DNA of 64,000 bases from Acholeplasmataceae bacterium (GCA_030603805.1 JAUVXD010000004.1:62001-126000); one strand, 5' to 3'; numbered from the stretch's first letter, positions 1 to 64,000 are shown. The notes: generated by a model from the sequence alone, not told the origin. Numbers and translations are program-made.

Positions 1-2
1 CA

Positions 3-650
3 ACCTTGATTTATCAAGGCACTTATCAACTACATCAACTCATCATCACGGGATTAGTGCTACTTTGGGGTCTAAGATTATTTTTGTTTATCGGACTAAG
101 AAACTGGAATAAACCTGAAGATTTCCGTTATGTGAATATGCGAAAAAAATGGGGGAAACATCAAAAAATAAAAGCTTATATGATTGTCTTTATGTTACAA
201 ATGAGCTTTATGTATGTCATTTCACTTCCGATTCAGTTTGCAAACTTTCAACCTATTACCTTAGATTTACCTCAGTACTTGCTCATTGGTTTAGGCACAA
301 TGCTTTGGATTTATGGTTTCTTCTTCGAAGCGGTTGGCGATGCACAACTTAAAAAGTTTAAATCAGATCCAAAAAACAAAGGCAAGATTATGGATCAAGG
401 GTTATGGAAGTATACCAGACATCCCAATTATTATGGTGAAGCTGTGATGTGGTGGGCTATTTTCATCATTTCTTTATCACCTTATAGCTTATTAAGTTTT
501 TTAGGTGTTGTGGGTCCAATCTTTATTACTTATCTTTTAATCTTTGTTTCAGGTGTTCCTCTTTTAGAAAAAAAATATGCTGATAACTCACTTTATCAAG
601 CATACGCCAACAAAACGTCGATGTTTATTCCCCGATTACCAAAAAAATAG
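3..650 (+). CDS. DUF1295 / steroid 5-alpha-reductase-like membrane protein (5' partial)
   Basis: This is a polytopic membrane protein of the DUF1295 group, related to isoprenylcysteine and phospholipid methyltransferases and to the steroid 5-alpha-reductase C-terminal domain. The frame is open to the left window edge, and the TTG at 6 has no ribosome binding site, so the N-terminus is missing. About 214 residues remain, with several hydrophobic segments (roughly 15-30, 58-76, 90-110, 145-185). The family signature is RHPNYYGE at 138-145 followed by a Trp-rich helix, which in relatives helps bind the cofactor. The substrate cannot be told. It converges on dnaJ and shares a terminator with it. 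Confidence 0.75.
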
Positions 651-680
651 CAGGTTGCCAACTGGCTCCTGCTTTTTTTT
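649..680. terminator. Bidirectional intrinsic terminator between the DUF1295 gene and dnaJ
   Basis: An inverted repeat AGCAGG (649-654) and CCTGCT (668-673), with an inner GCC/GGC extension, is followed by eight T on the plus strand. It is preceded by seven A, so the minus strand also ends in a T run. It fits the convergent ends of both genes. Confidence 0.85.
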
Positions 681-682
681 CT

Positions 683-1804
683 TTAACTTTTAAATAAGTT
701 CTTAAATTTATCCCAACTGGATTGTGTTTCTTTATTTTCGAGTTGAGCAAGTTCTTCATAAAGTTTCTTTTCTTTAGGTGAAATATTCTTTGGTGTTTTA
801 ATTTGAATAATGACTTGTTGATCGCCTTTCCGTTTCGTTCTCACATTTTGAACACCTTTTTCACGCATACGCATAATCGTGCCATGTTCAATACCCGCAG
901 GAATCTTTAAATCAACATCCCCATAAATGGTTGGAATATCAATTGATCCACCTAAAACAGCTTGAGTGATGGTAATTGGAACCTCTAAGATAATATCATC
1001 ATCTTGGCGTTGGAAAACTTTGTGTGGACGAACTCTAAAGTTTAAATAAAGATCACCATGTTCTCCACCTTTAGTCCCACCATTGCCATAACCAGCAACC
1101 TTTAACGACATGTTGTTATCGACACCTGCTGGAATGTTGACATCCACAGATTTTGTCTGTTTAACACGTCCACGTCCATTACAAGTTTTACATTTGTTTT
1201 TAATAATCTTGCCTTGTCCACCACATTTTGGACAGGTTTGTTGTGATCTCATTGCACCAAACATCGTGCGTTGTTCTACATTGATAAACCCATCACCATG
1301 ACATCTGTCACAGGCTTCAATATCTTTAGAAGATTCTGCACCAGATCCATGACAAACGTGGCACTCTTCTTCTAAATCGACTGAAAACGTCTTTTTCGTT
1401 CCTAATACAGCTTCCATGAAATCAATGGTGACAGAGCGTTCTAAATCATCACCACGTTGAGGACCTGAGTAACCACGTTGTGGTCTTTGTCTTTGACCGC
1501 CACCAAAAAACTGGCTAAAGATATCATTGATATCACCAAAGCCACCAAAGCCGCCAAAACCTTGTCCACCGCCACCAAAAGGATTACCTTGATGACCGTA
1601 TTGGTCGTATCCAGCTCTTTTTTGAGGGTCACTTAAGGTATCATAAGCTTCTTGAACTTCTTTGAATTTACTTTCAGCATCCGCTTCTTTAGAAACGTCT
1701 GGATGATATTTTTTAGCTAGTGATCGATACGCTTTTTTAATTTCATCATCTGATGCAGTTTTTGGGACGCCTAAAACGTCATAATAATCTCTTTTATCTG
1801 CCAT
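683..1804 (-). CDS. dnaJ: Chaperone protein DnaJ (Hsp40)
   Basis: DnaJ is the co-chaperone that delivers unfolded protein to DnaK and stimulates its ATPase. The 373 residues show the complete type I layout. The J domain (5-70) has the HPD motif at 34-36. A Gly/Phe-rich linker spans about 72-105. Four CxxCxGxG zinc-binding repeats lie between 148 and 212, followed by the substrate-binding C-terminal domain. The ATG at 1804 has GGAG eight bases upstream. It is the last gene of hrcA-grpE-dnaK-dnaJ, 44 bases after dnaK. Confidence 0.98.
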
Positions 1805-1825
1805 AACATCAACTCCATAAACGGC

Positions 1826-1842
1826 AAGGGGCAGTGCCCCTT
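1826..1842 (-). other. Perfect hairpin between dnaK and dnaJ
   Basis: AAGGGGC and GCCCCTT form a 7-bp GC-rich stem around a 3-base loop in the 44-base gap between dnaK and dnaJ. No T run follows on the coding strand, so it is more likely an mRNA-stability or processing element than a full terminator. It could also lower dnaJ expression relative to dnaK. Confidence 0.6.
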
Positions 1843-1848
1843 ACTTGG

Positions 1849-4219
<2,371 letters not shown>

Positions 4220-4230
4220 ACTATCTTCCT

Positions 4231-5244
4231 TTACTTTTTATAGAGTTTGCCCAGATTGCTTGCGATGTATTCGACTAAAGGAATGACCTTACTGTACTGC
4301 ATGCGGGTTGGACCTAAAACGGCAATGGTGCCAAATTCATTGTCGCTGATGCGATAGGGTACTGAAATCACGGTACAATTTTCCATTGGTATGAGTTGTA
4401 GGTCACTTCCAAACCTAATGGATAAACCTTCGTGATCTCCAATCAATTTAACGAGTTCTCTGCGATCGAGCATCTCAACAAAATTTTTAATATGTTGGAC
4501 ATTGTGGAACTCAGGCTGATTGAACACATTGGTTACACCGGATAAATAGAAATTATCTTCAGCAAATTTAGAGAATGCATGAACAAATGAATGCATCAAT
4601 TGCGATTGATAATCAATAAATGATTGAATTTCAGATTTTGCAAATGCAGCTTCTAATATTTGATTTGCTTCATCGATGTATCGATTTCTTAAGAGATCAT
4701 CTAAAGTTTTAATGACTTCTTTTAAATCATTGATGTTCATTTCTTCAGGAATTGAAATGTTTTGATGCTGAACGTGTCCCTGATCTGTGACAATCAAGAT
4801 GACTGCATCTTGTTCACCGATGGGGATGAAATCAATTTTCTTAATGGTATTCGTGTGTGCAGAGGGACCCACAGCAAGCGCTGTGTAGTTGGTTAACTCT
4901 GATAATAAATGAATCGCTTCTTCAACAGCCTGCTCTTTTGCCATCTTATTTTTTAGAAAAAGCTCATCAATTAAAGGAAACTTGTCGACAACTTCTGAAT
5001 CTCTTGTGACAAGATGTTCCACATAGTATCGATATCCTTTTTCCGAGGGTACTCGACCACTTGAGGTATGTGTTTTTTCAAGATAACCAAGTTCTTCAAG
5101 TTGAGCCATATCATATCGTAATGTTGCACTCGAAAAATTTAGGTAAGGCATTGAAGTCAGTAACTTTGAACCCACCGGTTGAGCATCTTTAACATAAGCT
5201 TCGATGATGGCTTTTAAGATTAACTTTTGTCTACTTGTAATCAT
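4231..5244 (-). CDS. hrcA: Heat-inducible transcription repressor HrcA
   Basis: HrcA binds CIRCE operators and represses the class I heat-shock genes; in relatives its folding depends on GroEL. The N-terminal winged helix begins MITSRQKLILKAIIEAY, and the motif SSATLRYDMAQLEELGYL is the DNA-binding segment. A GAF-like domain follows, with a C-terminal beta region. The frame extends upstream to a TTG at 5268, which lies inside the CIRCE. The ATG at 5244, preceded by GGGGTG, agrees with family N-termini and is the better start (337 residues). First gene of its operon, so it is autoregulated. Confidence 0.97.
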   Translation of the reverse strand: MITSRQKLILKAIIEAYVKDAQPVGSKLLTSMPYLNFSSATLRYDMAQLEELGYLEKTHTSSGRVPSEKGYRYYVEHLVTRDSEVVDKFPLIDELFLKNKMAKEQAVEEAIHLLSELTNYTALAVGPSAHTNTIKKIDFIPIGEQDAVILIVTDQGHVQHQNISIPEEMNINDLKEVIKTLDDLLRNRYIDEANQILEAAFAKSEIQSFIDYQSQLMHSFVHAFSKFAEDNFYLSGVTNVFNQPEFHNVQHIKNFVEMLDRRELVKLIGDHEGLSIRFGSDLQLIPMENCTVISVPYRISDNEFGTIAVLGPTRMQYSKVIPLVEYIASNLGKLYKK

Positions 5245-5257
5245 GCATACACCCCAT

Positions 5258-5284
5258 TTAGCACTCAATCTTGTTTTGTGCCAA
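5258..5284 (-). promoter_or_regulatory. CIRCE operator, hrcA-proximal
   Basis: TTAGCACTC is followed by nine bases and TTGTGCCAA. The left arm is a perfect match to the CIRCE half-site and the right arm matches 6 of 9. It lies just downstream of the -10 box and just upstream of the hrcA start, the usual HrcA repression position. Confidence 0.9.
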
Positions 5285-5288
5285 CTTT

Positions 5289-5317
5289 ATTGTATTATAA
5301 TTGATTGGCACTGTCAA
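5289..5317 (-). promoter_or_regulatory. Sigma-A-type promoter of the hrcA operon
   Basis: On the minus strand TTGACA (5312-5317) and TACAAT (5289-5294) are separated by exactly 17 bases. CIRCE-like elements lie on both sides. Confidence 0.9.
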
Positions 5318-5331
5318 GCAATATGTGCTAT
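5305..5331 (-). promoter_or_regulatory. Second CIRCE-like element overlapping the -35 box
   Basis: TTGGCACTG, nine bases, then ATGTGCTAT. The arms match the CIRCE half-sites at 7 of 9 and 6 of 9 and keep the exact 9-base spacer. The site overlaps the -35 hexamer of the hrcA promoter, so binding would block RNA polymerase directly. Confidence 0.7.
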
Positions 5332-5348
5332 TTTTCATAAAATAAAAA

Positions 5349-5365
5349 TGGACACATAGTGTCCA
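5349..5365 (-). terminator. Terminator after the MBL-fold hydrolase gene
   Basis: TGGACAC, three bases, GTGTCCA, followed on the minus strand by TTTTTATTTT. It ends leftward transcription of the hydrolase gene just before the hrcA promoter. Confidence 0.8.
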
Positions 5366-5384
5366 CAAATTTTAATTAAACCCA

Positions 5385-5999
5385 TTATTTAGATTGTTTC
5401 AACCATTTCTGATAGAAAGGGTTATTCTTTTGTTCATGTCTAATGCTTGTTTCTTGATCATGCCCCGGATAGACTTTTGTATTGCCTGGAAGATTGCATA
5501 AAAATAAAACACTTTTTTTAAGTTCGGGTAGATTACCAGAGTATAGATCATGTCGACCAACGCTTTCTTTAAACAGTGTATCCCCAGTGAAGAGTCTACC
5601 ATCAAAGAGAAATGATAATCCGCCTTTAGTATGTCCTGGTGTATGAAAAACTTCTATCAATTGATCAGCAATCGGAATTTTATCCAAATGTTTGACAAAC
5701 TTAAGATTTAATTGTTTTCTTTTATACGGATGTATTTTAGGTGCGTATCCGTTGTACTGATCTTCAAACAAAAGATGAGCGTCATCTGTATGCATATAGA
5801 CTGGTGCATCAAATTCAGCAATTAAGTGAACATGATCGCTGTGGGCATGCGTAAGTAAAATACCTGCTAACTTTCTGCCATTTAAAGATTCCAAAATGGC
5901 ATCATAGCTGTGCGAGGGATCAATAATCATACATGTGTCGAATCTACAAATGAGATAGCTGTGGGAAAAATCATCACTTAAGGATTTAAATTTAATCAT
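5385..5999 (-). CDS. Metallo-beta-lactamase-fold hydrolase (glyoxalase II-like)
   Basis: This is a small, 204-residue cytoplasmic MBL-fold hydrolase. Metal ligands are visible in the motif THAHSDH (about 50-56), the HTPGHTKG histidine, the GDTLF aspartate and the PGHDQ histidine, which together form a complete two-metal centre. Length and motifs resemble the glyoxalase II / YqgX-like group, which hydrolyses thioesters such as S-lactoylglutathione analogues; the real substrate is unknown. No strong ribosome binding site precedes the ATG at 5999. It lies downstream of rpmG, behind that gene's terminator, so it may be read at low level from there. Confidence 0.85.
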   Translation of the reverse strand: MIKFKSLSDDFSHSYLICRFDTCMIIDPSHSYDAILESLNGRKLAGILLTHAHSDHVHLIAEFDAPVYMHTDDAHLLFEDQYNGYAPKIHPYKRKQLNLKFVKHLDKIPIADQLIEVFHTPGHTKGGLSFLFDGRLFTGDTLFKESVGRHDLYSGNLPELKKSVLFLCNLPGNTKVYPGHDQETSIRHEQKNNPFYQKWLKQSK

Positions 6000-6012
6000 A
6001 GGTTTTAAGTAG

Positions 6013-6035
6013 AAAAAAAACTATTCATAGAATAG
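6013..6035 (-). terminator. Terminator after rpmG
   Basis: CTATTC, three bases, GAATAG, followed on the minus strand by a run of eight T. It directly follows the rpmG stop codon. Confidence 0.75.
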
Positions 6036-6036
6036 C

Positions 6037-6186
6037 TTATTTCTTTTCTCTATGGATTGTATACTTTCTTTCGCGTGGGCAATACTTCTTGGTTTCCAAG
6101 CGCTCTGGATGAGCTTTTTTGTTTTTATCAGTATGATAATTTTCTTCGCCACATTCTGTACAAACCAATTTGACTAGGTCTCTCAT
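6037..6186 (-). CDS. rpmG: 50S ribosomal protein L33
   Basis: A 49-residue gene encoding L33, a small protein of the large ribosomal subunit. It starts [17 protein letters not shown] and continues with [18 protein letters not shown]. The CxxC and the later PERLE-KKYCP block are the family hallmark. Two cysteines in CTEC plus one in YCPR are present, so one of the usual four zinc-ribbon cysteines appears replaced. GGAGGG lies eight bases before the ATG. It has its own promoter and terminator. It was too short for most gene callers' cut-offs. Confidence 0.95.
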
Positions 6187-6211
6187 GATATCCCTCCAAA
6201 CGTACGGATAC

Positions 6212-6240
6212 ATTATATCAAATCAAACACTCATTTTCAA
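6212..6240 (-). promoter_or_regulatory. Promoter of rpmG
   Basis: On the minus strand TTGAAA (6235-6240), 17 bases, TATAAT (6212-6217). It lies 26 bases before the rpmG start. Confidence 0.85.
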
Positions 6241-6322
6241 TCATTTTATGCGTTATTTTTTCTTATCCCCCATAATCTGTCAGATTCAAGCATTTCATCT
6301 AGGTTTTTCTAAGAGATTAGCA

Positions 6323-6328
6323 TATAAT
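6323..6328 (+). promoter_or_regulatory. -10 box of ispG
   Basis: A perfect TATAAT with no clear -35 hexamer. An ATG at 6333 lies only four bases downstream, before any possible transcript start, so this box supports the later ATG at 6345 as the ispG start. Confidence 0.6.
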
Positions 6329-6344
6329 TTAAATGGGTGATGTT

Positions 6345-7412
6345 ATGTACACAAGAGAAATGACCAGACCTGTTTCGGTCGGTCCACACCAATTAGGTGG
6401 CAATAACAAGGTCTACATACAAAGTATGACCACAACGTATACCAAGGATGTTGATGCAACCGTTAAGCAAATTGAACAACTAACACAAGCAGGATGTGAA
6501 ATTGTTAGAGTTGCTGTTTTAGATATGGTTGATGCTAAAGCTTTAGGTGAAATTAAAAAAAGAATTCAAATTCCTTTGGTCGCAGATATTCATTTTGATT
6601 ATAGACTTGCACTTGAAGCGATTGCGCAAGGTGTGGATAAGATTAGATTAAATCCTGGTAATATTCCAAAAAGAGAACATGTGGTTGAAGTCGTTGAAGC
6701 GTGCAAAGCGAAGAAAATTCCGATTCGAATCGGTGTGAACAGTGGTTCGTTACCGAATCGGATGGCACCAACCCCAGAAAATATGGTCGAAACTGCAAGA
6801 CATCATGTCGAAATCCTTGAATCCTTAGGCTTTTATGATATCGCACTTTCACTTAAGGCAACCGATATGCAACTCATGATTGCTGCATACCGACTTGCTG
6901 CAAAGACTTTTCCTTATCCACTCCATTTAGGAGTGACTGAAGCAGGCACAGCATTTAGTGGGGCAATTAAAAGTGCGATGGGTATTGGTATTTTACTTGC
7001 TGAGGGTATCGGCAATACCATTCGTGTCTCGCTCACAGATAATCCTGTATTAGAAATTCAAGCAGCTAAAGAAATACTTAAAAATCTTGGTTTAAAAGAT
7101 AAGGTTCCTAATTTAATATCATGTCCAACATGCGGTAGAATCCAATATGATATGATCGATATCGCAAAAAGAATTGAGGCCTATTTATTAACCATTAATA
7201 AAACAATCAATGTTGCCATTATGGGATGTGCTGTCAATGGTCCTGGTGAAGCGAAACATGCTGATCTTGGTATTGCTGGTGGTAAAGGTGAAGCTATTTT
7301 ATTTAGACGTGGTGAAATCGTTAAAAAGATTAAGGAATCTGAAGTCTATGATGTCTTAATTGAAGAAATCAATAACTTTGATGATACGAAAAAAAATGAA
7401 GGCGAACATTAA
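6345..7412 (+). CDS. ispG: 4-hydroxy-3-methylbut-2-enyl diphosphate synthase (flavodoxin/ferredoxin), IspG/GcpE
   Basis: IspG is the 4Fe-4S enzyme that converts methylerythritol cyclodiphosphate to HMBPP in the MEP isoprenoid pathway. The start [13 protein letters not shown] and the [15 protein letters not shown] segment are typical. The iron-sulphur cysteines are seen in SCPTCGR and [11 protein letters not shown] near the C-terminus. At about 355 residues it has the short bacterial TIM barrel plus FeS domain. I prefer ATG 6345 over 6333 because of the -10 position and the GGTGAT upstream. It stands alone with its own promoter and terminator, and it shows that this organism makes isoprenoids by the MEP route. 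Confidence 0.97.
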
Positions 7413-7426
7413 GTCGCCTTTTTTTT
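7401..7426. terminator. Bidirectional terminator after ispG
   Basis: GGCGA (7401-7405) pairs with TCGCC (7414-7418) around the ispG stop codon and is followed by eight T. The opposite strand has a T run after the same hairpin, serving the convergent lipoprotein gene. Confidence 0.8.
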
Positions 7427-7814
7427 ATATAGATCTTCTAAATTTTGCTGTGAAAGTGATGTCATAACCTTCTAAATAAACATCAATCATATGGATTTCC
7501 CCGTTAATGTAATCATAACTCTCTTTAATCCGAGTAAATCCTACTTTGGTATAAATATGAATCGATGATCCAGAAATCTTAAATGTTCCAAAAGCTGTAT
7601 ATTCTTCTTGATCACCATGAGCTCCAAGCGACTTAACTAAAACTTCTCCTTGCTCGTTAAGCTGAATATAGTAGTAAGAAAAATCCTCTAAACTTAAATC
7701 TCCTGACATTTCATACAGTTCATAAATACCTGCTTCTTCTTTATATGATCTTTTACATGCAACAAGTAATCCCATGAAAACAAATACCAACACAATCAAA
7801 AAGATTTTCTTCAT
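7425..7814 (-). CDS. Small lipoprotein of unknown function
   Basis: A predicted lipoprotein of about 129 residues. The ATG at 7814 follows AAAGGAG and gives MKKIFLIVLVFVF, a hydrophobic signal, then the lipobox LVAC. The longer frame starting at 7874 would bury this signal and overlap the preceding gene. The mature part is rich in beta-forming residues and Tyr, and I recognise no family. It is the last gene of an eight-gene leftward run, 16 bases after the ABC-F gene. Confidence 0.75.
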   Translation of the reverse strand: MKKIFLIVLVFVFMGLLVACKRSYKEEAGIYELYEMSGDLSLEDFSYYYIQLNEQGEVLVKSLGAHGDQEEYTAFGTFKISGSSIHIYTKVGFTRIKESYDYINGEIHMIDVYLEGYDITFTAKFRRSI

Positions 7815-7830
7815 AAAAACTCCTTTGTTT

Positions 7831-9372
7831 TTAAGTCTCATAGAGAGATATTTCATAATCACATAAACCTTCATAAAACTCTTTTTCGTGGGAGACTAAA
7901 ATCAAAGTTCCCTGATACTCAATGAGTGCATCCTTTAAGGCTTCTTTCGCTTGAACATCTAAGTGATTGGTTGGTTCATCTAAGATTAAAACATTACCTT
8001 TTTGATGTCTGAGTAAAGCGAGTCTCACTTTGGTTTGTTCACCACCAGAAAGGGTGTTGATATCTCTATTTGCCATATCATAATCGATGCCATGATTTCC
8101 AAGTAGCGACATGACTTCTTTCTTTGTAAAATGAGGATATTTATGGTGGATCACATGAAAGGGTGTCAGTCCATCATCAAACTTAGAATCTTGTTCAAAA
8201 TAGGCGATTTTGGCGGTATCGATCCAGTGAAATGTTCCTGCTAAAGCTGGAATTATCCCAAGCACAGTCTTAATAAACGTGGACTTCCCAATCCCGTTTT
8301 TTCCAGTTATAGCCACTTTTTCTTGTTTTAGGATAGCTATGCTTAATGGCTCAAGTAAAGGCTCTGTATAGCCGATTTCAAGCGCTTTTGTTGATAATAC
8401 ATCCTTACCTGTCGTAGAAGATAGTGGAAAATGAAAATGATAGGTTCGATTTTGCTTGGGTGCAGCAATTCTTTCAATTTTGGCAAGCATTTTTCTTCTC
8501 GATTGAGCACGCTTGGTTGTTGATGCACGTACGAGATTTTTTTGAATAAACTCTTCTGTTTTCTTAATAAACTGCTGTTGGGAAATAAACGCTTTTTCTT
8601 GTTGTTCAAATCTTAATGTGCGCTCTTTTAAGTAAAACAAATAGTCACCTTTATAGCGTGTGATTTGTCCATTTTCAAGAGCAAACACAGTTGAAGCAAT
8701 CTCCATTAAAAACTCTTCGTGGTGAGAGACAACAATGAAGGCTTTTGGATAATTGATTAAAAATTTGGTGAGCCATTCGATATGTCTAACATCTAAAAAG
8801 TTTGTAGGTTCATCGAGTAATAAAACATCAGAATCCCCGAGTAAAAGCTTACCTAAAATGATTTTTGCACGCATGCCACCTGATAGATGTTTAATGGGTT
8901 CTTCTAAGATATCCATCTCAAGTCCAAGACCATGAATGATATTGCCCACTTTCGATTTAATGGCGTAAAAATCTGAATCGAGAAGTTGTTCTTGGAGTTG
9001 TGCAGCCCAATTTAGGATACGCTCATGTTCGGATTCCTTCGCATGTTGGATTGAATGATAGAGTCTTTCCATCTCTTTTTCTTTTTCGAATAACGGTAAA
9101 AAGACGTCATATAAATACGTCTTCACCAAAAGTTCCGGATTAATCGCTGCATATTGATCGAGATACCCCACTTTTTTATTGGGTTGCCATTGAATTTTAC
9201 CTTGATCAGGACTTAGAGATTTATCCAGTAATTTTAATAAGGTTGATTTTCCAGTGCCATTAGGTCCAACCAAAACAGCATGGTCACCTTCAAATAAACG
9301 CATGCTTGCTTTATGATATAGATTTTCCCCGCTGTAACTAAAAACTAATTGCTCTACTTCTAAAATACTCAT
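7831..9372 (-). CDS. ABC-F family ATP-binding protein
   Basis: A soluble 513-residue protein with two ABC ATPase domains and no membrane segments, the ABC-F layout. Members act on ribosomes as translation factors or give antibiotic protection. Domain 1 has Walker A GPNGTGKST, signature LSGGMRAK and Walker B LLLDEPTNFLD. Domain 2 has GKNGIGKST, LSGGEQTKVRLA and LILDEPTNHLD. Between them lies a charged helical linker (about 245-305, rich in Gln, Lys and Arg), the interdomain arm that contacts the ribosome in relatives. It overlaps the thioesterase gene by four bases (ATGA). Whether it confers resistance cannot be told. Confidence 0.9.
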   Translation of the reverse strand: MSILEVEQLVFSYSGENLYHKASMRLFEGDHAVLVGPNGTGKSTLLKLLDKSLSPDQGKIQWQPNKKVGYLDQYAAINPELLVKTYLYDVFLPLFEKEKEMERLYHSIQHAKESEHERILNWAAQLQEQLLDSDFYAIKSKVGNIIHGLGLEMDILEEPIKHLSGGMRAKIILGKLLLGDSDVLLLDEPTNFLDVRHIEWLTKFLINYPKAFIVVSHHEEFLMEIASTVFALENGQITRYKGDYLFYLKERTLRFEQQEKAFISQQQFIKKTEEFIQKNLVRASTTKRAQSRRKMLAKIERIAAPKQNRTYHFHFPLSSTTGKDVLSTKALEIGYTEPLLEPLSIAILKQEKVAITGKNGIGKSTFIKTVLGIIPALAGTFHWIDTAKIAYFEQDSKFDDGLTPFHVIHHKYPHFTKKEVMSLLGNHGIDYDMANRDINTLSGGEQTKVRLALLRHQKGNVLILDEPTNHLDVQAKEALKDALIEYQGTLILVSHEKEFYEGLCDYEISLYET

Positions 9373-9881
9373 TGTGGTAAATCGAAACTTTGTGGCATAT
9401 CATCATCAGCCACATAGATCCATTGCTCCTCTATAAAATCTTCTGTCGTAACGATTGAATCAACATCTTGCTTCATATACTTTGCTTGACAGGTTGCAAG
9501 TATTTCCTTAGATTCATTCATAAGATATCCAGAGCCTTCGAAAAGACGTCTTCTATTCGATGTGATTTCTCCAACAACCATTAAGACTTGGTCTAATGGA
9601 ACAGGTTTGATATACCGAATAGATAAATCCACAGTGACACCCCAAATATGAGGTTCAATCATTTGAATGGCTCTGCCAATGGTTTCATCAAGCAAGCCTG
9701 CAATAATGCCCCCATGCATACGTTTTGGATAACTTTGATGAATATCCTTGCCTTTAAATATTGAGATGATTTTTTGGTTTTCAAGTTCATAAAACTCTGT
9801 ATGCAGTCCTGAATCGTTATGGATACCACAAACAAAGCATAAATGCGAATTATTTTGCTTTCTAATGACTTTATGGTTCAT
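9369..9881 (-). CDS. Hotdog-fold thioesterase (PaaI-like)
   Basis: A 170-residue hotdog-fold protein of the PaaI / acyl-CoA thioesterase type. The motif MHGGIIAGLLDETIGRA contains the HGG and the downstream acidic residue that form the active site in the family. N-terminal cysteines (CFVCG) are present. It probably hydrolyses an acyl-CoA or similar thioester. It overlaps its upstream and downstream genes by four bases each, so it is translated as part of the run. Confidence 0.85.
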   Translation of the reverse strand: MNHKVIRKQNNSHLCFVCGIHNDSGLHTEFYELENQKIISIFKGKDIHQSYPKRMHGGIIAGLLDETIGRAIQMIEPHIWGVTVDLSIRYIKPVPLDQVLMVVGEITSNRRRLFEGSGYLMNESKEILATCQAKYMKQDVDSIVTTEDFIEEQWIYVADDDMPQSFDLPQ

Positions 9882-10168
9882 ATCAAATTTAACCCCAAAT
9901 GCATGTATAAGGGCAATATGCTACCAATTACCATAAGAACAAAGAAGAAAATAACTAAGCTGTGATAGAGTTTTTTTAAAGGTGTTTTTTCCTTAAATGT
10001 CAAAAAGTAACCTATGGAGCAAGGCATTAATAAAACCTTGAGTAGCTCTTTTTGATTCAGTTTTGACTGTAAAGATACATAAAGTCTCAGTATAAATAAT
10101 GTGATGGGTCCAGCAATCACTGCGATCCAAAAGGCAATCACGGAAATAAAGATGAGGATATCAAACAT
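9878..10168 (-). CDS. Small integral membrane protein of unknown function
   Basis: About 96 residues with two strongly hydrophobic segments (roughly 5-32 and 68-92) and a basic middle. The ATG at 10168 is preceded by GGGGG; the TTG at 10183 lies within that ribosome binding site, so I prefer the ATG. It overlaps the small upstream gene by eight bases. No family recognised. Confidence 0.6.
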   Translation of the reverse strand: MFDILIFISVIAFWIAVIAGPITLFILRLYVSLQSKLNQKELLKVLLMPCSIGYFLTFKEKTPLKKLYHSLVIFFFVLMVIGSILPLYMHLGLNLI

Positions 10169-10307
10169 GCTTTTTTCCCCCAATCAAAAGATAAATAAAT
10201 GCAGATAATGGGATTAAGAAAAAGAGAAATGTCCCAAAAAAGAAGAGACCTAAAACTCCAAAAAAGTAAGAGGATAAGAATATCATAACTCGATCTTTTC
10301 TAGTCAT
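10161..10307 (-). CDS. 48-residue membrane microprotein
   Basis: A short frame fills the gap between the phosphoesterase and the next membrane protein. The ATG at 10307 has GAGG upstream and overlaps the phosphoesterase stop codon by eight bases; the TGA stop overlaps the next start by eight bases. The product begins MTRKDRVMIFLSSYFFG and is one long Phe/Leu-rich hydrophobic stretch ending in GGKKHV. The perfect fit between overlapping neighbours supports a real gene. Function unknown. Confidence 0.6.
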   Translation of the reverse strand: MTRKDRVMIFLSSYFFGVLGLFFFGTFLFFLIPLSAFIYLLIGGKKHV

Positions 10308-11256
10308 AAAGGACCTCACTTTCTCCAATTAAAAAGGTATTAATTTCTAAATTTTCCAAAATTTCAATGTGTCTGCCACCCTTTTCGAGTGTCCCATACC
10401 CATTGAATCCAGTGGCTCTACCATAAGCTAATAAAATGCCTTCAAGATAAAAATAGAAGTCATTTAAGTGGTCATGACCGACAAATACTGCTTTTGATTT
10501 ACCATAAGTGACCATCGCATCAAAAAAACCTGTATCTTTGCCTTGTGCATAAACCATTTTTTCATTAAATGTCCCAACATAATTATTGGCTAAGATATAT
10601 TGCCTGAGTGGTATATGCATAAAAACAATGGACTCTTGTGTATCATTTGATACGAAAGCTTCATACCATGAAACTTGTGCATGACTTAAGTAGTCATATT
10701 GTCCTTCTTCTTTGGTATAATCTTTTCTTTCAGATTTTGAATCTAAAAAGTATGTATGGTAAAAGGGCACCCCTGATTTTGTAAATGTAATTTTAAAGTT
10801 ACCGACACCACCATCTTCAAGCATCGGTCCAACTTTAAAATATAAATACTTTGTATCTTTGATTCGATTTAAAAAGGGATGATAACTATGAAAATCCGTC
10901 TCATGGTTACCAAAGACAAATGTCCATGGTGTTTCTAAGGATTCCATAAAATTAAGCAGTTGAGTAAATAATCTAGGTGCGGATGGAGACATCGTTAAAT
11001 CGCCAGTAATGACGATTAGATCATAATCATCTCTATTGTTTAGGTTTCTAATCAGCTTTAGTGTACGTTGGTCTCGATGGTCGATGCCATACATGAGATG
11101 AAGATCTGTAATTTGCAGAATTTTTAAGGTCTCACCTTTCATTTCGATGACAAAGGGTTCATTATCGGTGTAGATAATCTCTTGGTTAGATGTGCATGCG
11201 GTGATCATCAAGGTCATGAAACATGTGATTATGAGTAAAAAAACTTTTTTTATCAT
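10300..11256 (-). CDS. Calcineurin-like metallophosphoesterase lipoprotein
   Basis: A 318-residue surface-anchored phosphoesterase. A signal peptide ends in the lipobox MITAC (C21). The metal-binding blocks of the calcineurin-like superfamily follow in order: ITDLHL, VITGDLT, FGNHETD, a histidine in FMHIPL, and VGHDHLND. The protein therefore keeps a full two-metal centre. It acts outside the membrane on an unknown phosphoester. It overlaps the neighbouring genes by 4 and 8 bases. Confidence 0.87.
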   Translation of the reverse strand: MIKKVFLLIITCFMTLMITACTSNQEIIYTDNEPFVIEMKGETLKILQITDLHLMYGIDHRDQRTLKLIRNLNNRDDYDLIVITGDLTMSPSAPRLFTQLLNFMESLETPWTFVFGNHETDFHSYHPFLNRIKDTKYLYFKVGPMLEDGGVGNFKITFTKSGVPFYHTYFLDSKSERKDYTKEEGQYDYLSHAQVSWYEAFVSNDTQESIVFMHIPLRQYILANNYVGTFNEKMVYAQGKDTGFFDAMVTYGKSKAVFVGHDHLNDFYFYLEGILLAYGRATGFNGYGTLEKGGRHIEILENLEINTFLIGESEVLYD

Positions 11257-11717
11257 GCCAAAACCTCCTTAATCCATTCATCGAGTTCAAAGTGTCTCAT
11301 CACATACATATCATAAAATGGTTTGTTGTATTTAACAAATTCAAGTTCATTTTCATTGATATACCGTTTAATTGCAATCGATGTTGGATAAACAATCACA
11401 ATCTTTTGATATTGACTTGATAAATAATATGTTTGATCGATTAATCTTGATTTCGATGCATCGCGTATTTCCCAAATCGATCGACTATTAATGGTTAGGT
11501 CACTATTTAAAGGCACATAGTAAAAAAGAACCTCATAGGTTTGATTCTCTTTTTTAAATAAGAGATGCTTGCCTTTATGTTCAATTGTCCCAATCGATTC
11601 AAGTGTGCTCAGCACATTTGACTTAATGGTTTGGCTCTTCTTTTTTTGATCCAATGAAACGAGACCAAAAATGATGAGACTGATGAGTAGTGTCATACCT
11701 AATATTTCTAAAATCAT
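11253..11717 (-). CDS. Membrane-anchored protein of unknown function
   Basis: 154 residues. A single N-terminal hydrophobic helix (about 2-21) is followed by a Lys-rich stretch and a soluble domain. No lipobox and no motif I recognise. It overlaps the NUDIX gene and the phosphoesterase gene by four bases each. Confidence 0.6.
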   Translation of the reverse strand: MILEILGMTLLISLIIFGLVSLDQKKKSQTIKSNVLSTLESIGTIEHKGKHLLFKKENQTYEVLFYYVPLNSDLTINSRSIWEIRDASKSRLIDQTYYLSSQYQKIVIVYPTSIAIKRYINENELEFVKYNKPFYDMYVMRHFELDEWIKEVLA

Positions 11718-12193
11718 AAAATCAACTCTTTCGTTACTGAAATTAATGCGCGATCTTCAAACGTGCAGTGGTAGTGATAACGATTTTCATCACAAAGCAC
11801 TGTGGGTAAAAAGTAGGGGATATTATGGGCGACACCATAATTATCAAAACTTATGATCCAATCGATTTTCTTCCAGTCAAGAATACCTTCATCGACGACT
11901 TTAGGTGTGTCATAGATAAAGTCATCGGGTAAATGAACCAAAAAAAGATGTAGCCCATGACCGTTCGCATCAAATGAATTCCAAGTCAGATACCCTTTAT
12001 CTATGACTTGATCTTGAGTCACTACAATGGAGGTTTCTTCTTGTATTTCTCTCATGATACAATCCATGATTGACTCATTGGCATCCACTTTTCCGCCAAC
12101 ACCATTCCATGAGCCCATCCATGGCTTTTTCTCTCTGTTGACCAGCAAGATTTCATTTTTTCTTTGAATAAATGCAAGTGTGTAAGTAAACAT
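11714..12193 (-). CDS. NUDIX hydrolase (MutT-like)
   Basis: A NUDIX pyrophosphohydrolase of about 159 residues. The Nudix box is intact: GGKVDANES, then REIQEETSI. The substrate is probably a nucleoside diphosphate derivative such as an oxidised dNTP, judging by the MutT/YtkD-like N-terminus (FIQRKNEILLVNREK). The frame extends to 12220, but the ATG at 12193 has AGGGGA upstream and starts the first beta strand (MFTYTLAFI), so I use it. First gene of the leftward run. Confidence 0.87.
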   Translation of the reverse strand: MFTYTLAFIQRKNEILLVNREKKPWMGSWNGVGGKVDANESIMDCIMREIQEETSIVVTQDQVIDKGYLTWNSFDANGHGLHLFLVHLPDDFIYDTPKVVDEGILDWKKIDWIISFDNYGVAHNIPYFLPTVLCDENRYHYHCTFEDRALISVTKELIL

Positions 12194-12219
12194 AGTGGTC
12201 CCCTTGATAACTACTTTCA

Positions 12220-12228
12220 ATTATATCA
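12220..12228 (-). promoter_or_regulatory. Extended -10 promoter of the NUDIX operon
   Basis: On the minus strand TGATATAAT, an extended -10 box (TGnTATAAT), 27 bases before the NUDIX start. No good -35 hexamer is seen. Confidence 0.6.
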
Positions 12229-12281
12229 TGAGATTTTCGATTTATCATGTGTTAAAATCGAGATAGGTGGAGGTAAAGAAG

Positions 12282-12632
12282 ATGTTAGAAGCAATAAAAA
12301 ACTATAGAGAATCCTTAGATGAAATTGGGAAATGGTGGTTTGATGAAGTCTCTAACTATGTAAATAAGAAATATCCAGGGTTAAATTTTGTTTACTCTTA
12401 TCAAAGACCCATGTTTAAAATAACCAAAGATATTTTTTTGATGCTTGGTGGAGGAAAAAATCATTTTTCTATCTACACCACAGATTTTAATTATGTGAAC
12501 ATGGTTAGAAATGAAAAAATTAAAGGTGTTAAATTTGGTAAATCTGCAGTATTATTTCCCCATGATAGAAAAGACTTGCTTGATAGAGCCTATCAAATGT
12601 GTGATGATGTCATCAAGCGCAACTTAAAATAG
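12282..12632 (+). CDS. DUF1801 (YdhG-like) domain protein
   Basis: 116 residues resembling the DUF1801/YdhG family, a small alpha-beta fold related to frataxin-like proteins. Typical features are the N-terminal helix, the YQRPMFKI strand and the terminal block GKSAVLFPHDRKDLLDRA. A GTG at 12267 overlaps the GGTGGAGG ribosome binding site, so the ATG at 12282 is the better start. Biochemical role unknown. It stands alone and is transcribed divergently from the NUDIX operon. Confidence 0.65.
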   Translation: MLEAIKNYRESLDEIGKWWFDEVSNYVNKKYPGLNFVYSYQRPMFKITKDIFLMLGGGKNHFSIYTTDFNYVNMVRNEKIKGVKFGKSAVLFPHDRKDLLDRAYQMCDDVIKRNLK

Positions 12633-12688
12633 TATCCTTTTATCTTTGATAAAAACAAGGTCTATCAAGAGCATTAAAAAAACACAAA

Positions 12689-12711
12689 AAAATTCTATTT
12701 TTCAGAATTTT
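12689..12711 (+). terminator. Possible weak terminator after the DUF1801 gene
   Basis: AAAATTCT, seven bases, AGAATTTT; a T-rich stretch follows after a short interruption. The stem is AT-rich, so it is a weak candidate. Confidence 0.35.
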
Positions 12712-12714
12712 GCC

Positions 12715-12742
12715 TTGCTTTTTTTAAGTTGTATGCTATAAT
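12715..12742 (+). promoter_or_regulatory. Promoter of tRNA-Lys
   Basis: TTGCTT (12715-12720), 16 bases, TATAAT (12737-12742), 21 bases before the tRNA. Confidence 0.75.
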
Positions 12743-12763
12743 AATCAATGCACGGTGAATGAT

Positions 12764-12839
12764 GCCTCGTTAGCTCAGTTGGTAGAGCAACTGACTCTTA
12801 ATCAGTGGGTCGTAGGTTCGAGCCCTACACGGGGTACCA
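12764..12839 (+). tRNA. tRNA-Lys (anticodon CTT)
   Basis: A 76-base cloverleaf with encoded CCA. The D stem is GCTC/GAGC, the anticodon stem ACTGA/TCAGT encloses the loop CTCTTAA with anticodon CTT, and the T arm is GTAGG-TTCGAGC-CCTAC. The acceptor stem pairs GCCTCGT with ACGGGGT, with G-U wobbles at positions 1-72 and 4-69, which is unusual at the end pair. The discriminator base is A. Confidence 0.95.
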
Positions 12840-12853
12840 CGAATACAAAAATG

Positions 12854-12882
12854 CCACAAGGAAAAACCTTGTGGTTTTTTTT
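12854..12882 (+). terminator. Terminator of tRNA-Lys
   Basis: CCACAAGG (12854-12861) and CCTTGTGG (12867-12874) form a perfect 8-bp stem followed by eight T. Confidence 0.92.
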
Positions 12883-12942
12883 ATATCTAAACCAAGCTTT
12901 TATATAATAAACCATAGATAAAATAAGATTTGGGGAAATAGG

Positions 12943-13185
12943 ATGAAAAAGTATCATCATGTTTTATCGACACTACACAAGATTTTGATCATAAAACCAA
13001 CCTATGTGTTCTATGAGTCTAATATTTTATCTGAAGATGAACTTGATGTGCTCATCCAAGTTGAATCTCTAAAAAGATTTGACAAGATAGAAAAACATCT
13101 ACTATTTTTTAAGGTAACAATCATCGTTTGCTTAATTTTGTCTGTATTATATATTCTTTGGTCACTTACTTTTCTTGTAAACTAA
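12943..13185 (+). CDS. Small C-tail-anchored membrane protein of unknown function
   Basis: 80 residues. A basic amphipathic N-terminal part is followed by an acidic segment (SEDELDVLIQVE) and a C-terminal transmembrane helix (about 55-78). GGGGAAATAGG precedes the ATG. The 3' end overlaps the convergent EEP gene by 20 bases. Not recognised. Confidence 0.55.
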   Translation: MKKYHHVLSTLHKILIIKPTYVFYESNILSEDELDVLIQVESLKRFDKIEKHLLFFKVTIIVCLILSVLYILWSLTFLVN

Positions 13186-13924
13186 TTATGATATCAGCTT
13201 CAATGGGATAATGATCTGATAGAAAAATATGAGACTCCACATCATGTCTAATCGAAAAAGACACCATTTTTAAGGATGTATCATGAAATATATAGTCAAT
13301 TGGTAAGCCTTCTTTTTCTTTGGAATATCCGTGATAAGTCAGTCCTAAATTTTTACCGTCTTCAAATGGATGATTTAATAGTGTCGATAAAAAACGAATC
13401 GCTCGATCTTCTGGATTTTGATTAAAGTCTCCCGTTAAAATCAAATGTGCATTATATTTATCCTTGATCCGTTTCATCATCTGATATAGATATTCTGCTT
13501 GTTGATAGATTGCATCACCGTCTTGATAATCGAGATGTGTGTTAAAGCATGCAATGACTTGTTCTTTTTCTTTTAAAACAACGTAGGTAGCAATTCTCTT
13601 GAATGCACTTTTTGAAATCTTTGATTCAACCCAAGGTGTATCTGTTAACCAAAATGTATCCGAAGCTAAAATTTCATACTTTTGATGAACTGCAATAATC
13701 ACAGCTTCACCTGCTTGATCTCTACCTATGCCAAAGAAATGATAATCCAATAGATTTTCTTTTAAATCGATCAGCATATCTGGTGTAACTTCTTGAAATC
13801 CAATCAAATCATACATTTCATTTTTCAAAAACTTAAAAACAGCCTCTCTACGATAAGGCCAAGCAAGCATTTGATCATGAGGTGTATTACACCTTAAATT
13901 AAAACTCGATACCTTGATTTTCAT
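13166..13924 (-). CDS. Endonuclease/exonuclease/phosphatase (EEP) family protein
   Basis: 252 residues, cytoplasmic, of the EEP superfamily that includes DNase I-like and sphingomyelinase-like enzymes. The ordered motifs are visible: SFNLRCNT, a metal-binding Glu in IGFQEVTP, NTHLDYQ, TGDFNQNP and the terminal SDHYPIEA. The catalytic residues therefore appear complete. Length and the P-x-D-Y-I-F motif suit bacterial EEP hydrolases of unknown substrate. AGGTGAACAC precedes the ATG at 13924, and a TGATATAAT box lies upstream. Confidence 0.88.
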   Translation of the reverse strand: MKIKVSSFNLRCNTPHDQMLAWPYRREAVFKFLKNEMYDLIGFQEVTPDMLIDLKENLLDYHFFGIGRDQAGEAVIIAVHQKYEILASDTFWLTDTPWVESKISKSAFKRIATYVVLKEKEQVIACFNTHLDYQDGDAIYQQAEYLYQMMKRIKDKYNAHLILTGDFNQNPEDRAIRFLSTLLNHPFEDGKNLGLTYHGYSKEKEGLPIDYIFHDTSLKMVSFSIRHDVESHIFLSDHYPIEADIIISLQEK

Positions 13925-13971
13925 GTGTTCACCTGTTATGATTATATCATGATTTGACCTTAAGGATTACT

Positions 13972-14622
13972 ATGCCAAAACTCTATATTGCTGGCGATTC
14001 ACTCGCATCAATCAAACTTGAAGATAAAAGACCTGAAAGTGGATGGGGAGAATACCTCAGTTTTTTTATATCTCCAAAAATTGAAGTTGTTAATCTTGCA
14101 ATCAATGGTAGATCAACAAAATCTTACATCAATGAGGGTTCACTATCAAAAATCGATCATATGATTAAAAAAGGCGATTATCTGCTTATCTCATTTGGGC
14201 ATAACGATGAAAAAATAGGTGATTTAACTCGTTACACAAATCCAAATACTGACTATCAAGAAAATTTGTTAAGATTTGCACGTGTTGCTTGGAAAAATGA
14301 GGCAACCCCCATTTTTGTGACATCGATTTCAAGACGCATCTTTAAAGACTCTAAACTTGTTTTAGATACAGTTTCTTCATATCCTCAATCGATGAAAAAA
14401 TGTGCCAAACAACATCATATATTATGTATTGATGCTTATGCAATATCTCACCAAATCATTTGCGATTTAGGCGAGGAAAAATCTAAATCACTTTTTTTGC
14501 ATCTTGATAAAAATATGCATAAAAACTATCCATTAGGTATAGAAGACAATACCCATTTAAGCCCTTACGGTGCCAAGCTCATTGCCTCATTGATTGCAAT
14601 CGAACTAAATAAAATCATCTAA
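13972..14622 (+). CDS. SGNH/GDSL esterase, rhamnogalacturonan acetylesterase-like
   Basis: A 216-residue cytoplasmic SGNH hydrolase. Block I is AGDSLAS (nucleophile Ser), block II has the Gly in NGRSTKSY, block III is SFGHNDEK and block V is DNTHLSPYGA with the catalytic Asp and His. The arrangement matches rhamnogalacturonan acetylesterases of the YesT/RhgT type, so it may remove acetyl groups from imported oligosaccharides. The frame reaches a TTG at 13954, but the ATG at 13972 has AAGGA upstream. It is divergent from the EEP gene with overlapping promoter regions. Confidence 0.85.
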   Translation: MPKLYIAGDSLASIKLEDKRPESGWGEYLSFFISPKIEVVNLAINGRSTKSYINEGSLSKIDHMIKKGDYLLISFGHNDEKIGDLTRYTNPNTDYQENLLRFARVAWKNEATPIFVTSISRRIFKDSKLVLDTVSSYPQSMKKCAKQHHILCIDAYAISHQIICDLGEEKSKSLFLHLDKNMHKNYPLGIEDNTHLSPYGAKLIASLIAIELNKII

Positions 14623-14663
14623 TTAAAAATGACTTATCTAAACCAAATTAAAGATTATAATAA

Positions 14664-14696
14664 AAAGAGTCATCGCGAACGATTGACTCTTGTTTT
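14664..14696. terminator. Bidirectional terminator
   Basis: AAGAGTCATCG and CGATTGACTCTT form a stem with one bulge around a 4-base loop. T runs lie on both sides in the sense of each convergent gene. Confidence 0.8.
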
Positions 14697-14698
14697 TC

Positions 14699-15013
14699 TT
14701 AGTTAAATTGGAAGTTTAATTGTAAGTTTCTAACATATACAGGTTCCAATATCAGTGTTGCTGAAGGCATTGTTTCAGGAAGTTCAGCACTCCAACCCAC
14801 AAATTGATAGCCTGCTCTTTCTGGACCTTGAGGTAAATCAAAATTCGTTAAGTCAGCCCCAGCTGCCATGTATGATTTTTGATAGATATTGCCTTCATAG
14901 TCTTCAAAAATGATACTATGAATCTCGATGGATGTTGCGTGTGCTTTAGAAGCTTCTAAAGTAAAGACAGCCGCTGCAAGTAAAACAGTTAATACCATGA
15001 TCAGTAGTTTCAT
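14699..15013 (-). CDS. Small secreted protein with an InlB B-repeat-like segment
   Basis: 104 residues. A signal peptide (about 1-26, ending in SKAHA) is followed by a short domain that resembles a single InlB B-type / Listeria-Bacteroides repeat, with the characteristic AGYQFVGWSAELP. Such repeats are found on surface proteins and may mediate protein contacts. The ATG at 15013 follows GAGGTG; a longer frame starts at 15022. It is preceded by TATAAT at a fitting distance. Confidence 0.6.
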   Translation of the reverse strand: MKLLIMVLTVLLAAAVFTLEASKAHATSIEIHSIIFEDYEGNIYQKSYMAAGADLTNFDLPQGPERAGYQFVGWSAELPETMPSATLILEPVYVRNLQLNFQFN

Positions 15014-15096
15014 CCAAAGCACCTCATTTCTTGTTTTGATACTTTCATTATACGTATCAATTATTACTAAAAAATAATGACTCTCTTACAAATTTC

Positions 15097-15579
15097 TTAA
15101 ATCGTCGGTCGTGTGATGATTTGACTCACATGATTTCTAATCTTAATCCATTGTGTATTAGTTTCTAGAAGTTCGATTTGTTCAGTCTCGCTGAAGACAA
15201 TTTGCAATTGCTCAGTCTTAGATAACTGCTTAAATGATACTTTCATTTTATGAATATGAATATCTTCTATTAAGAGACAACTGATGCCATACGTCGTTTT
15301 TTGACAAATCGCTTTTGTTTTCAAGTAGTTTTTACCGTGGGTTGTTTTTAAACTAAATGTTGTATCAAAAATACCTTGAATAGGATGTGTAGAAAAATAA
15401 TCCAGCTTACGATAATCATAGCGATGAATGAACTCTTTAATCTCAGTATCATCTAGATTGAGCATTTCCAAAGGGAGCTCACACTTAGTCATCATGTCTT
15501 TTGATAAATGTATGGTCATTGTTTTTTGTCTTAAGTTATACTTCATATAGAAAGCCCATGGTATCTTATATTGAGCCAA
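15097..15579 (-). CDS. Protein of unknown function next to the response regulator
   Basis: About 160 residues. A strong GGAGGTGAT ribosome binding site fits a TTG start at 15579 (protein LAQYKIPWAFYMKYN) better than the upstream ATGs at 15597 and 15594, which overlap it. The protein is a mix of short beta strands and helices without signal or membrane segment. The layout could be a divergent PAS-like sensor domain, but I see no convincing motif. It lies after the response-regulator terminator and has its own TGATATAAT box. Confidence 0.5.
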   Translation of the reverse strand: MAQYKIPWAFYMKYNLRQKTMTIHLSKDMMTKCELPLEMLNLDDTEIKEFIHRYDYRKLDYFSTHPIQGIFDTTFSLKTTHGKNYLKTKAICQKTTYGISCLLIEDIHIHKMKVSFKQLSKTEQLQIVFSETEQIELLETNTQWIKIRNHVSQIITRPTI

Positions 15580-15659
15580 AACAATCACCTCCATCATGTT
15601 GATTATATCAAATGAAAGTTACGCAAAAATGACGCATTTATTAAGTTTTACTTAAGAAC

Positions 15660-15681
15660 AAAAAAAGGGCCATTGCCCTTT
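15660..15681 (-). terminator. Terminator after the response regulator
   Basis: On the minus strand AAAGGGC, four bases, GCCCTTT followed by a T run. It overlaps the stop codon region of the regulator. Confidence 0.85.
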
Positions 15682-16381
15682 ATGATTTCACTTCAATATC
15701 GCCTAATTTATATCCAAAGCCCCACATAGTCATAATGATCTTTGGATTAGATGGGTCATCTTCAATTTTTTCTCTAAGTCTTCGAATATGCACATTGATG
15801 ACATTATCATTATAATAATATTCTTCTCCCCAAACATTGCGATACATTTGTTGCTTTGAAAATGTTTGATCTGGATGCGTAATGAGTAGTTTTAATATTT
15901 CAAATTCTTTAAGTGTCAATTCGACCAACTCACCTTGTTTTTTGACTTCAAAGTTACTAAAATTGATTTCAAGATTGCCAACCACATATTTTGGCTTCAA
16001 CTCTTTTTCTTGTGACTTTAGAGAGCGTCTTAAAACGGCTTTCACACGTGCAACGAGTTCTAGCATTGAAAAAGGTTTAGAAAGATAATCATCAGCTCCA
16101 AGACCTAAATTCACTGCTTTTTCAACATCGGTATCTTTAGTCGATATAATGATGACGGGTACATCACCTTTAGAGCGGATATATTTAAGGACTTCTTCCC
16201 CATTTTTAATCGGTAACATTAAGTCCAAAAGAACGGCATCATATTTTACCTGATTGAACTGTGTGATGGCATCTTCACCGTTAAAAACTGCCTTGACTTC
16301 AAACATTTCTTCTTTGAGTTTGGTTTCAATGCTTCGGCTGATGAGTACGTTATCTTCAACAATCAATATTTTTTGGCTCAT
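15680..16381 (-). CDS. OmpR/PhoB-type response regulator (orphan)
   Basis: 233 residues. The receiver domain (1-115) has the acidic pocket ED at 9-10, the phosphoacceptor D53 in LLDLMLP, S80/T81 and K102 in SKPF. The winged-helix DNA-binding domain (about 130-228) contains LTLKEFEILKLL and VNVHIRRLREKI, as in PhoB/WalR-type regulators. No histidine kinase gene is adjacent, so the partner must be elsewhere. An extended -10 box lies at 16428-16436. Confidence 0.93.
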   Translation of the reverse strand: MSQKILIVEDNVLISRSIETKLKEEMFEVKAVFNGEDAITQFNQVKYDAVLLDLMLPIKNGEEVLKYIRSKGDVPVIIISTKDTDVEKAVNLGLGADDYLSKPFSMLELVARVKAVLRRSLKSQEKELKPKYVVGNLEINFSNFEVKKQGELVELTLKEFEILKLLITHPDQTFSKQQMYRNVWGEEYYYNDNVINVHIRRLREKIEDDPSNPKIIMTMWGFGYKLGDIEVKS

Positions 16382-16427
16382 AGTTAATCCTTTCCTTATG
16401 TCACGATTAAGCTTTGTATGTATTTTT

Positions 16428-16436
16428 AGTATAGCA
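16428..16436 (-). promoter_or_regulatory. Extended -10 promoter of the response regulator
   Basis: On the minus strand TGCTATACT (TGnTATACT), 46 bases before the start codon. It lies just downstream of the candidate small RNA, so the regulator does not depend on read-through. Confidence 0.6.
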
Positions 16437-16455
16437 CATTTTACAGAGAATTCAT

Positions 16456-16574
16456 TAAAACAAATGTGCCCCGATGACGTGGGGGGGAGTAGTCATCGGG
16501 GCGTGTTGACTTATCAGGATCCAAGTGATCCGCGAAAGGCAGATGCACTTGTTGTGATCTTGACACTATCAACA
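16456..16574 (-). ncRNA. Candidate structured small RNA (about 118 nt)
   Basis: No coding frame explains this part of the 311-base gap. The predicted minus-strand transcript starts near 16574, seven bases after a -10 box. GTGTTGA (16575-16569) can pair with TCAACAC (16509-16503), closing a domain. Inside it, CAAGTG-C-ATCTGC pairs with GCGGAT-CACTTG (16551-16522), twelve pairs including one G-U that only works on the minus strand. An 11-bp perfect hairpin, GCCCCGATGAC/GTCATCGGGGC (16502-16468), follows with TTTGTTTT after it, terminator-like. I do not recognise a known RNA family. Confidence 0.5.
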
Positions 16575-16579
16575 CCATT

Positions 16580-16608
16580 ATTATAATCTAAAAAGTTATA
16601 AATTTAAA
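16580..16608 (-). promoter_or_regulatory. Promoter of the candidate small RNA
   Basis: On the minus strand TTTAAA (16603-16608), 17 bases, TATAAT (16580-16585). The spacing is optimal and places the transcript start at the closing stem of the RNA. Confidence 0.6.
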
Positions 16609-16649
16609 GTAATTTCAGAAATATAAGTGAAAGAAATTGAGTACCTAGA

Positions 16650-16686
16650 AAATCAAAAAGCATAGACAATATCAATCTATGCTTTT
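16650..16686 (-). terminator. Terminator of the glucan transport operon
   Basis: AAAAGCATAGA and TCTATGCTTTT form an 11-bp perfect stem (16656-16666 with 16676-16686); on the minus strand it is followed by TTTTTGATTTTC. It ends the roughly 20-kb leftward operon after the GH16 gene. Confidence 0.88.
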
Positions 16687-16692
16687 ATGTTA

Positions 16693-17841
16693 TCACGTAA
16701 AGGTAAATGTAAATGCCTGACTCTTAGAGGAAACCCTTCCAACAAAATCAATGGCTTGTATTTCAACTTGATAAGATTGATTCGACTGTAATCCAGTCAA
16801 AGTCACTTGGTTTAAATTGGCATATCGATGAAAGACTCCATCTAAATAGATGGCATACTTTTCAACCCCACGATCATCAGTCGAACGATTCCAAAAGAGT
16901 GTGTTTGCTAGTTGAGCCAGTTGGATATTGGATGGTGTGGTTGGATTTGTTACATCTGTTACTGCATAATCTTGACGATAAACACGTACATAATCCACTT
17001 CCATGCGTGTTGGAAATGCACTCGCATCGACACCTTGAACACCACCAAAAGTACCACCAATCGCAAGATTGATTAAAAGATAAAACTCTTGATCAAATGG
17101 ATGCGCATGATGATAGGGTACATCACGGTTAAGCCCAGGAACATATAAGAATTCTCCAAGCTTATCGCCATCCACATACGTGATGATATGACCAGGTGCC
17201 CAAATCATTTCATAGACTTTAAACTCAGTCTCAACATTAGGATAAACTCTTGTATAACCGATTTGCGTGCCTAAATTATGATTAAACTTTCTAGTGTGAA
17301 TCGTTGAATGGATGCGGTTTAAATCATAGCCCGCATATTCCATAATATCAATTTCACCACTATGTGGCCAGTTGCCATAGGTGTTCATGAGAGGTAGCAT
17401 CCAAATCGCAGGCCATGTACCTCGACCTGATGGCATTTTAGCACTCACTTGAATTCTAACATATCGATCTGACCACTTAAAGCGTGTATTAATTCTTGAT
17501 GATGTGTAATTCTTACCCATCATATATTCATTTTTTGCAGTAATCACAAGTTTTCCATCTTCAAAGGTTGTGTTATTTCTGGTGTAATACTGAATTTCTT
17601 GATTACCCCCGCCATAACCACCATCTTCATAATTCCATTTGGTCATGTCGAGCTCTTCACCTTCAAACTCATCAGCCCATATGCAAACCCATCCATCTTC
17701 TAAGGTTGGAACGGCACAATCCGAAGTTGGAATAAGTGGGATAAGCCCATTAGGTACCGTAGGTTCTGTCGGTTCTGAAGGCTTTTCTTCACAACCAATT
17801 AAGATGAAAAGTATCAAGAAAAGTATAAATAATTTCTTCAT
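16693..17841 (-). CDS. Surface lipoprotein GH16 endo-beta-1,3-glucanase (laminarinase-like) with FN3 domain
   Basis: 382 residues. The signal peptide ends in the lipobox LIGC (C17), so the enzyme sits on the outer face of the membrane. The GH16 domain (about 50-293) carries GEIDIMEYAG with the catalytic nucleophile E163, D165 and acid/base E168; the Met between them is typical of laminarinases. A fibronectin type III domain (about 300-382) follows. It would cut beta-1,3- or mixed-linkage glucan into oligosaccharides for the adjacent importers. Last gene of the operon; AGGAGG precedes the ATG. Confidence 0.92.
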   Translation of the reverse strand: MKKLFILFLILFILIGCEEKPSEPTEPTVPNGLIPLIPTSDCAVPTLEDGWVCIWADEFEGEELDMTKWNYEDGGYGGGNQEIQYYTRNNTTFEDGKLVITAKNEYMMGKNYTSSRINTRFKWSDRYVRIQVSAKMPSGRGTWPAIWMLPLMNTYGNWPHSGEIDIMEYAGYDLNRIHSTIHTRKFNHNLGTQIGYTRVYPNVETEFKVYEMIWAPGHIITYVDGDKLGEFLYVPGLNRDVPYHHAHPFDQEFYLLINLAIGGTFGGVQGVDASAFPTRMEVDYVRVYRQDYAVTDVTNPTTPSNIQLAQLANTLFWNRSTDDRGVEKYAIYLDGVFHRYANLNQVTLTGLQSNQSYQVEIQAIDFVGRVSSKSQAFTFTFT

Positions 17842-17849
17842 AAAACCTC

Positions 17850-18782
17850 CTATTCTCCAGTAATTCCGGTACGATCAATACTTTCAACGAAATATCGTTG
17901 TGCAATAAAGTAAAGGACTAGTAGTGGTAATATGGTAAGCATATTTCCAGCAAGTAAAATGGCTTCATTAAGCTCTGAACCTGGTGAACCAGGTGGGAAA
18001 AGTGTTATATAACTACTTCTAAATGCCATAAGTTTAAGTGGTAATGTCACTTGCCCACCGACATAAAGTGCAGTAATGAATGTTTCATTCCAATACCATA
18101 CAAAACTAAATAGGAACACAATAATGAATGATGGTATCGCCAGTGGAATTGCAATTCTTGAGAAAATTCTAAATTGTGATGCACCATCCACTTCAGCGGA
18201 TTCCATTAAAACACCTGGTATGGTTTTAAAAAATTGATAGAAGATAAGAATATAAATCGCTGCATTAATCCCTTGACCAAAGATTGCTGGAATAATCATT
18301 GCGCGCTGACTGGTCATTAAGCCTAAATTTCTAAAGACAAGCATATTAGCAACCATGGTAACCTGTGAAGGTAGGATGAATGTTGCAAGCATCAAAACAA
18401 AGAATAGTTTTTTCAGTGGAAAATCAAATTTAGCAAATCCATAACCAATAATGGCTGAGGATATGGTGACTGATATCGATACTTTTAAAACATATGATGT
18501 TGTATCAAAGATAGCTGCAGGTAGCTGTAAAACTTCAATTGCTCTTTGATAATTTGAGTATTGAAGTACAGTTGGTATCCACTTAATCCCTGGATTAATG
18601 AGGTCATCCACACTCATAAAGCTGTTAACGAGCATAAATAAAACTGGGTAAAGATAAATGTAGCTAAAGCTAATTAATAACGTATAGATGATGAGTTTGT
18701 AGATAAAACCATCGACAAAATTCATCCCCATCAAGAAACGCTTCGCCTTGATTTTAAAATGTTTCATGTCCATTTTTTTCAT
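17850..18782 (-). CDS. Carbohydrate ABC transporter permease, MalG type (pair B)
   Basis: 310 residues with six predicted membrane helices. The cytoplasmic EAA loop ESAEVDGASQFRIFSRIAIP, which docks the ATPase, is intact. It belongs to the MalG/CUT1 permease family for oligosaccharides. AAGGAG lies nine bases before the ATG. It pairs with the MalF-type gene three bases upstream. No ATPase gene is present in the window, so a shared MsmX-like ATPase elsewhere is likely. Confidence 0.9.
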   Translation of the reverse strand: MKKMDMKHFKIKAKRFLMGMNFVDGFIYKLIIYTLLISFSYIYLYPVLFMLVNSFMSVDDLINPGIKWIPTVLQYSNYQRAIEVLQLPAAIFDTTSYVLKVSISVTISSAIIGYGFAKFDFPLKKLFFVLMLATFILPSQVTMVANMLVFRNLGLMTSQRAMIIPAIFGQGINAAIYILIFYQFFKTIPGVLMESAEVDGASQFRIFSRIAIPLAIPSFIIVFLFSFVWYWNETFITALYVGGQVTLPLKLMAFRSSYITLFPPGSPGSELNEAILLAGNMLTILPLLVLYFIAQRYFVESIDRTGITGE

Positions 18783-18785
18783 GAC

Positions 18786-19892
18786 TTATCGCTCCTTCTT
18801 CTTGATATTGATTAAACCAACATAAATGCCCATAATAATGACCATCAGTAAGAAGTAAATCCATGCAATCGCAGCAGCATATCCATAACCATGCCAGAAA
18901 TTAGAATCTGGTGCACCGACAAGCATATGTGTTCTTGCCATATCTAAAATACCGCCTGCTTCAACAAAAAGCGACATAGAGACAACGATATAGATGACAG
19001 CAACACTAATCAGTGGACTAATTGATGGTAACGTAATCTTCCAAAAGCGATCCCAAGGAGACGCACCATCGATCGATGCAGCTTCATAAATGGAGTTATC
19101 AATCTTTTGAAGACCTGCTAAAAAGATTAAAATGGGAATCCCTGCATACCATAAAATAAGTAACATTGAAGTTAATAGTACTTCAATCGGATCTGCAAGC
19201 CATGAACCAATATTTTGGCTGACGTACATGAGCAATGAACTGTTTTGAATGGAGGGTAGTGAGGTTGCATCTTGATTGGCAAGTTCTGCAATAACAGGAC
19301 CCGTTGAAATAACGACAGGTAAGAAGAAAATCGTTCTCCAAAAACCTTTCATTTTAATTGGATTATTAATTAAAACTGCAATTAAAATAGAGAATACGAC
19401 AACTAACGGCACAGAAATCACCATTTTACCAACATAAGTTCCAAATAGTGGTAACAAGGTTTGGCTTCTAAAGATATTTAAATAATTTCTAAAGCCGATA
19501 AATGTGGTGGTTACACCTTGCTGCAAGCTATAATAAGCTTCATGGAAACTTAAGTATAGGGAATAAAACATGGGGTAAAGGGTAAAGATTAAAAATCCAA
19601 TCAGCCAAAGCATGATAAAGATATAGCCGTAAAAGCCTTCACGCTTCTTTCTAGTGACGTTAATTTTTAAAAAACTAAATAAAATAAGTGTTTGCCCAGT
19701 TTTTCTAATGATGGCATTATGTGTCAAGAAATGTCCAATTTTTGATAAAACTGGCCAAACTTTTGCACGATAAAATTCAGACAAAGCATCGTAGCCTTTA
19801 ATGATGTACTTCTTCAAAAATCCAAGACCTTTTTTAATCGGTTCAAAGATTTTAGCGAAAAATCCCTTAATTGATCTTATCAGCTTTTTCAT
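18786..19892 (-). CDS. Carbohydrate ABC transporter permease, MalF type (pair B), with N-terminal extension
   Basis: 368 residues, longer than usual MalF-like permeases of about 290-300. The first 75 residues are a basic amphipathic extension, followed by six membrane helices. The EAA loop reads YEAASIDGASPWDRFWKITL. It overlaps the DUF5696 gene by four bases, with GAGGTGG as the ribosome binding site. Partner of the MalG-type gene just downstream. The function of the extension is unknown. Confidence 0.9.
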   Translation of the reverse strand: MKKLIRSIKGFFAKIFEPIKKGLGFLKKYIIKGYDALSEFYRAKVWPVLSKIGHFLTHNAIIRKTGQTLILFSFLKINVTRKKREGFYGYIFIMLWLIGFLIFTLYPMFYSLYLSFHEAYYSLQQGVTTTFIGFRNYLNIFRSQTLLPLFGTYVGKMVISVPLVVVFSILIAVLINNPIKMKGFWRTIFFLPVVISTGPVIAELANQDATSLPSIQNSSLLMYVSQNIGSWLADPIEVLLTSMLLILWYAGIPILIFLAGLQKIDNSIYEAASIDGASPWDRFWKITLPSISPLISVAVIYIVVSMSLFVEAGGILDMARTHMLVGAPDSNFWHGYGYAAAIAWIYFLLMVIIMGIYVGLINIKKKER

Positions 19893-22282
19893 GGGAGCAC
19901 CACCTCATAACTTCTTGGCTGGATTTGAAGCGCTCCCACATTTCGACTGGTGTAATTATAGTTAACATAAATGGAGACACCATTATCATAATCCACACGA
20001 ACTAGTCCAGTTGATAAGACTTGTCTATCCTCAATAGAGGCATGAACGACATGTCTTAAAGCTTGATTGACAAACTGATATGTTGCAACAATTTCATCTT
20101 GGTAATTCTTTAAGTATGTTGTATAGAAGAAACTTGCAGGCGTATAACGCATCTTGAAGGTAATTTCTTCAGTTAAGACATAGCTTGGGTTTGCACCGAA
20201 ATCAACCATAGCAAGTAAGCGATCATCACTTAAGGCATTAAAGTTTAAATAGGGTGTATAAAACGAAATATTGCCCTTAAGAATGATTGGCACTAATGGC
20301 ACCAAATCTGTATAATAATCATATTGTGAATTGGTAATCGCTAAATCCATATATCCTGTCATATAAGGATACATATAAACATTGGGTTTCGATAACAACA
20401 AATGATCATTTAATGCTGCAATCTGTTGATAGTAATCAATAGTTTGATTTCTATAGAAAAATTGATTGTCATAATAACTAAATAATGTTGAACCTAAATT
20501 ATTTAAGAATAATCCAGAAATACCTAAATCATCAAAGAACGACTGATCATTTTGAGCAAATCTAAAGCTTGAATCTGGATATAAGTAATAGACTTCTGTC
20601 ACTTGAGTGTTGAGTGAACGCATTCTAAATGACATTTTGAGTCGAGATAAATTTCTAGCAACATCACGGTTGTAATTGACTCTTCGTGAGTTTTCAGATG
20701 CCATCGTGTAGTCATTTTCTAAATAAATGGTATTATCATCTTCAACGACAGCATCAATTAAACTTGAAAGTCCCCGATCCCATGTGTTGGTGCGATAAGG
20801 AGTTCTATTAATAAACCCATCTCTACTCCATCCCATCAGTGCAATCTGTTGATTAAGTAACCCTTGAGATTTAAATTCTTGGTATGCTTGTTTAACATCA
20901 TTTGCGGTTGTCATCACAACACGTGTTGTTCCAATAAAGGAAGGTTCTTGATCGCTCATGATATAAGATAAATGAATCGGAATTTGATTGTTGACAACTT
21001 TTTCTTCGCTGTTTAAAATACCTTCACTGAGTAAAAAATCCCGATAATTTTTAGCAATACCCACATAACTTGCATCTTGATCACTTAAAATCTGATAAGC
21101 AACACGGTAATCTGATGGATTAAATCCTTGTGGTATTTGGTCATTGCCATCACCCGCTTTATTGATAATATTGCGGTAGATTTGTCTGACATTAAATCTT
21201 GAGTTGATGCGATGATATCTAGTTGAAGCACCCCAGAAAAAGGCAGTCAGTGTTGAAAATTCTGCACCCTCTAATATACGTGCATAAAATCCATCACTGC
21301 CAGGTTCATGAACATTACCAAATATAGGTAGGGATAACTCAGGTAAAATCATGGCTTGATATCCAGCATCGCTACCAAAAAATCTTGCTTGAAAATACGT
21401 ATTATAGCGCTGATTGGTTCTAACCAAAGCGCCTAATCCATCAGGAATCACTAAATAGCCTGGCATTCTGTCTTCTCTTGATGCTCCAAAATATGGGAAA
21501 ACTGTGATGGCGGTTAATCTGAAAACATCACCAGTTTCAGTGATAGAATCTGTTGGAATATGAACTTCAATTGCGCCATCAACTAATGCAATATCAATAC
21601 TAAAACTGATGCTTAATGTCTTAATATTTACAAAAACAGTAAATGATGATGCATTTTGTGACGTAATCGTTGTTTCAACACGTCTGGTTGCATAACTACC
21701 TGGTTCAATCATATAAGGTCTTAAATGATCGGGGTTTTCAGGTGTGATGGATGCATCGTTTAAGTAGTTCACTTCGGCAAGCGTGTATAAAGACTGAGTT
21801 TGAACTGAGCCTGAAGTGATATTTTGCGTTCTAACTGTACTGACCCATAAACCAGAGTTCATTAAGTTTCTATTAGCGACATTATCTTCTCTGGCACCAG
21901 ACATCCCTTGAAACTCTGGACGAGATGACCAAAAATAGCCCGTGATTCTATTTTCAACAATCATCGAAAATGAATCTTTTTCAAAATAGACTCTTAATTC
22001 TGGTGTTTCAAACATCTTGTCAAATCCAAGTTGATCAAGTTCTGCTTCGGTATATGACAAACTATAGTTCGTCTTATAGTCAAGCATTCTTAAAGGATCA
22101 ACTGTATCATCTTGCGTATATCTTGAACTTTCTAATAATTGTTGGTTGATATAACTGAAGTTTGAAGGAATCTCAATAGGATCTAGATCTAAAGATTGGC
22201 TGTTTGCATAAGCAACCCCAAACGAAGCTAAAACAAAGAGGATGATGATAAGTGCATATTTCATAAATTTAGCCACGAACAA
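19889..22282 (-). CDS. DUF5696 secreted protein, possible uncharacterised glycosidase-like fold
   Basis: About 797 residues. An N-terminal hydrophobic segment ending in VAYANS suggests secretion. The rest has no membrane helices. The sequence looks like DUF5696 proteins: an N-terminal beta-rich half (about 60-400, with the PYFGASREDRMPGYLVIPDG region), then an alternating alpha/beta half (about 420-720) and a short C-terminal beta segment with VRVDYDNGVSIYVNYNYT. This layout resembles glycosidases that couple a beta-sandwich to a TIM barrel, but catalytic residues cannot be named. The start is uncertain (TTG 22282 or GTG 22276). It overlaps genes on both sides, inside the glucan transport operon. 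Confidence 0.6.
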   Translation of the reverse strand: MFVAKFMKYALIIILFVLASFGVAYANSQSLDLDPIEIPSNFSYINQQLLESSRYTQDDTVDPLRMLDYKTNYSLSYTEAELDQLGFDKMFETPELRVYFEKDSFSMIVENRITGYFWSSRPEFQGMSGAREDNVANRNLMNSGLWVSTVRTQNITSGSVQTQSLYTLAEVNYLNDASITPENPDHLRPYMIEPGSYATRRVETTITSQNASSFTVFVNIKTLSISFSIDIALVDGAIEVHIPTDSITETGDVFRLTAITVFPYFGASREDRMPGYLVIPDGLGALVRTNQRYNTYFQARFFGSDAGYQAMILPELSLPIFGNVHEPGSDGFYARILEGAEFSTLTAFFWGASTRYHRINSRFNVRQIYRNIINKAGDGNDQIPQGFNPSDYRVAYQILSDQDASYVGIAKNYRDFLLSEGILNSEEKVVNNQIPIHLSYIMSDQEPSFIGTTRVVMTTANDVKQAYQEFKSQGLLNQQIALMGWSRDGFINRTPYRTNTWDRGLSSLIDAVVEDDNTIYLENDYTMASENSRRVNYNRDVARNLSRLKMSFRMRSLNTQVTEVYYLYPDSSFRFAQNDQSFFDDLGISGLFLNNLGSTLFSYYDNQFFYRNQTIDYYQQIAALNDHLLLSKPNVYMYPYMTGYMDLAITNSQYDYYTDLVPLVPIILKGNISFYTPYLNFNALSDDRLLAMVDFGANPSYVLTEEITFKMRYTPASFFYTTYLKNYQDEIVATYQFVNQALRHVVHASIEDRQVLSTGLVRVDYDNGVSIYVNYNYTSRNVGALQIQPRSYEVVLP

Positions 22283-24302
22283 TCAACTCCCTTATGACGT
22301 CTGTAATGAGGACCCACACTTCTGATAAGAGTAGGTAGACGATGAAGAGCACCGCCAGAATCATGACGCCTGTAAATAGTGTAATGAAAATATTACCAAT
22401 GGTTGGCTTCATGTCATAGAAATGAATTTCTTTGACCATGATGATCATATAAATGCCTGTAATGATTAATCCAATAAAGAGGACTGTATCATAGATGAAG
22501 GCTTCGTTGTAGGTTAGACCTTTGGAAATGATGGTTAATATCGGTAACGTGATAATCATCGGTAACAGTGTGACTGCAGATGCTTGGTATACGTCTCTGA
22601 GTTTACCTTCACCATCACGAATAGAACACACCAGATAGTTTGCTAAAACCCACAAGAAGAATGGTACAAAAACGGTTGTGATTTGTTGAAACATATTGAT
22701 CTCTGAAGGAATGAGTGGATTAAATAGGAAGCTTGTTTCAAAGATGAAAATAATATAGACCAAGAAGAATAATAGGAGATAAATCGTTGCAGAAAGATTA
22801 GAGAGTTTCGCTTCGCGCTTAATGCCATAATAACCATCACCTGGATGTTTAATGATATAGAAGGGGAAAACGAGTTCTCGATAAAGCTTGAACTTGTTTA
22901 AATAAGCTTTCAGTCTTTCTTTTGGTTTCTTTAAATAATCCATAAAATGAATGATGTTATTTAAGATAAAGAGGACAACAAATGTTAATAGGAAGATGAT
23001 AATGCCTTGTCCACTTGAAAGTAGGATTTGGTTTCTAACTTCCCAAAATGCATTGGAATACCCTTGTTGATCGCGGGCGACCTGATAATATTGCATCGCA
23101 AGTTCATATTCCATACTTGCAAAATAAGCATCGCCGATACCTTTATTGGCTAGGTCAAAAAGTGCATTCATCTTCAGTACTTCTTGCCATGGTTCTAAGG
23201 ATTCGATATAACGTCCATCTTGATAAAGACTAATCGCGAAATGAACTAAATTCGCAAATTCTGTTGGAATAAAGATTTGAAGAGCTGAGGTATTTTGGTC
23301 CACTGCGTACAAATTATTTCTAGAATCGACTGCAATACCTGAAGGGACTTTGAAAAGTCCTTTTTGGCCATGAAGATCTTGACCACTAAAAACAAATAGT
23401 GTGGATCCATCTGGTGCATATTCAGTAATATATCCATCCGATGTGATGGTAAATATCGTGTCATACGGTCCAACAAAAATATCTTCAACATTATCAAAGC
23501 CCCAATCAGAGCGGCTATAGACTAAATTAGCGATGTTAAGTTTCAAATAACCAGATTGTGATTTTGTCGTCGTTAAAATAAGTCCATCGTTATCAACAGC
23601 AACATTATAGACTGGATTGGGAATCATTTTAAACCAAGTTCTTCTTTGTGTTTCATCAAATAAAATGTATCTTAAAACATTGTCCCAAGTGTTTGGAATT
23701 TGATTACCACCAAAGAAACCAAAGAAATTGCCATTGTTTTCAAACTGAGCAAGTCCATTAATATTACCTGACAAAAGTAAATAGACATTGTGACCACGGT
23801 CAGTAATGACTTTAGTGGGTACAAAGGGATCCGTTGGTTTAAAAAATGGTGTATTGACTGGTTTTTGATAAATAGAACCTAATGAGTAGGTATCTGTTGT
23901 GGGATTATAAAGGAACTGATAGGCACGTTCATCGCCAAAATCAGCGACATAAAGATGACCATCGAAACCGACGTGAACCCCTGTGGGTCGATTCAAAATA
24001 CCTTCACCGATGACAGTAACAATATCGTCTCTTAGTGAATATTTAATGACCCTTGCATTACCAAAATCGGCAATATAAATATTATCGTTTTTGTCAACGG
24101 TGATATCTCTTGGTGAGTTAAGCACCAATCCACCTAAGTTATAGCTAATCGATAATGGTAAATAAGCATCTTGAGTCGGTACAATTCTGCCTTGTGAACT
24201 ACTATAAGTAAAGGTACTATAGGGTAGACCATTCGCTTCAACTGTTTGGGATGGTAAATACAGTAAAACGAGGATGAGTAAGACAATGATGAGTTTTTTC
24301 AT
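22269..24302 (-). CDS. NHL-repeat / Yip1-domain membrane protein
   Basis: 677 residues. A signal sequence (about 1-23) is followed by an extracellular NHL beta-propeller (about 50-345) with repeated units such as ITVDKNDNIYIADFGNARVI. A short TPR-like helical part (about 350-420) comes next, then a membrane helix near 435-455. The C-terminal Yip1-like domain (about 490-670) has five hydrophobic helices. The propeller could bind glycan or another envelope protein. It overlaps the DUF5696 gene by 14 bases and the permease by one, which suggests that the products work together. Exact role unknown. Confidence 0.75.
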   Translation of the reverse strand: MKKLIIVLLILVLLYLPSQTVEANGLPYSTFTYSSSQGRIVPTQDAYLPLSISYNLGGLVLNSPRDITVDKNDNIYIADFGNARVIKYSLRDDIVTVIGEGILNRPTGVHVGFDGHLYVADFGDERAYQFLYNPTTDTYSLGSIYQKPVNTPFFKPTDPFVPTKVITDRGHNVYLLLSGNINGLAQFENNGNFFGFFGGNQIPNTWDNVLRYILFDETQRRTWFKMIPNPVYNVAVDNDGLILTTTKSQSGYLKLNIANLVYSRSDWGFDNVEDIFVGPYDTIFTITSDGYITEYAPDGSTLFVFSGQDLHGQKGLFKVPSGIAVDSRNNLYAVDQNTSALQIFIPTEFANLVHFAISLYQDGRYIESLEPWQEVLKMNALFDLANKGIGDAYFASMEYELAMQYYQVARDQQGYSNAFWEVRNQILLSSGQGIIIFLLTFVVLFILNNIIHFMDYLKKPKERLKAYLNKFKLYRELVFPFYIIKHPGDGYYGIKREAKLSNLSATIYLLLFFLVYIIFIFETSFLFNPLIPSEINMFQQITTVFVPFFLWVLANYLVCSIRDGEGKLRDVYQASAVTLLPMIITLPILTIISKGLTYNEAFIYDTVLFIGLIITGIYMIIMVKEIHFYDMKPTIGNIFITLFTGVMILAVLFIVYLLLSEVWVLITDVIRELIVRG

Positions 24303-25192
24303 TATTTGATACCTGAATGAGCCATGGTGTTCATGACCTTACTTTGCAAAATGATGAATAAGATTAAGTTCGGTAAGAACATAATTAACCCAGCTGCAGC
24401 GGCCATCCCTTGCCCTGCAACGGTGTTTCCTTGTGCGGAAGTCAAACTCATCATGTAAAATGCAAGCGTACGCTTAGATTCATCATTGATGTATAAAACT
24501 GAAGTTGATACGTCATTCCAAATCGCCTGAAAGGCAAGAATACCTACAGTCGCAATCGCAGGTGCAATGACGGGCATGATAATCTTTAAGAAGATTTCCA
24601 TTTCAGATGCACCATCGATTTTCGCTGATTCAATCAGTTCATTCGGTGTTTGGTCAATAAATTGTTTAATTAAAAACATTGCAACCGGCATGACAATAAC
24701 TGGTAAAATATGTGCCAAATAAGAGTCAATTAAACCAGATTGTGCAATGATTAAATATCTTGGAATTTGAACGGCAATTGGAACAAACATTAAGGCTAAG
24801 GTATTCAGTTCAAATAAGAACTTCTTGCCTCTAAATTTAAGCTTAGAAAGCGCATATGCTGAAAATCCTGTAATAAAGATAGCGAGTGTAACCCCAACCA
24901 CTGTGACAAATAGACTATTAACTAAATATCTTGAAAATGGAACTCCAGAAGCTGAAACAACTCTCGATAACTCAATAAAGTTATCAATGGTTGGACGTCT
25001 GACAAAGAATCTAGGTGGATAAGCAAAGAGTTCACTTTGAGGCTTGAAGGCATGGTTGACAATAAAAATGATCGGTAACAGCATCAATGTTGAAAACGGG
25101 ATTAAAAAGATATAGAAAGGTAACTGACTGCGATGGAATCTTGTTGGATTAATCTTAGTTCCTTGAAACGAATTTGTTTTCTTTGGTTTCAT
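24302..25192 (-). CDS. Carbohydrate ABC transporter permease, MalG type (pair A)
   Basis: 296 residues, six predicted membrane helices, CUT1/MalG family. The EAA loop is ESAKIDGASEMEIFLKIIMP. It has AAGGGAGTGATTGT before the ATG and follows the MalF-type gene after four bases. Together with that gene it forms the first of two permease pairs in this operon, next to the anchored binding protein. Confidence 0.9.
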   Translation of the reverse strand: MKPKKTNSFQGTKINPTRFHRSQLPFYIFLIPFSTLMLLPIIFIVNHAFKPQSELFAYPPRFFVRRPTIDNFIELSRVVSASGVPFSRYLVNSLFVTVVGVTLAIFITGFSAYALSKLKFRGKKFLFELNTLALMFVPIAVQIPRYLIIAQSGLIDSYLAHILPVIVMPVAMFLIKQFIDQTPNELIESAKIDGASEMEIFLKIIMPVIAPAIATVGILAFQAIWNDVSTSVLYINDESKRTLAFYMMSLTSAQGNTVAGQGMAAAAGLIMFLPNLILFIILQSKVMNTMAHSGIK

Positions 25193-25196
25193 ACAA

Positions 25197-26081
25197 TCAC
25201 TCCCTTTCCCCTAAAATTCTCCAGGTGACCTTGGAGATAAAATAAACCATGATTAAAAGAACGACACTTACTGTGGCGGCATATCCCATCATATAACGGA
25301 TAAAGCCAAAGTCTTCAATGTGGTTTACGATGAGTTGCCCTGCATATTGTGGTGTTGGATTGGACCCTGATAAGGCAACCCCAATACCACCAGCCTGGAA
25401 GGTCGTCACGACCGCCATGACAGCGCCAAAGAGCATTTGTGGCTTCATGGAAGGTATCGTAATGTAGAAAATTTCTTGTGCGCGATTTCTTATTCCATCC
25501 ATATAGGCTGCTTCATAAAGCGTTTGATCAATGTTTAAGACCCCAGCTAGCATCGCTAAAAACCCGACACCCATGCTGCTCCACAAGGAAACAACAATCA
25601 TAATGGTCATTAAATACTGTGGTGATTGTAAGAACTGAATAGGTTCTAAAATAATCCCTGCATTCATTAAAAGCGCATTGAGATACCCTTGAGCGTCATC
25701 AGAGAAAATGATACGCCACATACTTGCCATGGCAACACCTAGTGTTAATGAAGGTGAATACAATATGATCGCAAGAATCGTTCTAGACTTCGATGGAATC
25801 TGTGAAAGCATCCATGCTAAGAAAAACGATAAAATATAACCGATTGGTCCAACGATTAAGGCGAACTTGAGTGTGTTCGATAGAACAAACTGCATAAACA
25901 CCGTATCCATTGTAATCAGTTCGATATAGTTTGTGATACCAATAAATTCTGGTCTTTGAATTGCATTAAAATAAGTAAACGATAAGAAAATAGCGGCGAG
26001 TACTGGAATCACAACAAAGACAAAGAAGAGTGTCCAATAGGGCACGATAAACCATGCCGGACCATTCATTTTACGAAGCAT
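25197..26081 (-). CDS. Carbohydrate ABC transporter permease, MalF type (pair A)
   Basis: 294 residues, six predicted membrane helices, CUT1/MalF family. The EAA loop is [20 protein letters not shown], which lacks the usual Ala-Ser after Gly (GIR instead of GAS), a small departure from the consensus. GGAGGTG precedes the ATG, which overlaps the binding-protein gene by 11 bases. Confidence 0.9.
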
Positions 26082-29000
26082 TGCGCACCTCCGTTAACCA
26101 ACGATCAATCGTGTGGATACTTGGTACTGGATAATCTTTAATGATTTGACCTTGTCTGGTATATCCAAACTCAGCCATCTTGTACAAGATTTCGCGATTA
26201 GAAATTCGAACCGCTTCATCAAGTGCTTGTCTGGGATTAACCCCCTCAAACACAATCTTAGTCCAAGCATTAGAGATTTCTCTTTCAACCATGTAAGCAC
26301 CTGGAATACGAGAGGCTTCAATGCCGAATTGCCATTGTTCTAAGACGATATCTTTATACTCATCAGGCATAGAAAGTGTTTTAAATGCTTCAACATTGGC
26401 TGTATTCCAGAAATAGGCTTGACCATAAGTGCTTTGTAGTAGGAAAGCAAATTCACTTTGTACAGGTGTTGACATGAACCAGGACAAGAAATCCCATGAT
26501 TCTTGTTGATATTTTGTTGTTGACATAATCATCGATGCTTGCGCACCAACAGCTGAATATCTGACAATTTCATCTCTTTCTGCATTATAGACACCTGGAT
26601 GTAAATCCATTCCCCATAATCCATCGAGTTCTGAAGCGGCTGTTTCTAATAAAATATAAGTTGATAAATCTGAAATACCAATCGGAAGTGTGCCATATCT
26701 AAAATTGTTATAGAAGGATGCCACAAACTTAGGCATATTATAGAGTGTGAAAAGGTCACTCATAAGTTTAATTCCTGCAAGTGTTTCTTCTGAGTTGATG
26801 TTGGTTTGCATACCATTTTCTGTATATAGGTCGCCACCAAATTGATAAATAAAGGGGAGCGTTGCAACAAACGGCTTAAGTCCTGAATATTGTGCTAGTG
26901 GTACAAAATAGTTCATACCATAACTTTGTAAAATCGGTAGGATTTCAATAATTTCATCCCATGTTTGTGGGATATCTGTGATACCAATACTGTTTAAGAT
27001 GTCTTTACGATAATAAGTCACCCAGAAGTTTTGAGTTGTGGGTAACCCGTAAACCCCTTCTTCAAAGACGTAAGGAATCATTGCCCCTTTTGAAAAGTTT
27101 TGAACAAGTTCCTCATAACCTTCAAACTGTCTTAAGTCTAAAGATGCTCTTCTGACTGCAAAATCATAGGGTATCCAGTGATTCACACCAATGGCGACAT
27201 CGGGTGCTTGTCCTGAAGCATTGGCTAGAACAAGTTTGTTTTGATCCGGCATTTGTGATAAAGTGATTTTCATTTCACCTGTATAACTTTGGTCAATCAT
27301 GGATTGCATGATTTCAATGTATTGTCTAGGGAAATTGACCCAAACCATCAATTCTCCTTCTTGACGTCTCGATGCTGAATAAGGGTTGTTGATGAATGAG
27401 AGTACGAGTCGTTTTGTCCCTTCCCAAAATCTTACAAAAATATTTGCAAATGGCTTAGGTAGGCTTTGTTCACCATGAATCATGATGCGTTCAAGCTCCA
27501 TATTGGAGCGCATTAGGCGTTGCATTAAATTCCCTAAAATTTGATTCACTGATGAATCCCCGTCTGAAAATTGAACCATTAATGAAGGGAGTTTATTGAT
27601 GTTGTTCGCAATATTTCTAAGACGGCTTGAAGCGACTCTCATATTACCGATTTCAGAAGGTTCTCTTTCATCGGTCAAGACCATTAATCGATCATAGGTT
27701 TCATCTAAGAGATTAGCCCAAGTACGAATTTGTGATCTTGCACTTGGGAAATAAGCTTCAATATCCCAGTCACGATAACGATCTGTGCCGCCTGCTGTAT
27801 AGCGTTTAACATCCAAAGATAGCCCTTGAATTTGTGTCATCACATACTGTAAGACTTCAATGACTTGGCGGTAAGGATAATTGACAGCTTCGAGTGTAAT
27901 TTCATTGATACCTGCATTTAAATAGATGAGTAGAGGTTCTTCATCTGGTGACATGAGCGTGCGGTTTAAAAAAGATGTTGTATAGGGGAATGCATAACTT
28001 TCAAGTAAATCAAAAGGTACTTCCCCATTAATTTTAATCTTTCTAAAAACCGGCATATCTTTAATTAGATATTGACGATATTTAAAGCTTAAATGGTAAA
28101 ATCCTGCAGTTTCAGTTTCCACATGGTAAGTCACTGCTTGTCCAGCTCGTTGCCATGAATCCCCAAAAATGACATTGAGTCTTAAGAACTGTGTATTATA
28201 AAATAGATTTGAAGGATCTTGTTCTGGTCTAAGTCTAATCGATGGATCGTTTCTAGAAATCATTTGTCTCGCAGACACTTGGATTTTCGTATTGACTAAT
28301 GATGCTGAAGCATGTTGATTCAAATACGCTTCATAGGTCATGATTTCTTCTTGTTTGACAAAATAGAACTGACCAATGAGCAGTCTTGCATTGACATAAT
28401 GGATTTCAATGACATCACCAGGATTTAAATCAAAGGCAAAAAGACCGCGATGCATGCCGCGATAATCATTGACTAAATGTTTGGTCCATTCAAAAATTTT
28501 AATAGAATTGGGTTGAATTTCATTTTGATATCGGTCGAGCTTAAAATCTGTTGAGCTTAGTGCCCATTTTGATGGAATGACTAAGGTTTGAGATTCATAA
28601 AATGGTGCTTCCCCGTTAATAGTCATACTAATTTGAGCATTATTAATACTGGTATCAACTTCCATAAAGTCAAATCCAAAATAGTAAAGTCCACTGACAC
28701 TAGATGTATTGGTGATAGATACCGATTCTGAACGTGAAAGTAAAAAGATATCCTGATCAACACCAGAAATCTCTTGATAACTTAAAACATGTTCACCATA
28801 AACCGAATGGCCTGAAGTGATGACAAGACCTGTCATATCACCGGTTAAAAAAGTTTTTTCAACTTGACTGTCTTGCCTATTAGATGCTATATAATCTTGT
28901 TTAACAGATGTGTATAAAGGTGTATTGAAAGCTTCTGAAACGAGTTCGTTTGAGTAGTCATTCATCAAATCAGAGGGATCAAAAAAGGTATTTATCGCTG

Positions 29001-29142
29001 ATTTTCTAAAAAAAGAAAGTGTCACCACCAAGACTAAAACCACAGCAAGAAACATGCTGATGATTTTTTTTGGAGGAACGGTTGTAAAGAATGTCTTCAT
29101 CATGAACATTCCCTTTTTAAAAAATAGCGGTATTTTTTTCAT
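26071..29142 (-). CDS. Membrane-anchored large solute-binding protein (1023 aa)
   Basis: An unusually large substrate-binding protein. A membrane helix at about 28-46 without a lipobox anchors it. Two beta-rich, CBM35-like segments follow (about 80-265 and 300-440), then a helical spacer (about 455-590) and a family 1 extracellular solute-binding domain (about 595-1005), recognisable by [38 protein letters not shown] and the IPQTWDEI block. Usual binding proteins have 400-550 residues. It probably captures a polymer or long oligosaccharide and hands it to permease pair A, whose gene it overlaps. AGGAGG precedes the ATG. Confidence 0.82.
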
Positions 29143-29160
29143 TGATAATCCTCCTAAAAC

Positions 29161-29195
29161 ATGGTTTGAAGAGGGGATTTCTCCCCTCCTACCAT
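29161..29195 (-). other. Intercistronic hairpin between the two binding-protein genes
   Basis: GAGGGGA (29171-29177) pairs with TCCCCTC (29182-29188), and ATGGT (29161-29165) with ACCAT (29191-29195). There is no T run after it on the minus strand. It probably stabilises the mRNA of the upstream binding protein or marks a processing point. Confidence 0.6.
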
Positions 29196-29216
29196 ATTTA
29201 CTTTTTTTTTAAGTTT

Positions 29217-30683
29217 TTATTGTCCTAACGTTTGATACATTTGCTGAACGATTTCATTTGCTCTATTTTGCCATTGCAATGCGTATTCTGCAACTGCAGA
29301 TGGACCAGCAATGACTAGATTATCGAAGTTATATGGATTTTCTGGATCATATACCCATGCCCAGAAATCTTTATAACCTGGAAGCCACTTGTCTAAGTCT
29401 GGTTTTGAAAGGTGAATACGATCAAGTGTATATTCAATACCTTGGATACCATCGACTAAATCATAAACTCTATTCCAAACATCTGGATAATCAGCAACTG
29501 GGAATCTGTCAAGATATGTTGGAAGTTCACCAGCAGCAAGTGCTGCAGTTTTTTCAGCTTCAAGAATATCAAGTCTTGCTTCCCAACCTGCTTTACCGAA
29601 TGTCATCCATTTAGCAAGTAGATAGGCTTCATATGGGTGTTCTGTTTGAGCAGATACACATTGGTAGTCAAGAATGGTTGGTGGGAATAATCCTGCTGAA
29701 CCTTGTGGATATGGCCAAAAGCCAATGGTTTCATTTAAACGTTCTTTGACATCATTGATGACCCAGAACTGCCATGACCCTTCAATATCCATAGCACCAT
29801 GACCTGTTTGAATTTGATAACCACCAAGTTGTGGAATTTGAAGGACGCCATCAACAAAGACACTGTCAGGTAGTCTTGTTGTTGTACCATCAGTTAGACG
29901 ATGAATTTCAACTTTAGTTTGCATTGCTGAAATCCAAGCTGCTGATGTGTAATTGAATTGTGTACCATCCCAAGTATCATAGAGCACATTAGGATCTTGC
30001 ATGGTTGGCCATACTTGTTGGAAATCTGGTGAACCATACCAAGTGTCAAAACCTAAAATGATATTTTCAGGATTTTGAAGGTCGAAATTCTTTATCGCTT
30101 TAGCAATTTCAATAAATTCGCTAAATGTCCAATCTTTAACTGGGTATCCATTTAAATCTGTACGATATTTGCCAGGAACTGTGGTTAAGTTTGCTCTGTC
30201 AAAAATATCTAAGTTAATCATAATGCCTTTTAAGAATTGGAAAGATGGCATTGCATAACGTTTGCCGTTATAGACACCTGTTGAAGCAATGTTATCATAG
30301 ACAAGTGCTGTTTCTGGGTCTGCATTCCAATACTGAGCGACATCCAAAGTGAGTCCTGCAGTGATGACTGTGGGTACGTTATCAGTTGCAAACACGTCTG
30401 GAAGAAGTCCAGCTTGAGCAGCAATAACTAAGTTACCCGTAAATTCAGCACCTGCACCTGTAATTTCAGTACGTCGCGTGACACGAATATGTGGATAAGC
30501 CACCATAAAGGCATCAATCATTTTTTGAGTCAATCCTGGGTCTGCCCAGTCCGCGTAAGTGAGTTCAATGGTCTGCTGTGGTCCTGTCGGATTGTTTGGA
30601 TCGGTTGGATCTTCTGGATTGTTACATGCAACAAGTCCAAGTCCGAAAAGGATGACCATCAGTAATAATAATACTTTTTTCAT
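29217..30683 (-). CDS. Carbohydrate ABC transporter solute-binding lipoprotein
   Basis: 488 residues. A signal peptide ends in the lipobox GLVAC (C20), followed by a Pro/Thr/Asn-rich linker and a family 1 solute-binding domain (about 38-480). Typical features are the strand ELTYADWADPGLTQKMIDAF and the hinge regions with many aromatic residues (WPTMQDP, GSWQFWVIND) suited to sugar stacking. It is the usual size and would serve one of the two permease pairs. AGGAGG precedes the ATG, and a strong hairpin lies upstream. Confidence 0.92.
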   Translation of the reverse strand: MKKVLLLLMVILFGLGLVACNNPEDPTDPNNPTGPQQTIELTYADWADPGLTQKMIDAFMVAYPHIRVTRRTEITGAGAEFTGNLVIAAQAGLLPDVFATDNVPTVITAGLTLDVAQYWNADPETALVYDNIASTGVYNGKRYAMPSFQFLKGIMINLDIFDRANLTTVPGKYRTDLNGYPVKDWTFSEFIEIAKAIKNFDLQNPENIILGFDTWYGSPDFQQVWPTMQDPNVLYDTWDGTQFNYTSAAWISAMQTKVEIHRLTDGTTTRLPDSVFVDGVLQIPQLGGYQIQTGHGAMDIEGSWQFWVINDVKERLNETIGFWPYPQGSAGLFPPTILDYQCVSAQTEHPYEAYLLAKWMTFGKAGWEARLDILEAEKTAALAAGELPTYLDRFPVADYPDVWNRVYDLVDGIQGIEYTLDRIHLSKPDLDKWLPGYKDFWAWVYDPENPYNFDNLVIAGPSAVAEYALQWQNRANEIVQQMYQTLGQ

Positions 30684-30702
30684 TTAAATCCTCCTAAGGG
30701 TT

Positions 30703-30731
30703 TCACGGCATGATGACCCATCATGCCGTGA
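30703..30731 (-). other. Strong intercistronic hairpin upstream of the solute-binding lipoprotein gene
   Basis: TCACGGCATGATG and CATCATGCCGTGA form a perfect 13-bp stem with a 3-base loop. No T run follows in the sense direction. Such stems 5' of binding-protein genes commonly protect the downstream mRNA and raise its yield. Confidence 0.7.
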
Positions 30732-30757
30732 TATCAAGTTTTTCTTTCTACTGAATA

Positions 30758-33523
30758 TTATTCAGCATCCATGGTGCCATTGACGATTAACGTTGTAGCC
30801 ACATAGGATTCGCCAACAAGTTCTTGAATTAATACATTGTCTAAAACAAAGAATTGTGGAGAAGCTTGTCCAGCAAAGAGCATACCCATTTCGAGTTTGA
30901 ATTGTGCTGGTTCAGTAAATGTACCATCACCTGGGAGTGTAAAATCAACGGTGAAGTTTTGCATTTCAGTTGTGACAGCAATATCACCTTGAACAAAGTA
31001 AGGTACCCATCCTGCAAAGCTATGACCAATAGCAAGTGTAATATTACCAGCTACGGATGCTTTAGCACTGAAAGTTACACGATAAGTCTTGCCAGCAACA
31101 AGTTGCATATGACCAACATTATCAGCACCTGTACCTAAAGAGAATGCGTCTTGAATAATTTGAATTTGCCAATTTTGGCTTGCGTTAATGTTTGTTAAGT
31201 TTAAGACAAGTTCACCATTAACACCTGAAATTGATCCAGCAGTGCCTTCCCAATCATTTAAGAATGCACGCCATTGATCAAGTTCATAAATTTCAATAAC
31301 TTCATCCATCGTACCATTGACGATGAGTTCTGTAGCTACATAGGATTCGCCAACAAGTTCTTGAATTAAAACATTATCTAATACAAAGAATTGTGGAGAA
31401 GCTTGACCTGCAAAGAGCATACCCATTTCGAGCTTGAATTGTGCAGGATGAGTAAATGTTCCTTCAGCAGGTAATGTAAAATCAACAGTGATGGTTTGTA
31501 GTGATGTTGTAACTGCAATGTCACCTTGGACAAAGTAAGGAACCCATCCATCAAAACCATGACCAATAGCCAGTGTAATATTACCAGGAACTGATGCTTT
31601 TGCATCAAATGTTACACGATAAGATTTACCAGCAACAAGTTGCATATGTCCAACATTATCAGCACCAGTGCCTAATGAAAATGCATCTTGAATAACTTGA
31701 ATTTGCCAGTTTTGGCTTACATTAATATTGGTTAAATTTAAGACCAATTGTCCATTGACACCAGAAATAGAACCTGCAGTGCCATCCCAATCATTAACAA
31801 ATCTACGCCATTGTGGTAGGTTGTATGTGACTACTAAACCGTCATCCATTGTGCCATTGAAGATTAAGTCAGTAGCTACAAAATTGTCGCCATCTTTAAC
31901 TTCAATCTTGACATTGTCAAGTGTAAATGTTTGAGCAGTTGTTTGTCCAGCAAATAATCCGCCAAGCTCAATCTTAAATTGTGCAGGCACTGAATAGTTT
32001 GCAGCTGTATCACCTAAAGTAAATTCGAAGGTAATGGTTTGCATATCTGTAGTCACAGCGATATCTGTTTCAACATGGTATGGTGTCCATCCACCACCAG
32101 CGTGACCGATTGCAACAACTAAATTACCAGCTATTGAAGCTTTAGCCTCAAATGTCACACGATATGTCTTGCCAAACTCTAAATTCATATGACCTTGGTT
32201 ATCTTCACCCCAGCCAAGTGCAAACGCATCTTGAATGACTTGAATCTTCCAACTTGCATCAATCGCATTGAGTGCAGTCATATTTAAGTTAAGAACGCCA
32301 TCAGCAACAACAAGTTCAGCTTCAGAACCTTCCCAATCATTAATAAACTTTCTCCAACCTGGATACTCATTTGTAATCACTAAAATCACAGTCACTGATG
32401 ATTCTTCAGTCGCAACATTACCTGCCGCATCTTGGACTGTATAAACAATCTTAAATACGCCAGCTTTAGTTGTATCTACTTCATCAACTTCTGTTTCTAC
32501 TTCGCCTTCAACTTTATATATAACAACATCAATATCATCTGTTAAATCGCCATCAATGTTATCAAATGCAGTCACACCAGCGAGTGGGTTAAATGCATTA
32601 CCCGCAACATGATTCACAGTTGCTCTGACGCCACTAATGGTTGGTGCAATCGTATCTTCACCAAGAACAGTTTCAGTAACCATAATGTCATCAAACCATA
32701 CGGTTGCATCGACAGATTGGTTATTAATACGTCCAAGTTCAAATAAGATACCACCACGTGGGTTGTTGGTTGCCATGTAGAACACGAATGAATAAGTTGC
32801 CCATTCAGTTGTTAAGTTCTTGTGTTCTGTTTGACCAGGTTTGAAGTCAACAAACCAAGGTGCTGTAGGAATGAGTTCACCGACTTGAACGTTAATGGTC
32901 TTAGCAACTGAAGACTTAGCCTTGAAGCTTACTTCATAGGCTTTACCTTGTTCAAATGGGATATTTTGTTGACCAAATCTTGGTGTCCAAAGGTTAGAAC
33001 CTGCTACAACTTCAGCTTTGAGTGCACCATCTTCAACAGATAATGTCATTGCTGCGCCATCAGCAATATATAAACCATTTGCACCATCATCCCAGAACAC
33101 TGTACCCAGTGCAAAATCGCCATTGACGACCAGTTGGTCTGTTGGACGTTCTGGTGATTCAACGAAAAGATATCTCCACTTTTGTGCAGTGAGTGATCCA
33201 ACTTTGACTTCATAACGAATCGCATGATTGCCGGTCTTAGTTGTATCTAAAAGATTATTTGTAATTGATGATGTTGACAGATATGTAATCTGTGCAGTGT
33301 AATCAACACCATTATTACCTGTCGCGGTAATACCAGCTAAAACATTGAATTCTGCCTCAAATGCAATGCTTACTGTTTCGTCGCTAATACCGCTAAATGT
33401 GATCGCAGTCAGTGGTGTCGTCTGTGTAGGATCAGACGGAACTGATGGATCTTCTGGCTTACATGCCACGAGCACGAGTGCGAACATGACAATAAGCAGA
33501 ATGGATAATAAGCCCTTTTTCAT
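30758..33523 (-). CDS. Lipoprotein with a carbohydrate-binding module array
   Basis: 921 residues without a visible catalytic domain. The signal ends in LVAC (C21). Layout: a beta segment (40-125), a CBM4/9-type module (about 130-290), an Ig-like DUF5011 domain (about 295-385), then three related CBM4/9-like modules (about 385-560, 560-740, 740-921), each ending in an F-x-L-D-N-V strand. The last two are nearly identical and repeat at exactly 537 bases. It would hold beta-glucan at the cell surface. The ATG directly follows the stop of the phosphorylase gene, whose last codons supply the GAGGAGG ribosome binding site. Confidence 0.85.
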   Translation of the reverse strand: MKKGLLSILLIVMFALVLVACKPEDPSVPSDPTQTTPLTAITFSGISDETVSIAFEAEFNVLAGITATGNNGVDYTAQITYLSTSSITNNLLDTTKTGNHAIRYEVKVGSLTAQKWRYLFVESPERPTDQLVVNGDFALGTVFWDDGANGLYIADGAAMTLSVEDGALKAEVVAGSNLWTPRFGQQNIPFEQGKAYEVSFKAKSSVAKTINVQVGELIPTAPWFVDFKPGQTEHKNLTTEWATYSFVFYMATNNPRGGILFELGRINNQSVDATVWFDDIMVTETVLGEDTIAPTISGVRATVNHVAGNAFNPLAGVTAFDNIDGDLTDDIDVVIYKVEGEVETEVDEVDTTKAGVFKIVYTVQDAAGNVATEESSVTVILVITNEYPGWRKFINDWEGSEAELVVADGVLNLNMTALNAIDASWKIQVIQDAFALGWGEDNQGHMNLEFGKTYRVTFEAKASIAGNLVVAIGHAGGGWTPYHVETDIAVTTDMQTITFEFTLGDTAANYSVPAQFKIELGGLFAGQTTAQTFTLDNVKIEVKDGDNFVATDLIFNGTMDDGLVVTYNLPQWRRFVNDWDGTAGSISGVNGQLVLNLTNINVSQNWQIQVIQDAFSLGTGADNVGHMQLVAGKSYRVTFDAKASVPGNITLAIGHGFDGWVPYFVQGDIAVTTSLQTITVDFTLPAEGTFTHPAQFKLEMGMLFAGQASPQFFVLDNVLIQELVGESYVATELIVNGTMDEVIEIYELDQWRAFLNDWEGTAGSISGVNGELVLNLTNINASQNWQIQIIQDAFSLGTGADNVGHMQLVAGKTYRVTFSAKASVAGNITLAIGHSFAGWVPYFVQGDIAVTTEMQNFTVDFTLPGDGTFTEPAQFKLEMGMLFAGQASPQFFVLDNVLIQELVGESYVATTLIVNGTMDAE
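30775..31848 (-). repeat. Tandem 537-bp repeat encoding two near-identical CBM modules
   Basis: Corresponding points such as CCATTGACGAT (30777 and 31314) and CGCCATTG (31269 and 31806) lie exactly 537 bases (179 codons) apart. The two protein copies differ at few positions. A third, more diverged copy lies further upstream in the gene. Confidence 0.85.
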
Positions 33524-36500
33524 TTATTTTCCTCCTCGAATATAGACATTTATTTTAAAGACATTACCTTCTCGGATGTCTCTTGTCCACTTACCTGTAA
33601 CTTCACTACCTGATATTTCGCACACTTCATCATTCTTGTGCAACGTCATCTTATCGACATATGCGGTAGCATCATAGGTGTCGATATCATCTTCTAGATG
33701 ATAGATAACTTGGGTTTTGTTGAAGAGTTTGACTTCAACGATACCATCTTTAAAGAGTGTTTTGGACAATTTGGGTTTGAGTTCAAAGATGAGTTGTCCA
33801 TTTTCAAACTTAAATAACTCTTTTCCAAAAAACATATAACGCCACATCGATAAGACTTCAGCTGTTGATCCTGATAATCTTGAGACAAATCCTTGTCCAT
33901 GTTTTTTAGGATCTGGATTCGATGAAGTCGCGATAAAGGATGAGTTTTCAATCGGCGATCTGCCGTATATTTTTGGATCCATAAAGCATGTATAATTGGT
34001 TTTTAATTCCTCATAGAATTCGTCATATAATCCTGCTTTAAGTAATCCAAGCAAATACTTATAAGTCATGTGTAAGAAATTAGATTCTCTTTCTAGCCAT
34101 CCTGGTGTAAATGCTCTAATTCTTCCAATTTCATGACCATAATCATCTAAAGATACTGAGGTTTGATAGAACTGATGCTTTTGATCATAGAGTCCTGTTG
34201 TTTTAATCTTTTTATAGATAGCTTTCGCTTCATCTTTACCAGCAAGTGATTTTAAATATCTTGCAGGCGCCTCTAAGAAAACTGGCAATGGATGTACTTC
34301 AAATGCTATGACTTTAACCAAAGGTAATCCATAATGTCCAATTTTAGGTTGTCCATGTTGATCTAAAATCTCTTGATACTTTGTTGCCTCATAGGTGAGA
34401 TAGGTTGGATAAATAGGATCAATATCTTTAGCCTTTAGCATTGCTTCTTTTAAATCCTGTGAGATGATCTTCAAAACATCTAAGTAATGCACTGCTTGAT
34501 TGGTAATCACTTCTTGTTCATGTTCGAGTTGATCACGGTAATGCTCAAGATGTGTCATGCGGTAATCCCAACGATCGAACTCACTACTTTGAGGGATATG
34601 TTTGTAACTTTGAGCAAGATGTTCTGTGGACGCAAGTAACATGACAGGATGATGTTCATGATCTTTAATGGTTTCTAATAAGAAATCAACGATTTTTTTA
34701 AGTTCAATGGCTTCTGAAACACCAGATCCAAAGAGTCCTGGAACCCCGTTCATGGCATCATTCCATCCGGGTTTATCCCCTTCATAAGATAAGCCAATGC
34801 CTTGAGGGTCTAAATGACCATACTTGTTTAAAACTAAGGTGAGCAATTTGCCATAAAGATTGACTTCAAGTTTTTGGTTGTTTCGCTTGAGCCATCCACT
34901 TTTTGCATGATGGTCATGTCGAATCGCACCATATTGTCTAATTTTTCCATCTTTGGTTTTTACATATTTTTCTGATCTTGGTAAAACTTTGACGGGTGAT
35001 TTAAAGAAGGGTATCTTTTTCTTAAACATCAAATCTTCTAAATGATCTGGATAAATCGAAAGATACGATTCAATTAAGTCCATATGATAGGTGAAATGGT
35101 CTTCCCAATAGCCTTCACCAAAGTTTGCTTTAATGACAACTTCACTCTCAGATAAAACTTTTTTCAAGTTTTCTTCTACTTCAAGTCCAGCTTGATATAG
35201 TTTGGTTGCAACCTCACCTGGTGTGAATTCTTGATGTACAATACTTTTTAGAACTTCAGGTAAGCTATTTGTGTTGCCATGGTAGTTGAACTTCACACCT
35301 TCAATTGAAAGTGGATTGTATCCATCTGCTTGAATGAGTGAGCTAAATTGATAAATATTGAAATCTCCAAGTTCAGGGTAGAAAAAGAGATCATTTCTTC
35401 TATTTTGAAGTACATCTCTAAAATTGCCATTGCCTTGTGAATAGAAAGCGGGTTCAATGGAGAAGAAATTATAGTCCCTTTCTAAGTCCCCATGCTTTCT
35501 TGAATAAAGATGATAACCGACAGTTCCCGACAATGTCTTTATAATCAGCGGTGTGCCACCACGCAGTAAATTATCTAAGTAGCACTGTTTATAATAATCA
35601 TTTAAAATGGGGAACGCAGTCTTTGTTTCAATTGCATTTGTTAAATCTTGATGAATCTGTTGATTTTCGATTTCTTTATGCGCTAAGTAATCATAGTTTA
35701 ATTTGCTAGTGAATGTCGTTAAATCATCTTTATCTTTCGCATAACCAATTAAACTAATGAAAGATGCAGAATCTGTGTTGTTAAATTTAAATCCACTCAT
35801 CGCACAAGGCACTTGATTCACATGAACTTGCTTGATTTTCTTGAGATTGTCAAGATCAGTTTTGATAAAACCATAAGGTGTCTCAAGTGAAGTATCTTCA
35901 TCAAAAATGAGTTTATAGTCGCTAATGTAATAAGGTTTTGAAATGTTAGATGATGTATGGTAGAAGTTCCCATCGACTTGGATACTCACCTCTGCAGAGT
36001 CATCTGTGGATGCTCTAAGCTTATAGAAGACATAATCATTTTCATGCACATTATCCATCCAACTCTGAAGTAAGTTAGATATTGCTTTATATCCGCCGTA
36101 ATCGATACCAGATGGTAAGATTTGTGCAAGTCCATCAATCACTTCAAAGGATATTTTTTGATTAGAAAGCGATTTGATATCTACTTTTCTAACCAAAGCA
36201 GCAACAGGTTCATTAGGTAAGGTGAAATAGGTCACTTGTACAGATATGCCTAAATCTTGGTTTAATTCCATGATTGATACTTGATCTTGTCTAATATGAA
36301 TACTTTGATTGGCATTCTTTTCTTTGAAAAATTCATGAACTATACCGTTGATTTTAACAAATGTACGAAAGCCAATTTTTGATACAAAATGATAAGCGTT
36401 ATTTGCTGGGAAAAATTCCATCATCGCGCCATTTTTATCTCTGATGCCAAAGGAACTAATCAGTTGTCCCCTATTCACATAAAAAGCCCATAAGGGAATC

Positions 36501-36580
36501 CCCATTTTACCGGCAATTCCGCTTAAGAAACTTGAGAATGGCTTCATTTTTTGATAATCATAAAACTTGTGTTCTGTCAT
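33524..36580 (-). CDS. Large GH94-related beta-glucan phosphorylase, GH161-like
   Basis: 1018 residues, no signal, so cytoplasmic. The domain order (N-terminal beta-sandwich, helical linker, (alpha/alpha)6 barrel, C-terminal cap) is that of the disaccharide phosphorylases. The motif DKPGWNDAMNGVPGLFG holds the likely general-acid Asp, equivalent to DWND of GH94. YSQGNGNFRDVLQNRRND is part of the barrel. Size and these motifs fit the GH161 beta-1,3-oligoglucan phosphorylases better than GH94, but GH149 or a new family cannot be excluded. It would phosphorolyse imported oligosaccharides to glucose-1-phosphate. It has its own LacI-operator promoter and heads the transport operon. Confidence 0.7.
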   Translation of the reverse strand: MTEHKFYDYQKMKPFSSFLSGIAGKMGIPLWAFYVNRGQLISSFGIRDKNGAMMEFFPANNAYHFVSKIGFRTFVKINGIVHEFFKEKNANQSIHIRQDQVSIMELNQDLGISVQVTYFTLPNEPVAALVRKVDIKSLSNQKISFEVIDGLAQILPSGIDYGGYKAISNLLQSWMDNVHENDYVFYKLRASTDDSAEVSIQVDGNFYHTSSNISKPYYISDYKLIFDEDTSLETPYGFIKTDLDNLKKIKQVHVNQVPCAMSGFKFNNTDSASFISLIGYAKDKDDLTTFTSKLNYDYLAHKEIENQQIHQDLTNAIETKTAFPILNDYYKQCYLDNLLRGGTPLIIKTLSGTVGYHLYSRKHGDLERDYNFFSIEPAFYSQGNGNFRDVLQNRRNDLFFYPELGDFNIYQFSSLIQADGYNPLSIEGVKFNYHGNTNSLPEVLKSIVHQEFTPGEVATKLYQAGLEVEENLKKVLSESEVVIKANFGEGYWEDHFTYHMDLIESYLSIYPDHLEDLMFKKKIPFFKSPVKVLPRSEKYVKTKDGKIRQYGAIRHDHHAKSGWLKRNNQKLEVNLYGKLLTLVLNKYGHLDPQGIGLSYEGDKPGWNDAMNGVPGLFGSGVSEAIELKKIVDFLLETIKDHEHHPVMLLASTEHLAQSYKHIPQSSEFDRWDYRMTHLEHYRDQLEHEQEVITNQAVHYLDVLKIISQDLKEAMLKAKDIDPIYPTYLTYEATKYQEILDQHGQPKIGHYGLPLVKVIAFEVHPLPVFLEAPARYLKSLAGKDEAKAIYKKIKTTGLYDQKHQFYQTSVSLDDYGHEIGRIRAFTPGWLERESNFLHMTYKYLLGLLKAGLYDEFYEELKTNYTCFMDPKIYGRSPIENSSFIATSSNPDPKKHGQGFVSRLSGSTAEVLSMWRYMFFGKELFKFENGQLIFELKPKLSKTLFKDGIVEVKLFNKTQVIYHLEDDIDTYDATAYVDKMTLHKNDEVCEISGSEVTGKWTRDIREGNVFKINVYIRGGK

Positions 36581-36603
36581 GTTGTTGGTCTCCGTCGATT
36601 TAG

Positions 36604-36615
36604 GAAATCGATTTC
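36604..36615 (-). promoter_or_regulatory. LacI-type operator downstream of the phosphorylase promoter
   Basis: GAAATCGATTTC is a perfect 12-bp palindrome (wider context AGGAAATCGATTTCTT). It lies between the -10 box and the start codon and matches the palindrome found at the other glycan promoters. Confidence 0.75.
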
Positions 36616-36633
36616 TTTATCTAGGTTAATTTA

Positions 36634-36662
36634 ATCATACCATAATATGGTACCGTTTTCAA
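36634..36662 (-). promoter_or_regulatory. Promoter of the phosphorylase-transport operon
   Basis: On the minus strand TTGAAA (36657-36662), 17 bases, TATGAT (36634-36639). Optimal spacing; an operator-like sequence overlaps the -35 side and a perfect one lies downstream. Confidence 0.8.
36648..36661 (-). promoter_or_regulatory. Operator-like site in the spacer and -35 box
   Basis: TGGTACCGTTTTC on the plus strand, nearly the same as TGGTACCGTTTCC at 52713 upstream of the giant lipoprotein gene. It is an imperfect version of the palindrome with the central CG. Confidence 0.5.
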
Positions 36663-36678
36663 TATTTAAACATAGAAT

Positions 36679-37698
36679 TTATTTGGTTGAATCTCTCGCA
36701 ATGAGGGTCACAGGGAGTTTGACCACTTCGTCGATTTCAGCTTCAGGGTTTTCCATTAATGCGATCAGTAATTTGGCTGCTGTTTCTCCAAGTTGTTTAC
36801 GATCTTGGGCAACCGTTGTTAAGGATGGTGTGAAATGTTTGGCAAAGGCAATATCATCAAAACCGATAACTTGAATGTCTTCTGGAACCTTAATTTCTAA
36901 GTCTCTAAGCCCTTTTAAGACACCAAGTGCAATATCATCTGATGCAACCAAGATGACTTCAGGTTTTTCAGTCATTTGTTTCATCAGTTTGAGCACTGCA
37001 TTGTATCCTGATGTAAACCCAAAGGATTCCGCATAAACAATGGATGATTCATTTGTTATAAGCTTAAGTTGTTCAGCATACTTTTTAAATGCAATCAAAC
37101 GTTCAGCAAATGCTTTTGAGTTGAGTGGACCCGAAACCATCGCAACCTTCGATTTTTTCGTTATGTTTTTCACATAATCTAAAGTCACTTTGATGCCTTG
37201 GTCATTATCAGAAATGACAGTGTGTAATCCCGGTAAAATCATATCTGTTGAGACACATGGAATACCACTATTGACCAGTTCATAAAGTCCTTGATCGGAA
37301 TAGTTACCCACCACGATGTAGACGCCATCGACGCGTTTATTCATACACCATTCATAGTATGACATTTCATGTTTGCCAAGCTTTTTCACAATAAAAGATA
37401 ATTCATAACCTTCTTTTTCCAAATAGGTTTTAAAATGCTGCAGGATGCTTGAGAAAAAGGAGTGTTCAAGTCCAATGTCGGATTCTTCTGTGAAAACGAC
37501 GCCTACGGTATAGGTTCTCTTGGATTTAAGCATGCGTGCAGATGATGCAGGTACATAGCCAACTTCTTTAATGTAGGCTAAGACTCTGGCTCTGGTTTGA
37601 TCGCTGACGTTCCCTGTTTGATTCAGCACTTTTGAAATCGTCCCTGGTGCTAAATTCAACTCTTTTGCGATGGTGTAAATCGTTCTTTTCTTCGTCAA
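36679..37698 (-). CDS. LacI-family transcriptional repressor (glucan locus)
   Basis: 339 residues. The N-terminal helix-turn-helix and hinge read IYTIAKELNLAPGTISKVLN, then PASSARMLKSKRTYTVGVVF, followed by the periplasmic-binding-protein-like effector domain (about 60-335) with the usual IQVIGFDDIAFAKHFTPSLT end block. It probably represses the glucan genes until an oligosaccharide binds. It is the last gene after the cytoplasmic GH16 (2-base gap), so it is autoregulated through the GH94 promoter. It is clearly paralogous to the regulator at 52954. No terminator separates it from the next promoter. Confidence 0.92.
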   Translation of the reverse strand: MTKKRTIYTIAKELNLAPGTISKVLNQTGNVSDQTRARVLAYIKEVGYVPASSARMLKSKRTYTVGVVFTEESDIGLEHSFFSSILQHFKTYLEKEGYELSFIVKKLGKHEMSYYEWCMNKRVDGVYIVVGNYSDQGLYELVNSGIPCVSTDMILPGLHTVISDNDQGIKVTLDYVKNITKKSKVAMVSGPLNSKAFAERLIAFKKYAEQLKLITNESSIVYAESFGFTSGYNAVLKLMKQMTEKPEVILVASDDIALGVLKGLRDLEIKVPEDIQVIGFDDIAFAKHFTPSLTTVAQDRKQLGETAAKLLIALMENPEAEIDEVVKLPVTLIARDSTK

Positions 37699-37700
37699 GT

Positions 37701-38423
37701 CTACTCACTTCTTTCATATACTTTGACATACTTGAACTTGAAAGTTTGTGGTAGATCCAAATCGTTGATTTGACCTCCCCATGTGCCTCCAAGTGCTATA
37801 TTTAAGATCAAATAAAATCTTTGATCAAAAGGCCAAGTTTCAACGGGTGCATTTTTAGGTTTTTCAAAGTGAGCCATACGCTTTTTGTCGACATAGTATG
37901 TAAAACTTTGCTCATCCCATTCAACTGCAAATTCATGAAAACCTTTGGTAATGCCTTTAATTTTCTTAATCTCAACAAATTGATTTTGTTGGTGATAATG
38001 TCGATCTTTTGAGTGAAGGGAGAAATGGAAAACATCTATGTTGTGACCTACGTGCTCCATCAGGTCAATTTCACCACATAATGGCCATCCAACTTCTTTA
38101 TAATTCTCACCTAAAAACCAAATCGCTGGCCATGTACCAATCCCTGTAGGAAGTTCACACATGACTTCGACACGCCCATACTTAATCCACTTTTTGCCAT
38201 AGGTTGTAAGTTTTGCAGAAGTGTAGTGTCTATGTTCGTAGTCTTCTTTTTTTGCAAGGATGGTTAAGATGCCATCTTTAACAAATGCATTATCTAATCT
38301 GTCTGTATAATATTGGCTTTCGTTATTACCAAAACCATGTCCACCAGTTTCTAAATGCCAGATTTCAGGATTAGGTTTTCCATCGGTTTGGAAATTATCT
38401 TCCCATAAGAGTTTATACTTCAT
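37701..38423 (-). CDS. Cytoplasmic GH16 beta-glucanase
   Basis: 240 residues consisting of a GH16 domain only, with no signal peptide or lipobox. The active-site motif GEIDLMEHVG gives nucleophile E118, D120 and acid/base E123, so it should be active. The ATG at 38423 has GAGGG upstream; an upstream frame start at 38438 adds five residues. GH16 enzymes are usually exported; here the enzyme would trim long imported beta-1,3-gluco-oligosaccharides inside the cell before phosphorolysis. It overlaps the cupin gene by 11 bases. Confidence 0.88.
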   Translation of the reverse strand: MKYKLLWEDNFQTDGKPNPEIWHLETGGHGFGNNESQYYTDRLDNAFVKDGILTILAKKEDYEHRHYTSAKLTTYGKKWIKYGRVEVMCELPTGIGTWPAIWFLGENYKEVGWPLCGEIDLMEHVGHNIDVFHFSLHSKDRHYHQQNQFVEIKKIKGITKGFHEFAVEWDEQSFTYYVDKKRMAHFEKPKNAPVETWPFDQRFYLILNIALGGTWGGQINDLDLPQTFKFKYVKVYERSE

Positions 38424-38835
38424 GAATATAACCCTCAAACGCTTTGATTAAAGACGCTTTTTCTTCTGCATTCATATAAATGCGTGGTGAGTTTTCAGGA
38501 CATGTATTTTCCTCTTCCACGATTAAGAGTTTGGCATCTTTAGATAAGGTGTGCGTATGAAAAATACCTGCAGGAATTTTATAAACCTTAAGTGGTTCTA
38601 ACGATAAAACATCAAACGATTGAACACGTCCATCTTTTTCTTCAGCAAAAAACATATGGCATGTACCTGAAAGTAAAACAAAGACTTCATCAGTTTGATT
38701 GTGTGCTTCAACATAAAGAAGTTTATCAATATCTAATTCATCGATATAATTTAAGACAGCAACTCTCCAATCTTTATGATGAAAGAGTTTTTCATAGCCG
38801 ATGCCATTAAAATCAAATAAATCATAATACTTCAT
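38413..38835 (-). CDS. Cupin-domain protein, sugar-metabolism type
   Basis: 140 residues forming one cupin barrel. Metal-binding residues are seen in VEAHNQTDEVFVLLSG (cupin motif 1) and PAGIFHTHTL (motif 2). Such proteins act as sugar isomerases or epimerases or as sensors; the role here is unknown. The ATG at 38835 is seven bases after GAGGTG, inside the end of the GH94 gene (14-base overlap), so translation is coupled. Confidence 0.75.
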   Translation of the reverse strand: MKYYDLFDFNGIGYEKLFHHKDWRVAVLNYIDELDIDKLLYVEAHNQTDEVFVLLSGTCHMFFAEEKDGRVQSFDVLSLEPLKVYKIPAGIFHTHTLSKDAKLLIVEEENTCPENSPRIYMNAEEKASLIKAFEGYIHEV

Positions 38836-41326
38836 CAAGATACACCTCGATATCGCCGTTTAGTGATGTGATGCCTTGAGCGACTTCTTTGCCATTGATT
38901 AACATTTTTTGAATATGATAAAATCCGTATTCTAATTGATTAGGATTGTAATAGGTGATAGTTCTCAGTTTATTAAAGAGATAGGTTTGAATACTCACTT
39001 TGCCTTCAATGAAATCTTCTTTTTTAAGTCTTGGATTTAAATAGAGTTTGCCAAGATTCATTTCAATACCGAAGACCATGGTTCTAAGGAGTAAGAGCAT
39101 CCAACTTGCTGAACCTGTGAGATATGGATACATGCCAATACCGCGATCATTAAAGTATTCAGGAATACCTACCCAAACTTTAGCGTTTGGATGTTGTGCT
39201 TGTTTTAAAAGCGTCATCACGGCTTCATGTCCATAGGAGATTAAATCATATTGATAAAGTCCATAGGCATACATCACAGCCATGTGAGAAAAAGCAGCGC
39301 CATTTTCTTTATGTCCATAGGCAAATCCATAAGCTCTACCCATATTGGTTCTAATTTGATGGTAATTACTGTTTAACTTATAGCCACCCATGTGGATGTC
39401 ATACAAAAGATTTCTGGTTGTACTTGCTAGAAGTGCTGACTGTGCAGGTGATGCTGTTTTTGACAGGAGTGCCATCGCTTGTCCTGTTAGAGAGATCGTT
39501 TCTTCAGTATCTGCGTCATGACCATCGTTATCGTAGTAACTTTGGAACTTATTCTTCTTAAATGCTTCTTTTTGTAATTTTTTAATTCGATGATCAGCAA
39601 GTTCATTTAAAGCCTTAACTAAATCTTTTTTCTCGATTTCTACTGTCTTACCACTAAATATTTCAACCTCATCGAAGAAGTGATTGAGATCTGCACGTTC
39701 AATAAGGAGAGATTTTAGTGCAGAAAAAAGTGTGATTTTTTCATCTTTAATCTCTTCGATGAGGTATGCCAGTGTTCTTAAGTTGTTGGCATACATATGG
39801 GTGAAGGCAATCGTTTCACCCTTCTTATGCGCCATATCGAGACCATCATTCCAGTCTGCATCTTCTAATCTCACAAATCCATGGGCACCGATATTGTGAT
39901 GTCCTACAAGATTTTGAAGGAGTAAATGTTCTAAAATGGTGCCATAATAGGGGTTACCTTCAAGATCTGTTTGAAGATTTGTTTTTGTCTTGGGTCTGGT
40001 CTTTTTTGTATAATGCGTAAATTGGTCCATAAAATATCCTTGTTTTTTAAGCAGGATATCTAAATCACCGGTTTCATCAATGTAGAGTTTGACCGTTAAA
40101 AGGGGCCATGCGCCATGATCTGACCATACACGGGTAATCATATTGCGGTCTGCTTTAAATTCTCCAGGTTGATCACCGATGATGGTTGCATTTGAACCAT
40201 CGATTCTCACACCTAAAAAATTATTAAATAGTAAATCGATAACAGATGCATCATTCATCATGATTAAGGCTAAAAGATCTTGCCAAAGGTCTCTCCATCC
40301 TCTACCACCATGACCATAATCATGATGTGGCAGATAAGAATTCCCAAAATAGCGTCTAAGCATCGGTTGCAGACCCACCCATGAAAGTTGTTTGGATGTT
40401 TCTTCATCATGGAAACGGAAGGTTAAACCTGAAAGATAATTTTCAAAAAACGATTGTGTCTTTTTTAAACCTTCCTCAAAGGATTTCGTATTTAAGTATG
40501 ATGTGGTATTGAGTGCTGATTTTAAATCCTTATGAATCCCAATTGAGAAATATAGCGTCAATGATTCTTTTGGGTTTAAGATAACTTTTTCAAATTGGAC
40601 AGCACCAATAGCTTCATAACCATCGACTTGAGTTTTCTCTGGCACGATGTTTGATAACCCTTTTGGAAAGTGAAGGGATCCACCATGGATAAAATCATCT
40701 AATACCGGAATATAGCCTTTAACTTGAAGATCTTTGGAATCTGCAAAAAGAGAATAGATGGTGTCATTGAGTTGATGACCACGTTCATCAAATGAAAGTG
40801 TTGGGTGTACGACTATACCTTTTTCAACCGTTTCAATTCGGTTGAGAAGTGACGTCACATGACGGTGATCTCTTAAGTTATCTGCACTTCTTGCATAAAG
40901 TGGAACCGCGGTAGTTACTCCAACTTCAAGTTTTTGATTGGCATGATTTATAAATTTGATTTCATGAAGTTCGACACAGTCATCGGTTGGAATATAAGAT
41001 GTTGTGATGAGTTTAAATAATCGATTACTGCGTTCAACTTTTTGGTAGAGGAGTCCAGTTTCATAGAACAATTCGTCTTGTTGTTGATGTTCGGTTTGTC
41101 CATTTAAGAAATATAACTGGTCATTAACATCAAAAATGACATTTCGTCCAGAAATGTTATGGTATAAATCAACTTCAGTTGTAGGTTCTAATGCGTAATG
41201 ATGCTGATCAAGCTTCAAATCTCCACCAAAATAAGGGGTAATCGAAGATCTCAACCCCTTTAAATTGAACAGCGGAAAGTAGTAGCCATCATTTTTTTCA
41301 AGCTTTAAGCGTTTGGTTATGTTCAT
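38822..41326 (-). CDS. GH94 phosphorylase, probably laminaribiose phosphorylase
   Basis: 834 residues, cytoplasmic. The GH94 layout is complete: N-terminal beta-sandwich, linker, (alpha/alpha)6 barrel with HGGRGWRDLWQD and LEDADWNDGLD (general acid Asp in DWND), and the C-terminal TGSASWM segment at the phosphate end. GH94 laminaribiose phosphorylase is known from Acholeplasma laidlawii, and the beta-1,3-glucan context makes that specificity the best guess; cellobiose is the alternative. The frame runs 49 codons further upstream, but that part covers the promoter and operators. The ATG at 41326 has GAGGTG four bases before it. Confidence 0.85.
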   Translation of the reverse strand: MNITKRLKLEKNDGYYFPLFNLKGLRSSITPYFGGDLKLDQHHYALEPTTEVDLYHNISGRNVIFDVNDQLYFLNGQTEHQQQDELFYETGLLYQKVERSNRLFKLITTSYIPTDDCVELHEIKFINHANQKLEVGVTTAVPLYARSADNLRDHRHVTSLLNRIETVEKGIVVHPTLSFDERGHQLNDTIYSLFADSKDLQVKGYIPVLDDFIHGGSLHFPKGLSNIVPEKTQVDGYEAIGAVQFEKVILNPKESLTLYFSIGIHKDLKSALNTTSYLNTKSFEEGLKKTQSFFENYLSGLTFRFHDEETSKQLSWVGLQPMLRRYFGNSYLPHHDYGHGGRGWRDLWQDLLALIMMNDASVIDLLFNNFLGVRIDGSNATIIGDQPGEFKADRNMITRVWSDHGAWPLLTVKLYIDETGDLDILLKKQGYFMDQFTHYTKKTRPKTKTNLQTDLEGNPYYGTILEHLLLQNLVGHHNIGAHGFVRLEDADWNDGLDMAHKKGETIAFTHMYANNLRTLAYLIEEIKDEKITLFSALKSLLIERADLNHFFDEVEIFSGKTVEIEKKDLVKALNELADHRIKKLQKEAFKKNKFQSYYDNDGHDADTEETISLTGQAMALLSKTASPAQSALLASTTRNLLYDIHMGGYKLNSNYHQIRTNMGRAYGFAYGHKENGAAFSHMAVMYAYGLYQYDLISYGHEAVMTLLKQAQHPNAKVWVGIPEYFNDRGIGMYPYLTGSASWMLLLLRTMVFGIEMNLGKLYLNPRLKKEDFIEGKVSIQTYLFNKLRTITYYNPNQLEYGFYHIQKMLINGKEVAQGITSLNGDIEVYLDEVL

Positions 41327-41339
41327 GGTGCACCTCAAA

Positions 41340-41353
41340 AAAACCGATTTCCT
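41340..41353 (-). promoter_or_regulatory. LacI-type operator between -10 box and start of the GH94 gene
   Basis: On the minus strand AGGAAATCGGTTTT, a near-palindrome of the GGAAANCGNTTTCC type, directly upstream of the ribosome binding site. Confidence 0.7.
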
Positions 41354-41359
41354 AGTTTG

Positions 41360-41388
41360 ATTATACCTAAGGAAACCGATTTTGTAAA
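41360..41388 (-). promoter_or_regulatory. Promoter of the GH94-cupin-GH16-lacI operon
   Basis: On the minus strand TTTACA (41383-41388), 17 bases, TATAAT (41360-41365). Confidence 0.87.
41370..41384 (-). promoter_or_regulatory. LacI-type operator in the promoter spacer of GH94
   Basis: Plus strand AGGAAACCGATTTTG. It fills the 17-base spacer between -35 and -10, so a bound repressor excludes RNA polymerase. Confidence 0.7.
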
Positions 41389-41433
41389 GGGCTTTCACTC
41401 TAGTTTTTTGATTATCAGGACTTAAATGCTTAA

Positions 41434-41444
41434 GGAAGCGATTT
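41434..41444 (-). promoter_or_regulatory. Possible upstream auxiliary operator of GH94
   Basis: Plus strand GGAAGCGATTT, a half-conserved copy about 65 bases upstream of the spacer site. It could help looping, but the match is weak. Confidence 0.35.
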
Positions 41445-41456
41445 AGAATAAGAAAA

Positions 41457-41474
41457 AGTGCCCCGTAGGACACT
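41457..41474 (-). terminator. Terminator after GH30
   Basis: AGTGTCC, four bases, GGGCACT on the minus strand followed by TTTTTCTTATT. It overlaps the GH30 stop codon. Confidence 0.75.
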
Positions 41475-42780
41475 AAATAATGAGTGTGGAAATGGAATGT
41501 TTCAGTGCTGTGAGTTTGATTTGTTGATCGAGTCCTTTGATTTCTAAATGGACATCATGGTCTTTTTCATTTTGAATGACGATAACCTTGGATCCATCTG
41601 GATTTAAGAACGTTACATAAAGCACTTCTTTCGTTCCTTCTGAAGAAAGTTGAATCGCACCTGGCTTGATATATTTGGAGAAATGACCAATATAATAATA
41701 TGAAATCATTTTAACAAGTTCCTCATGATAAATCTTAATCATGATTGGCGCAGAACATAAATTATTGACATGATTGGGTCCACCTGTTTCATCTAAAAAG
41801 AGATTCCAGTCAATAAAACCTTCATTATAATTTCTTAAATCGTTTAAGATGTTTCTCCCGTATCGTTCACCGACTTGATATTCTCCAAAGTGCGGACCAC
41901 CTTCCTGACAACCTTCTGTAAACATCAGATGCTTACTTGGGTATAAATCATGAAGTTTTTTCACATTTTGAAATTGTTCGTTTTCATACCAGTGGAATGC
42001 AGTACCCCAAACATACTGGTTTGCTTCTAAGTCGTTATAAACGACCGAAGCACGTTCAACCATAATATCACGATTATGATCCCAAATGAGTATTTTCTTA
42101 TCTTTGAGTCCTTCTTTTTCTAATGTGGGTCCTAAAACTTTGACAAAATCTCTTTCATCTTCTGCTGAATAGATACATGAATCCCAACGTTGGACGGCTG
42201 CTGGTTCATTTTGAACAGATAGCCAAGAGATTTTTACATCTTTAGCTTCATAAGCTTTAACAAATTTAACAAAGTAATTCGCCCATGTTTGATAATAGGC
42301 GGGTAAAAGTTTACCGCCACGAATAGGTGAATGATTATCTTTCATCCAAAAAGGTGGTGTCCATGGGGAACCCAAAATCTCAATTTTTTGATTTGCATAT
42401 TTTTCTGCATCATGGATTAGATTGATGATGGGTTGATCTCTTGTGATATCAAAAGATTCGAGTGAGTCATCATAATCTTTGATATAAAGATAACTTCCAA
42501 GTGAAAAATCACACCCATGAATAGAGACTCTACCAATGGTATAGCCTAAACCTTCAATGGGATCAAAATATGCTTGAATGGCTTTTTCTCTTTGTGACTT
42601 ATTGATTCGTGATAAGTTGTAAGCTGAGCTTTCTGTAAATGCACCACCAAATCCAATGATGGTTTGTTTTTGATCACTGGGATTAATGGTGATGGTTTCT
42701 GTTGGCTTTGATGACAATAACTCAATATTTACTTCCGTAAGTCTTTCTTGTGTATCTTTTCTTGTTCTGATATGTTTCAT
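41473..42780 (-). CDS. GH30 beta-glucosidase / beta-1,6-glucanase-like enzyme (cytoplasmic)
   Basis: 435 residues, no signal. GH30 signature features: IIGFGGAFTESSAYNL at the N-terminus, acid/base E192 in SVQNEPAAVQ, and nucleophile E289 in MFTEGCQEGG, followed by the C-terminal beta domain. GH30 includes glucosylceramidases, beta-1,6-glucanases and xylanases; in this context removal of beta-1,6 branches from laminarin oligosaccharides is plausible, but the subfamily is not certain. It has its own promoter and terminator and no recognisable operator, so it may be expressed independently. Confidence 0.85.
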   Translation of the reverse strand: MKHIRTRKDTQERLTEVNIELLSSKPTETITINPSDQKQTIIGFGGAFTESSAYNLSRINKSQREKAIQAYFDPIEGLGYTIGRVSIHGCDFSLGSYLYIKDYDDSLESFDITRDQPIINLIHDAEKYANQKIEILGSPWTPPFWMKDNHSPIRGGKLLPAYYQTWANYFVKFVKAYEAKDVKISWLSVQNEPAAVQRWDSCIYSAEDERDFVKVLGPTLEKEGLKDKKILIWDHNRDIMVERASVVYNDLEANQYVWGTAFHWYENEQFQNVKKLHDLYPSKHLMFTEGCQEGGPHFGEYQVGERYGRNILNDLRNYNEGFIDWNLFLDETGGPNHVNNLCSAPIMIKIYHEELVKMISYYYIGHFSKYIKPGAIQLSSEGTKEVLYVTFLNPDGSKVIVIQNEKDHDVHLEIKGLDQQIKLTALKHSISTLII

Positions 42781-42800
42781 GCTTCGTTCACCTCTCTTCC

Positions 42801-42828
42801 ATTATAGTAGAAAAAAAAGATGAATCAA
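42801..42828 (-). promoter_or_regulatory. Promoter of GH30
   Basis: On the minus strand TTGATT (42823-42828), 16 bases, TATAAT (42801-42806). It overlaps the terminator of the upstream gene. Confidence 0.6.
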
Positions 42829-42844
42829 GTGGTATTGATTCATC
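42811..42844 (-). terminator. Terminator after the 243-residue membrane protein
   Basis: GATGAATCAA (42819-42828) pairs with TTGATTCATC (42835-42844), a perfect 10-bp stem, followed on the minus strand by eight T. Confidence 0.9.
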
Positions 42845-42857
42845 CGTTGGAAAGAAG

Positions 42858-43589
42858 CTAGCGCTTCTTATATTTCTGAAAGAAGAGGATCAGTCCTAAG
42901 ATTACAAAATCAACAATAAGATAGATGGTAATATTTCTGATCATCACCGGTCTTAAATAAGTGTCGAGATCAAGCAGTTCATCTTTTTCTTCTTTGGTCA
43001 TCCCAATCAACCAAGATACGTCTGTTGGACTATATGCTCGGTAATCTAAGGAAAGAACACCTTGATAGATCAGTTCTCCTTCATAATCAAAGAGTTCTAA
43101 ATCCATTTCATAAGATTGATCGATAAAGAAAGTATAGTAGTAAAATCCGATGCGACCAATCCCATAACTAATGGATTGATTTTGATAAATGTCATCTTGA
43201 CTAGAATCAAAAATGAGATCACTTGATACTTGATGACGCACAATGAGTTTCGTTAAATCATTAGGATCACTAATCGATTCTGCAAAACTCACATCCTGTT
43301 TAGGTAAAACAAAGAGAACAAACTGGTTTTTATAAACATCGCTATCTTTAGATATGACTTGATAAATATGAAATGTGTATGTGGTTGTATCGATGATCTC
43401 AATCTTTTCATATGCAATCGATTGATAAGCAACAAATAGATCAAAATTCTCTTCATCTCTCGCTTGTTCGACAAGTGTTTCAAATACTAAAAGCGAGCGT
43501 TCTTGAGAGGTCAAAATTAAGGTAAACATATAAATAAATACAAAGACCAATACACTAAATATGCCCCAAATCCATAAACTTTTTTTCAT
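42858..43589 (-). CDS. Membrane protein of unknown function with an extracellular domain
   Basis: 243 residues. A transmembrane helix near the N-terminus (about 8-28) and one at the C-terminus (about 218-238) enclose a soluble, acidic and Tyr-rich domain of about 185 residues. No motif recognised. It overlaps the peptidase gene by four bases (ATGA) and is the end of that operon. Confidence 0.6.
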   Translation of the reverse strand: MKKSLWIWGIFSVLVFVFIYMFTLILTSQERSLLVFETLVEQARDEENFDLFVAYQSIAYEKIEIIDTTTYTFHIYQVISKDSDVYKNQFVLFVLPKQDVSFAESISDPNDLTKLIVRHQVSSDLIFDSSQDDIYQNQSISYGIGRIGFYYYTFFIDQSYEMDLELFDYEGELIYQGVLSLDYRAYSPTDVSWLIGMTKEEKDELLDLDTYLRPVMIRNITIYLIVDFVILGLILFFQKYKKR

Positions 43590-44260
43590 CGGATGACACC
43601 TTTTAAATCATAATAAAGATAGGCATTAATTAGTCTCGCTTCGTTATCTTTGATGATGATTGCTCCGTCATCTGGGAGAGCAAATATGGGGTGTTTATAA
43701 GCTCTAAAAACTTTTCTCATCGCTTTTTTTTGATTTTTTCTTCTTCTAAAATGAACTTCAATCGAAAATCCTTTGAGTAAATTTAACCCGTTTTGATAAG
43801 AAAAATTGAGGTAGTCTTGATCTTTTGAAATATGATAATTCTCAAACTGAATCATTGCACCTGCAGAAGATCCAATAAAAAAATCTTTGGACTCAAGTGC
43901 TTCTTTAATACCAAGTTCTATAATCCTTTGCATCATTAAATCAGGTGCACCACCTGGAAAATAAATGATATCTGCTTCCATAATTTTTTTTATTGCAAGT
44001 TCTTGATCATCTTTAAAGTAATTTAAAAATGAAATATTTGATTCTAAGATATGATAAGGTAAAAATGCACTAATCATCTTATCATAATACTCACCGCCTT
44101 TGCTGTAAAAGGCTTCATAATCGGCTTGTGACTGAAATTGATCTCTAAAAAATGAAAGAGCAATAACAAGCACTTTATGGTGTGATTTTATATATTCACT
44201 TGCATAGGGTACAATGTTTGGATCCCCGATAATCCCTCGACTCATTAAAAAATTAATCAT
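43586..44260 (-). CDS. Peptidase E / cyanophycinase-like serine peptidase (family S51)
   Basis: 224 residues. The fold and the nucleophile elbow IGSSAGAMIQF are those of family S51 peptidases, which include aspartyl dipeptidase PepE and cyanophycinase. The IIYFPGGAPDLMM segment precedes it as in relatives. Cytoplasmic. Function by homology is cleavage of a dipeptide or isopeptide; the substrate is open. It overlaps both neighbours by four bases. Confidence 0.82.
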   Translation of the reverse strand: MINFLMSRGIIGDPNIVPYASEYIKSHHKVLVIALSFFRDQFQSQADYEAFYSKGGEYYDKMISAFLPYHILESNISFLNYFKDDQELAIKKIMEADIIYFPGGAPDLMMQRIIELGIKEALESKDFFIGSSAGAMIQFENYHISKDQDYLNFSYQNGLNLLKGFSIEVHFRRRKNQKKAMRKVFRAYKHPIFALPDDGAIIIKDNEARLINAYLYYDLKGVIR

Positions 44261-44994
44261 GGTTTTTCTCTCCTTAAAAATGCTTTGGCTAAATCAACCC
44301 AACGATTAAGATGACCATATTTTTGGACAAATGCTTCTGGATTCATATCTTCAAAAGATACATCTTTGGTTGCAAGTGACACGCCATGTCTACCCGATGG
44401 AAAAAGATGTGCTTCAACAGGTATATGTTTTGCTTTAAGCTTTTGAATCAATAGAAGACTATTTTCAACAGGTACAGATAGATCATCCATGGTATGAAAA
44501 ATAAAAACTGGTTTCATTTGATCGTGTACATGGTTTTCTAATGATACCTCTTCAATAAGTTTAGGGTCAGCATTTTGATCTAGTATTTTTTCATAAGACC
44601 CTTGATGGATATATGTTGGATGTGTGCTAATGACTGGATATAAAAGTATTGTTTTATTAACTAAGTGGCTATAATAGATGGAAAGCATTGCAGCATAATG
44701 ACCACCAGCAGATGCCCCCAAAAGATAGATGTTTTGAACTAAAGGATGTTTTTTGAGCATTTCTAAAAACACATGACCTTCTGTTTTGAGATTTGGATAT
44801 AGTAAGTGTTCTTCCCGATAATAAAAGATACCGATATGATAGCCTTCACTATGAAAAGCTTTGCGAATGGGTTCTGCTTCTCTTGGAGATGTTCGATGAT
44901 ATCCACCTCCGGGAAAAATTAAAAGAAGATCTCTAGGGTTTTGATCAAAAAATTCTAAATCGATATAATTTTTAGATTGAATGTAGAGTTTCAT
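44257..44994 (-). CDS. Alpha/beta hydrolase, carbohydrate-esterase/BD-FAE-like
   Basis: About 245 residues. The oxyanion motif FPGGGYHRTS, the nucleophile elbow GASAGGHYAA, an Asp in HTMDDLSVP and the His in SGRHGVSLA give a complete catalytic triad. Similar proteins are acetyl or feruloyl esterases acting on plant or algal oligosaccharides. No signal. The frame extends to 45057, but the ATG at 44994 with GAGG upstream is the better start, since the longer form overlaps the VTT gene. Confidence 0.8.
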   Translation of the reverse strand: MKLYIQSKNYIDLEFFDQNPRDLLLIFPGGGYHRTSPREAEPIRKAFHSEGYHIGIFYYREEHLLYPNLKTEGHVFLEMLKKHPLVQNIYLLGASAGGHYAAMLSIYYSHLVNKTILLYPVISTHPTYIHQGSYEKILDQNADPKLIEEVSLENHVHDQMKPVFIFHTMDDLSVPVENSLLLIQKLKAKHIPVEAHLFPSGRHGVSLATKDVSFEDMNPEAFVQKYGHLNRWVDLAKAFLRREKP

Positions 44995-45014
44995 AAGAAA
45001 ACCTCGTGAACCAT

Positions 45015-45722
45015 CTATTGTCCTGGAAAAATTAACGTTAATAGATTTTTTCCCCATTCAACTAAGTTTATGTTAAATAGTCTAATAAAAAGTGCAAAAG
45101 CCGAATATTTAACAAGTCTACCTGCAGCAACGGCAATCAAGAAACCATTACGATTGAGTCTAACTGCGCCAGCTGTATAAATGGCTAATGTGAAGGGTAG
45201 TGGTGTGCATGAAAATAAAAACATGCCGTAATTTCCATATTTTCTAAGTTTTTCATTCGATTTCTCAACATCAGTTTTCTTAGCTTTTCTTGCAAAAAGT
45301 TTAGAAAGTTGTTTCGTAAATCGATAGCCAACATAAGCAAAAAGTGTATCTGCAAACACTGCAAAACCAATGGCAAACATGACATAGAATGTATCAAATC
45401 TTGCTGTATCAGAAAAAATACGAATGAGTTCAACATCATAAACTGAAACCGGTAGAATTAAAAGTGTTGCCGTAGCTGATAAGGATAACCAACCAATAAG
45501 TCTTCTTAAGAAGGCCATGATATCTGGGATCATATTATCAAAGATAGAGGTTGGAAATAAAATCACCATCACAACAAGAAAGATGAAAAATGTTGTGAGT
45601 AATGGTTTATAAAGCGACTCTTCTTTTAAAGTGATATGTCGTTCATGATGTCTTTGGTTTGATTGTAGATAACGATATCTGTGGATTCTTTTCGGATTAT
45701 TATGCATTTGTCTTCTGTTCAT
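45015..45722 (-). CDS. VTT/DedA-like integral membrane protein
   Basis: 235 residues. A basic N-terminal tail (about 1-40) is followed by four to five membrane helices. The segment FLFSCTPLPFTLAIYTAGAV followed by AAGRLVKYSAF corresponds to the reentrant part of VTT/DedA-type proteins, some of which move lipids across the membrane. The role here is unknown. AAGGGGGC precedes the ATG. Confidence 0.7.
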   Translation of the reverse strand: MNRRQMHNNPKRIHRYRYLQSNQRHHERHITLKEESLYKPLLTTFFIFLVVMVILFPTSIFDNMIPDIMAFLRRLIGWLSLSATATLLILPVSVYDVELIRIFSDTARFDTFYVMFAIGFAVFADTLFAYVGYRFTKQLSKLFARKAKKTDVEKSNEKLRKYGNYGMFLFSCTPLPFTLAIYTAGAVRLNRNGFLIAVAAGRLVKYSAFALFIRLFNINLVEWGKNLLTLIFPGQ

Positions 45723-45770
45723 TGTTAAGCCCCCTTAAACTAGTTCTATTATACACGAACTTAAGGATAA

Positions 45771-45795
45771 AAAAAAGAAATGGCAGTTAGCCATT

Positions 45796-45796
<1 letters not shown>
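45771..45796 (-). terminator. Terminator after groEL
   Basis: AAATGGC (45778-45784) pairs with GCCATTT (45790-45796), then a T run on the minus strand. Confidence 0.85.
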
Positions 45797-47683
<1,887 letters not shown>

Positions 47684-47699
47684 GATTTTATTCTCCTTT

Positions 47700-47726
47700 C
47701 TGGCACTCTATTTGTTTTAGTGCCAA
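47700..47726 (-). promoter_or_regulatory. CIRCE operator of groES-groEL
   Basis: CTGGCACTC, nine bases, TAGTGCCAA. The arms match CIRCE half-sites at 7 of 9 each. Binding site of HrcA between promoter and ribosome binding site. Confidence 0.88.
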
Positions 47727-47736
47727 TCCAATTCAT

Positions 47737-47765
47737 ATTATATTCAAGTCAAAAAAAGATGTCAA
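47737..47765 (-). promoter_or_regulatory. Promoter of groES-groEL
   Basis: On the minus strand TTGACA (47760-47765), 17 bases, TATAAT (47737-47742), a full-consensus promoter. Confidence 0.92.
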
Positions 47766-47790
47766 GAGGATGACTCGATTTTGTTATAGC

Positions 47791-47820
47791 AAAAAAAGCT
47801 ACAGCGATAAACTGCAGCTT
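47791..47820 (-). terminator. Terminator of the giant lipoprotein gene
   Basis: AAGCTGCAG and CTGTAGCTT (minus strand) form a stem with one G-U pair, followed by seven T. Confidence 0.85.
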
Positions 47821-47852
47821 TTTCTTTGAAACACTTTGTCAAGAATGGGTGA

Positions 47853-50800
47853 TTAACCCTTTAATTCGACGATTTTAGCTTCTAAAGCTGTTAGATTAGC
47901 GAGTTGAGTCACAAGAGCTTTACGTGTTGCATTGAGTGCGTTGTAAGCAGTTCTAGCAGCAACAACTTGTGCCTCTTGTTCAAGTGTTAAGGATTCAACA
48001 GGTAGAAGATTAATAATCATTTGATCGACAACAAGAGCTTGCATCTTATTGTTGACATTGGTCAGTTTGGTCGTATCAGCAGTAACTAAAAATTCACTTC
48101 TCACAGCTGTAGGTGTTGCATTATAGAATGCAACTGCAGCATCGACTTGTGCTTTGTCAGCAAAAACTAGTGTTTCGACCGTTGGGAGTGCATCAATCAT
48201 TGCTTTAAGTTCTGTACCTTGAATTTTTCCTTCTAGTCCTGTAAGTAGTGCATAGTTTGTTACAAGTGATTTACCAATACTTGTGAGGGCGTCATAGGCT
48301 TGTCTAGCAGCAACGACTGCAGGTTTATCTGTAACAACATCTAAATCTGCACGCAGTGGTAATGCTGCAATCAAATCAATGACATTTTGTGCAGGAACCA
48401 TACTTTGTTGTTTATCTACGAGCAAGTTAATGACATAGTAGAACTTAACGAGTTTTTTCTGTGATGCACTGAGTGCATTATATGCAGTTTGCGCTGCAAG
48501 GAGTGCATCAGCATGAGTTTCATTAAATGCAGAAACAGTAGGTAATAAGACGATTAAATCATCAACAGCAGCTGCTAAAGTCATATCTGAAAGTAAAACA
48601 AGTTGGCTAATCGCACTAACTAATCTGCCATGTGCATCAACGATTTCAGTAAGTGTTGCATTTTCTTTAGCTAAGATGGTTTGTGCAAAGGACTTTGCTT
48701 GATCATAGACTGTCCATGAATTTGCTGAATAATCGGCTTGTACATGATTGAGTCCATCGTATACAGTTTGCAAAGCAGCTTTGTTTGCAATTAAACCAAA
48801 ACTCCATTCAATTGCCATTGGGAAATGAACACGCCATGCATATTCGTTATGTGTAAAACCTACACCTTGGTATGTTTGAACATTCATTTCTGGCACACCT
48901 GCAGCAAGTAAATATGATTGATAAGCTGCTGGCCAAGCACTATTACCATCTGATGAAGTACCAACATATAAGAAAAACTTGGTTTGGGCTAATAATGCTG
49001 CATTTAATGTTGCAAGTGTTGCTGGAATATTGGTTGCACCATCAGCAACTTGTTGAGTTGATGTTGAAAACGGTATGAGTATACCAAATGTTTCAAGGTT
49101 TGCGAGTCCACCAAAGAATGTAATAAGACCACCCATAGAGCTACCTGCCATAGCAGTATGTTCTCTTTCTGGTTTCGTATTATAATTTGCATCAACATAA
49201 GGTTTAACGATTTCAACGATGAAATCCATGAAAATATCCCCACGTTTTGTACCAGATAAGTATGAATAATTGTAGGTATATTCAGCCATACGATCTGCAG
49301 AGTTATCGATTGCAACCACAATGGCACCACCAAATCCGCCAACAGACATTAAAGATGATATGGTTTCATCAACACCCCATTCACCTGCAAATGATGTGAC
49401 TGAGTCGAAGACGTTTTGTCCATCATGCATATAAATAACTGGATAGGTGACACTGGTGTTTTCAGGATCATAACCTGTAGGTGTCCAAATTCTAATATTT
49501 CTAGTTTGATAAGCTGATGGTAAACGATTATCTGTCATTGGAATAATATCTAGGTTGCCTACAACAGTAGATTGAGCTGTGCCGCCCACTGGGATTCTCC
49601 AACGGAGTACAGTATCTTCAACTTCTGTTGTATTTCTTGTAATAGTTAAGTTTCTATTATTGACTGGTACGCCATCAAGTGTGAGTTCTTCACCGCTCCA
49701 AGCTGCAAATCCAGCACCCGGAACTTGAAGTGTCCACTTATATTGAAGTGCAATGTTCGTGCCGTTTGGTGATGAGAATTCTTTTTCAAACTTATAAAGT
49801 GTATCATTTACTTTAGTTGCGATACCATAATCTAAGTTCGCTGGATTCCATGAGTTATTAGATGAACCTGTTGTAATTACTACAGCATTTGGAATCGCTT
49901 CTGGAATGGTGATGTACCATGTAACAGTGACTGTAAATGCTGAAGCACGAACAGATGCTGTAAAGTTCTTGGTCGCTGATGCTAAATTTTTGCTCACAGT
50001 TGCAGTTAATGTGATGTTAGAAACAGCATTATCTAAACGATTAACTTTCGCTGTAACAATACCTGATTCTGAATCAACAAGAATTTCGATGGATTCTGGA
50101 TGACTCGATGTCCAAGAAACGGTTGTATCGAGTGTTGCTGTATGAGGTAAAGTACGGTCTGCAGTTAAGTTAGCAAGTGATGAAACAGTTAGTGCATTGG
50201 CAGCAGTAATGACATCAAGTTCATCTTGTGTTGGTTCTGTACCAAGCACTTTAATTGAGAAGACTTTTGTGTCAGTGATGTCATTAATCGTAATTGCAGC
50301 AGTAAGTTCTACAACGACTGTATGTAATGGTCTTGTGACGGTGATTTCACCAGCAGCAATAGCTAAAACAGTTGTTGCAGCTGTATCCCAAATAATCGTT
50401 GCACCATGTGCACCTGTAAGTGGCACATTAAAATTATCAGTGACTGTGGTTTGTGCTAAGATAAGCTGTTGTTTTGCTTCAGCAACTTTTTCAGCATCTG
50501 TCATAATGATTGGGAGCTCAATATCTGCCCATTTAAGAACAGTCACTTCAACATTGATGACTTCTTGTGTACCATTAATGATTAAAGTTCGATTGCTAAT
50601 TTCTCCATTTTCTAAATCTTTTTCAACAGAATCCCATGAACCACGTGTGAATTTGTATTCAATGGTAAATGGAAGCGTTGGGTTTGTGTAAACAAGTTGG
50701 AAGGTAAACTGAGTCCCACTTGCTCTTTGTGTTTCGCCTTCATCAGCGCTAGGATTCCATGCAGGAATACCTGCACCAATTGAACCTGCAATGTATACCT

Positions 50801-52655
50801 TATCTTCAGCAGGTGTATTGACTGGAACATTGATAGTGAAATTAACGGTAATTATGGTATCTCCTGGAAGATCCATGTCAGCCCATTTTTGAACAACATC
50901 TTTAACTAAAACGATATTTTGATCACCTGTTATGGTAACACTACGATTAGAAATTTCACCGTTTTCTAAATCTTTTTCTACATTATCCCAAGATCCTCTT
51001 GTCCATTTGTATTCAATGGTCAGCGGTAATGTTGGATTAATATACGTAATTTCAAATGTATGAACAGTTGAGCTCAACTTTTCAGCTTGACCCCATTCAG
51101 CAGCCGGATTCCATGAAGGTAAGTCTCCTCCAAAGGATCCTGCAATACTGATGATATCAGATGCAGGTGTGTTGCTTGGAACTAAAACTTCAAACTTAAC
51201 AACAATAATGACATCAGTTGAAAGTTCTAAGTCAACCCATTTAGCAACTGTATCTTCAACAAAGATGATTCCTTGATTACCTGTAACTGTAACTGTACGG
51301 TTTGATATCTCATCGTTTGACGCATCTTTTTCAACGGTTTCCCATGAGCCTCTTGTCCATTTATATTCAATGGTAAATGGCAAGGTTGGATTTAAATATT
51401 CAATTTCAAAAGCATATTCAATCATTGATTCACGTGTTGCTACACCCCATTCAGCTGCTGGATTCCATGAAGGAAGATCACCACCAAAGGAACCTGCAAT
51501 ACTCACTATACCTTCTGTTGGTGTATTGGCTGGAACATTGACTTTAAATACAATCTTGATTGAAAAATCTTCTGATGGAACCATGTCAACCCATTTTTCA
51601 ACTGTATCTTCAACATTGATAATTAATTCATCACCTGTGATTTCAAATGTACGGTTAGAAATTTCATCATTTGCTGCATCTTTTTCTACAGTTGCCCAAG
51701 AACCTCTTGTCCACTTGTATTCAACAGTGATGGGTAAGGTTGGGTTTGTATAAACAATTTGGAAGGTTGCTTCTGTCGGACTTGTGCGTGTTGCTTTACC
51801 CCATGCATCTCCTGGATTCCACGCTGGTAGACCTTCACCAAAACTACCTGCAATCACGATATCTTGTTCATAAGGTGTGTTTGCAGGCACTTCTACTGTA
51901 AAGTTCACAGTAATAATTAAGTCGTTAGCAAGTTCTAAATCAGCCCATTTTTCTACTGTATCATTAACTGTGTATAACGTTTGTGATCCAGAAATGGTTA
52001 AGGTGCGATTAGAAACTTCTTCATTTTCTGCTGTCTTTTCTACAGTGTCCCAATTACCTCTTGTCCACTTATATTCAATGGTTAGTGGTAATGTGGGATT
52101 GGTATAAACGATTTCAAATGTGTACGTTGTAACACTTTGTTTTTCGGCAATACCCCATTCAGCTGCTGGATTCCATGAAGGTAGGTCTCCTCCAAAAGAA
52201 CCGGCAATGCTAACAATACCATCGAGTGGTGTGTTTGATGGTACGGTTACATTAAACTTGACCGTAATGATGACGTCTTCAACTGGATCTGGAACAAATG
52301 TACCCTTAACAACCACATCAAATGTTTTCGTCACCGATGTTTCACCTTTTGTCAGCGTTGCAGTCAACACGACAGTTCGGTCATGTAATTCTCTTGTGAC
52401 AAAAGCATAGACACCATCAATCGTGATATTTGCATGATTGGATGTCCATACGACGGTAATGCCATGTTCGAAAGTATGTGGTAAGATGAAATAGTCATCA
52501 CTGACCTCTAAGGACGGTAGTGACAACGCTGTCTTGGTTGTTTCTAGAAGCTGTGCATCTGTTGGACCTGGATTAATTGGGTCAGTACATGCGAAAAGAA
52601 ACAATCCCATAAGAGCGAAAACAATGACAAGCCAAAATTTTCTCATTCGATTCAA
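47853..52655 (-). CDS. Giant lipoprotein: five CBM20-like repeats, esterase D-like domain, helical repeats
   Basis: 1600 residues. The lipobox is LFAC (C23). Layout: a small Ig-like domain (about 35-118), five tandem CBM20-like modules (about 126-716; each with SIAGSFGGDLPSWNP and IEYKWTRGSW blocks), two further Ig-like domains (about 720-920), a sixth divergent module (about 925-1035), an esterase D/feruloyl-esterase-like domain (about 1040-1290; nucleophile elbow GSSMGG), then helical repeats (about 1290-1600) like those of other surface proteins. It would hold a polysaccharide and remove ester groups. The start is TTG 52655 or ATG 52646. LacI-type operator near the -35. Confidence 0.8.
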   Translation of the reverse strand: MNRMRKFWLVIVFALMGLFLFACTDPINPGPTDAQLLETTKTALSLPSLEVSDDYFILPHTFEHGITVVWTSNHANITIDGVYAFVTRELHDRTVVLTATLTKGETSVTKTFDVVVKGTFVPDPVEDVIITVKFNVTVPSNTPLDGIVSIAGSFGGDLPSWNPAAEWGIAEKQSVTTYTFEIVYTNPTLPLTIEYKWTRGNWDTVEKTAENEEVSNRTLTISGSQTLYTVNDTVEKWADLELANDLIITVNFTVEVPANTPYEQDIVIAGSFGEGLPAWNPGDAWGKATRTSPTEATFQIVYTNPTLPITVEYKWTRGSWATVEKDAANDEISNRTFEITGDELIINVEDTVEKWVDMVPSEDFSIKIVFKVNVPANTPTEGIVSIAGSFGGDLPSWNPAAEWGVATRESMIEYAFEIEYLNPTLPFTIEYKWTRGSWETVEKDASNDEISNRTVTVTGNQGIIFVEDTVAKWVDLELSTDVIIVVKFEVLVPSNTPASDIISIAGSFGGDLPSWNPAAEWGQAEKLSSTVHTFEITYINPTLPLTIEYKWTRGSWDNVEKDLENGEISNRSVTITGDQNIVLVKDVVQKWADMDLPGDTIITVNFTINVPVNTPAEDKVYIAGSIGAGIPAWNPSADEGETQRASGTQFTFQLVYTNPTLPFTIEYKFTRGSWDSVEKDLENGEISNRTLIINGTQEVINVEVTVLKWADIELPIIMTDAEKVAEAKQQLILAQTTVTDNFNVPLTGAHGATIIWDTAATTVLAIAAGEITVTRPLHTVVVELTAAITINDITDTKVFSIKVLGTEPTQDELDVITAANALTVSSLANLTADRTLPHTATLDTTVSWTSSHPESIEILVDSESGIVTAKVNRLDNAVSNITLTATVSKNLASATKNFTASVRASAFTVTVTWYITIPEAIPNAVVITTGSSNNSWNPANLDYGIATKVNDTLYKFEKEFSSPNGTNIALQYKWTLQVPGAGFAAWSGEELTLDGVPVNNRNLTITRNTTEVEDTVLRWRIPVGGTAQSTVVGNLDIIPMTDNRLPSAYQTRNIRIWTPTGYDPENTSVTYPVIYMHDGQNVFDSVTSFAGEWGVDETISSLMSVGGFGGAIVVAIDNSADRMAEYTYNYSYLSGTKRGDIFMDFIVEIVKPYVDANYNTKPEREHTAMAGSSMGGLITFFGGLANLETFGILIPFSTSTQQVADGATNIPATLATLNAALLAQTKFFLYVGTSSDGNSAWPAAYQSYLLAAGVPEMNVQTYQGVGFTHNEYAWRVHFPMAIEWSFGLIANKAALQTVYDGLNHVQADYSANSWTVYDQAKSFAQTILAKENATLTEIVDAHGRLVSAISQLVLLSDMTLAAAVDDLIVLLPTVSAFNETHADALLAAQTAYNALSASQKKLVKFYYVINLLVDKQQSMVPAQNVIDLIAALPLRADLDVVTDKPAVVAARQAYDALTSIGKSLVTNYALLTGLEGKIQGTELKAMIDALPTVETLVFADKAQVDAAVAFYNATPTAVRSEFLVTADTTKLTNVNNKMQALVVDQMIINLLPVESLTLEQEAQVVAARTAYNALNATRKALVTQLANLTALEAKIVELKG
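50510..52279 (-). repeat. Five-unit, 354-bp tandem repeat coding for CBM20-like modules
   Basis: The Trp-Asn-Pro codons recur at 50755, 51109, 51463, 51817 and 52171, each step exactly 354 bases (118 codons), with no insertions or deletions between copies. The copies are diverged at the DNA level but strongly conserved in protein. Confidence 0.85.
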
Positions 52656-52684
52656 TTTTCTCCTTTTGATAGTTTGATACTCAA

Positions 52685-52690
52685 ATTATA
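52685..52690 (-). promoter_or_regulatory. -10 box of the giant lipoprotein gene
   Basis: TATAAT on the minus strand; no convincing -35 hexamer, but an operator lies where it should be. Confidence 0.6.
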
Positions 52691-52712
52691 CCAAAAAAAC
52701 GTCTGATTTTTG

Positions 52713-52726
52713 TGGTACCGTTTCCA
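52713..52726. promoter_or_regulatory. LacI-type operator near the giant lipoprotein promoter
   Basis: TGGTACCGTTTCCA, shared in form with the site at 36648. It covers the -35 region of the leftward promoter. Confidence 0.55.
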
Positions 52727-52730
52727 TAAT

Positions 52731-52741
52731 GAAAGCGTTTT
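52731..52741. promoter_or_regulatory. LacI/cre-like site in the divergent region
   Basis: GAAAGCGTTTT, a half-conserved copy five bases after the previous site. It also resembles a catabolite-response element, so CcpA-type binding is an alternative. Confidence 0.4.
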
Positions 52742-52822
52742 ACTTCTCTTTTTTAAAGCTTCTTTTAAGAAAAGTTTTTGATATGGTTTACTTGACGCTG
52801 CACAATTGCTATGAAAAGAGAT

Positions 52823-52834
52823 GAAACCGATTTC
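52823..52834. promoter_or_regulatory. LacI-type operator between the divergent genes
   Basis: GAAACCGATTTC, a good match to the palindrome, about 120 bases upstream of the second lacI gene. Confidence 0.6.
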
Positions 52835-52930
52835 TTTCATATTCATTTCTATGATTATTCATTCATATAATCTTAAGTTGATAAAATGCGATGTTATTGT
52901 GAATGAGGGTTTACTTTACATCATTTTCGT

Positions 52931-52936
52931 TATAAT
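52931..52936 (+). promoter_or_regulatory. -10 box of the second lacI gene
   Basis: TATAAT 17 bases before the GTG start, with a weak -35 region. Confidence 0.55.
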
Positions 52937-52953
52937 AGTATTGAGGTGGCTTT

Positions 52954-53961
52954 GTGAAAAAGACCATTATTGATGTTGCCAAGGAGCTAAACTTGGCACC
53001 AAGTACAATTTCAAAGATTGTCAACAACAAAGGCAGAATCAGCCCTGAGACAAGAGCACGTGTATTAAAATACGTGGAATCTTCTGGATATGTTGCCATG
53101 TCTAGTGCTCGAAAATTGAGTTCTAAGAAAAGTTGGACCATTGGTGTGATTTATTCCGACATATCACTTGTTGGATTCGAGCACCCTTTTTTCAGTCGCA
53201 TTCTACAATCTTTTAAGTCCTATGTTGAAAAAATGGGATATGAAATAGTCATGATTGTGAGCAAGCTTGGGAAAAATGAAATGACTTATCTAGATTGGTG
53301 TCAAAATAAAAAGGTTGATGGTGTCTTAATTATCATGGGTAATATCAATAATCCGAATATCATCCAAGTCGTTAACTCGGATTTTCCCGTTGTTTCTACA
53401 GATATTCAAATGAAAAACCTTCATACAGTCATTTGTGATGATCGTATGGGTGTTCAAAAGATGTTTGAATATGCACTAAAAAAGCAAATTGAGAACTTCA
53501 TTGCTGTCACCGGACCTATTACATCAAGATCTTTTGCAGAAAGAATGCATGAATTCAATCGACTCTTTGATTTTTATGGTTTTGACAAGGGTGAACAAAA
53601 CCTATACATCACAAACGGCTTCTCCTCAGATTCAGGATATGCCATTGGTGAAGAAATTGCGAAACGAAAGAAAGTACCGAAGTTAATCTTCGTCTTTTCA
53701 GATGTGATCGCGTTTGGTTTAATTCGCGCACTTGAGCATCATGGCTATAAGATTCCTTCAGACATTCAAGTTATTGGATATGATGATATCGATTTTACTA
53801 AGTATTTTGTTCCTGCGCTTTCCACAATTGTGCAAGATACAAAAGCTATTGGTACAACTGCAGCTAAAATACTCTTAGGTTATATTGAAGAAAATAGAAA
53901 TAACGAACATAAGGTGACCTATATTCCAGTTGATCTTATTGAAAGAGATACAACTGAATAA
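52954..53961 (+). CDS. LacI-family transcriptional repressor (second paralogue)
   Basis: 335 residues with helix-turn-helix TIIDVAKELNLAPSTISKIV and the effector-binding domain ending IQVIGYDDIDFTKYFVPALS. It aligns along its whole length with the regulator at 36679, including RFAER-like and DWCQNKKVDGV blocks, so the two are paralogues that probably read similar operators. The start is GTG with GAGGTGG upstream. It lies divergent from the giant lipoprotein gene and upstream of the GDPD fusion gene. Confidence 0.92.
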   Translation: MKKTIIDVAKELNLAPSTISKIVNNKGRISPETRARVLKYVESSGYVAMSSARKLSSKKSWTIGVIYSDISLVGFEHPFFSRILQSFKSYVEKMGYEIVMIVSKLGKNEMTYLDWCQNKKVDGVLIIMGNINNPNIIQVVNSDFPVVSTDIQMKNLHTVICDDRMGVQKMFEYALKKQIENFIAVTGPITSRSFAERMHEFNRLFDFYGFDKGEQNLYITNGFSSDSGYAIGEEIAKRKKVPKLIFVFSDVIAFGLIRALEHHGYKIPSDIQVIGYDDIDFTKYFVPALSTIVQDTKAIGTTAAKILLGYIEENRNNEHKVTYIPVDLIERDTTE

Positions 53962-53979
53962 AAAATGAATGTTTTTATG

Positions 53980-54008
53980 TTGACAAGGAAAACAGTTTCC
54001 TATATAAT
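53980..54008 (+). promoter_or_regulatory. Consensus promoter of the GDPD fusion gene with operator in the spacer
   Basis: TTGACA (53980-53985), 17 bases, TATAAT (54003-54008). The spacer is almost exactly the sequence AGGAAAACAGTTTCCT (53986-54001), a near-palindromic LacI-type operator. Confidence 0.88.
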
Positions 54009-54043
54009 CAAAATGTAACCGCATACAACCACGATTACGCCAG

Positions 54044-54083
54044 AGTGTTTCCAAAAGAAGTCGCTGAAAACACTTATTTTTTG
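54044..54083 (+). terminator. Terminator-like hairpin in the leader of the GDPD fusion gene
   Basis: AGTGTTT (54044-54050) pairs with AAACACT (54068-54074), followed by TATTTTTTG. It lies between the promoter and the gene, so it could act as an attenuator. Pairing is only moderate and the loop is 17 bases. Confidence 0.5.
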
Positions 54084-54091
54084 TAGAAAGA

Positions 54092-54106
54092 GGGAAAACG
54101 ATTTCC
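54092..54106 (+). promoter_or_regulatory. LacI-type operator, first arm of an inverted pair
   Basis: GGGAAAACGATTTCC. It is the exact reverse complement of 54146-54160. Confidence 0.65.
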
Positions 54107-54145
54107 TCTTACTCAAAGAATGCGATATTATTTTTTAGTTAAATA

Positions 54146-54160
54146 GGAAATCGTTTTCCC
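54146..54160 (+). promoter_or_regulatory. LacI-type operator, second arm of an inverted pair
   Basis: GGAAATCGTTTTCCC, 54 bases (centre to centre) from its mirror copy and 20 bases before the start codon. In RNA the two arms can form a 15-bp stem. Confidence 0.65.
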
Positions 54161-54180
54161 ACATAAGAGAGGTCAGAACA

Positions 54181-56940
54181 ATGAAAAAATTAATGAGTGC
54201 TTTATTACTTGTGTTGATGTTAATCTTATTCGTCAATATGACAGCATCAAATTTTGTGATTCAAGCACAAACTAAAGTGACAACCGAAAGCAACCACGTT
54301 TTATTAAATGTAGGTGAAGCATTAGACACTTCTACTGTTTCTGTTACGCATACATTTGGTACCATCACAATGAATCAAGGAACGCTTGCTTCATCGGATC
54401 CAGCAGTTCAAATCAGTGGAAACTCTGTATCCATCAGTTCAAAAGGTGTGTTTCCCATCACTTTAACTTACCAAAGTACAACAATGACTGTTTACTTTAT
54501 CACAAAATTAGCATCAGAAACTGAATATATTATTTATGAAGAAGATTTTAACTATCCAAATGGCGCACTGCCTTCATCATTAACATTACTCAACAACGTA
54601 GGACAACAAGGTGGTTCTGCTGCCATTAACAATCAACGTTTGATGCTTAGTCCAAGTACAATCGTTTTATTTCCATCTTATCTTGCTGGTTTTTCTAATT
54701 ACATCATCGAAGCAGATATGCGGATGACGGTTGCTGCTAATAGTGCGCGTTGGACATCAGTCTTGTTTAGATATACCACAGAAAACTACTATCAAATGGC
54801 AGTAAGACAGGATGCTACTGCATCCAATGGTGTAGAATTTGCCAAAAGAGTCCAAGGTGCATGGAATGTTCCCATGACTGCATCTTATTTTGAGGCTATC
54901 GATCCTGCAAAGACATATCGTCTTAAACTTGATGTTTTAGAAACTAGAATCATAGAATCGATTAATGACACTGTCGTTTTAACTTATGATGGCATGTTTG
55001 AATATGATAATGGACGTATTGGTGTTCAAGCAGATAATGTGACTGTTTATTATGACAACATCAAAATCACATTACCTGAAACATACATCACTGAAGAACG
55101 TTATGAATTCACACAAATTGTCGATGTTTATCAACCAACAACAGGTATTATTGCACCTGCAACATCAATTGTATGGCTGAATCATGCCTCTGAAATAGAA
55201 ACTCTTAAATCCAGTATCCGACCAGCAACTGCTATATTGAGAGTTAATCATGATTTAGATGTCTTAAACCAAGCTGGTGAAGTCATCATGAGTCTTAACG
55301 AATTACTCATCGATATTGATGGTAAAGTTATACCAGCCATTTATTCAAATGACACTGAAACTGCGGTTTTAATTGCTGAATATTTAAGATCTAGTAGAAT
55401 CATTGATGTTTTCTTTGTCTCAGATTCTAATGAAGCCATTCTAGCAGCAAGAGAAGTTCATGGCGTGATCCGTGGCGTTAAACATTATCCAATGACAGAC
55501 GTTTTGGAACTTACAACTGAAGATTTACTTGATATTAGAAGAGAAACGAACAGAGCTCAAGCTGTAGCATCCATCATCCCAATTCACCTTTTAGATCGCG
55601 ATAAAGTCTTTTATATGCAACAAAGACTGATGACTGTTTGGACAACTGCTCAAGATGACACACCTTCTTTACTTAAAGCACTTCTTTCTGGTGCTAATGG
55701 CATTGTTGCTCAAAATTACCAAGGTCTATTTGAGATTATGGCAACTTTCCCTGCAAATACCCATTTAAGAAGACCTTTAATGATTGCACATCGTGGTTTA
55801 TATAACGGTGGGACATCTTCTCCAGAAAATACCATTGAATCATCACTGGTTGCGATTGAAAAAGGCACAGATATTCTTGAAATTGATATTCATTTAACGG
55901 TTGATATGCAAGTGATTGTACTCCATGACAATAATACAGCCAGAACAGCTCCAGATTTTGATTCCATTACTGTTGCAGGTGCTTTCCTCCATCAACTTAA
56001 AGCGATTTATTTGAGAGACCCACAAAGTGATCGAACCGATATTAAAATCCCTACATTAACTGAATACTTGACAGCCATTAAAGGCACTGGGGTTGTGGTG
56101 TTTGTTGAACTCAAACCGACCAATGACATGCTTGTTGATTTGACAGCTCAAATTGTTGAAGAACTCGATATGTATGATCAAGTCGTTATCATCACCTTCC
56201 AAGCTCAAAATATTAGAAGATTTAATGAAGTTTATCCAGAAATGGCTAATGGTTGGTTAAACTCATCTGTCTTAAATGCACAAAGTGTTGAAACATCCTT
56301 GTCGAATATGATTTCAAGCATTGTTCCAATTAACGCAACCCTTAATCCAAACTTTGGTCCACTGACTCAAGATTTTATTAAAGCGATTGTTCACAGAGGA
56401 CTCACGGTATGGCCATGGACACTCAATGAACTTGCGATGCTTAATACATACTTTAATTATGGTGCTCACGGGTTAACCACAGATTTTATTGGCTATTATG
56501 AAAACACATTTAACCGCTTAGAAATCGAATCTTATCGATATAACTACATCATTGGAGAATCACAAGCATTTAAAGTTAATGCAAGAATTGAAACACCCAA
56601 TGGACTGACATATCCACTCATGCCGACTTATACTTTATTTGATCCAAACAACACAGGTATGATTTTAGATGCTCAAGGAAACTTAACTTCTGTCTTACTT
56701 CCGGGTACTGTCTATGGTTATACAACATTTACCAGTTCACTTCCAGATGGTAGACCGATTGTTATTACAAGTGATTTGATCGAATTTGTCTTTGAACTTC
56801 CAGCTCCTGAACCTGAAGAACCTACAGCTGAAGTTCCATTAGGATTAATTATCCCGATCGTCATCGGATCAACTGCACTCCTTGGTGGTTTTGGTTTCTT
56901 AGGGTTTAGATGGTATAAGCTCAAAAAATTAGCAAAATAG
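54181..56940 (+). CDS. Membrane-anchored LamG-like / GDPD fusion protein
   Basis: 919 residues. A signal peptide (about 1-30) is followed by a short beta domain, a concanavalin/LamG-like domain (about 118-300) and a region (about 310-530) that looks like a degenerate GDPD barrel without catalytic residues. A glycerophosphodiester phosphodiesterase domain follows (about 533-776) with HRG (H537), PENT, EIDIHL and HDNN motifs, so it should be active. A C-terminal helix (about 885-905) and a basic tail anchor it in the membrane. The substrate may be glycerophosphodiesters from lipoteichoic or other membrane-linked polymers. GAGAGGTC precedes the ATG. Confidence 0.85.
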   Translation: MKKLMSALLLVLMLILFVNMTASNFVIQAQTKVTTESNHVLLNVGEALDTSTVSVTHTFGTITMNQGTLASSDPAVQISGNSVSISSKGVFPITLTYQSTTMTVYFITKLASETEYIIYEEDFNYPNGALPSSLTLLNNVGQQGGSAAINNQRLMLSPSTIVLFPSYLAGFSNYIIEADMRMTVAANSARWTSVLFRYTTENYYQMAVRQDATASNGVEFAKRVQGAWNVPMTASYFEAIDPAKTYRLKLDVLETRIIESINDTVVLTYDGMFEYDNGRIGVQADNVTVYYDNIKITLPETYITEERYEFTQIVDVYQPTTGIIAPATSIVWLNHASEIETLKSSIRPATAILRVNHDLDVLNQAGEVIMSLNELLIDIDGKVIPAIYSNDTETAVLIAEYLRSSRIIDVFFVSDSNEAILAAREVHGVIRGVKHYPMTDVLELTTEDLLDIRRETNRAQAVASIIPIHLLDRDKVFYMQQRLMTVWTTAQDDTPSLLKALLSGANGIVAQNYQGLFEIMATFPANTHLRRPLMIAHRGLYNGGTSSPENTIESSLVAIEKGTDILEIDIHLTVDMQVIVLHDNNTARTAPDFDSITVAGAFLHQLKAIYLRDPQSDRTDIKIPTLTEYLTAIKGTGVVVFVELKPTNDMLVDLTAQIVEELDMYDQVVIITFQAQNIRRFNEVYPEMANGWLNSSVLNAQSVETSLSNMISSIVPINATLNPNFGPLTQDFIKAIVHRGLTVWPWTLNELAMLNTYFNYGAHGLTTDFIGYYENTFNRLEIESYRYNYIIGESQAFKVNARIETPNGLTYPLMPTYTLFDPNNTGMILDAQGNLTSVLLPGTVYGYTTFTSSLPDGRPIVITSDLIEFVFELPAPEPEEPTAEVPLGLIIPIVIGSTALLGGFGFLGFRWYKLKKLAK

Positions 56941-56941
56941 A

Positions 56942-56964
56942 TTTGACCCGCGAAAACGCGTCAA
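56942..56964 (+). other. Intercistronic hairpin before the CBM array gene
   Basis: CGCG, AAAA, CGCG forms the core, with TTGA/TCAA outside and small bulges. No T run. It resembles the stems between other lipoprotein genes of the window. Confidence 0.45.
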
Positions 56965-56982
56965 AATAAAACGGAGGAAAAT

Positions 56983-59900
56983 ATGAAAAAACTATTACTC
57001 ACATGCTTTATGATCTTGTTTGCACTTGTTTTATTCGCATGCAAACCTGAAGATCCTACGATTCCAAGCGAACCAACGGATCCCATTGTTGATCCATCCG
57101 ATCCAACACCTGCTGATACAGTAGCACCACTACTTTTCGGTGTTACTGATGCAGTGATCAACGTTGGTGAAACCTTTAATCCACTCGCAGGAGTCTCTGC
57201 AATCGACAATATTGATGGTACGATTACAAACTTAATTGTTGTTACAGGTACTTATGATGTGAATACCCCAGGTATTTACACGATTACTTATACTGTAACA
57301 GATAGCGCTGGTAATCAAACTGTTCAATCTCGTCAGCTTGTTGTTCGAGTTGCACCGACATCAGAACTCTTTATTACCAATGGTGATTTTAGTGAACCTT
57401 TAGAAGGCACATGGACACATTGGGCAGGTGAAGGTGGTGCAAGTACTGTTCAAATCGTTAATGGTGTATTAGAGTATAACATTACAGCCAATGGTAGCCA
57501 GTGGTGGAGTTCACAATTCTCTCAACCTAACCTAACCATTCCTCAAGGCAAGAGCTTTAAGTTCTCATTTGATGCAAAAGCTGATACTCCAAGAGCGATT
57601 GTAACAAAACTTGAAAACGCGCAATATGTAGGTTATTTTGACGAAGCACATATGCTTTCAACTGATTGGCAGACTTATGAAATCATTTTCCATGTCACAG
57701 TACCTACCATTACCAATGGTAAACTCATTTTTGGTGGCGGAACAACTGCTGGTTATATCGCTAATGGTAACGCCCTCACGAAAGTTTATTTAGATAACGT
57801 CAAGTTTGAAGAAATTACAGGTGTTGAAGATACAACACCACCAACCATTACAGGAGCAATCGATCGTCAAATTGACCAAGGTCAAGCCTTTGATCCTCTC
57901 TTTGGTATCACAGTTTCAGATAATATGGATGCAACTTTAACAGTGAATGATATCGTTATTACTGGTTCTGTTAATATCATGGTGCCTGGTGATTACATCT
58001 TAACTTACACACTCACTGATGCCTCAGGCAATGTGAGAACAGTGACTAGAACGATTACTGTCAATGAAGGATTTGCACCTTCAACATTTGTAGTTGTAAA
58101 CGGTGATTTCTCTGTTGATCAACTTACCCCATATGCACAACCTGCTGTGGATGGTTGGGGCTGGCATGGTGCAGCATCCTTTGATGCGAGAATTCAAAAT
58201 GGCATGGCCATCATCAATGTCCATACGTTAGGAACAACTACATTTGGAGTTCAATTCTATCAACAAAATAGAATCATTGAACAAGGCAGAATCTATAAGA
58301 TTACATTTGATGCAAGAGCAGATATCGCAAGACCTATTCAAGTTGCACTTGAAGAAGGTACTTCAAGAAGATTCGATCAAATCGTTGATCTTACAACTGA
58401 ATGGGTCACTTACACCATTTATATTGATCATATCCTCCCAGGATACACCAATGGTAAGTTTGCATTCTTTATGGGTTTAGTTGGTTCAAATTCAGTGCCA
58501 ACAACCATTTACTTAGATAACGTCAATATCGAAAGAATCTTAACCATTACAGATGAAGAAGCTCCAATCTTAAGAGGCATTGAAGATTATATTATCCGTA
58601 AGGGTATTGCATTCAATCCACTCACGAATGTGACTGTCTTTGATGCTGTTGATAAAGATTTAACACTATCAAATGTTGTTGTTGATTCTAACCTTGATGT
58701 CAATACAGTCGGTACATACACGATTACATATACTATTGAAGATGCAGCAGGTAATATTGGCGTCTATACAAGAACGATTCATGTTAAAGAAGCTGAAGAT
58801 ATGCCAGTCAATAGTTTCTTTGTAGTTAATGGTGACTTCTCAGTGGATCAAAGTACGCCTTATGCTCAGCCTGCTGTTGATGGTTGGGGTTGGCATGGTG
58901 CTGGTACATTTACTGTCACGATTGCTGATGGTATTATGACAAAGGTTGTGACCAATGTAGGCACTGTTCCTCATGGCACACAATTCTATCAACAAAATAG
59001 AATCATTGATACACAAGCAACTTACTTGTTAACCTTCAGAGCAAAAGTTGATCAAGCAAGATCGATTCGTCTATCTTTAGAAGCTGGTACAACTGTTAAC
59101 TGGTTCCAAGTTGTTAATATTACGACAGAATGGGCAACTTATGAAGCTTTAATTACTGTGAATGGTGGTGGTTTCACCAATGGTAAGTTTGCTTTCTTCG
59201 TTGGCTTAGTTGAATCAAACTCTCCAGCAACAACCTTCTATTTAGATGATGTTACTTTAGAGCTTGTTGGATACTTAGTTGATAACGATGCCCCACTCAT
59301 GTTTGGTGTAGAAGATATCCAAGTGGTTGAAGGTATTCCATTTAATCCACTGACTGGAGTTACAGTCTTTGATATTGTGGATAAGAGTTTAACACCACAA
59401 TCTATTGTTGTAACTGGTGAAGTTAATGTTGATGTGCCTGGTGATTATGATTTAGTCTATACACTAACAGATAAGTCAGGTAATGTAACAACCAAGACTA
59501 GACATGTCATTGTCACACCTGCTGATGGCTCGATTCCAACAACATTTGTCCTTTATAATGGTGATTTTGAAACAGATCAAAGTGCTCCAGCAGCTGCTGG
59601 TGCAGGTTGGGGTTGGCATGGTAGTGGACAATGGAATGTTGAAATCAAAGATGGCGTTGCAATCATTGACATTTTTGAAACTGTTTCTGTTTTCCATGCG
59701 GTTCAATTTTATCACTTAAATAGAACCGTCACTGAAGGTCATATGTACCGTATTTCATTTAAAGCGAAAGCTGATGATCCTAGACCACTTCAACTTAACT
59801 TAGAATCAGGTGGTGTCAGATTTGCTGCATACTTTAATTTAACCAATGATTGGGTCGAATATGTTTATGAATATCATCATACAACAGCATCCTTCACCAA

Positions 59901-61038
59901 TGGTAAATTCTCGTTTTTTGCAGGCAATATTCATTCACTATCTCATCCAACCCGTATTTATTTAGATGATGTCAAGGTTGAAAGAATTTTAAGTCTTTCT
60001 CCAGATACTGAAAAGCCACAAATTTGGGGTGCAATGGATACTATTTGGATGCAAGGCACTGATTTTGATCCAATGCTTGGACTACGTGTTTATGATCACG
60101 TGGATAAAACTTTGACTGTTGCTGATATTTCTTATACGGGTACTGTCAATGTTGATGTTCCAGGTGATTATGATATTGTTTATACACTGACTGATGCCTC
60201 AGGTAACACCTTAACACATACAAGAATCGTGACTGTTGTTGCAGAAGCTTCTATGCCAGATCCAAGAATTGTTTTCGTTGATGGTAGTTTCGATCTTCAA
60301 TCAACCATTACAAACTTAGACGCCAATAATGGTTGGACACTCAAAGCTGGTGCGACTGCAGGTACTTGGGATCCTCATCAATTTGTTGATGGTCATATTG
60401 AAATCAACATTACGAATGTTTCAACGATTCCACATAGCATTCAATTCTTCCAAAGAAATGCATTCAAATTTGAAGCTGGTTCTACTTATATCTTAAGTTT
60501 TAGAGCTAAAGCTGATGTTGCAAGAGATATTCGTGTCATCTTTGAAAATGCTTCTGATAATTTTGCAAACTATACACTTCACCAAGTAGAACTTACACCA
60601 GAATGGACAACCTTTAATTTAGTCATTCATAATGGACGTATGAGTACTGCAGATGCGAAAATTGGTTTCTTCTTAGGCTTAATTGAAGCTGATAAACCAG
60701 AACGTAGTGCAGCAACCAAGGTTTATTTTGATGATGTGACCTTAACACTTGTGGGTTATGCAAAAGATGATGTTGCCCCATACTTCTTCGCACCTGCAGC
60801 GACTGTCGTTCAAAATGCAACATTTAATCCACTCACCGGTCTTAAGTTTGGTGATTTTGCAAAAGTTCCAACGCTTGTGATTACAAGTGCAACTGAAGGT
60901 TTAGTCACTTTAAATGCAGGTGTTTATACCATCAATACATCTGTTGTTGGCACATATACACTGATCTATACATTAACTGACTGGTTAGGTAATGAGCAAG
61001 TATACGAAAGAACACTCACCATTACTGAACCTGCTTAA
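56983..61038 (+). CDS. Lipoprotein with alternating Ig-like and CBM4/9-type modules
   Basis: 1351 residues. The lipobox is LFAC (C20), followed by an acidic Pro-rich linker. Ig-like DUF5011 domains (recognisable by TYTVTDSAGN) alternate with CBM4/9-like modules that begin VVNGDFSVDQ and end FYLDDVTLE, five binding modules in all, and a final Ig-like domain. No catalytic domain. The GWGWHG motif repeats at steps of 243 and 241 codons. It parallels the CBM lipoprotein at 30758 and would bind polysaccharide. It follows the GDPD fusion gene by 42 bases and is probably co-transcribed. GGAGG precedes the ATG. Confidence 0.88.
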   Translation: MKKLLLTCFMILFALVLFACKPEDPTIPSEPTDPIVDPSDPTPADTVAPLLFGVTDAVINVGETFNPLAGVSAIDNIDGTITNLIVVTGTYDVNTPGIYTITYTVTDSAGNQTVQSRQLVVRVAPTSELFITNGDFSEPLEGTWTHWAGEGGASTVQIVNGVLEYNITANGSQWWSSQFSQPNLTIPQGKSFKFSFDAKADTPRAIVTKLENAQYVGYFDEAHMLSTDWQTYEIIFHVTVPTITNGKLIFGGGTTAGYIANGNALTKVYLDNVKFEEITGVEDTTPPTITGAIDRQIDQGQAFDPLFGITVSDNMDATLTVNDIVITGSVNIMVPGDYILTYTLTDASGNVRTVTRTITVNEGFAPSTFVVVNGDFSVDQLTPYAQPAVDGWGWHGAASFDARIQNGMAIINVHTLGTTTFGVQFYQQNRIIEQGRIYKITFDARADIARPIQVALEEGTSRRFDQIVDLTTEWVTYTIYIDHILPGYTNGKFAFFMGLVGSNSVPTTIYLDNVNIERILTITDEEAPILRGIEDYIIRKGIAFNPLTNVTVFDAVDKDLTLSNVVVDSNLDVNTVGTYTITYTIEDAAGNIGVYTRTIHVKEAEDMPVNSFFVVNGDFSVDQSTPYAQPAVDGWGWHGAGTFTVTIADGIMTKVVTNVGTVPHGTQFYQQNRIIDTQATYLLTFRAKVDQARSIRLSLEAGTTVNWFQVVNITTEWATYEALITVNGGGFTNGKFAFFVGLVESNSPATTFYLDDVTLELVGYLVDNDAPLMFGVEDIQVVEGIPFNPLTGVTVFDIVDKSLTPQSIVVTGEVNVDVPGDYDLVYTLTDKSGNVTTKTRHVIVTPADGSIPTTFVLYNGDFETDQSAPAAAGAGWGWHGSGQWNVEIKDGVAIIDIFETVSVFHAVQFYHLNRTVTEGHMYRISFKAKADDPRPLQLNLESGGVRFAAYFNLTNDWVEYVYEYHHTTASFTNGKFSFFAGNIHSLSHPTRIYLDDVKVERILSLSPDTEKPQIWGAMDTIWMQGTDFDPMLGLRVYDHVDKTLTVADISYTGTVNVDVPGDYDIVYTLTDASGNTLTHTRIVTVVAEASMPDPRIVFVDGSFDLQSTITNLDANNGWTLKAGATAGTWDPHQFVDGHIEINITNVSTIPHSIQFFQRNAFKFEAGSTYILSFRAKADVARDIRVIFENASDNFANYTLHQVELTPEWTTFNLVIHNGRMSTADAKIGFFLGLIEADKPERSAATKVYFDDVTLTLVGYAKDDVAPYFFAPAATVVQNATFNPLTGLKFGDFAKVPTLVITSATEGLVTLNAGVYTINTSVVGTYTLIYTLTDWLGNEQVYERTLTITEPA

Positions 61039-61083
61039 TAAATTCTGAACTCCTCCTCGAAATAGTAGTTCAAATGATCAAAA

Positions 61084-61117
61084 AAGGGAAGCTCCGTTTT
61101 GGAACTTCCCTTTTCTC
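61084..61117. terminator. Bidirectional terminator between the CBM array gene and a lipoprotein gene
   Basis: GGGAAG-C-TCC pairs with GGA-A-CTTCCC, with T runs on both sides in the sense of each convergent gene. Confidence 0.82.
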
Positions 61118-61122
61118 TTTGC

Positions 61123-61710
61123 TTAAATAAACTGTACAAAATAAAGGGTGAGTATCATTCCTATCATAGATGCAATCAAAAAGATTTTAAGCCATAAATC
61201 CGATTTTTGTTCTTGGTCAACCCATCTTTTTTGTTTATCAAGCTTTCTTTTCTCTAAGACATTATATCGATACATAAGAAGTCCAAAAGAAAACACCATA
61301 AACGCTAATGACCTGTAAAATGATTGACTGTTTCCGATATCTTCTCGAGTCATGCTTCGGTTACTATTAAATGTTTGAGTTAGAAGATGAAATGAATTTC
61401 TTTGTTCATCAGTCGCAATATGAAGCTGTCCAGAACATGTTGAATACTGACAAACAAAAGATAGTGCCGGTGATGTGCTGTATGAATAGTATCCCTCATG
61501 ATAAATAGTTAAAGTTCCAGGTAGGAAACTGAATGTCAAAATTTCATAGTCATTTAAATAATTTTGATAGATGACATCATCTTCTGAGTAAAAATGTCCA
61601 TCATCAGCTTGAACAAACTCTCGATCTTCATAAATCTTAACACGTTGTTTGATGCACCCAGATAAAGCTAATATAAATAATAAAACCAAGATAAAACCCA
61701 ATTTTTTCAT
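61123..61710 (-). CDS. Lipoprotein of unknown function, paralogue 1
   Basis: 195 residues. The signal ends in the lipobox ALSGC (C19). An extracellular part with a C-x4-C pair (VCQYSTC) is followed by two C-terminal membrane helices (about 130-148 and 170-192) with a charged cytoplasmic loop. The protein next door has the same layout. Function unknown. Confidence 0.65.
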   Translation of the reverse strand: MKKLGFILVLLFILALSGCIKQRVKIYEDREFVQADDGHFYSEDDVIYQNYLNDYEILTFSFLPGTLTIYHEGYYSYSTSPALSFVCQYSTCSGQLHIATDEQRNSFHLLTQTFNSNRSMTREDIGNSQSFYRSLAFMVFSFGLLMYRYNVLEKRKLDKQKRWVDQEQKSDLWLKIFLIASMIGMILTLYFVQFI

Positions 61711-61755
61711 AAATTATCCTCTAATTCGAATGATGTGGAACAAATTCTTATAAAA

Positions 61756-62361
61756 TTACCCATTAAATCCTACAAAAAGTGCCATGATGATTGCTAACAA
61801 GCCTAGGAGTGCAACAATACCTGCAGATATTCTTGTTAATTTAATCCCCAATTCACTAGGTTCTGCATGTTTGTACATGAGACTTATTGAAGCTCGAAAC
61901 TTAAATAACCCAATAGCATTTTCCCTGCTCACTGCAAAAGGCACGCCAAAAACCATCATCAAAATACCCACAATAGTTAAAAAGACTTTACCAAAGGTAT
62001 TTCCCGATGGTTGACTTGTAGCAAACAATGTTTTAAAACCCGATGGATCTTCGGTAGCTACACCCGAGCCTTCTATTTTTGTACAAAGGTTTTCCTCGCA
62101 TCGATAAACAAGTCCCCCTGGATAATTGACGGTATAAATGTTTGTTCCCTTGATATGGTCTACAAAAGTATTCGTAAATGAAAACTGATACCTCGTGTAT
62201 AAGTTAAATGATTCGACATAGATTTCATCCCCATGATGTTCATATGTGGATATACCATCTGTTAAATAATATCTATTTTCCTCATAGGTCAAAAAAGATC
62301 TGGAACACCCGGATAAAAATAAAACAAAAAGAATAACTAAAAACATGCTCATATACTTCAT
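61756..62361 (-). CDS. Lipoprotein of unknown function, paralogue 2
   Basis: About 201 residues. The ATG at 62361 follows a GGGGGGG run; a TTG at 62376 overlaps that run. The lipobox is FLSGC, an extracellular segment has a C-x4-C pair (RCEENLC), and two C-terminal helices follow. Layout and cysteine spacing match the downstream gene, so the two look like diverged duplicates. Confidence 0.65.
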   Translation of the reverse strand: MKYMSMFLVILFVLFLSGCSRSFLTYEENRYYLTDGISTYEHHGDEIYVESFNLYTRYQFSFTNTFVDHIKGTNIYTVNYPGGLVYRCEENLCTKIEGSGVATEDPSGFKTLFATSQPSGNTFGKVFLTIVGILMMVFGVPFAVSRENAIGLFKFRASISLMYKHAEPSELGIKLTRISAGIVALLGLLAIIMALFVGFNG

Positions 62362-62415
62362 GTGATGCCCCCCCAATCATGAACTGATAATCAAATTATA
62401 TCATGAGAAAAAGAA

Positions 62416-62438
62416 AACACCAAACTAAATTTGGTGTT
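62416..62438 (-). terminator. Terminator after the deoxynucleoside kinase gene
   Basis: AACACCAAA and TTTGGTGTT form a 9-bp stem with a 5-base loop, followed on the minus strand by TTTTCTTTTTC. It overlaps the stop codon. Confidence 0.8.
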
Positions 62439-63057
62439 CATAGTTGAATGAAACTAATTTGTGTTCTTTAATCGTTTTGAGTGTCACATCAAAGACTTCA
62501 TCTTCTGTAAGATTATTGGTATTAATGATGACATATGGGATGTTGTATACTGCACATTGGGCAACAACTTTGGTTGTATAATCTTTCAAAAGATTATAGA
62601 AATAATCTTTGTTCTTATCGAAATTCTCAATTTCTTGAGATCTTCCACGATTCATGACACGCTCTTTGAAATGTTCCCAATCCACATCTAAGACAATATA
62701 TAAATCTGGTTGTTTTACTTGATTCATATAGGCGTGGAAGACACCATTATACATATTCATAATGGTCGGCATGCTCTTTAGATTGTGTTGAGCAAATAGC
62801 CAGTGTTCAACCAAATCACGGTCCACAATGAAGTTATTTTCATATTTTTGTTGGTTCAACCAATGATTATGAATAAAATAGATTTGAAGCAGCATTTCAA
62901 CATTATCTTTTTGTTCATATAGCCATTTGAGTAAAGTATTGAAGACTTCATCATCTTTTTCAAACTCTTCCATCACAGGCATATTTAATGCGTCCCCAAG
63001 TCTTTTAACTAAGGTCGATTTCCCAGATGCGATCATTCCACCGACGGATATTTTCAT
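62425..63057 (-). CDS. Deoxynucleoside kinase (dAK/dGK family)
   Basis: 210 residues. Phosphorylates deoxyribonucleosides for salvage, a typical need of Mollicutes-like bacteria. The P-loop GGMIASGKST is at the N-terminus, the DRD segment (FIVDRDLVEHWLF) corresponds to the substrate-binding ERS-like motif, and the Arg-rich lid is RVMNRGRSQEIENF. AGGTGAAAAA precedes the ATG. It follows the GDPD gene by 13 bases. Confidence 0.9.
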   Translation of the reverse strand: MKISVGGMIASGKSTLVKRLGDALNMPVMEEFEKDDEVFNTLLKWLYEQKDNVEMLLQIYFIHNHWLNQQKYENNFIVDRDLVEHWLFAQHNLKSMPTIMNMYNGVFHAYMNQVKQPDLYIVLDVDWEHFKERVMNRGRSQEIENFDKNKDYFYNLLKDYTTKVVAQCAVYNIPYVIINTNNLTEDEVFDVTLKTIKEHKLVSFNYEHQI

Positions 63058-63070
63058 TTTTTCACCTTTT

Positions 63071-63751
63071 TTATTTATCTGTTGTCAGATAATCTATTTT
63101 AAAGTTTTGCATTTTGAGAGCTTCTTTGTTATCGTTGACTGTATAGACACCAATCTTAAATCCTTCTTTTTTTAACCTGGAAATGAGTGGTTTTTTGACG
63201 ATATCTTTGTTCAAAGATACATCAATAGCATTGACTCTTAAATCGTAGATTTGGTCTTCGTTAAATTTATCTGCAAGAAACTGAAGCTCAATGTTAGATA
63301 TGGCACGGATGTATTTAAGATAATTTAAATTAAATGATATAAAAATCACGTGAACGCCGATATATTGGTCGAGTAAATTGACTAAATCTGTTAAAAGCGT
63401 AATATCGTTGACATATTTGATTTCAATCACAGCTGTCTTATTAAAAAAAGAACAGATATCCAATAATTCTGTTAATAGAGGAATCTTTAATCCCATATAG
63501 GATTTAACCTTATTACCTCTTTTGATTTCATATGCTTGAAGTTCTTCATAAGTCAAATCTCTCAGTTTAACTTTCGCTTTGGCCATACGATTTAAATCAT
63601 CATCATGAAAGATGACAAACTGATTGTCTTTTGTCGTTTGAACATCACATTCTATGCCATAAAATCTTTGTTCAGATGCAGCAAGTGTGAATGCGGGTAT
63701 GGTATTTTCTGGTGCTTTCGTGGACATCCCACGATGTGCAATATATTTCAT
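63071..63751 (-). CDS. Cytoplasmic glycerophosphodiester phosphodiesterase
   Basis: 226 residues, no signal. The GDPD motifs are complete: IAHRG at 4-8, PENTIPAF, GIECDVQ, IFHDDDLNRMA and EIKYV. It hydrolyses glycerophosphodiesters to glycerol-3-phosphate and an alcohol. GAGGTCAAT precedes the ATG. A second, surface-bound GDPD lies at 54181, so the organism can perform this reaction on both sides of the membrane. Confidence 0.9.
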   Translation of the reverse strand: MKYIAHRGMSTKAPENTIPAFTLAASEQRFYGIECDVQTTKDNQFVIFHDDDLNRMAKAKVKLRDLTYEELQAYEIKRGNKVKSYMGLKIPLLTELLDICSFFNKTAVIEIKYVNDITLLTDLVNLLDQYIGVHVIFISFNLNYLKYIRAISNIELQFLADKFNEDQIYDLRVNAIDVSLNKDIVKKPLISRLKKEGFKIGVYTVNDNKEALKMQNFKIDYLTTDK

Positions 63752-63823
63752 ATTGACCTCAAGTCTAATGTATCATCTATAATTTTATTTTAGCATTTTA
63801 TTGATGATTTAACAACCACTTTG

Positions 63824-64000
63824 TCATGATGGTTTCTTAAAGATTTCTGCAACAACACAATTTCTACCTAGCGTTTTTGCTTTATATAATAAAGCATCTG
63901 CCTTATCTAAATAAATCGAAACATCCTGTAAGAGCGGTCTTTCAATGAGTAAGGCTCCAATACTTATGGTTAACTGAAAAGTTTTAGACATATAGATGAA
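63824..64000 (-). CDS. GGDEF-domain protein, C-terminal fragment (partial)
   Basis: The last 58 residues of a frame that enters from the right window edge. The segment TISIGALL, then YLDKADALLYKAKTLGRNCVV, is the conserved end of GGDEF (diguanylate cyclase) domains. The catalytic GGDEF motif and the rest are outside the window, so activity cannot be judged. Confidence 0.75.
   Translation of the reverse strand, partial: FIYMSKTFQLTISIGALLIERPLLQDVSIYLDKADALLYKAKTLGRNCVVAEIFKKPS

Follow-up and report, generated by a model that had tools for sequence, protein, structure and literature searches.

The nearest described relatives of the protein considered here belong to glycosidase family GH129. 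NagBb (5WZN) is a GH129 alpha-N-acetylgalactosaminidase and ZgGH129/DagB (5OPQ, 8RZK) is a GH129-like 3,6-anhydro-D-galactosidase. The second catalytic residue of NagBb, the acid/base that works with the nucleophile Asp435, is presumably Glu478. Two catalytic residues are referred to for NagBb, of which Asp435 alone is kept in ZgGH129, and the activity of the latter depends on an Asp that the partner monomer contributes from its N-terminal domain (PMC5698469).

On the transport side, the closest described systems are the oligosaccharide importers MalEFGK and MsmEFGX. The gene cassette described here shares with them an MBP-like domain in a solute-binding protein (SBP), permeases of the MalF/MalG type and a shared ATPase encoded elsewhere. 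It differs from them in having four permeases instead of two and two SBPs, one of which is membrane-anchored and carries extra beta domains. It also differs in that an NHL/Yip1 protein and a protein of GH129 fold are among its fixed parts. In Acholeplasma laidlawii, a GH161/GH16 cluster was described whose permease pair lacks an SBP, with an adjoining GH94 cluster that has its own transporter (PMC6484121). A literature search for ABC importers that contain Yip1/NHL parts, or that include a catalytically dead glycosidase, returned nothing relevant, and a search for PF18952 or DUF5696 found no occurrence in the papers listed.

The cassette at the locus

The window, that is the whole stretch of DNA that was analysed (64,000 nucleotides from an Acholeplasmataceae bacterium, GCA_030603805.1 JAUVXD010000004.1:62001-126000), carries the cassette on its minus strand. 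The genes follow each other in this order along that strand:

29217-30683, minus strand: second solute-binding lipoprotein, 488 aa, without a Pfam match and conserved at this place
26071-29142, minus strand: large membrane-anchored solute-binding protein, 1023 aa, with an MBP-like SBP domain at residues about 592-996
25197-26081, minus strand: ABC sugar permease A (BPD_transp_1)
24302-25192, minus strand: ABC sugar permease B (BPD_transp_1)
22269-24302, minus strand: NHL-repeat/TPR/Yip1-domain membrane protein, 677 aa, overlapping the DUF5696 gene and always its upstream neighbour
19889-22282, minus strand: DUF5696 protein gene, 797 aa as called, of GH129-type fold without the GH129 catalytic residues
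20501-20503, minus strand: codon of Asn594 of the DUF5696 protein, aligned to the catalytic nucleophile Asp435 of GH129 NagBb
18786-19892, minus strand: ABC sugar permease D, with a 4-nt overlap with the DUF5696 stop
17850-18782, minus strand: ABC sugar permease C, joined to D as one protein in several relatives
16693-17841, minus strand: GH16 laminarinase-type beta-1,3-glucanase lipoprotein, in the exchangeable enzyme slot of the cassette

The original prediction, made from the sequence of the window, placed the DUF5696 gene between sugar permeases. This order is correct but incomplete, as the gene sits between two permease pairs and directly behind the NHL/TPR/Yip1 gene. No ATPase gene was found in the cassette, and three UgpC-type ATPases score above the curated cut-off elsewhere in the genome. 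The same genome contains three such cassettes. In the model of the large SBP (pLDDT 90.3), a transmembrane helix at the N-terminus is followed by two beta-rich domains, a helical domain and a C-terminal MBP-like domain; the structure matches listed for the model fall on this last domain and reach Z 35.7. The N-terminal region of this protein (residues about 50-590; gene 26071-29142), which contains the two beta-rich domains, is conserved and could be a carbohydrate-binding part. An anti-phage role was also considered for the locus and rejected, as PADLOC gave no match.

The DUF5696 gene and its product

The open reading frame at 19889-22282 is real but lies on the minus strand; the plus-strand frame at the same place holds many stops. 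Its product matches PF18952 (DUF5696) at E 7e-125 (418 bits for a cut-off of 25.6), residues 206-792 covering positions 4-612 of the profile, and an NCBIfam search assigned no name to it. Judging from the sequence, the true start is probably the GTG at 22276 (795 aa) and not the TTG at 22282, because the GTG is aligned with the starts of orthologues and stands about 10 nt behind a GGAG. The overlapping genes of the original prediction are found on both sides, the NHL/Yip1 gene ending inside the DUF5696 reading frame and the DUF5696 stop overlapping the start of permease D by 4 nt (ATGA). With the GTG start, the overlap with the NHL/Yip1 gene measures 8 nt (GTGGCTAA in the window; 22269-22282). 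The median gap over 121 loci is -8 and this translational overlap is conserved in most relatives.

An AF2 model was computed from an alignment of the DUF5696 protein of the window with 74 homologues from genome contigs (mean pLDDT 92.6, pTM 0.90). The modelled chain starts with a hydrophobic signal or anchor helix (residues 2-28) and continues through a beta-supersandwich and a TIM-type barrel to a C-terminal beta domain, so that the beta half, the alpha/beta half and the beta tail expected from the sequence are all present. The expected tail motif was found as NGVSIYVNY at residues 767-775, where N774 and Y775 do not vary among 75 homologues. A lipobox Cys was looked for in the protein and none was found. 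Directly after the signal helix stands a motif of the S-S-R-[FY]-T-Q-P type (SSRYTQ, residues about 51-56) that is kept from Acholeplasmatales to Bacillus and is a possible docking peptide.

A GH129-type fold

The protein had been thought to have a glycosidase-type fold and to be related to TIM-barrel glycosidases. Structure prediction followed by structure search recovered a GH129/GH101 fold. The best solved match of the model is 5OPQ (GH129; Z 28.2, rmsd 3.6, 570 residues), and 5WZN (GH129) is matched with Z 28.0 and rmsd 4.0 over 565 residues; the GH129 structures match over the full chain (Foldseek E 8.9e-31). After GH129 come GH101 at Z about 18-19.5 and GH13 barrels at Z about 18-19. The DUF5696 protein thus has, over its full length and at Z about 28, the same three-part fold as NagBb and ZgGH129/DagB. 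The GH129 order of beta-sandwich, TIM barrel and C-terminal beta domain is present in the model, and the C-terminal tail motif aligns with that of the two GH129 enzymes. The two-lobed periplasmic-binding (SBP) fold is absent. GH101 endo-alpha-N-acetylgalactosaminidases share the sandwich, the barrel and the beta tail, and the barrel type is shared also with GH13 amylases; PF18952 gives weak matches to GH13 proteins in the same order. GH101 and GH13 are nevertheless more distant, and their catalytic carboxylates are not kept as a set.

Sequence profiles agree with the structural matches. The profile of the 75-sequence DUF5696 alignment finds 5WZN at E 3e-4, and its hhalign comparison with NagBb-type GH129 gives Prob 98.6 and E 6.6e-16 over 504 columns. 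The GH129 side of this comparison consisted of six NagBb-type proteins from related genomes. They were reached through PF12905 because PF11308 (GH129) could supply none, as it matched no protein in 295 genomes of the phylum or in the controls. One of the six references, L136, has E 3.5e-195 to 5WZN and is a NagBb orthologue that itself matches PF18952 at E 1e-17. With full-chain GH129 matches at Z 27-28, GH101 at Z about 19 and concordant profiles, the proposal of a glycosidase-type fold stands.

The NagBb-type GH129 proteins of related genomes (L136-L141) pass Pfam's DUF5696 threshold (L136 with 64 bits) and stay under that of its GH129 model (21 of 25.6 bits). Automatic annotation will therefore put active enzymes into DUF5696.

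Catalytic residues

Unlike the GH129 enzymes, DUF5696 proteins have an unconserved nucleophile position, lack the acid/base segment and have the metal and GalNAc motifs replaced. In the hhalign alignment, Asn594 of the window protein, at the end of beta4, faces D420 of L136, which is the equivalent of NagBb Asp435. The acid/base stretch of GH129 (SSEEC, E463 in L136) falls in a gap of the DUF5696 alignment, and the anchors that flank it are separated by 24-30 residues in DUF5696 against 42 in GH129. The GH129 motifs HLDGW, GYDNxHPD and LHDQY are replaced or unconserved, and the WAGG region is not aligned reliably.

The nucleophile column accommodates 14 different residues in the 75 homologues: D in 28, E in 13, S in 8, G in 5, N and A in 4 each, P and Q in 3 each, T in 2 and a single M, K, R, H and I. 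By entropy it ranks 255 of 314 barrel columns, which makes it more variable than most. On the tree it undergoes 30 Fitch changes for a barrel median of 21, including 10 switches between acid and non-acid; E249, D281, G484 and N680 undergo none. The residue differs even between close pairs (Q/H in L066/L067 at 94% identity, D/G in L103/L105 at 61%). A register shift by a residue or two does not rescue the position, since none of the columns 580-645 is acidic in at least 75% of the sequences. When the set was extended to 118 homologues by 43 further, more diverse members, no invariant acidic residue was found among them. The share of acids in this set is 92% at E249, 97% at D281, 86% at D659 and 99% at D694, the last being half Asp and half Glu. 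E249 and D281, both highly conserved, lie in the beta-sandwich and could be functional.

That the nucleophile column is simply lost was the first reading, dropped in view of the Asp found in a subset of Bacillus and Paenibacillus, where residue swaps among close relatives occur too. Because Asp is present in 28/75 sequences, mostly from these two genera, and Glu in 13/75, some members may be active or may have lost activity only lately. Loss of the NagBb residues alone is no proof of inactivity either, since GH129-like enzymes vary in their catalytic residues. The original prediction had tentatively taken the protein for a glycosidase enzyme and had named a missing conserved acidic pair as the result that would speak against it. 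No such pair exists across the homologues, the nucleophile column is among the more variable ones, the acid/base segment is absent and no Asp or Glu is invariant family-wide. From the alignments, the enzyme reading is probably wrong and the GH129 catalytic residues have probably been lost.

Conservation of the cassette

The neighbours of DUF5696 were examined at 123 loci, of which 121 were testable upstream and 119 downstream. In 121/121 the NHL/Yip1 gene lies next to it upstream, and in 119/119 a permease gene lies next to it downstream. The spacing is at most 20 nt in 120/121 cases upstream and in 119/119 downstream, overlap being usual. A set of 80 loci was gathered by similarity to the window protein from Acholeplasmatales, Izimaplasma, Bacillus, Paenibacillus, Cohnella, Lachnospiraceae, Thermosipho and a Chloroflexi bin; the collection scan behind it was run with a narrow alignment, an alignment of all paralogue types being too diverse. 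In view of this choice by similarity, a second set was drawn independently from 245 genomes of the phylum by Pfam match only, and gave 40 loci. All 40 show the large SBP, permeases A and B, NHL/Yip1, DUF5696 and permeases D and C, as far as the contigs reach. In the 860-aa subfamily, NHL and Yip1 are two separate genes. Permeases D and C are fused in 5/40 loci (L164, L173, L184, L189 and L196) into proteins of about 620-640 aa. The fusion suggests a single heterodimer of the two.

Co-occurrence follows the same pattern: DUF5696 (above cut-off) and the N-terminal half of the large SBP agree in 61/61 relatives, 41 having both and 20 neither. GH129 enzymes, in contrast to DUF5696, are found outside the transporter cassette, none of the six NagBb-type control enzymes having cassette genes within about 9 kb (0/6). 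At the loci examined, the DUF5696 gene without exception shares an operon with genes for importer permeases and SBPs. The idea of a second surface-acting enzyme of the operon is at odds with this distribution, in which DUF5696 invariably belongs to the transporter cassette and the enzymes are what varies.

Enzyme slot and sugar cargo

PF10091, a glucoamylase-like family encountered next to the cassette, is that of the GH144 beta-1,2-glucanases. The gene after the cassette (n=37) encodes GH16 in 8 cases, PF10091 in 7, GH3 in 3, and NamZ, glucosamine-6-phosphate isomerase or GH5 in 2 each, the others being single matches. Near the paralogous cassettes of the window genome lie GH85, PF10091 and GH13 genes. 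DUF5696 stays constant while the enzyme slot changes, and the cassette is therefore understood as a general import platform with changing cargo.

The GH16 enzyme of the window (16693-17841) is closest to laminarinases. A GH161-like protein has E 1.3e-208 to a solved GH161 phosphorylase, and a GH94 protein is close to laminaribiose phosphorylase (6GGY; E 7.5e-190). To judge by their sequences, the enzymes of the locus point to an importer that serves beta-1,3-glucan here, and not to alpha-GalNAc or anhydro-galactose linkages. The region 33524-42780 holds the GH161-like phosphorylase, a LacI regulator, a second GH16, the GH94 and a GH30, and amounts to a near-complete beta-1,3-glucan (laminarin) utilisation locus. 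At 47853-52655, a lipoprotein of 1600 aa contains several repeats of a module about 120 aa long (FTVNVPANTP...GSFGGDLPSWNP) and, behind these, an esterase-like region.

Proposed function and alternatives

The GH129-type fold, the loss of catalytic residues and the gene linkage are computational results. They lead to the proposal, held with reasonable though far from full confidence, that the DUF5696 protein is a catalytically retired GH129-type glycosidase that now serves a carbohydrate ABC importer as a fixed subunit outside the cytoplasm. Since the residues for cutting seem lost and the gene is always inside a fixed sugar-import gene set, the protein probably binds glycans, keeping sugar chains in place for uptake instead of cutting them. 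It would stay at the membrane, complexed with NHL/Yip1 and the permeases; without a lipobox, in wall-less bacteria, it would be lost unless its N-terminal helix or its partners hold it there. Its old active-site cleft would bind oligosaccharide chains, and would hold or orient them between surface hydrolysis by GH16 and their transfer to the SBPs and permeases. After import, the cytosolic GH161 and GH94 phosphorylases would shorten the chains. The importer would be powered by a shared MsmX/UgpC-type ATPase encoded elsewhere. More speculatively, DUF5696, NHL/Yip1, the membrane-anchored SBP and the four permeases might constitute one obligate machine and a new importer architecture with paired permease pairs, in which the former glycosidase would be a chain-holding or gating subunit for long oligosaccharides of many linkages; this extension is put forward tentatively.

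The GH129/GH101/GH13-type fold would also suit an enzymatically active glycoside hydrolase that is docked on the transporter and trims chains immediately before they are imported, with a catalytic set other than that of GH129. Such a set could be E249/D281 in the sandwich or D659/D694 in the barrel, as the first pair is invariant and the second always acidic in 75 homologues, and the partner-monomer N-terminal-domain Asp needed for ZgGH129 activity is a precedent (PMC5698469). In the 118 homologues, however, 9 have G, V, N or Q in place of E249, 4 have S in place of D281 and 15 have Y or A in place of D659, and at D694 Asp and Glu each account for about half. Catalytic carboxylates do not usually vary in this way. 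The beta4 nucleophile position is moreover unconstrained, the acid/base segment is missing and the cassette serves enzyme sets for unrelated linkages, all of which makes a docked hydrolase unlikely.

It is improbable, too, that DUF5696 binds no sugar and serves the importer solely as a structural or assembly factor or as a gate, its barrel being a platform between NHL/Yip1 and the permeases. Strict linkage to the cassette speaks for such a role. So does the predominance of Gly, Pro, Asn and Tyr among the invariant residues (P280, G284, Y406, P662, N680, N774), as expected of a structural or interface function. Nevertheless, aromatic and polar residues of the barrel (W485, Y525, Y636, R611, D659) are conserved in the subgroup of the window, and all relatives of known function act on glycans. 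The reading originally given, an independent secreted glycosidase merely sharing the operon, accounts for the signal peptide and the glycosidase fold. It is contradicted by the genomic pattern, in which DUF5696 was never found outside the transporter cassette while true operon enzymes are exchanged freely; its catalytic residues are lost as well, and this reading is scarcely credible.

Should DUF5696 indeed be a retired glycosidase serving an importer, a function would be available for a large unnamed family common in Bacilli, Paenibacilli, Lachnospiraceae and the wall-less Acholeplasmatales. A glycosidase turned transporter subunit would join the repurposed carbohydrate enzymes, and the importer would be one with twice the usual permeases. 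The NHL/Yip1-DUF5696 pair would be usable as a genome marker of the importer, with the cargo readable from the neighbouring enzymes. The GH161/GH16 and GH94 locus of Acholeplasma laidlawii is suspected to be the same cassette; if so, both clusters would be one system, which would explain the missing SBP. Additionally, an Acholeplasmatales-like cassette was found in a bin labelled Staphylococcus epidermidis (L064, contig CAMBSI010000010.1), with a DUF5696 protein 45% identical to that of the window, and the species label of this bin is probably wrong.
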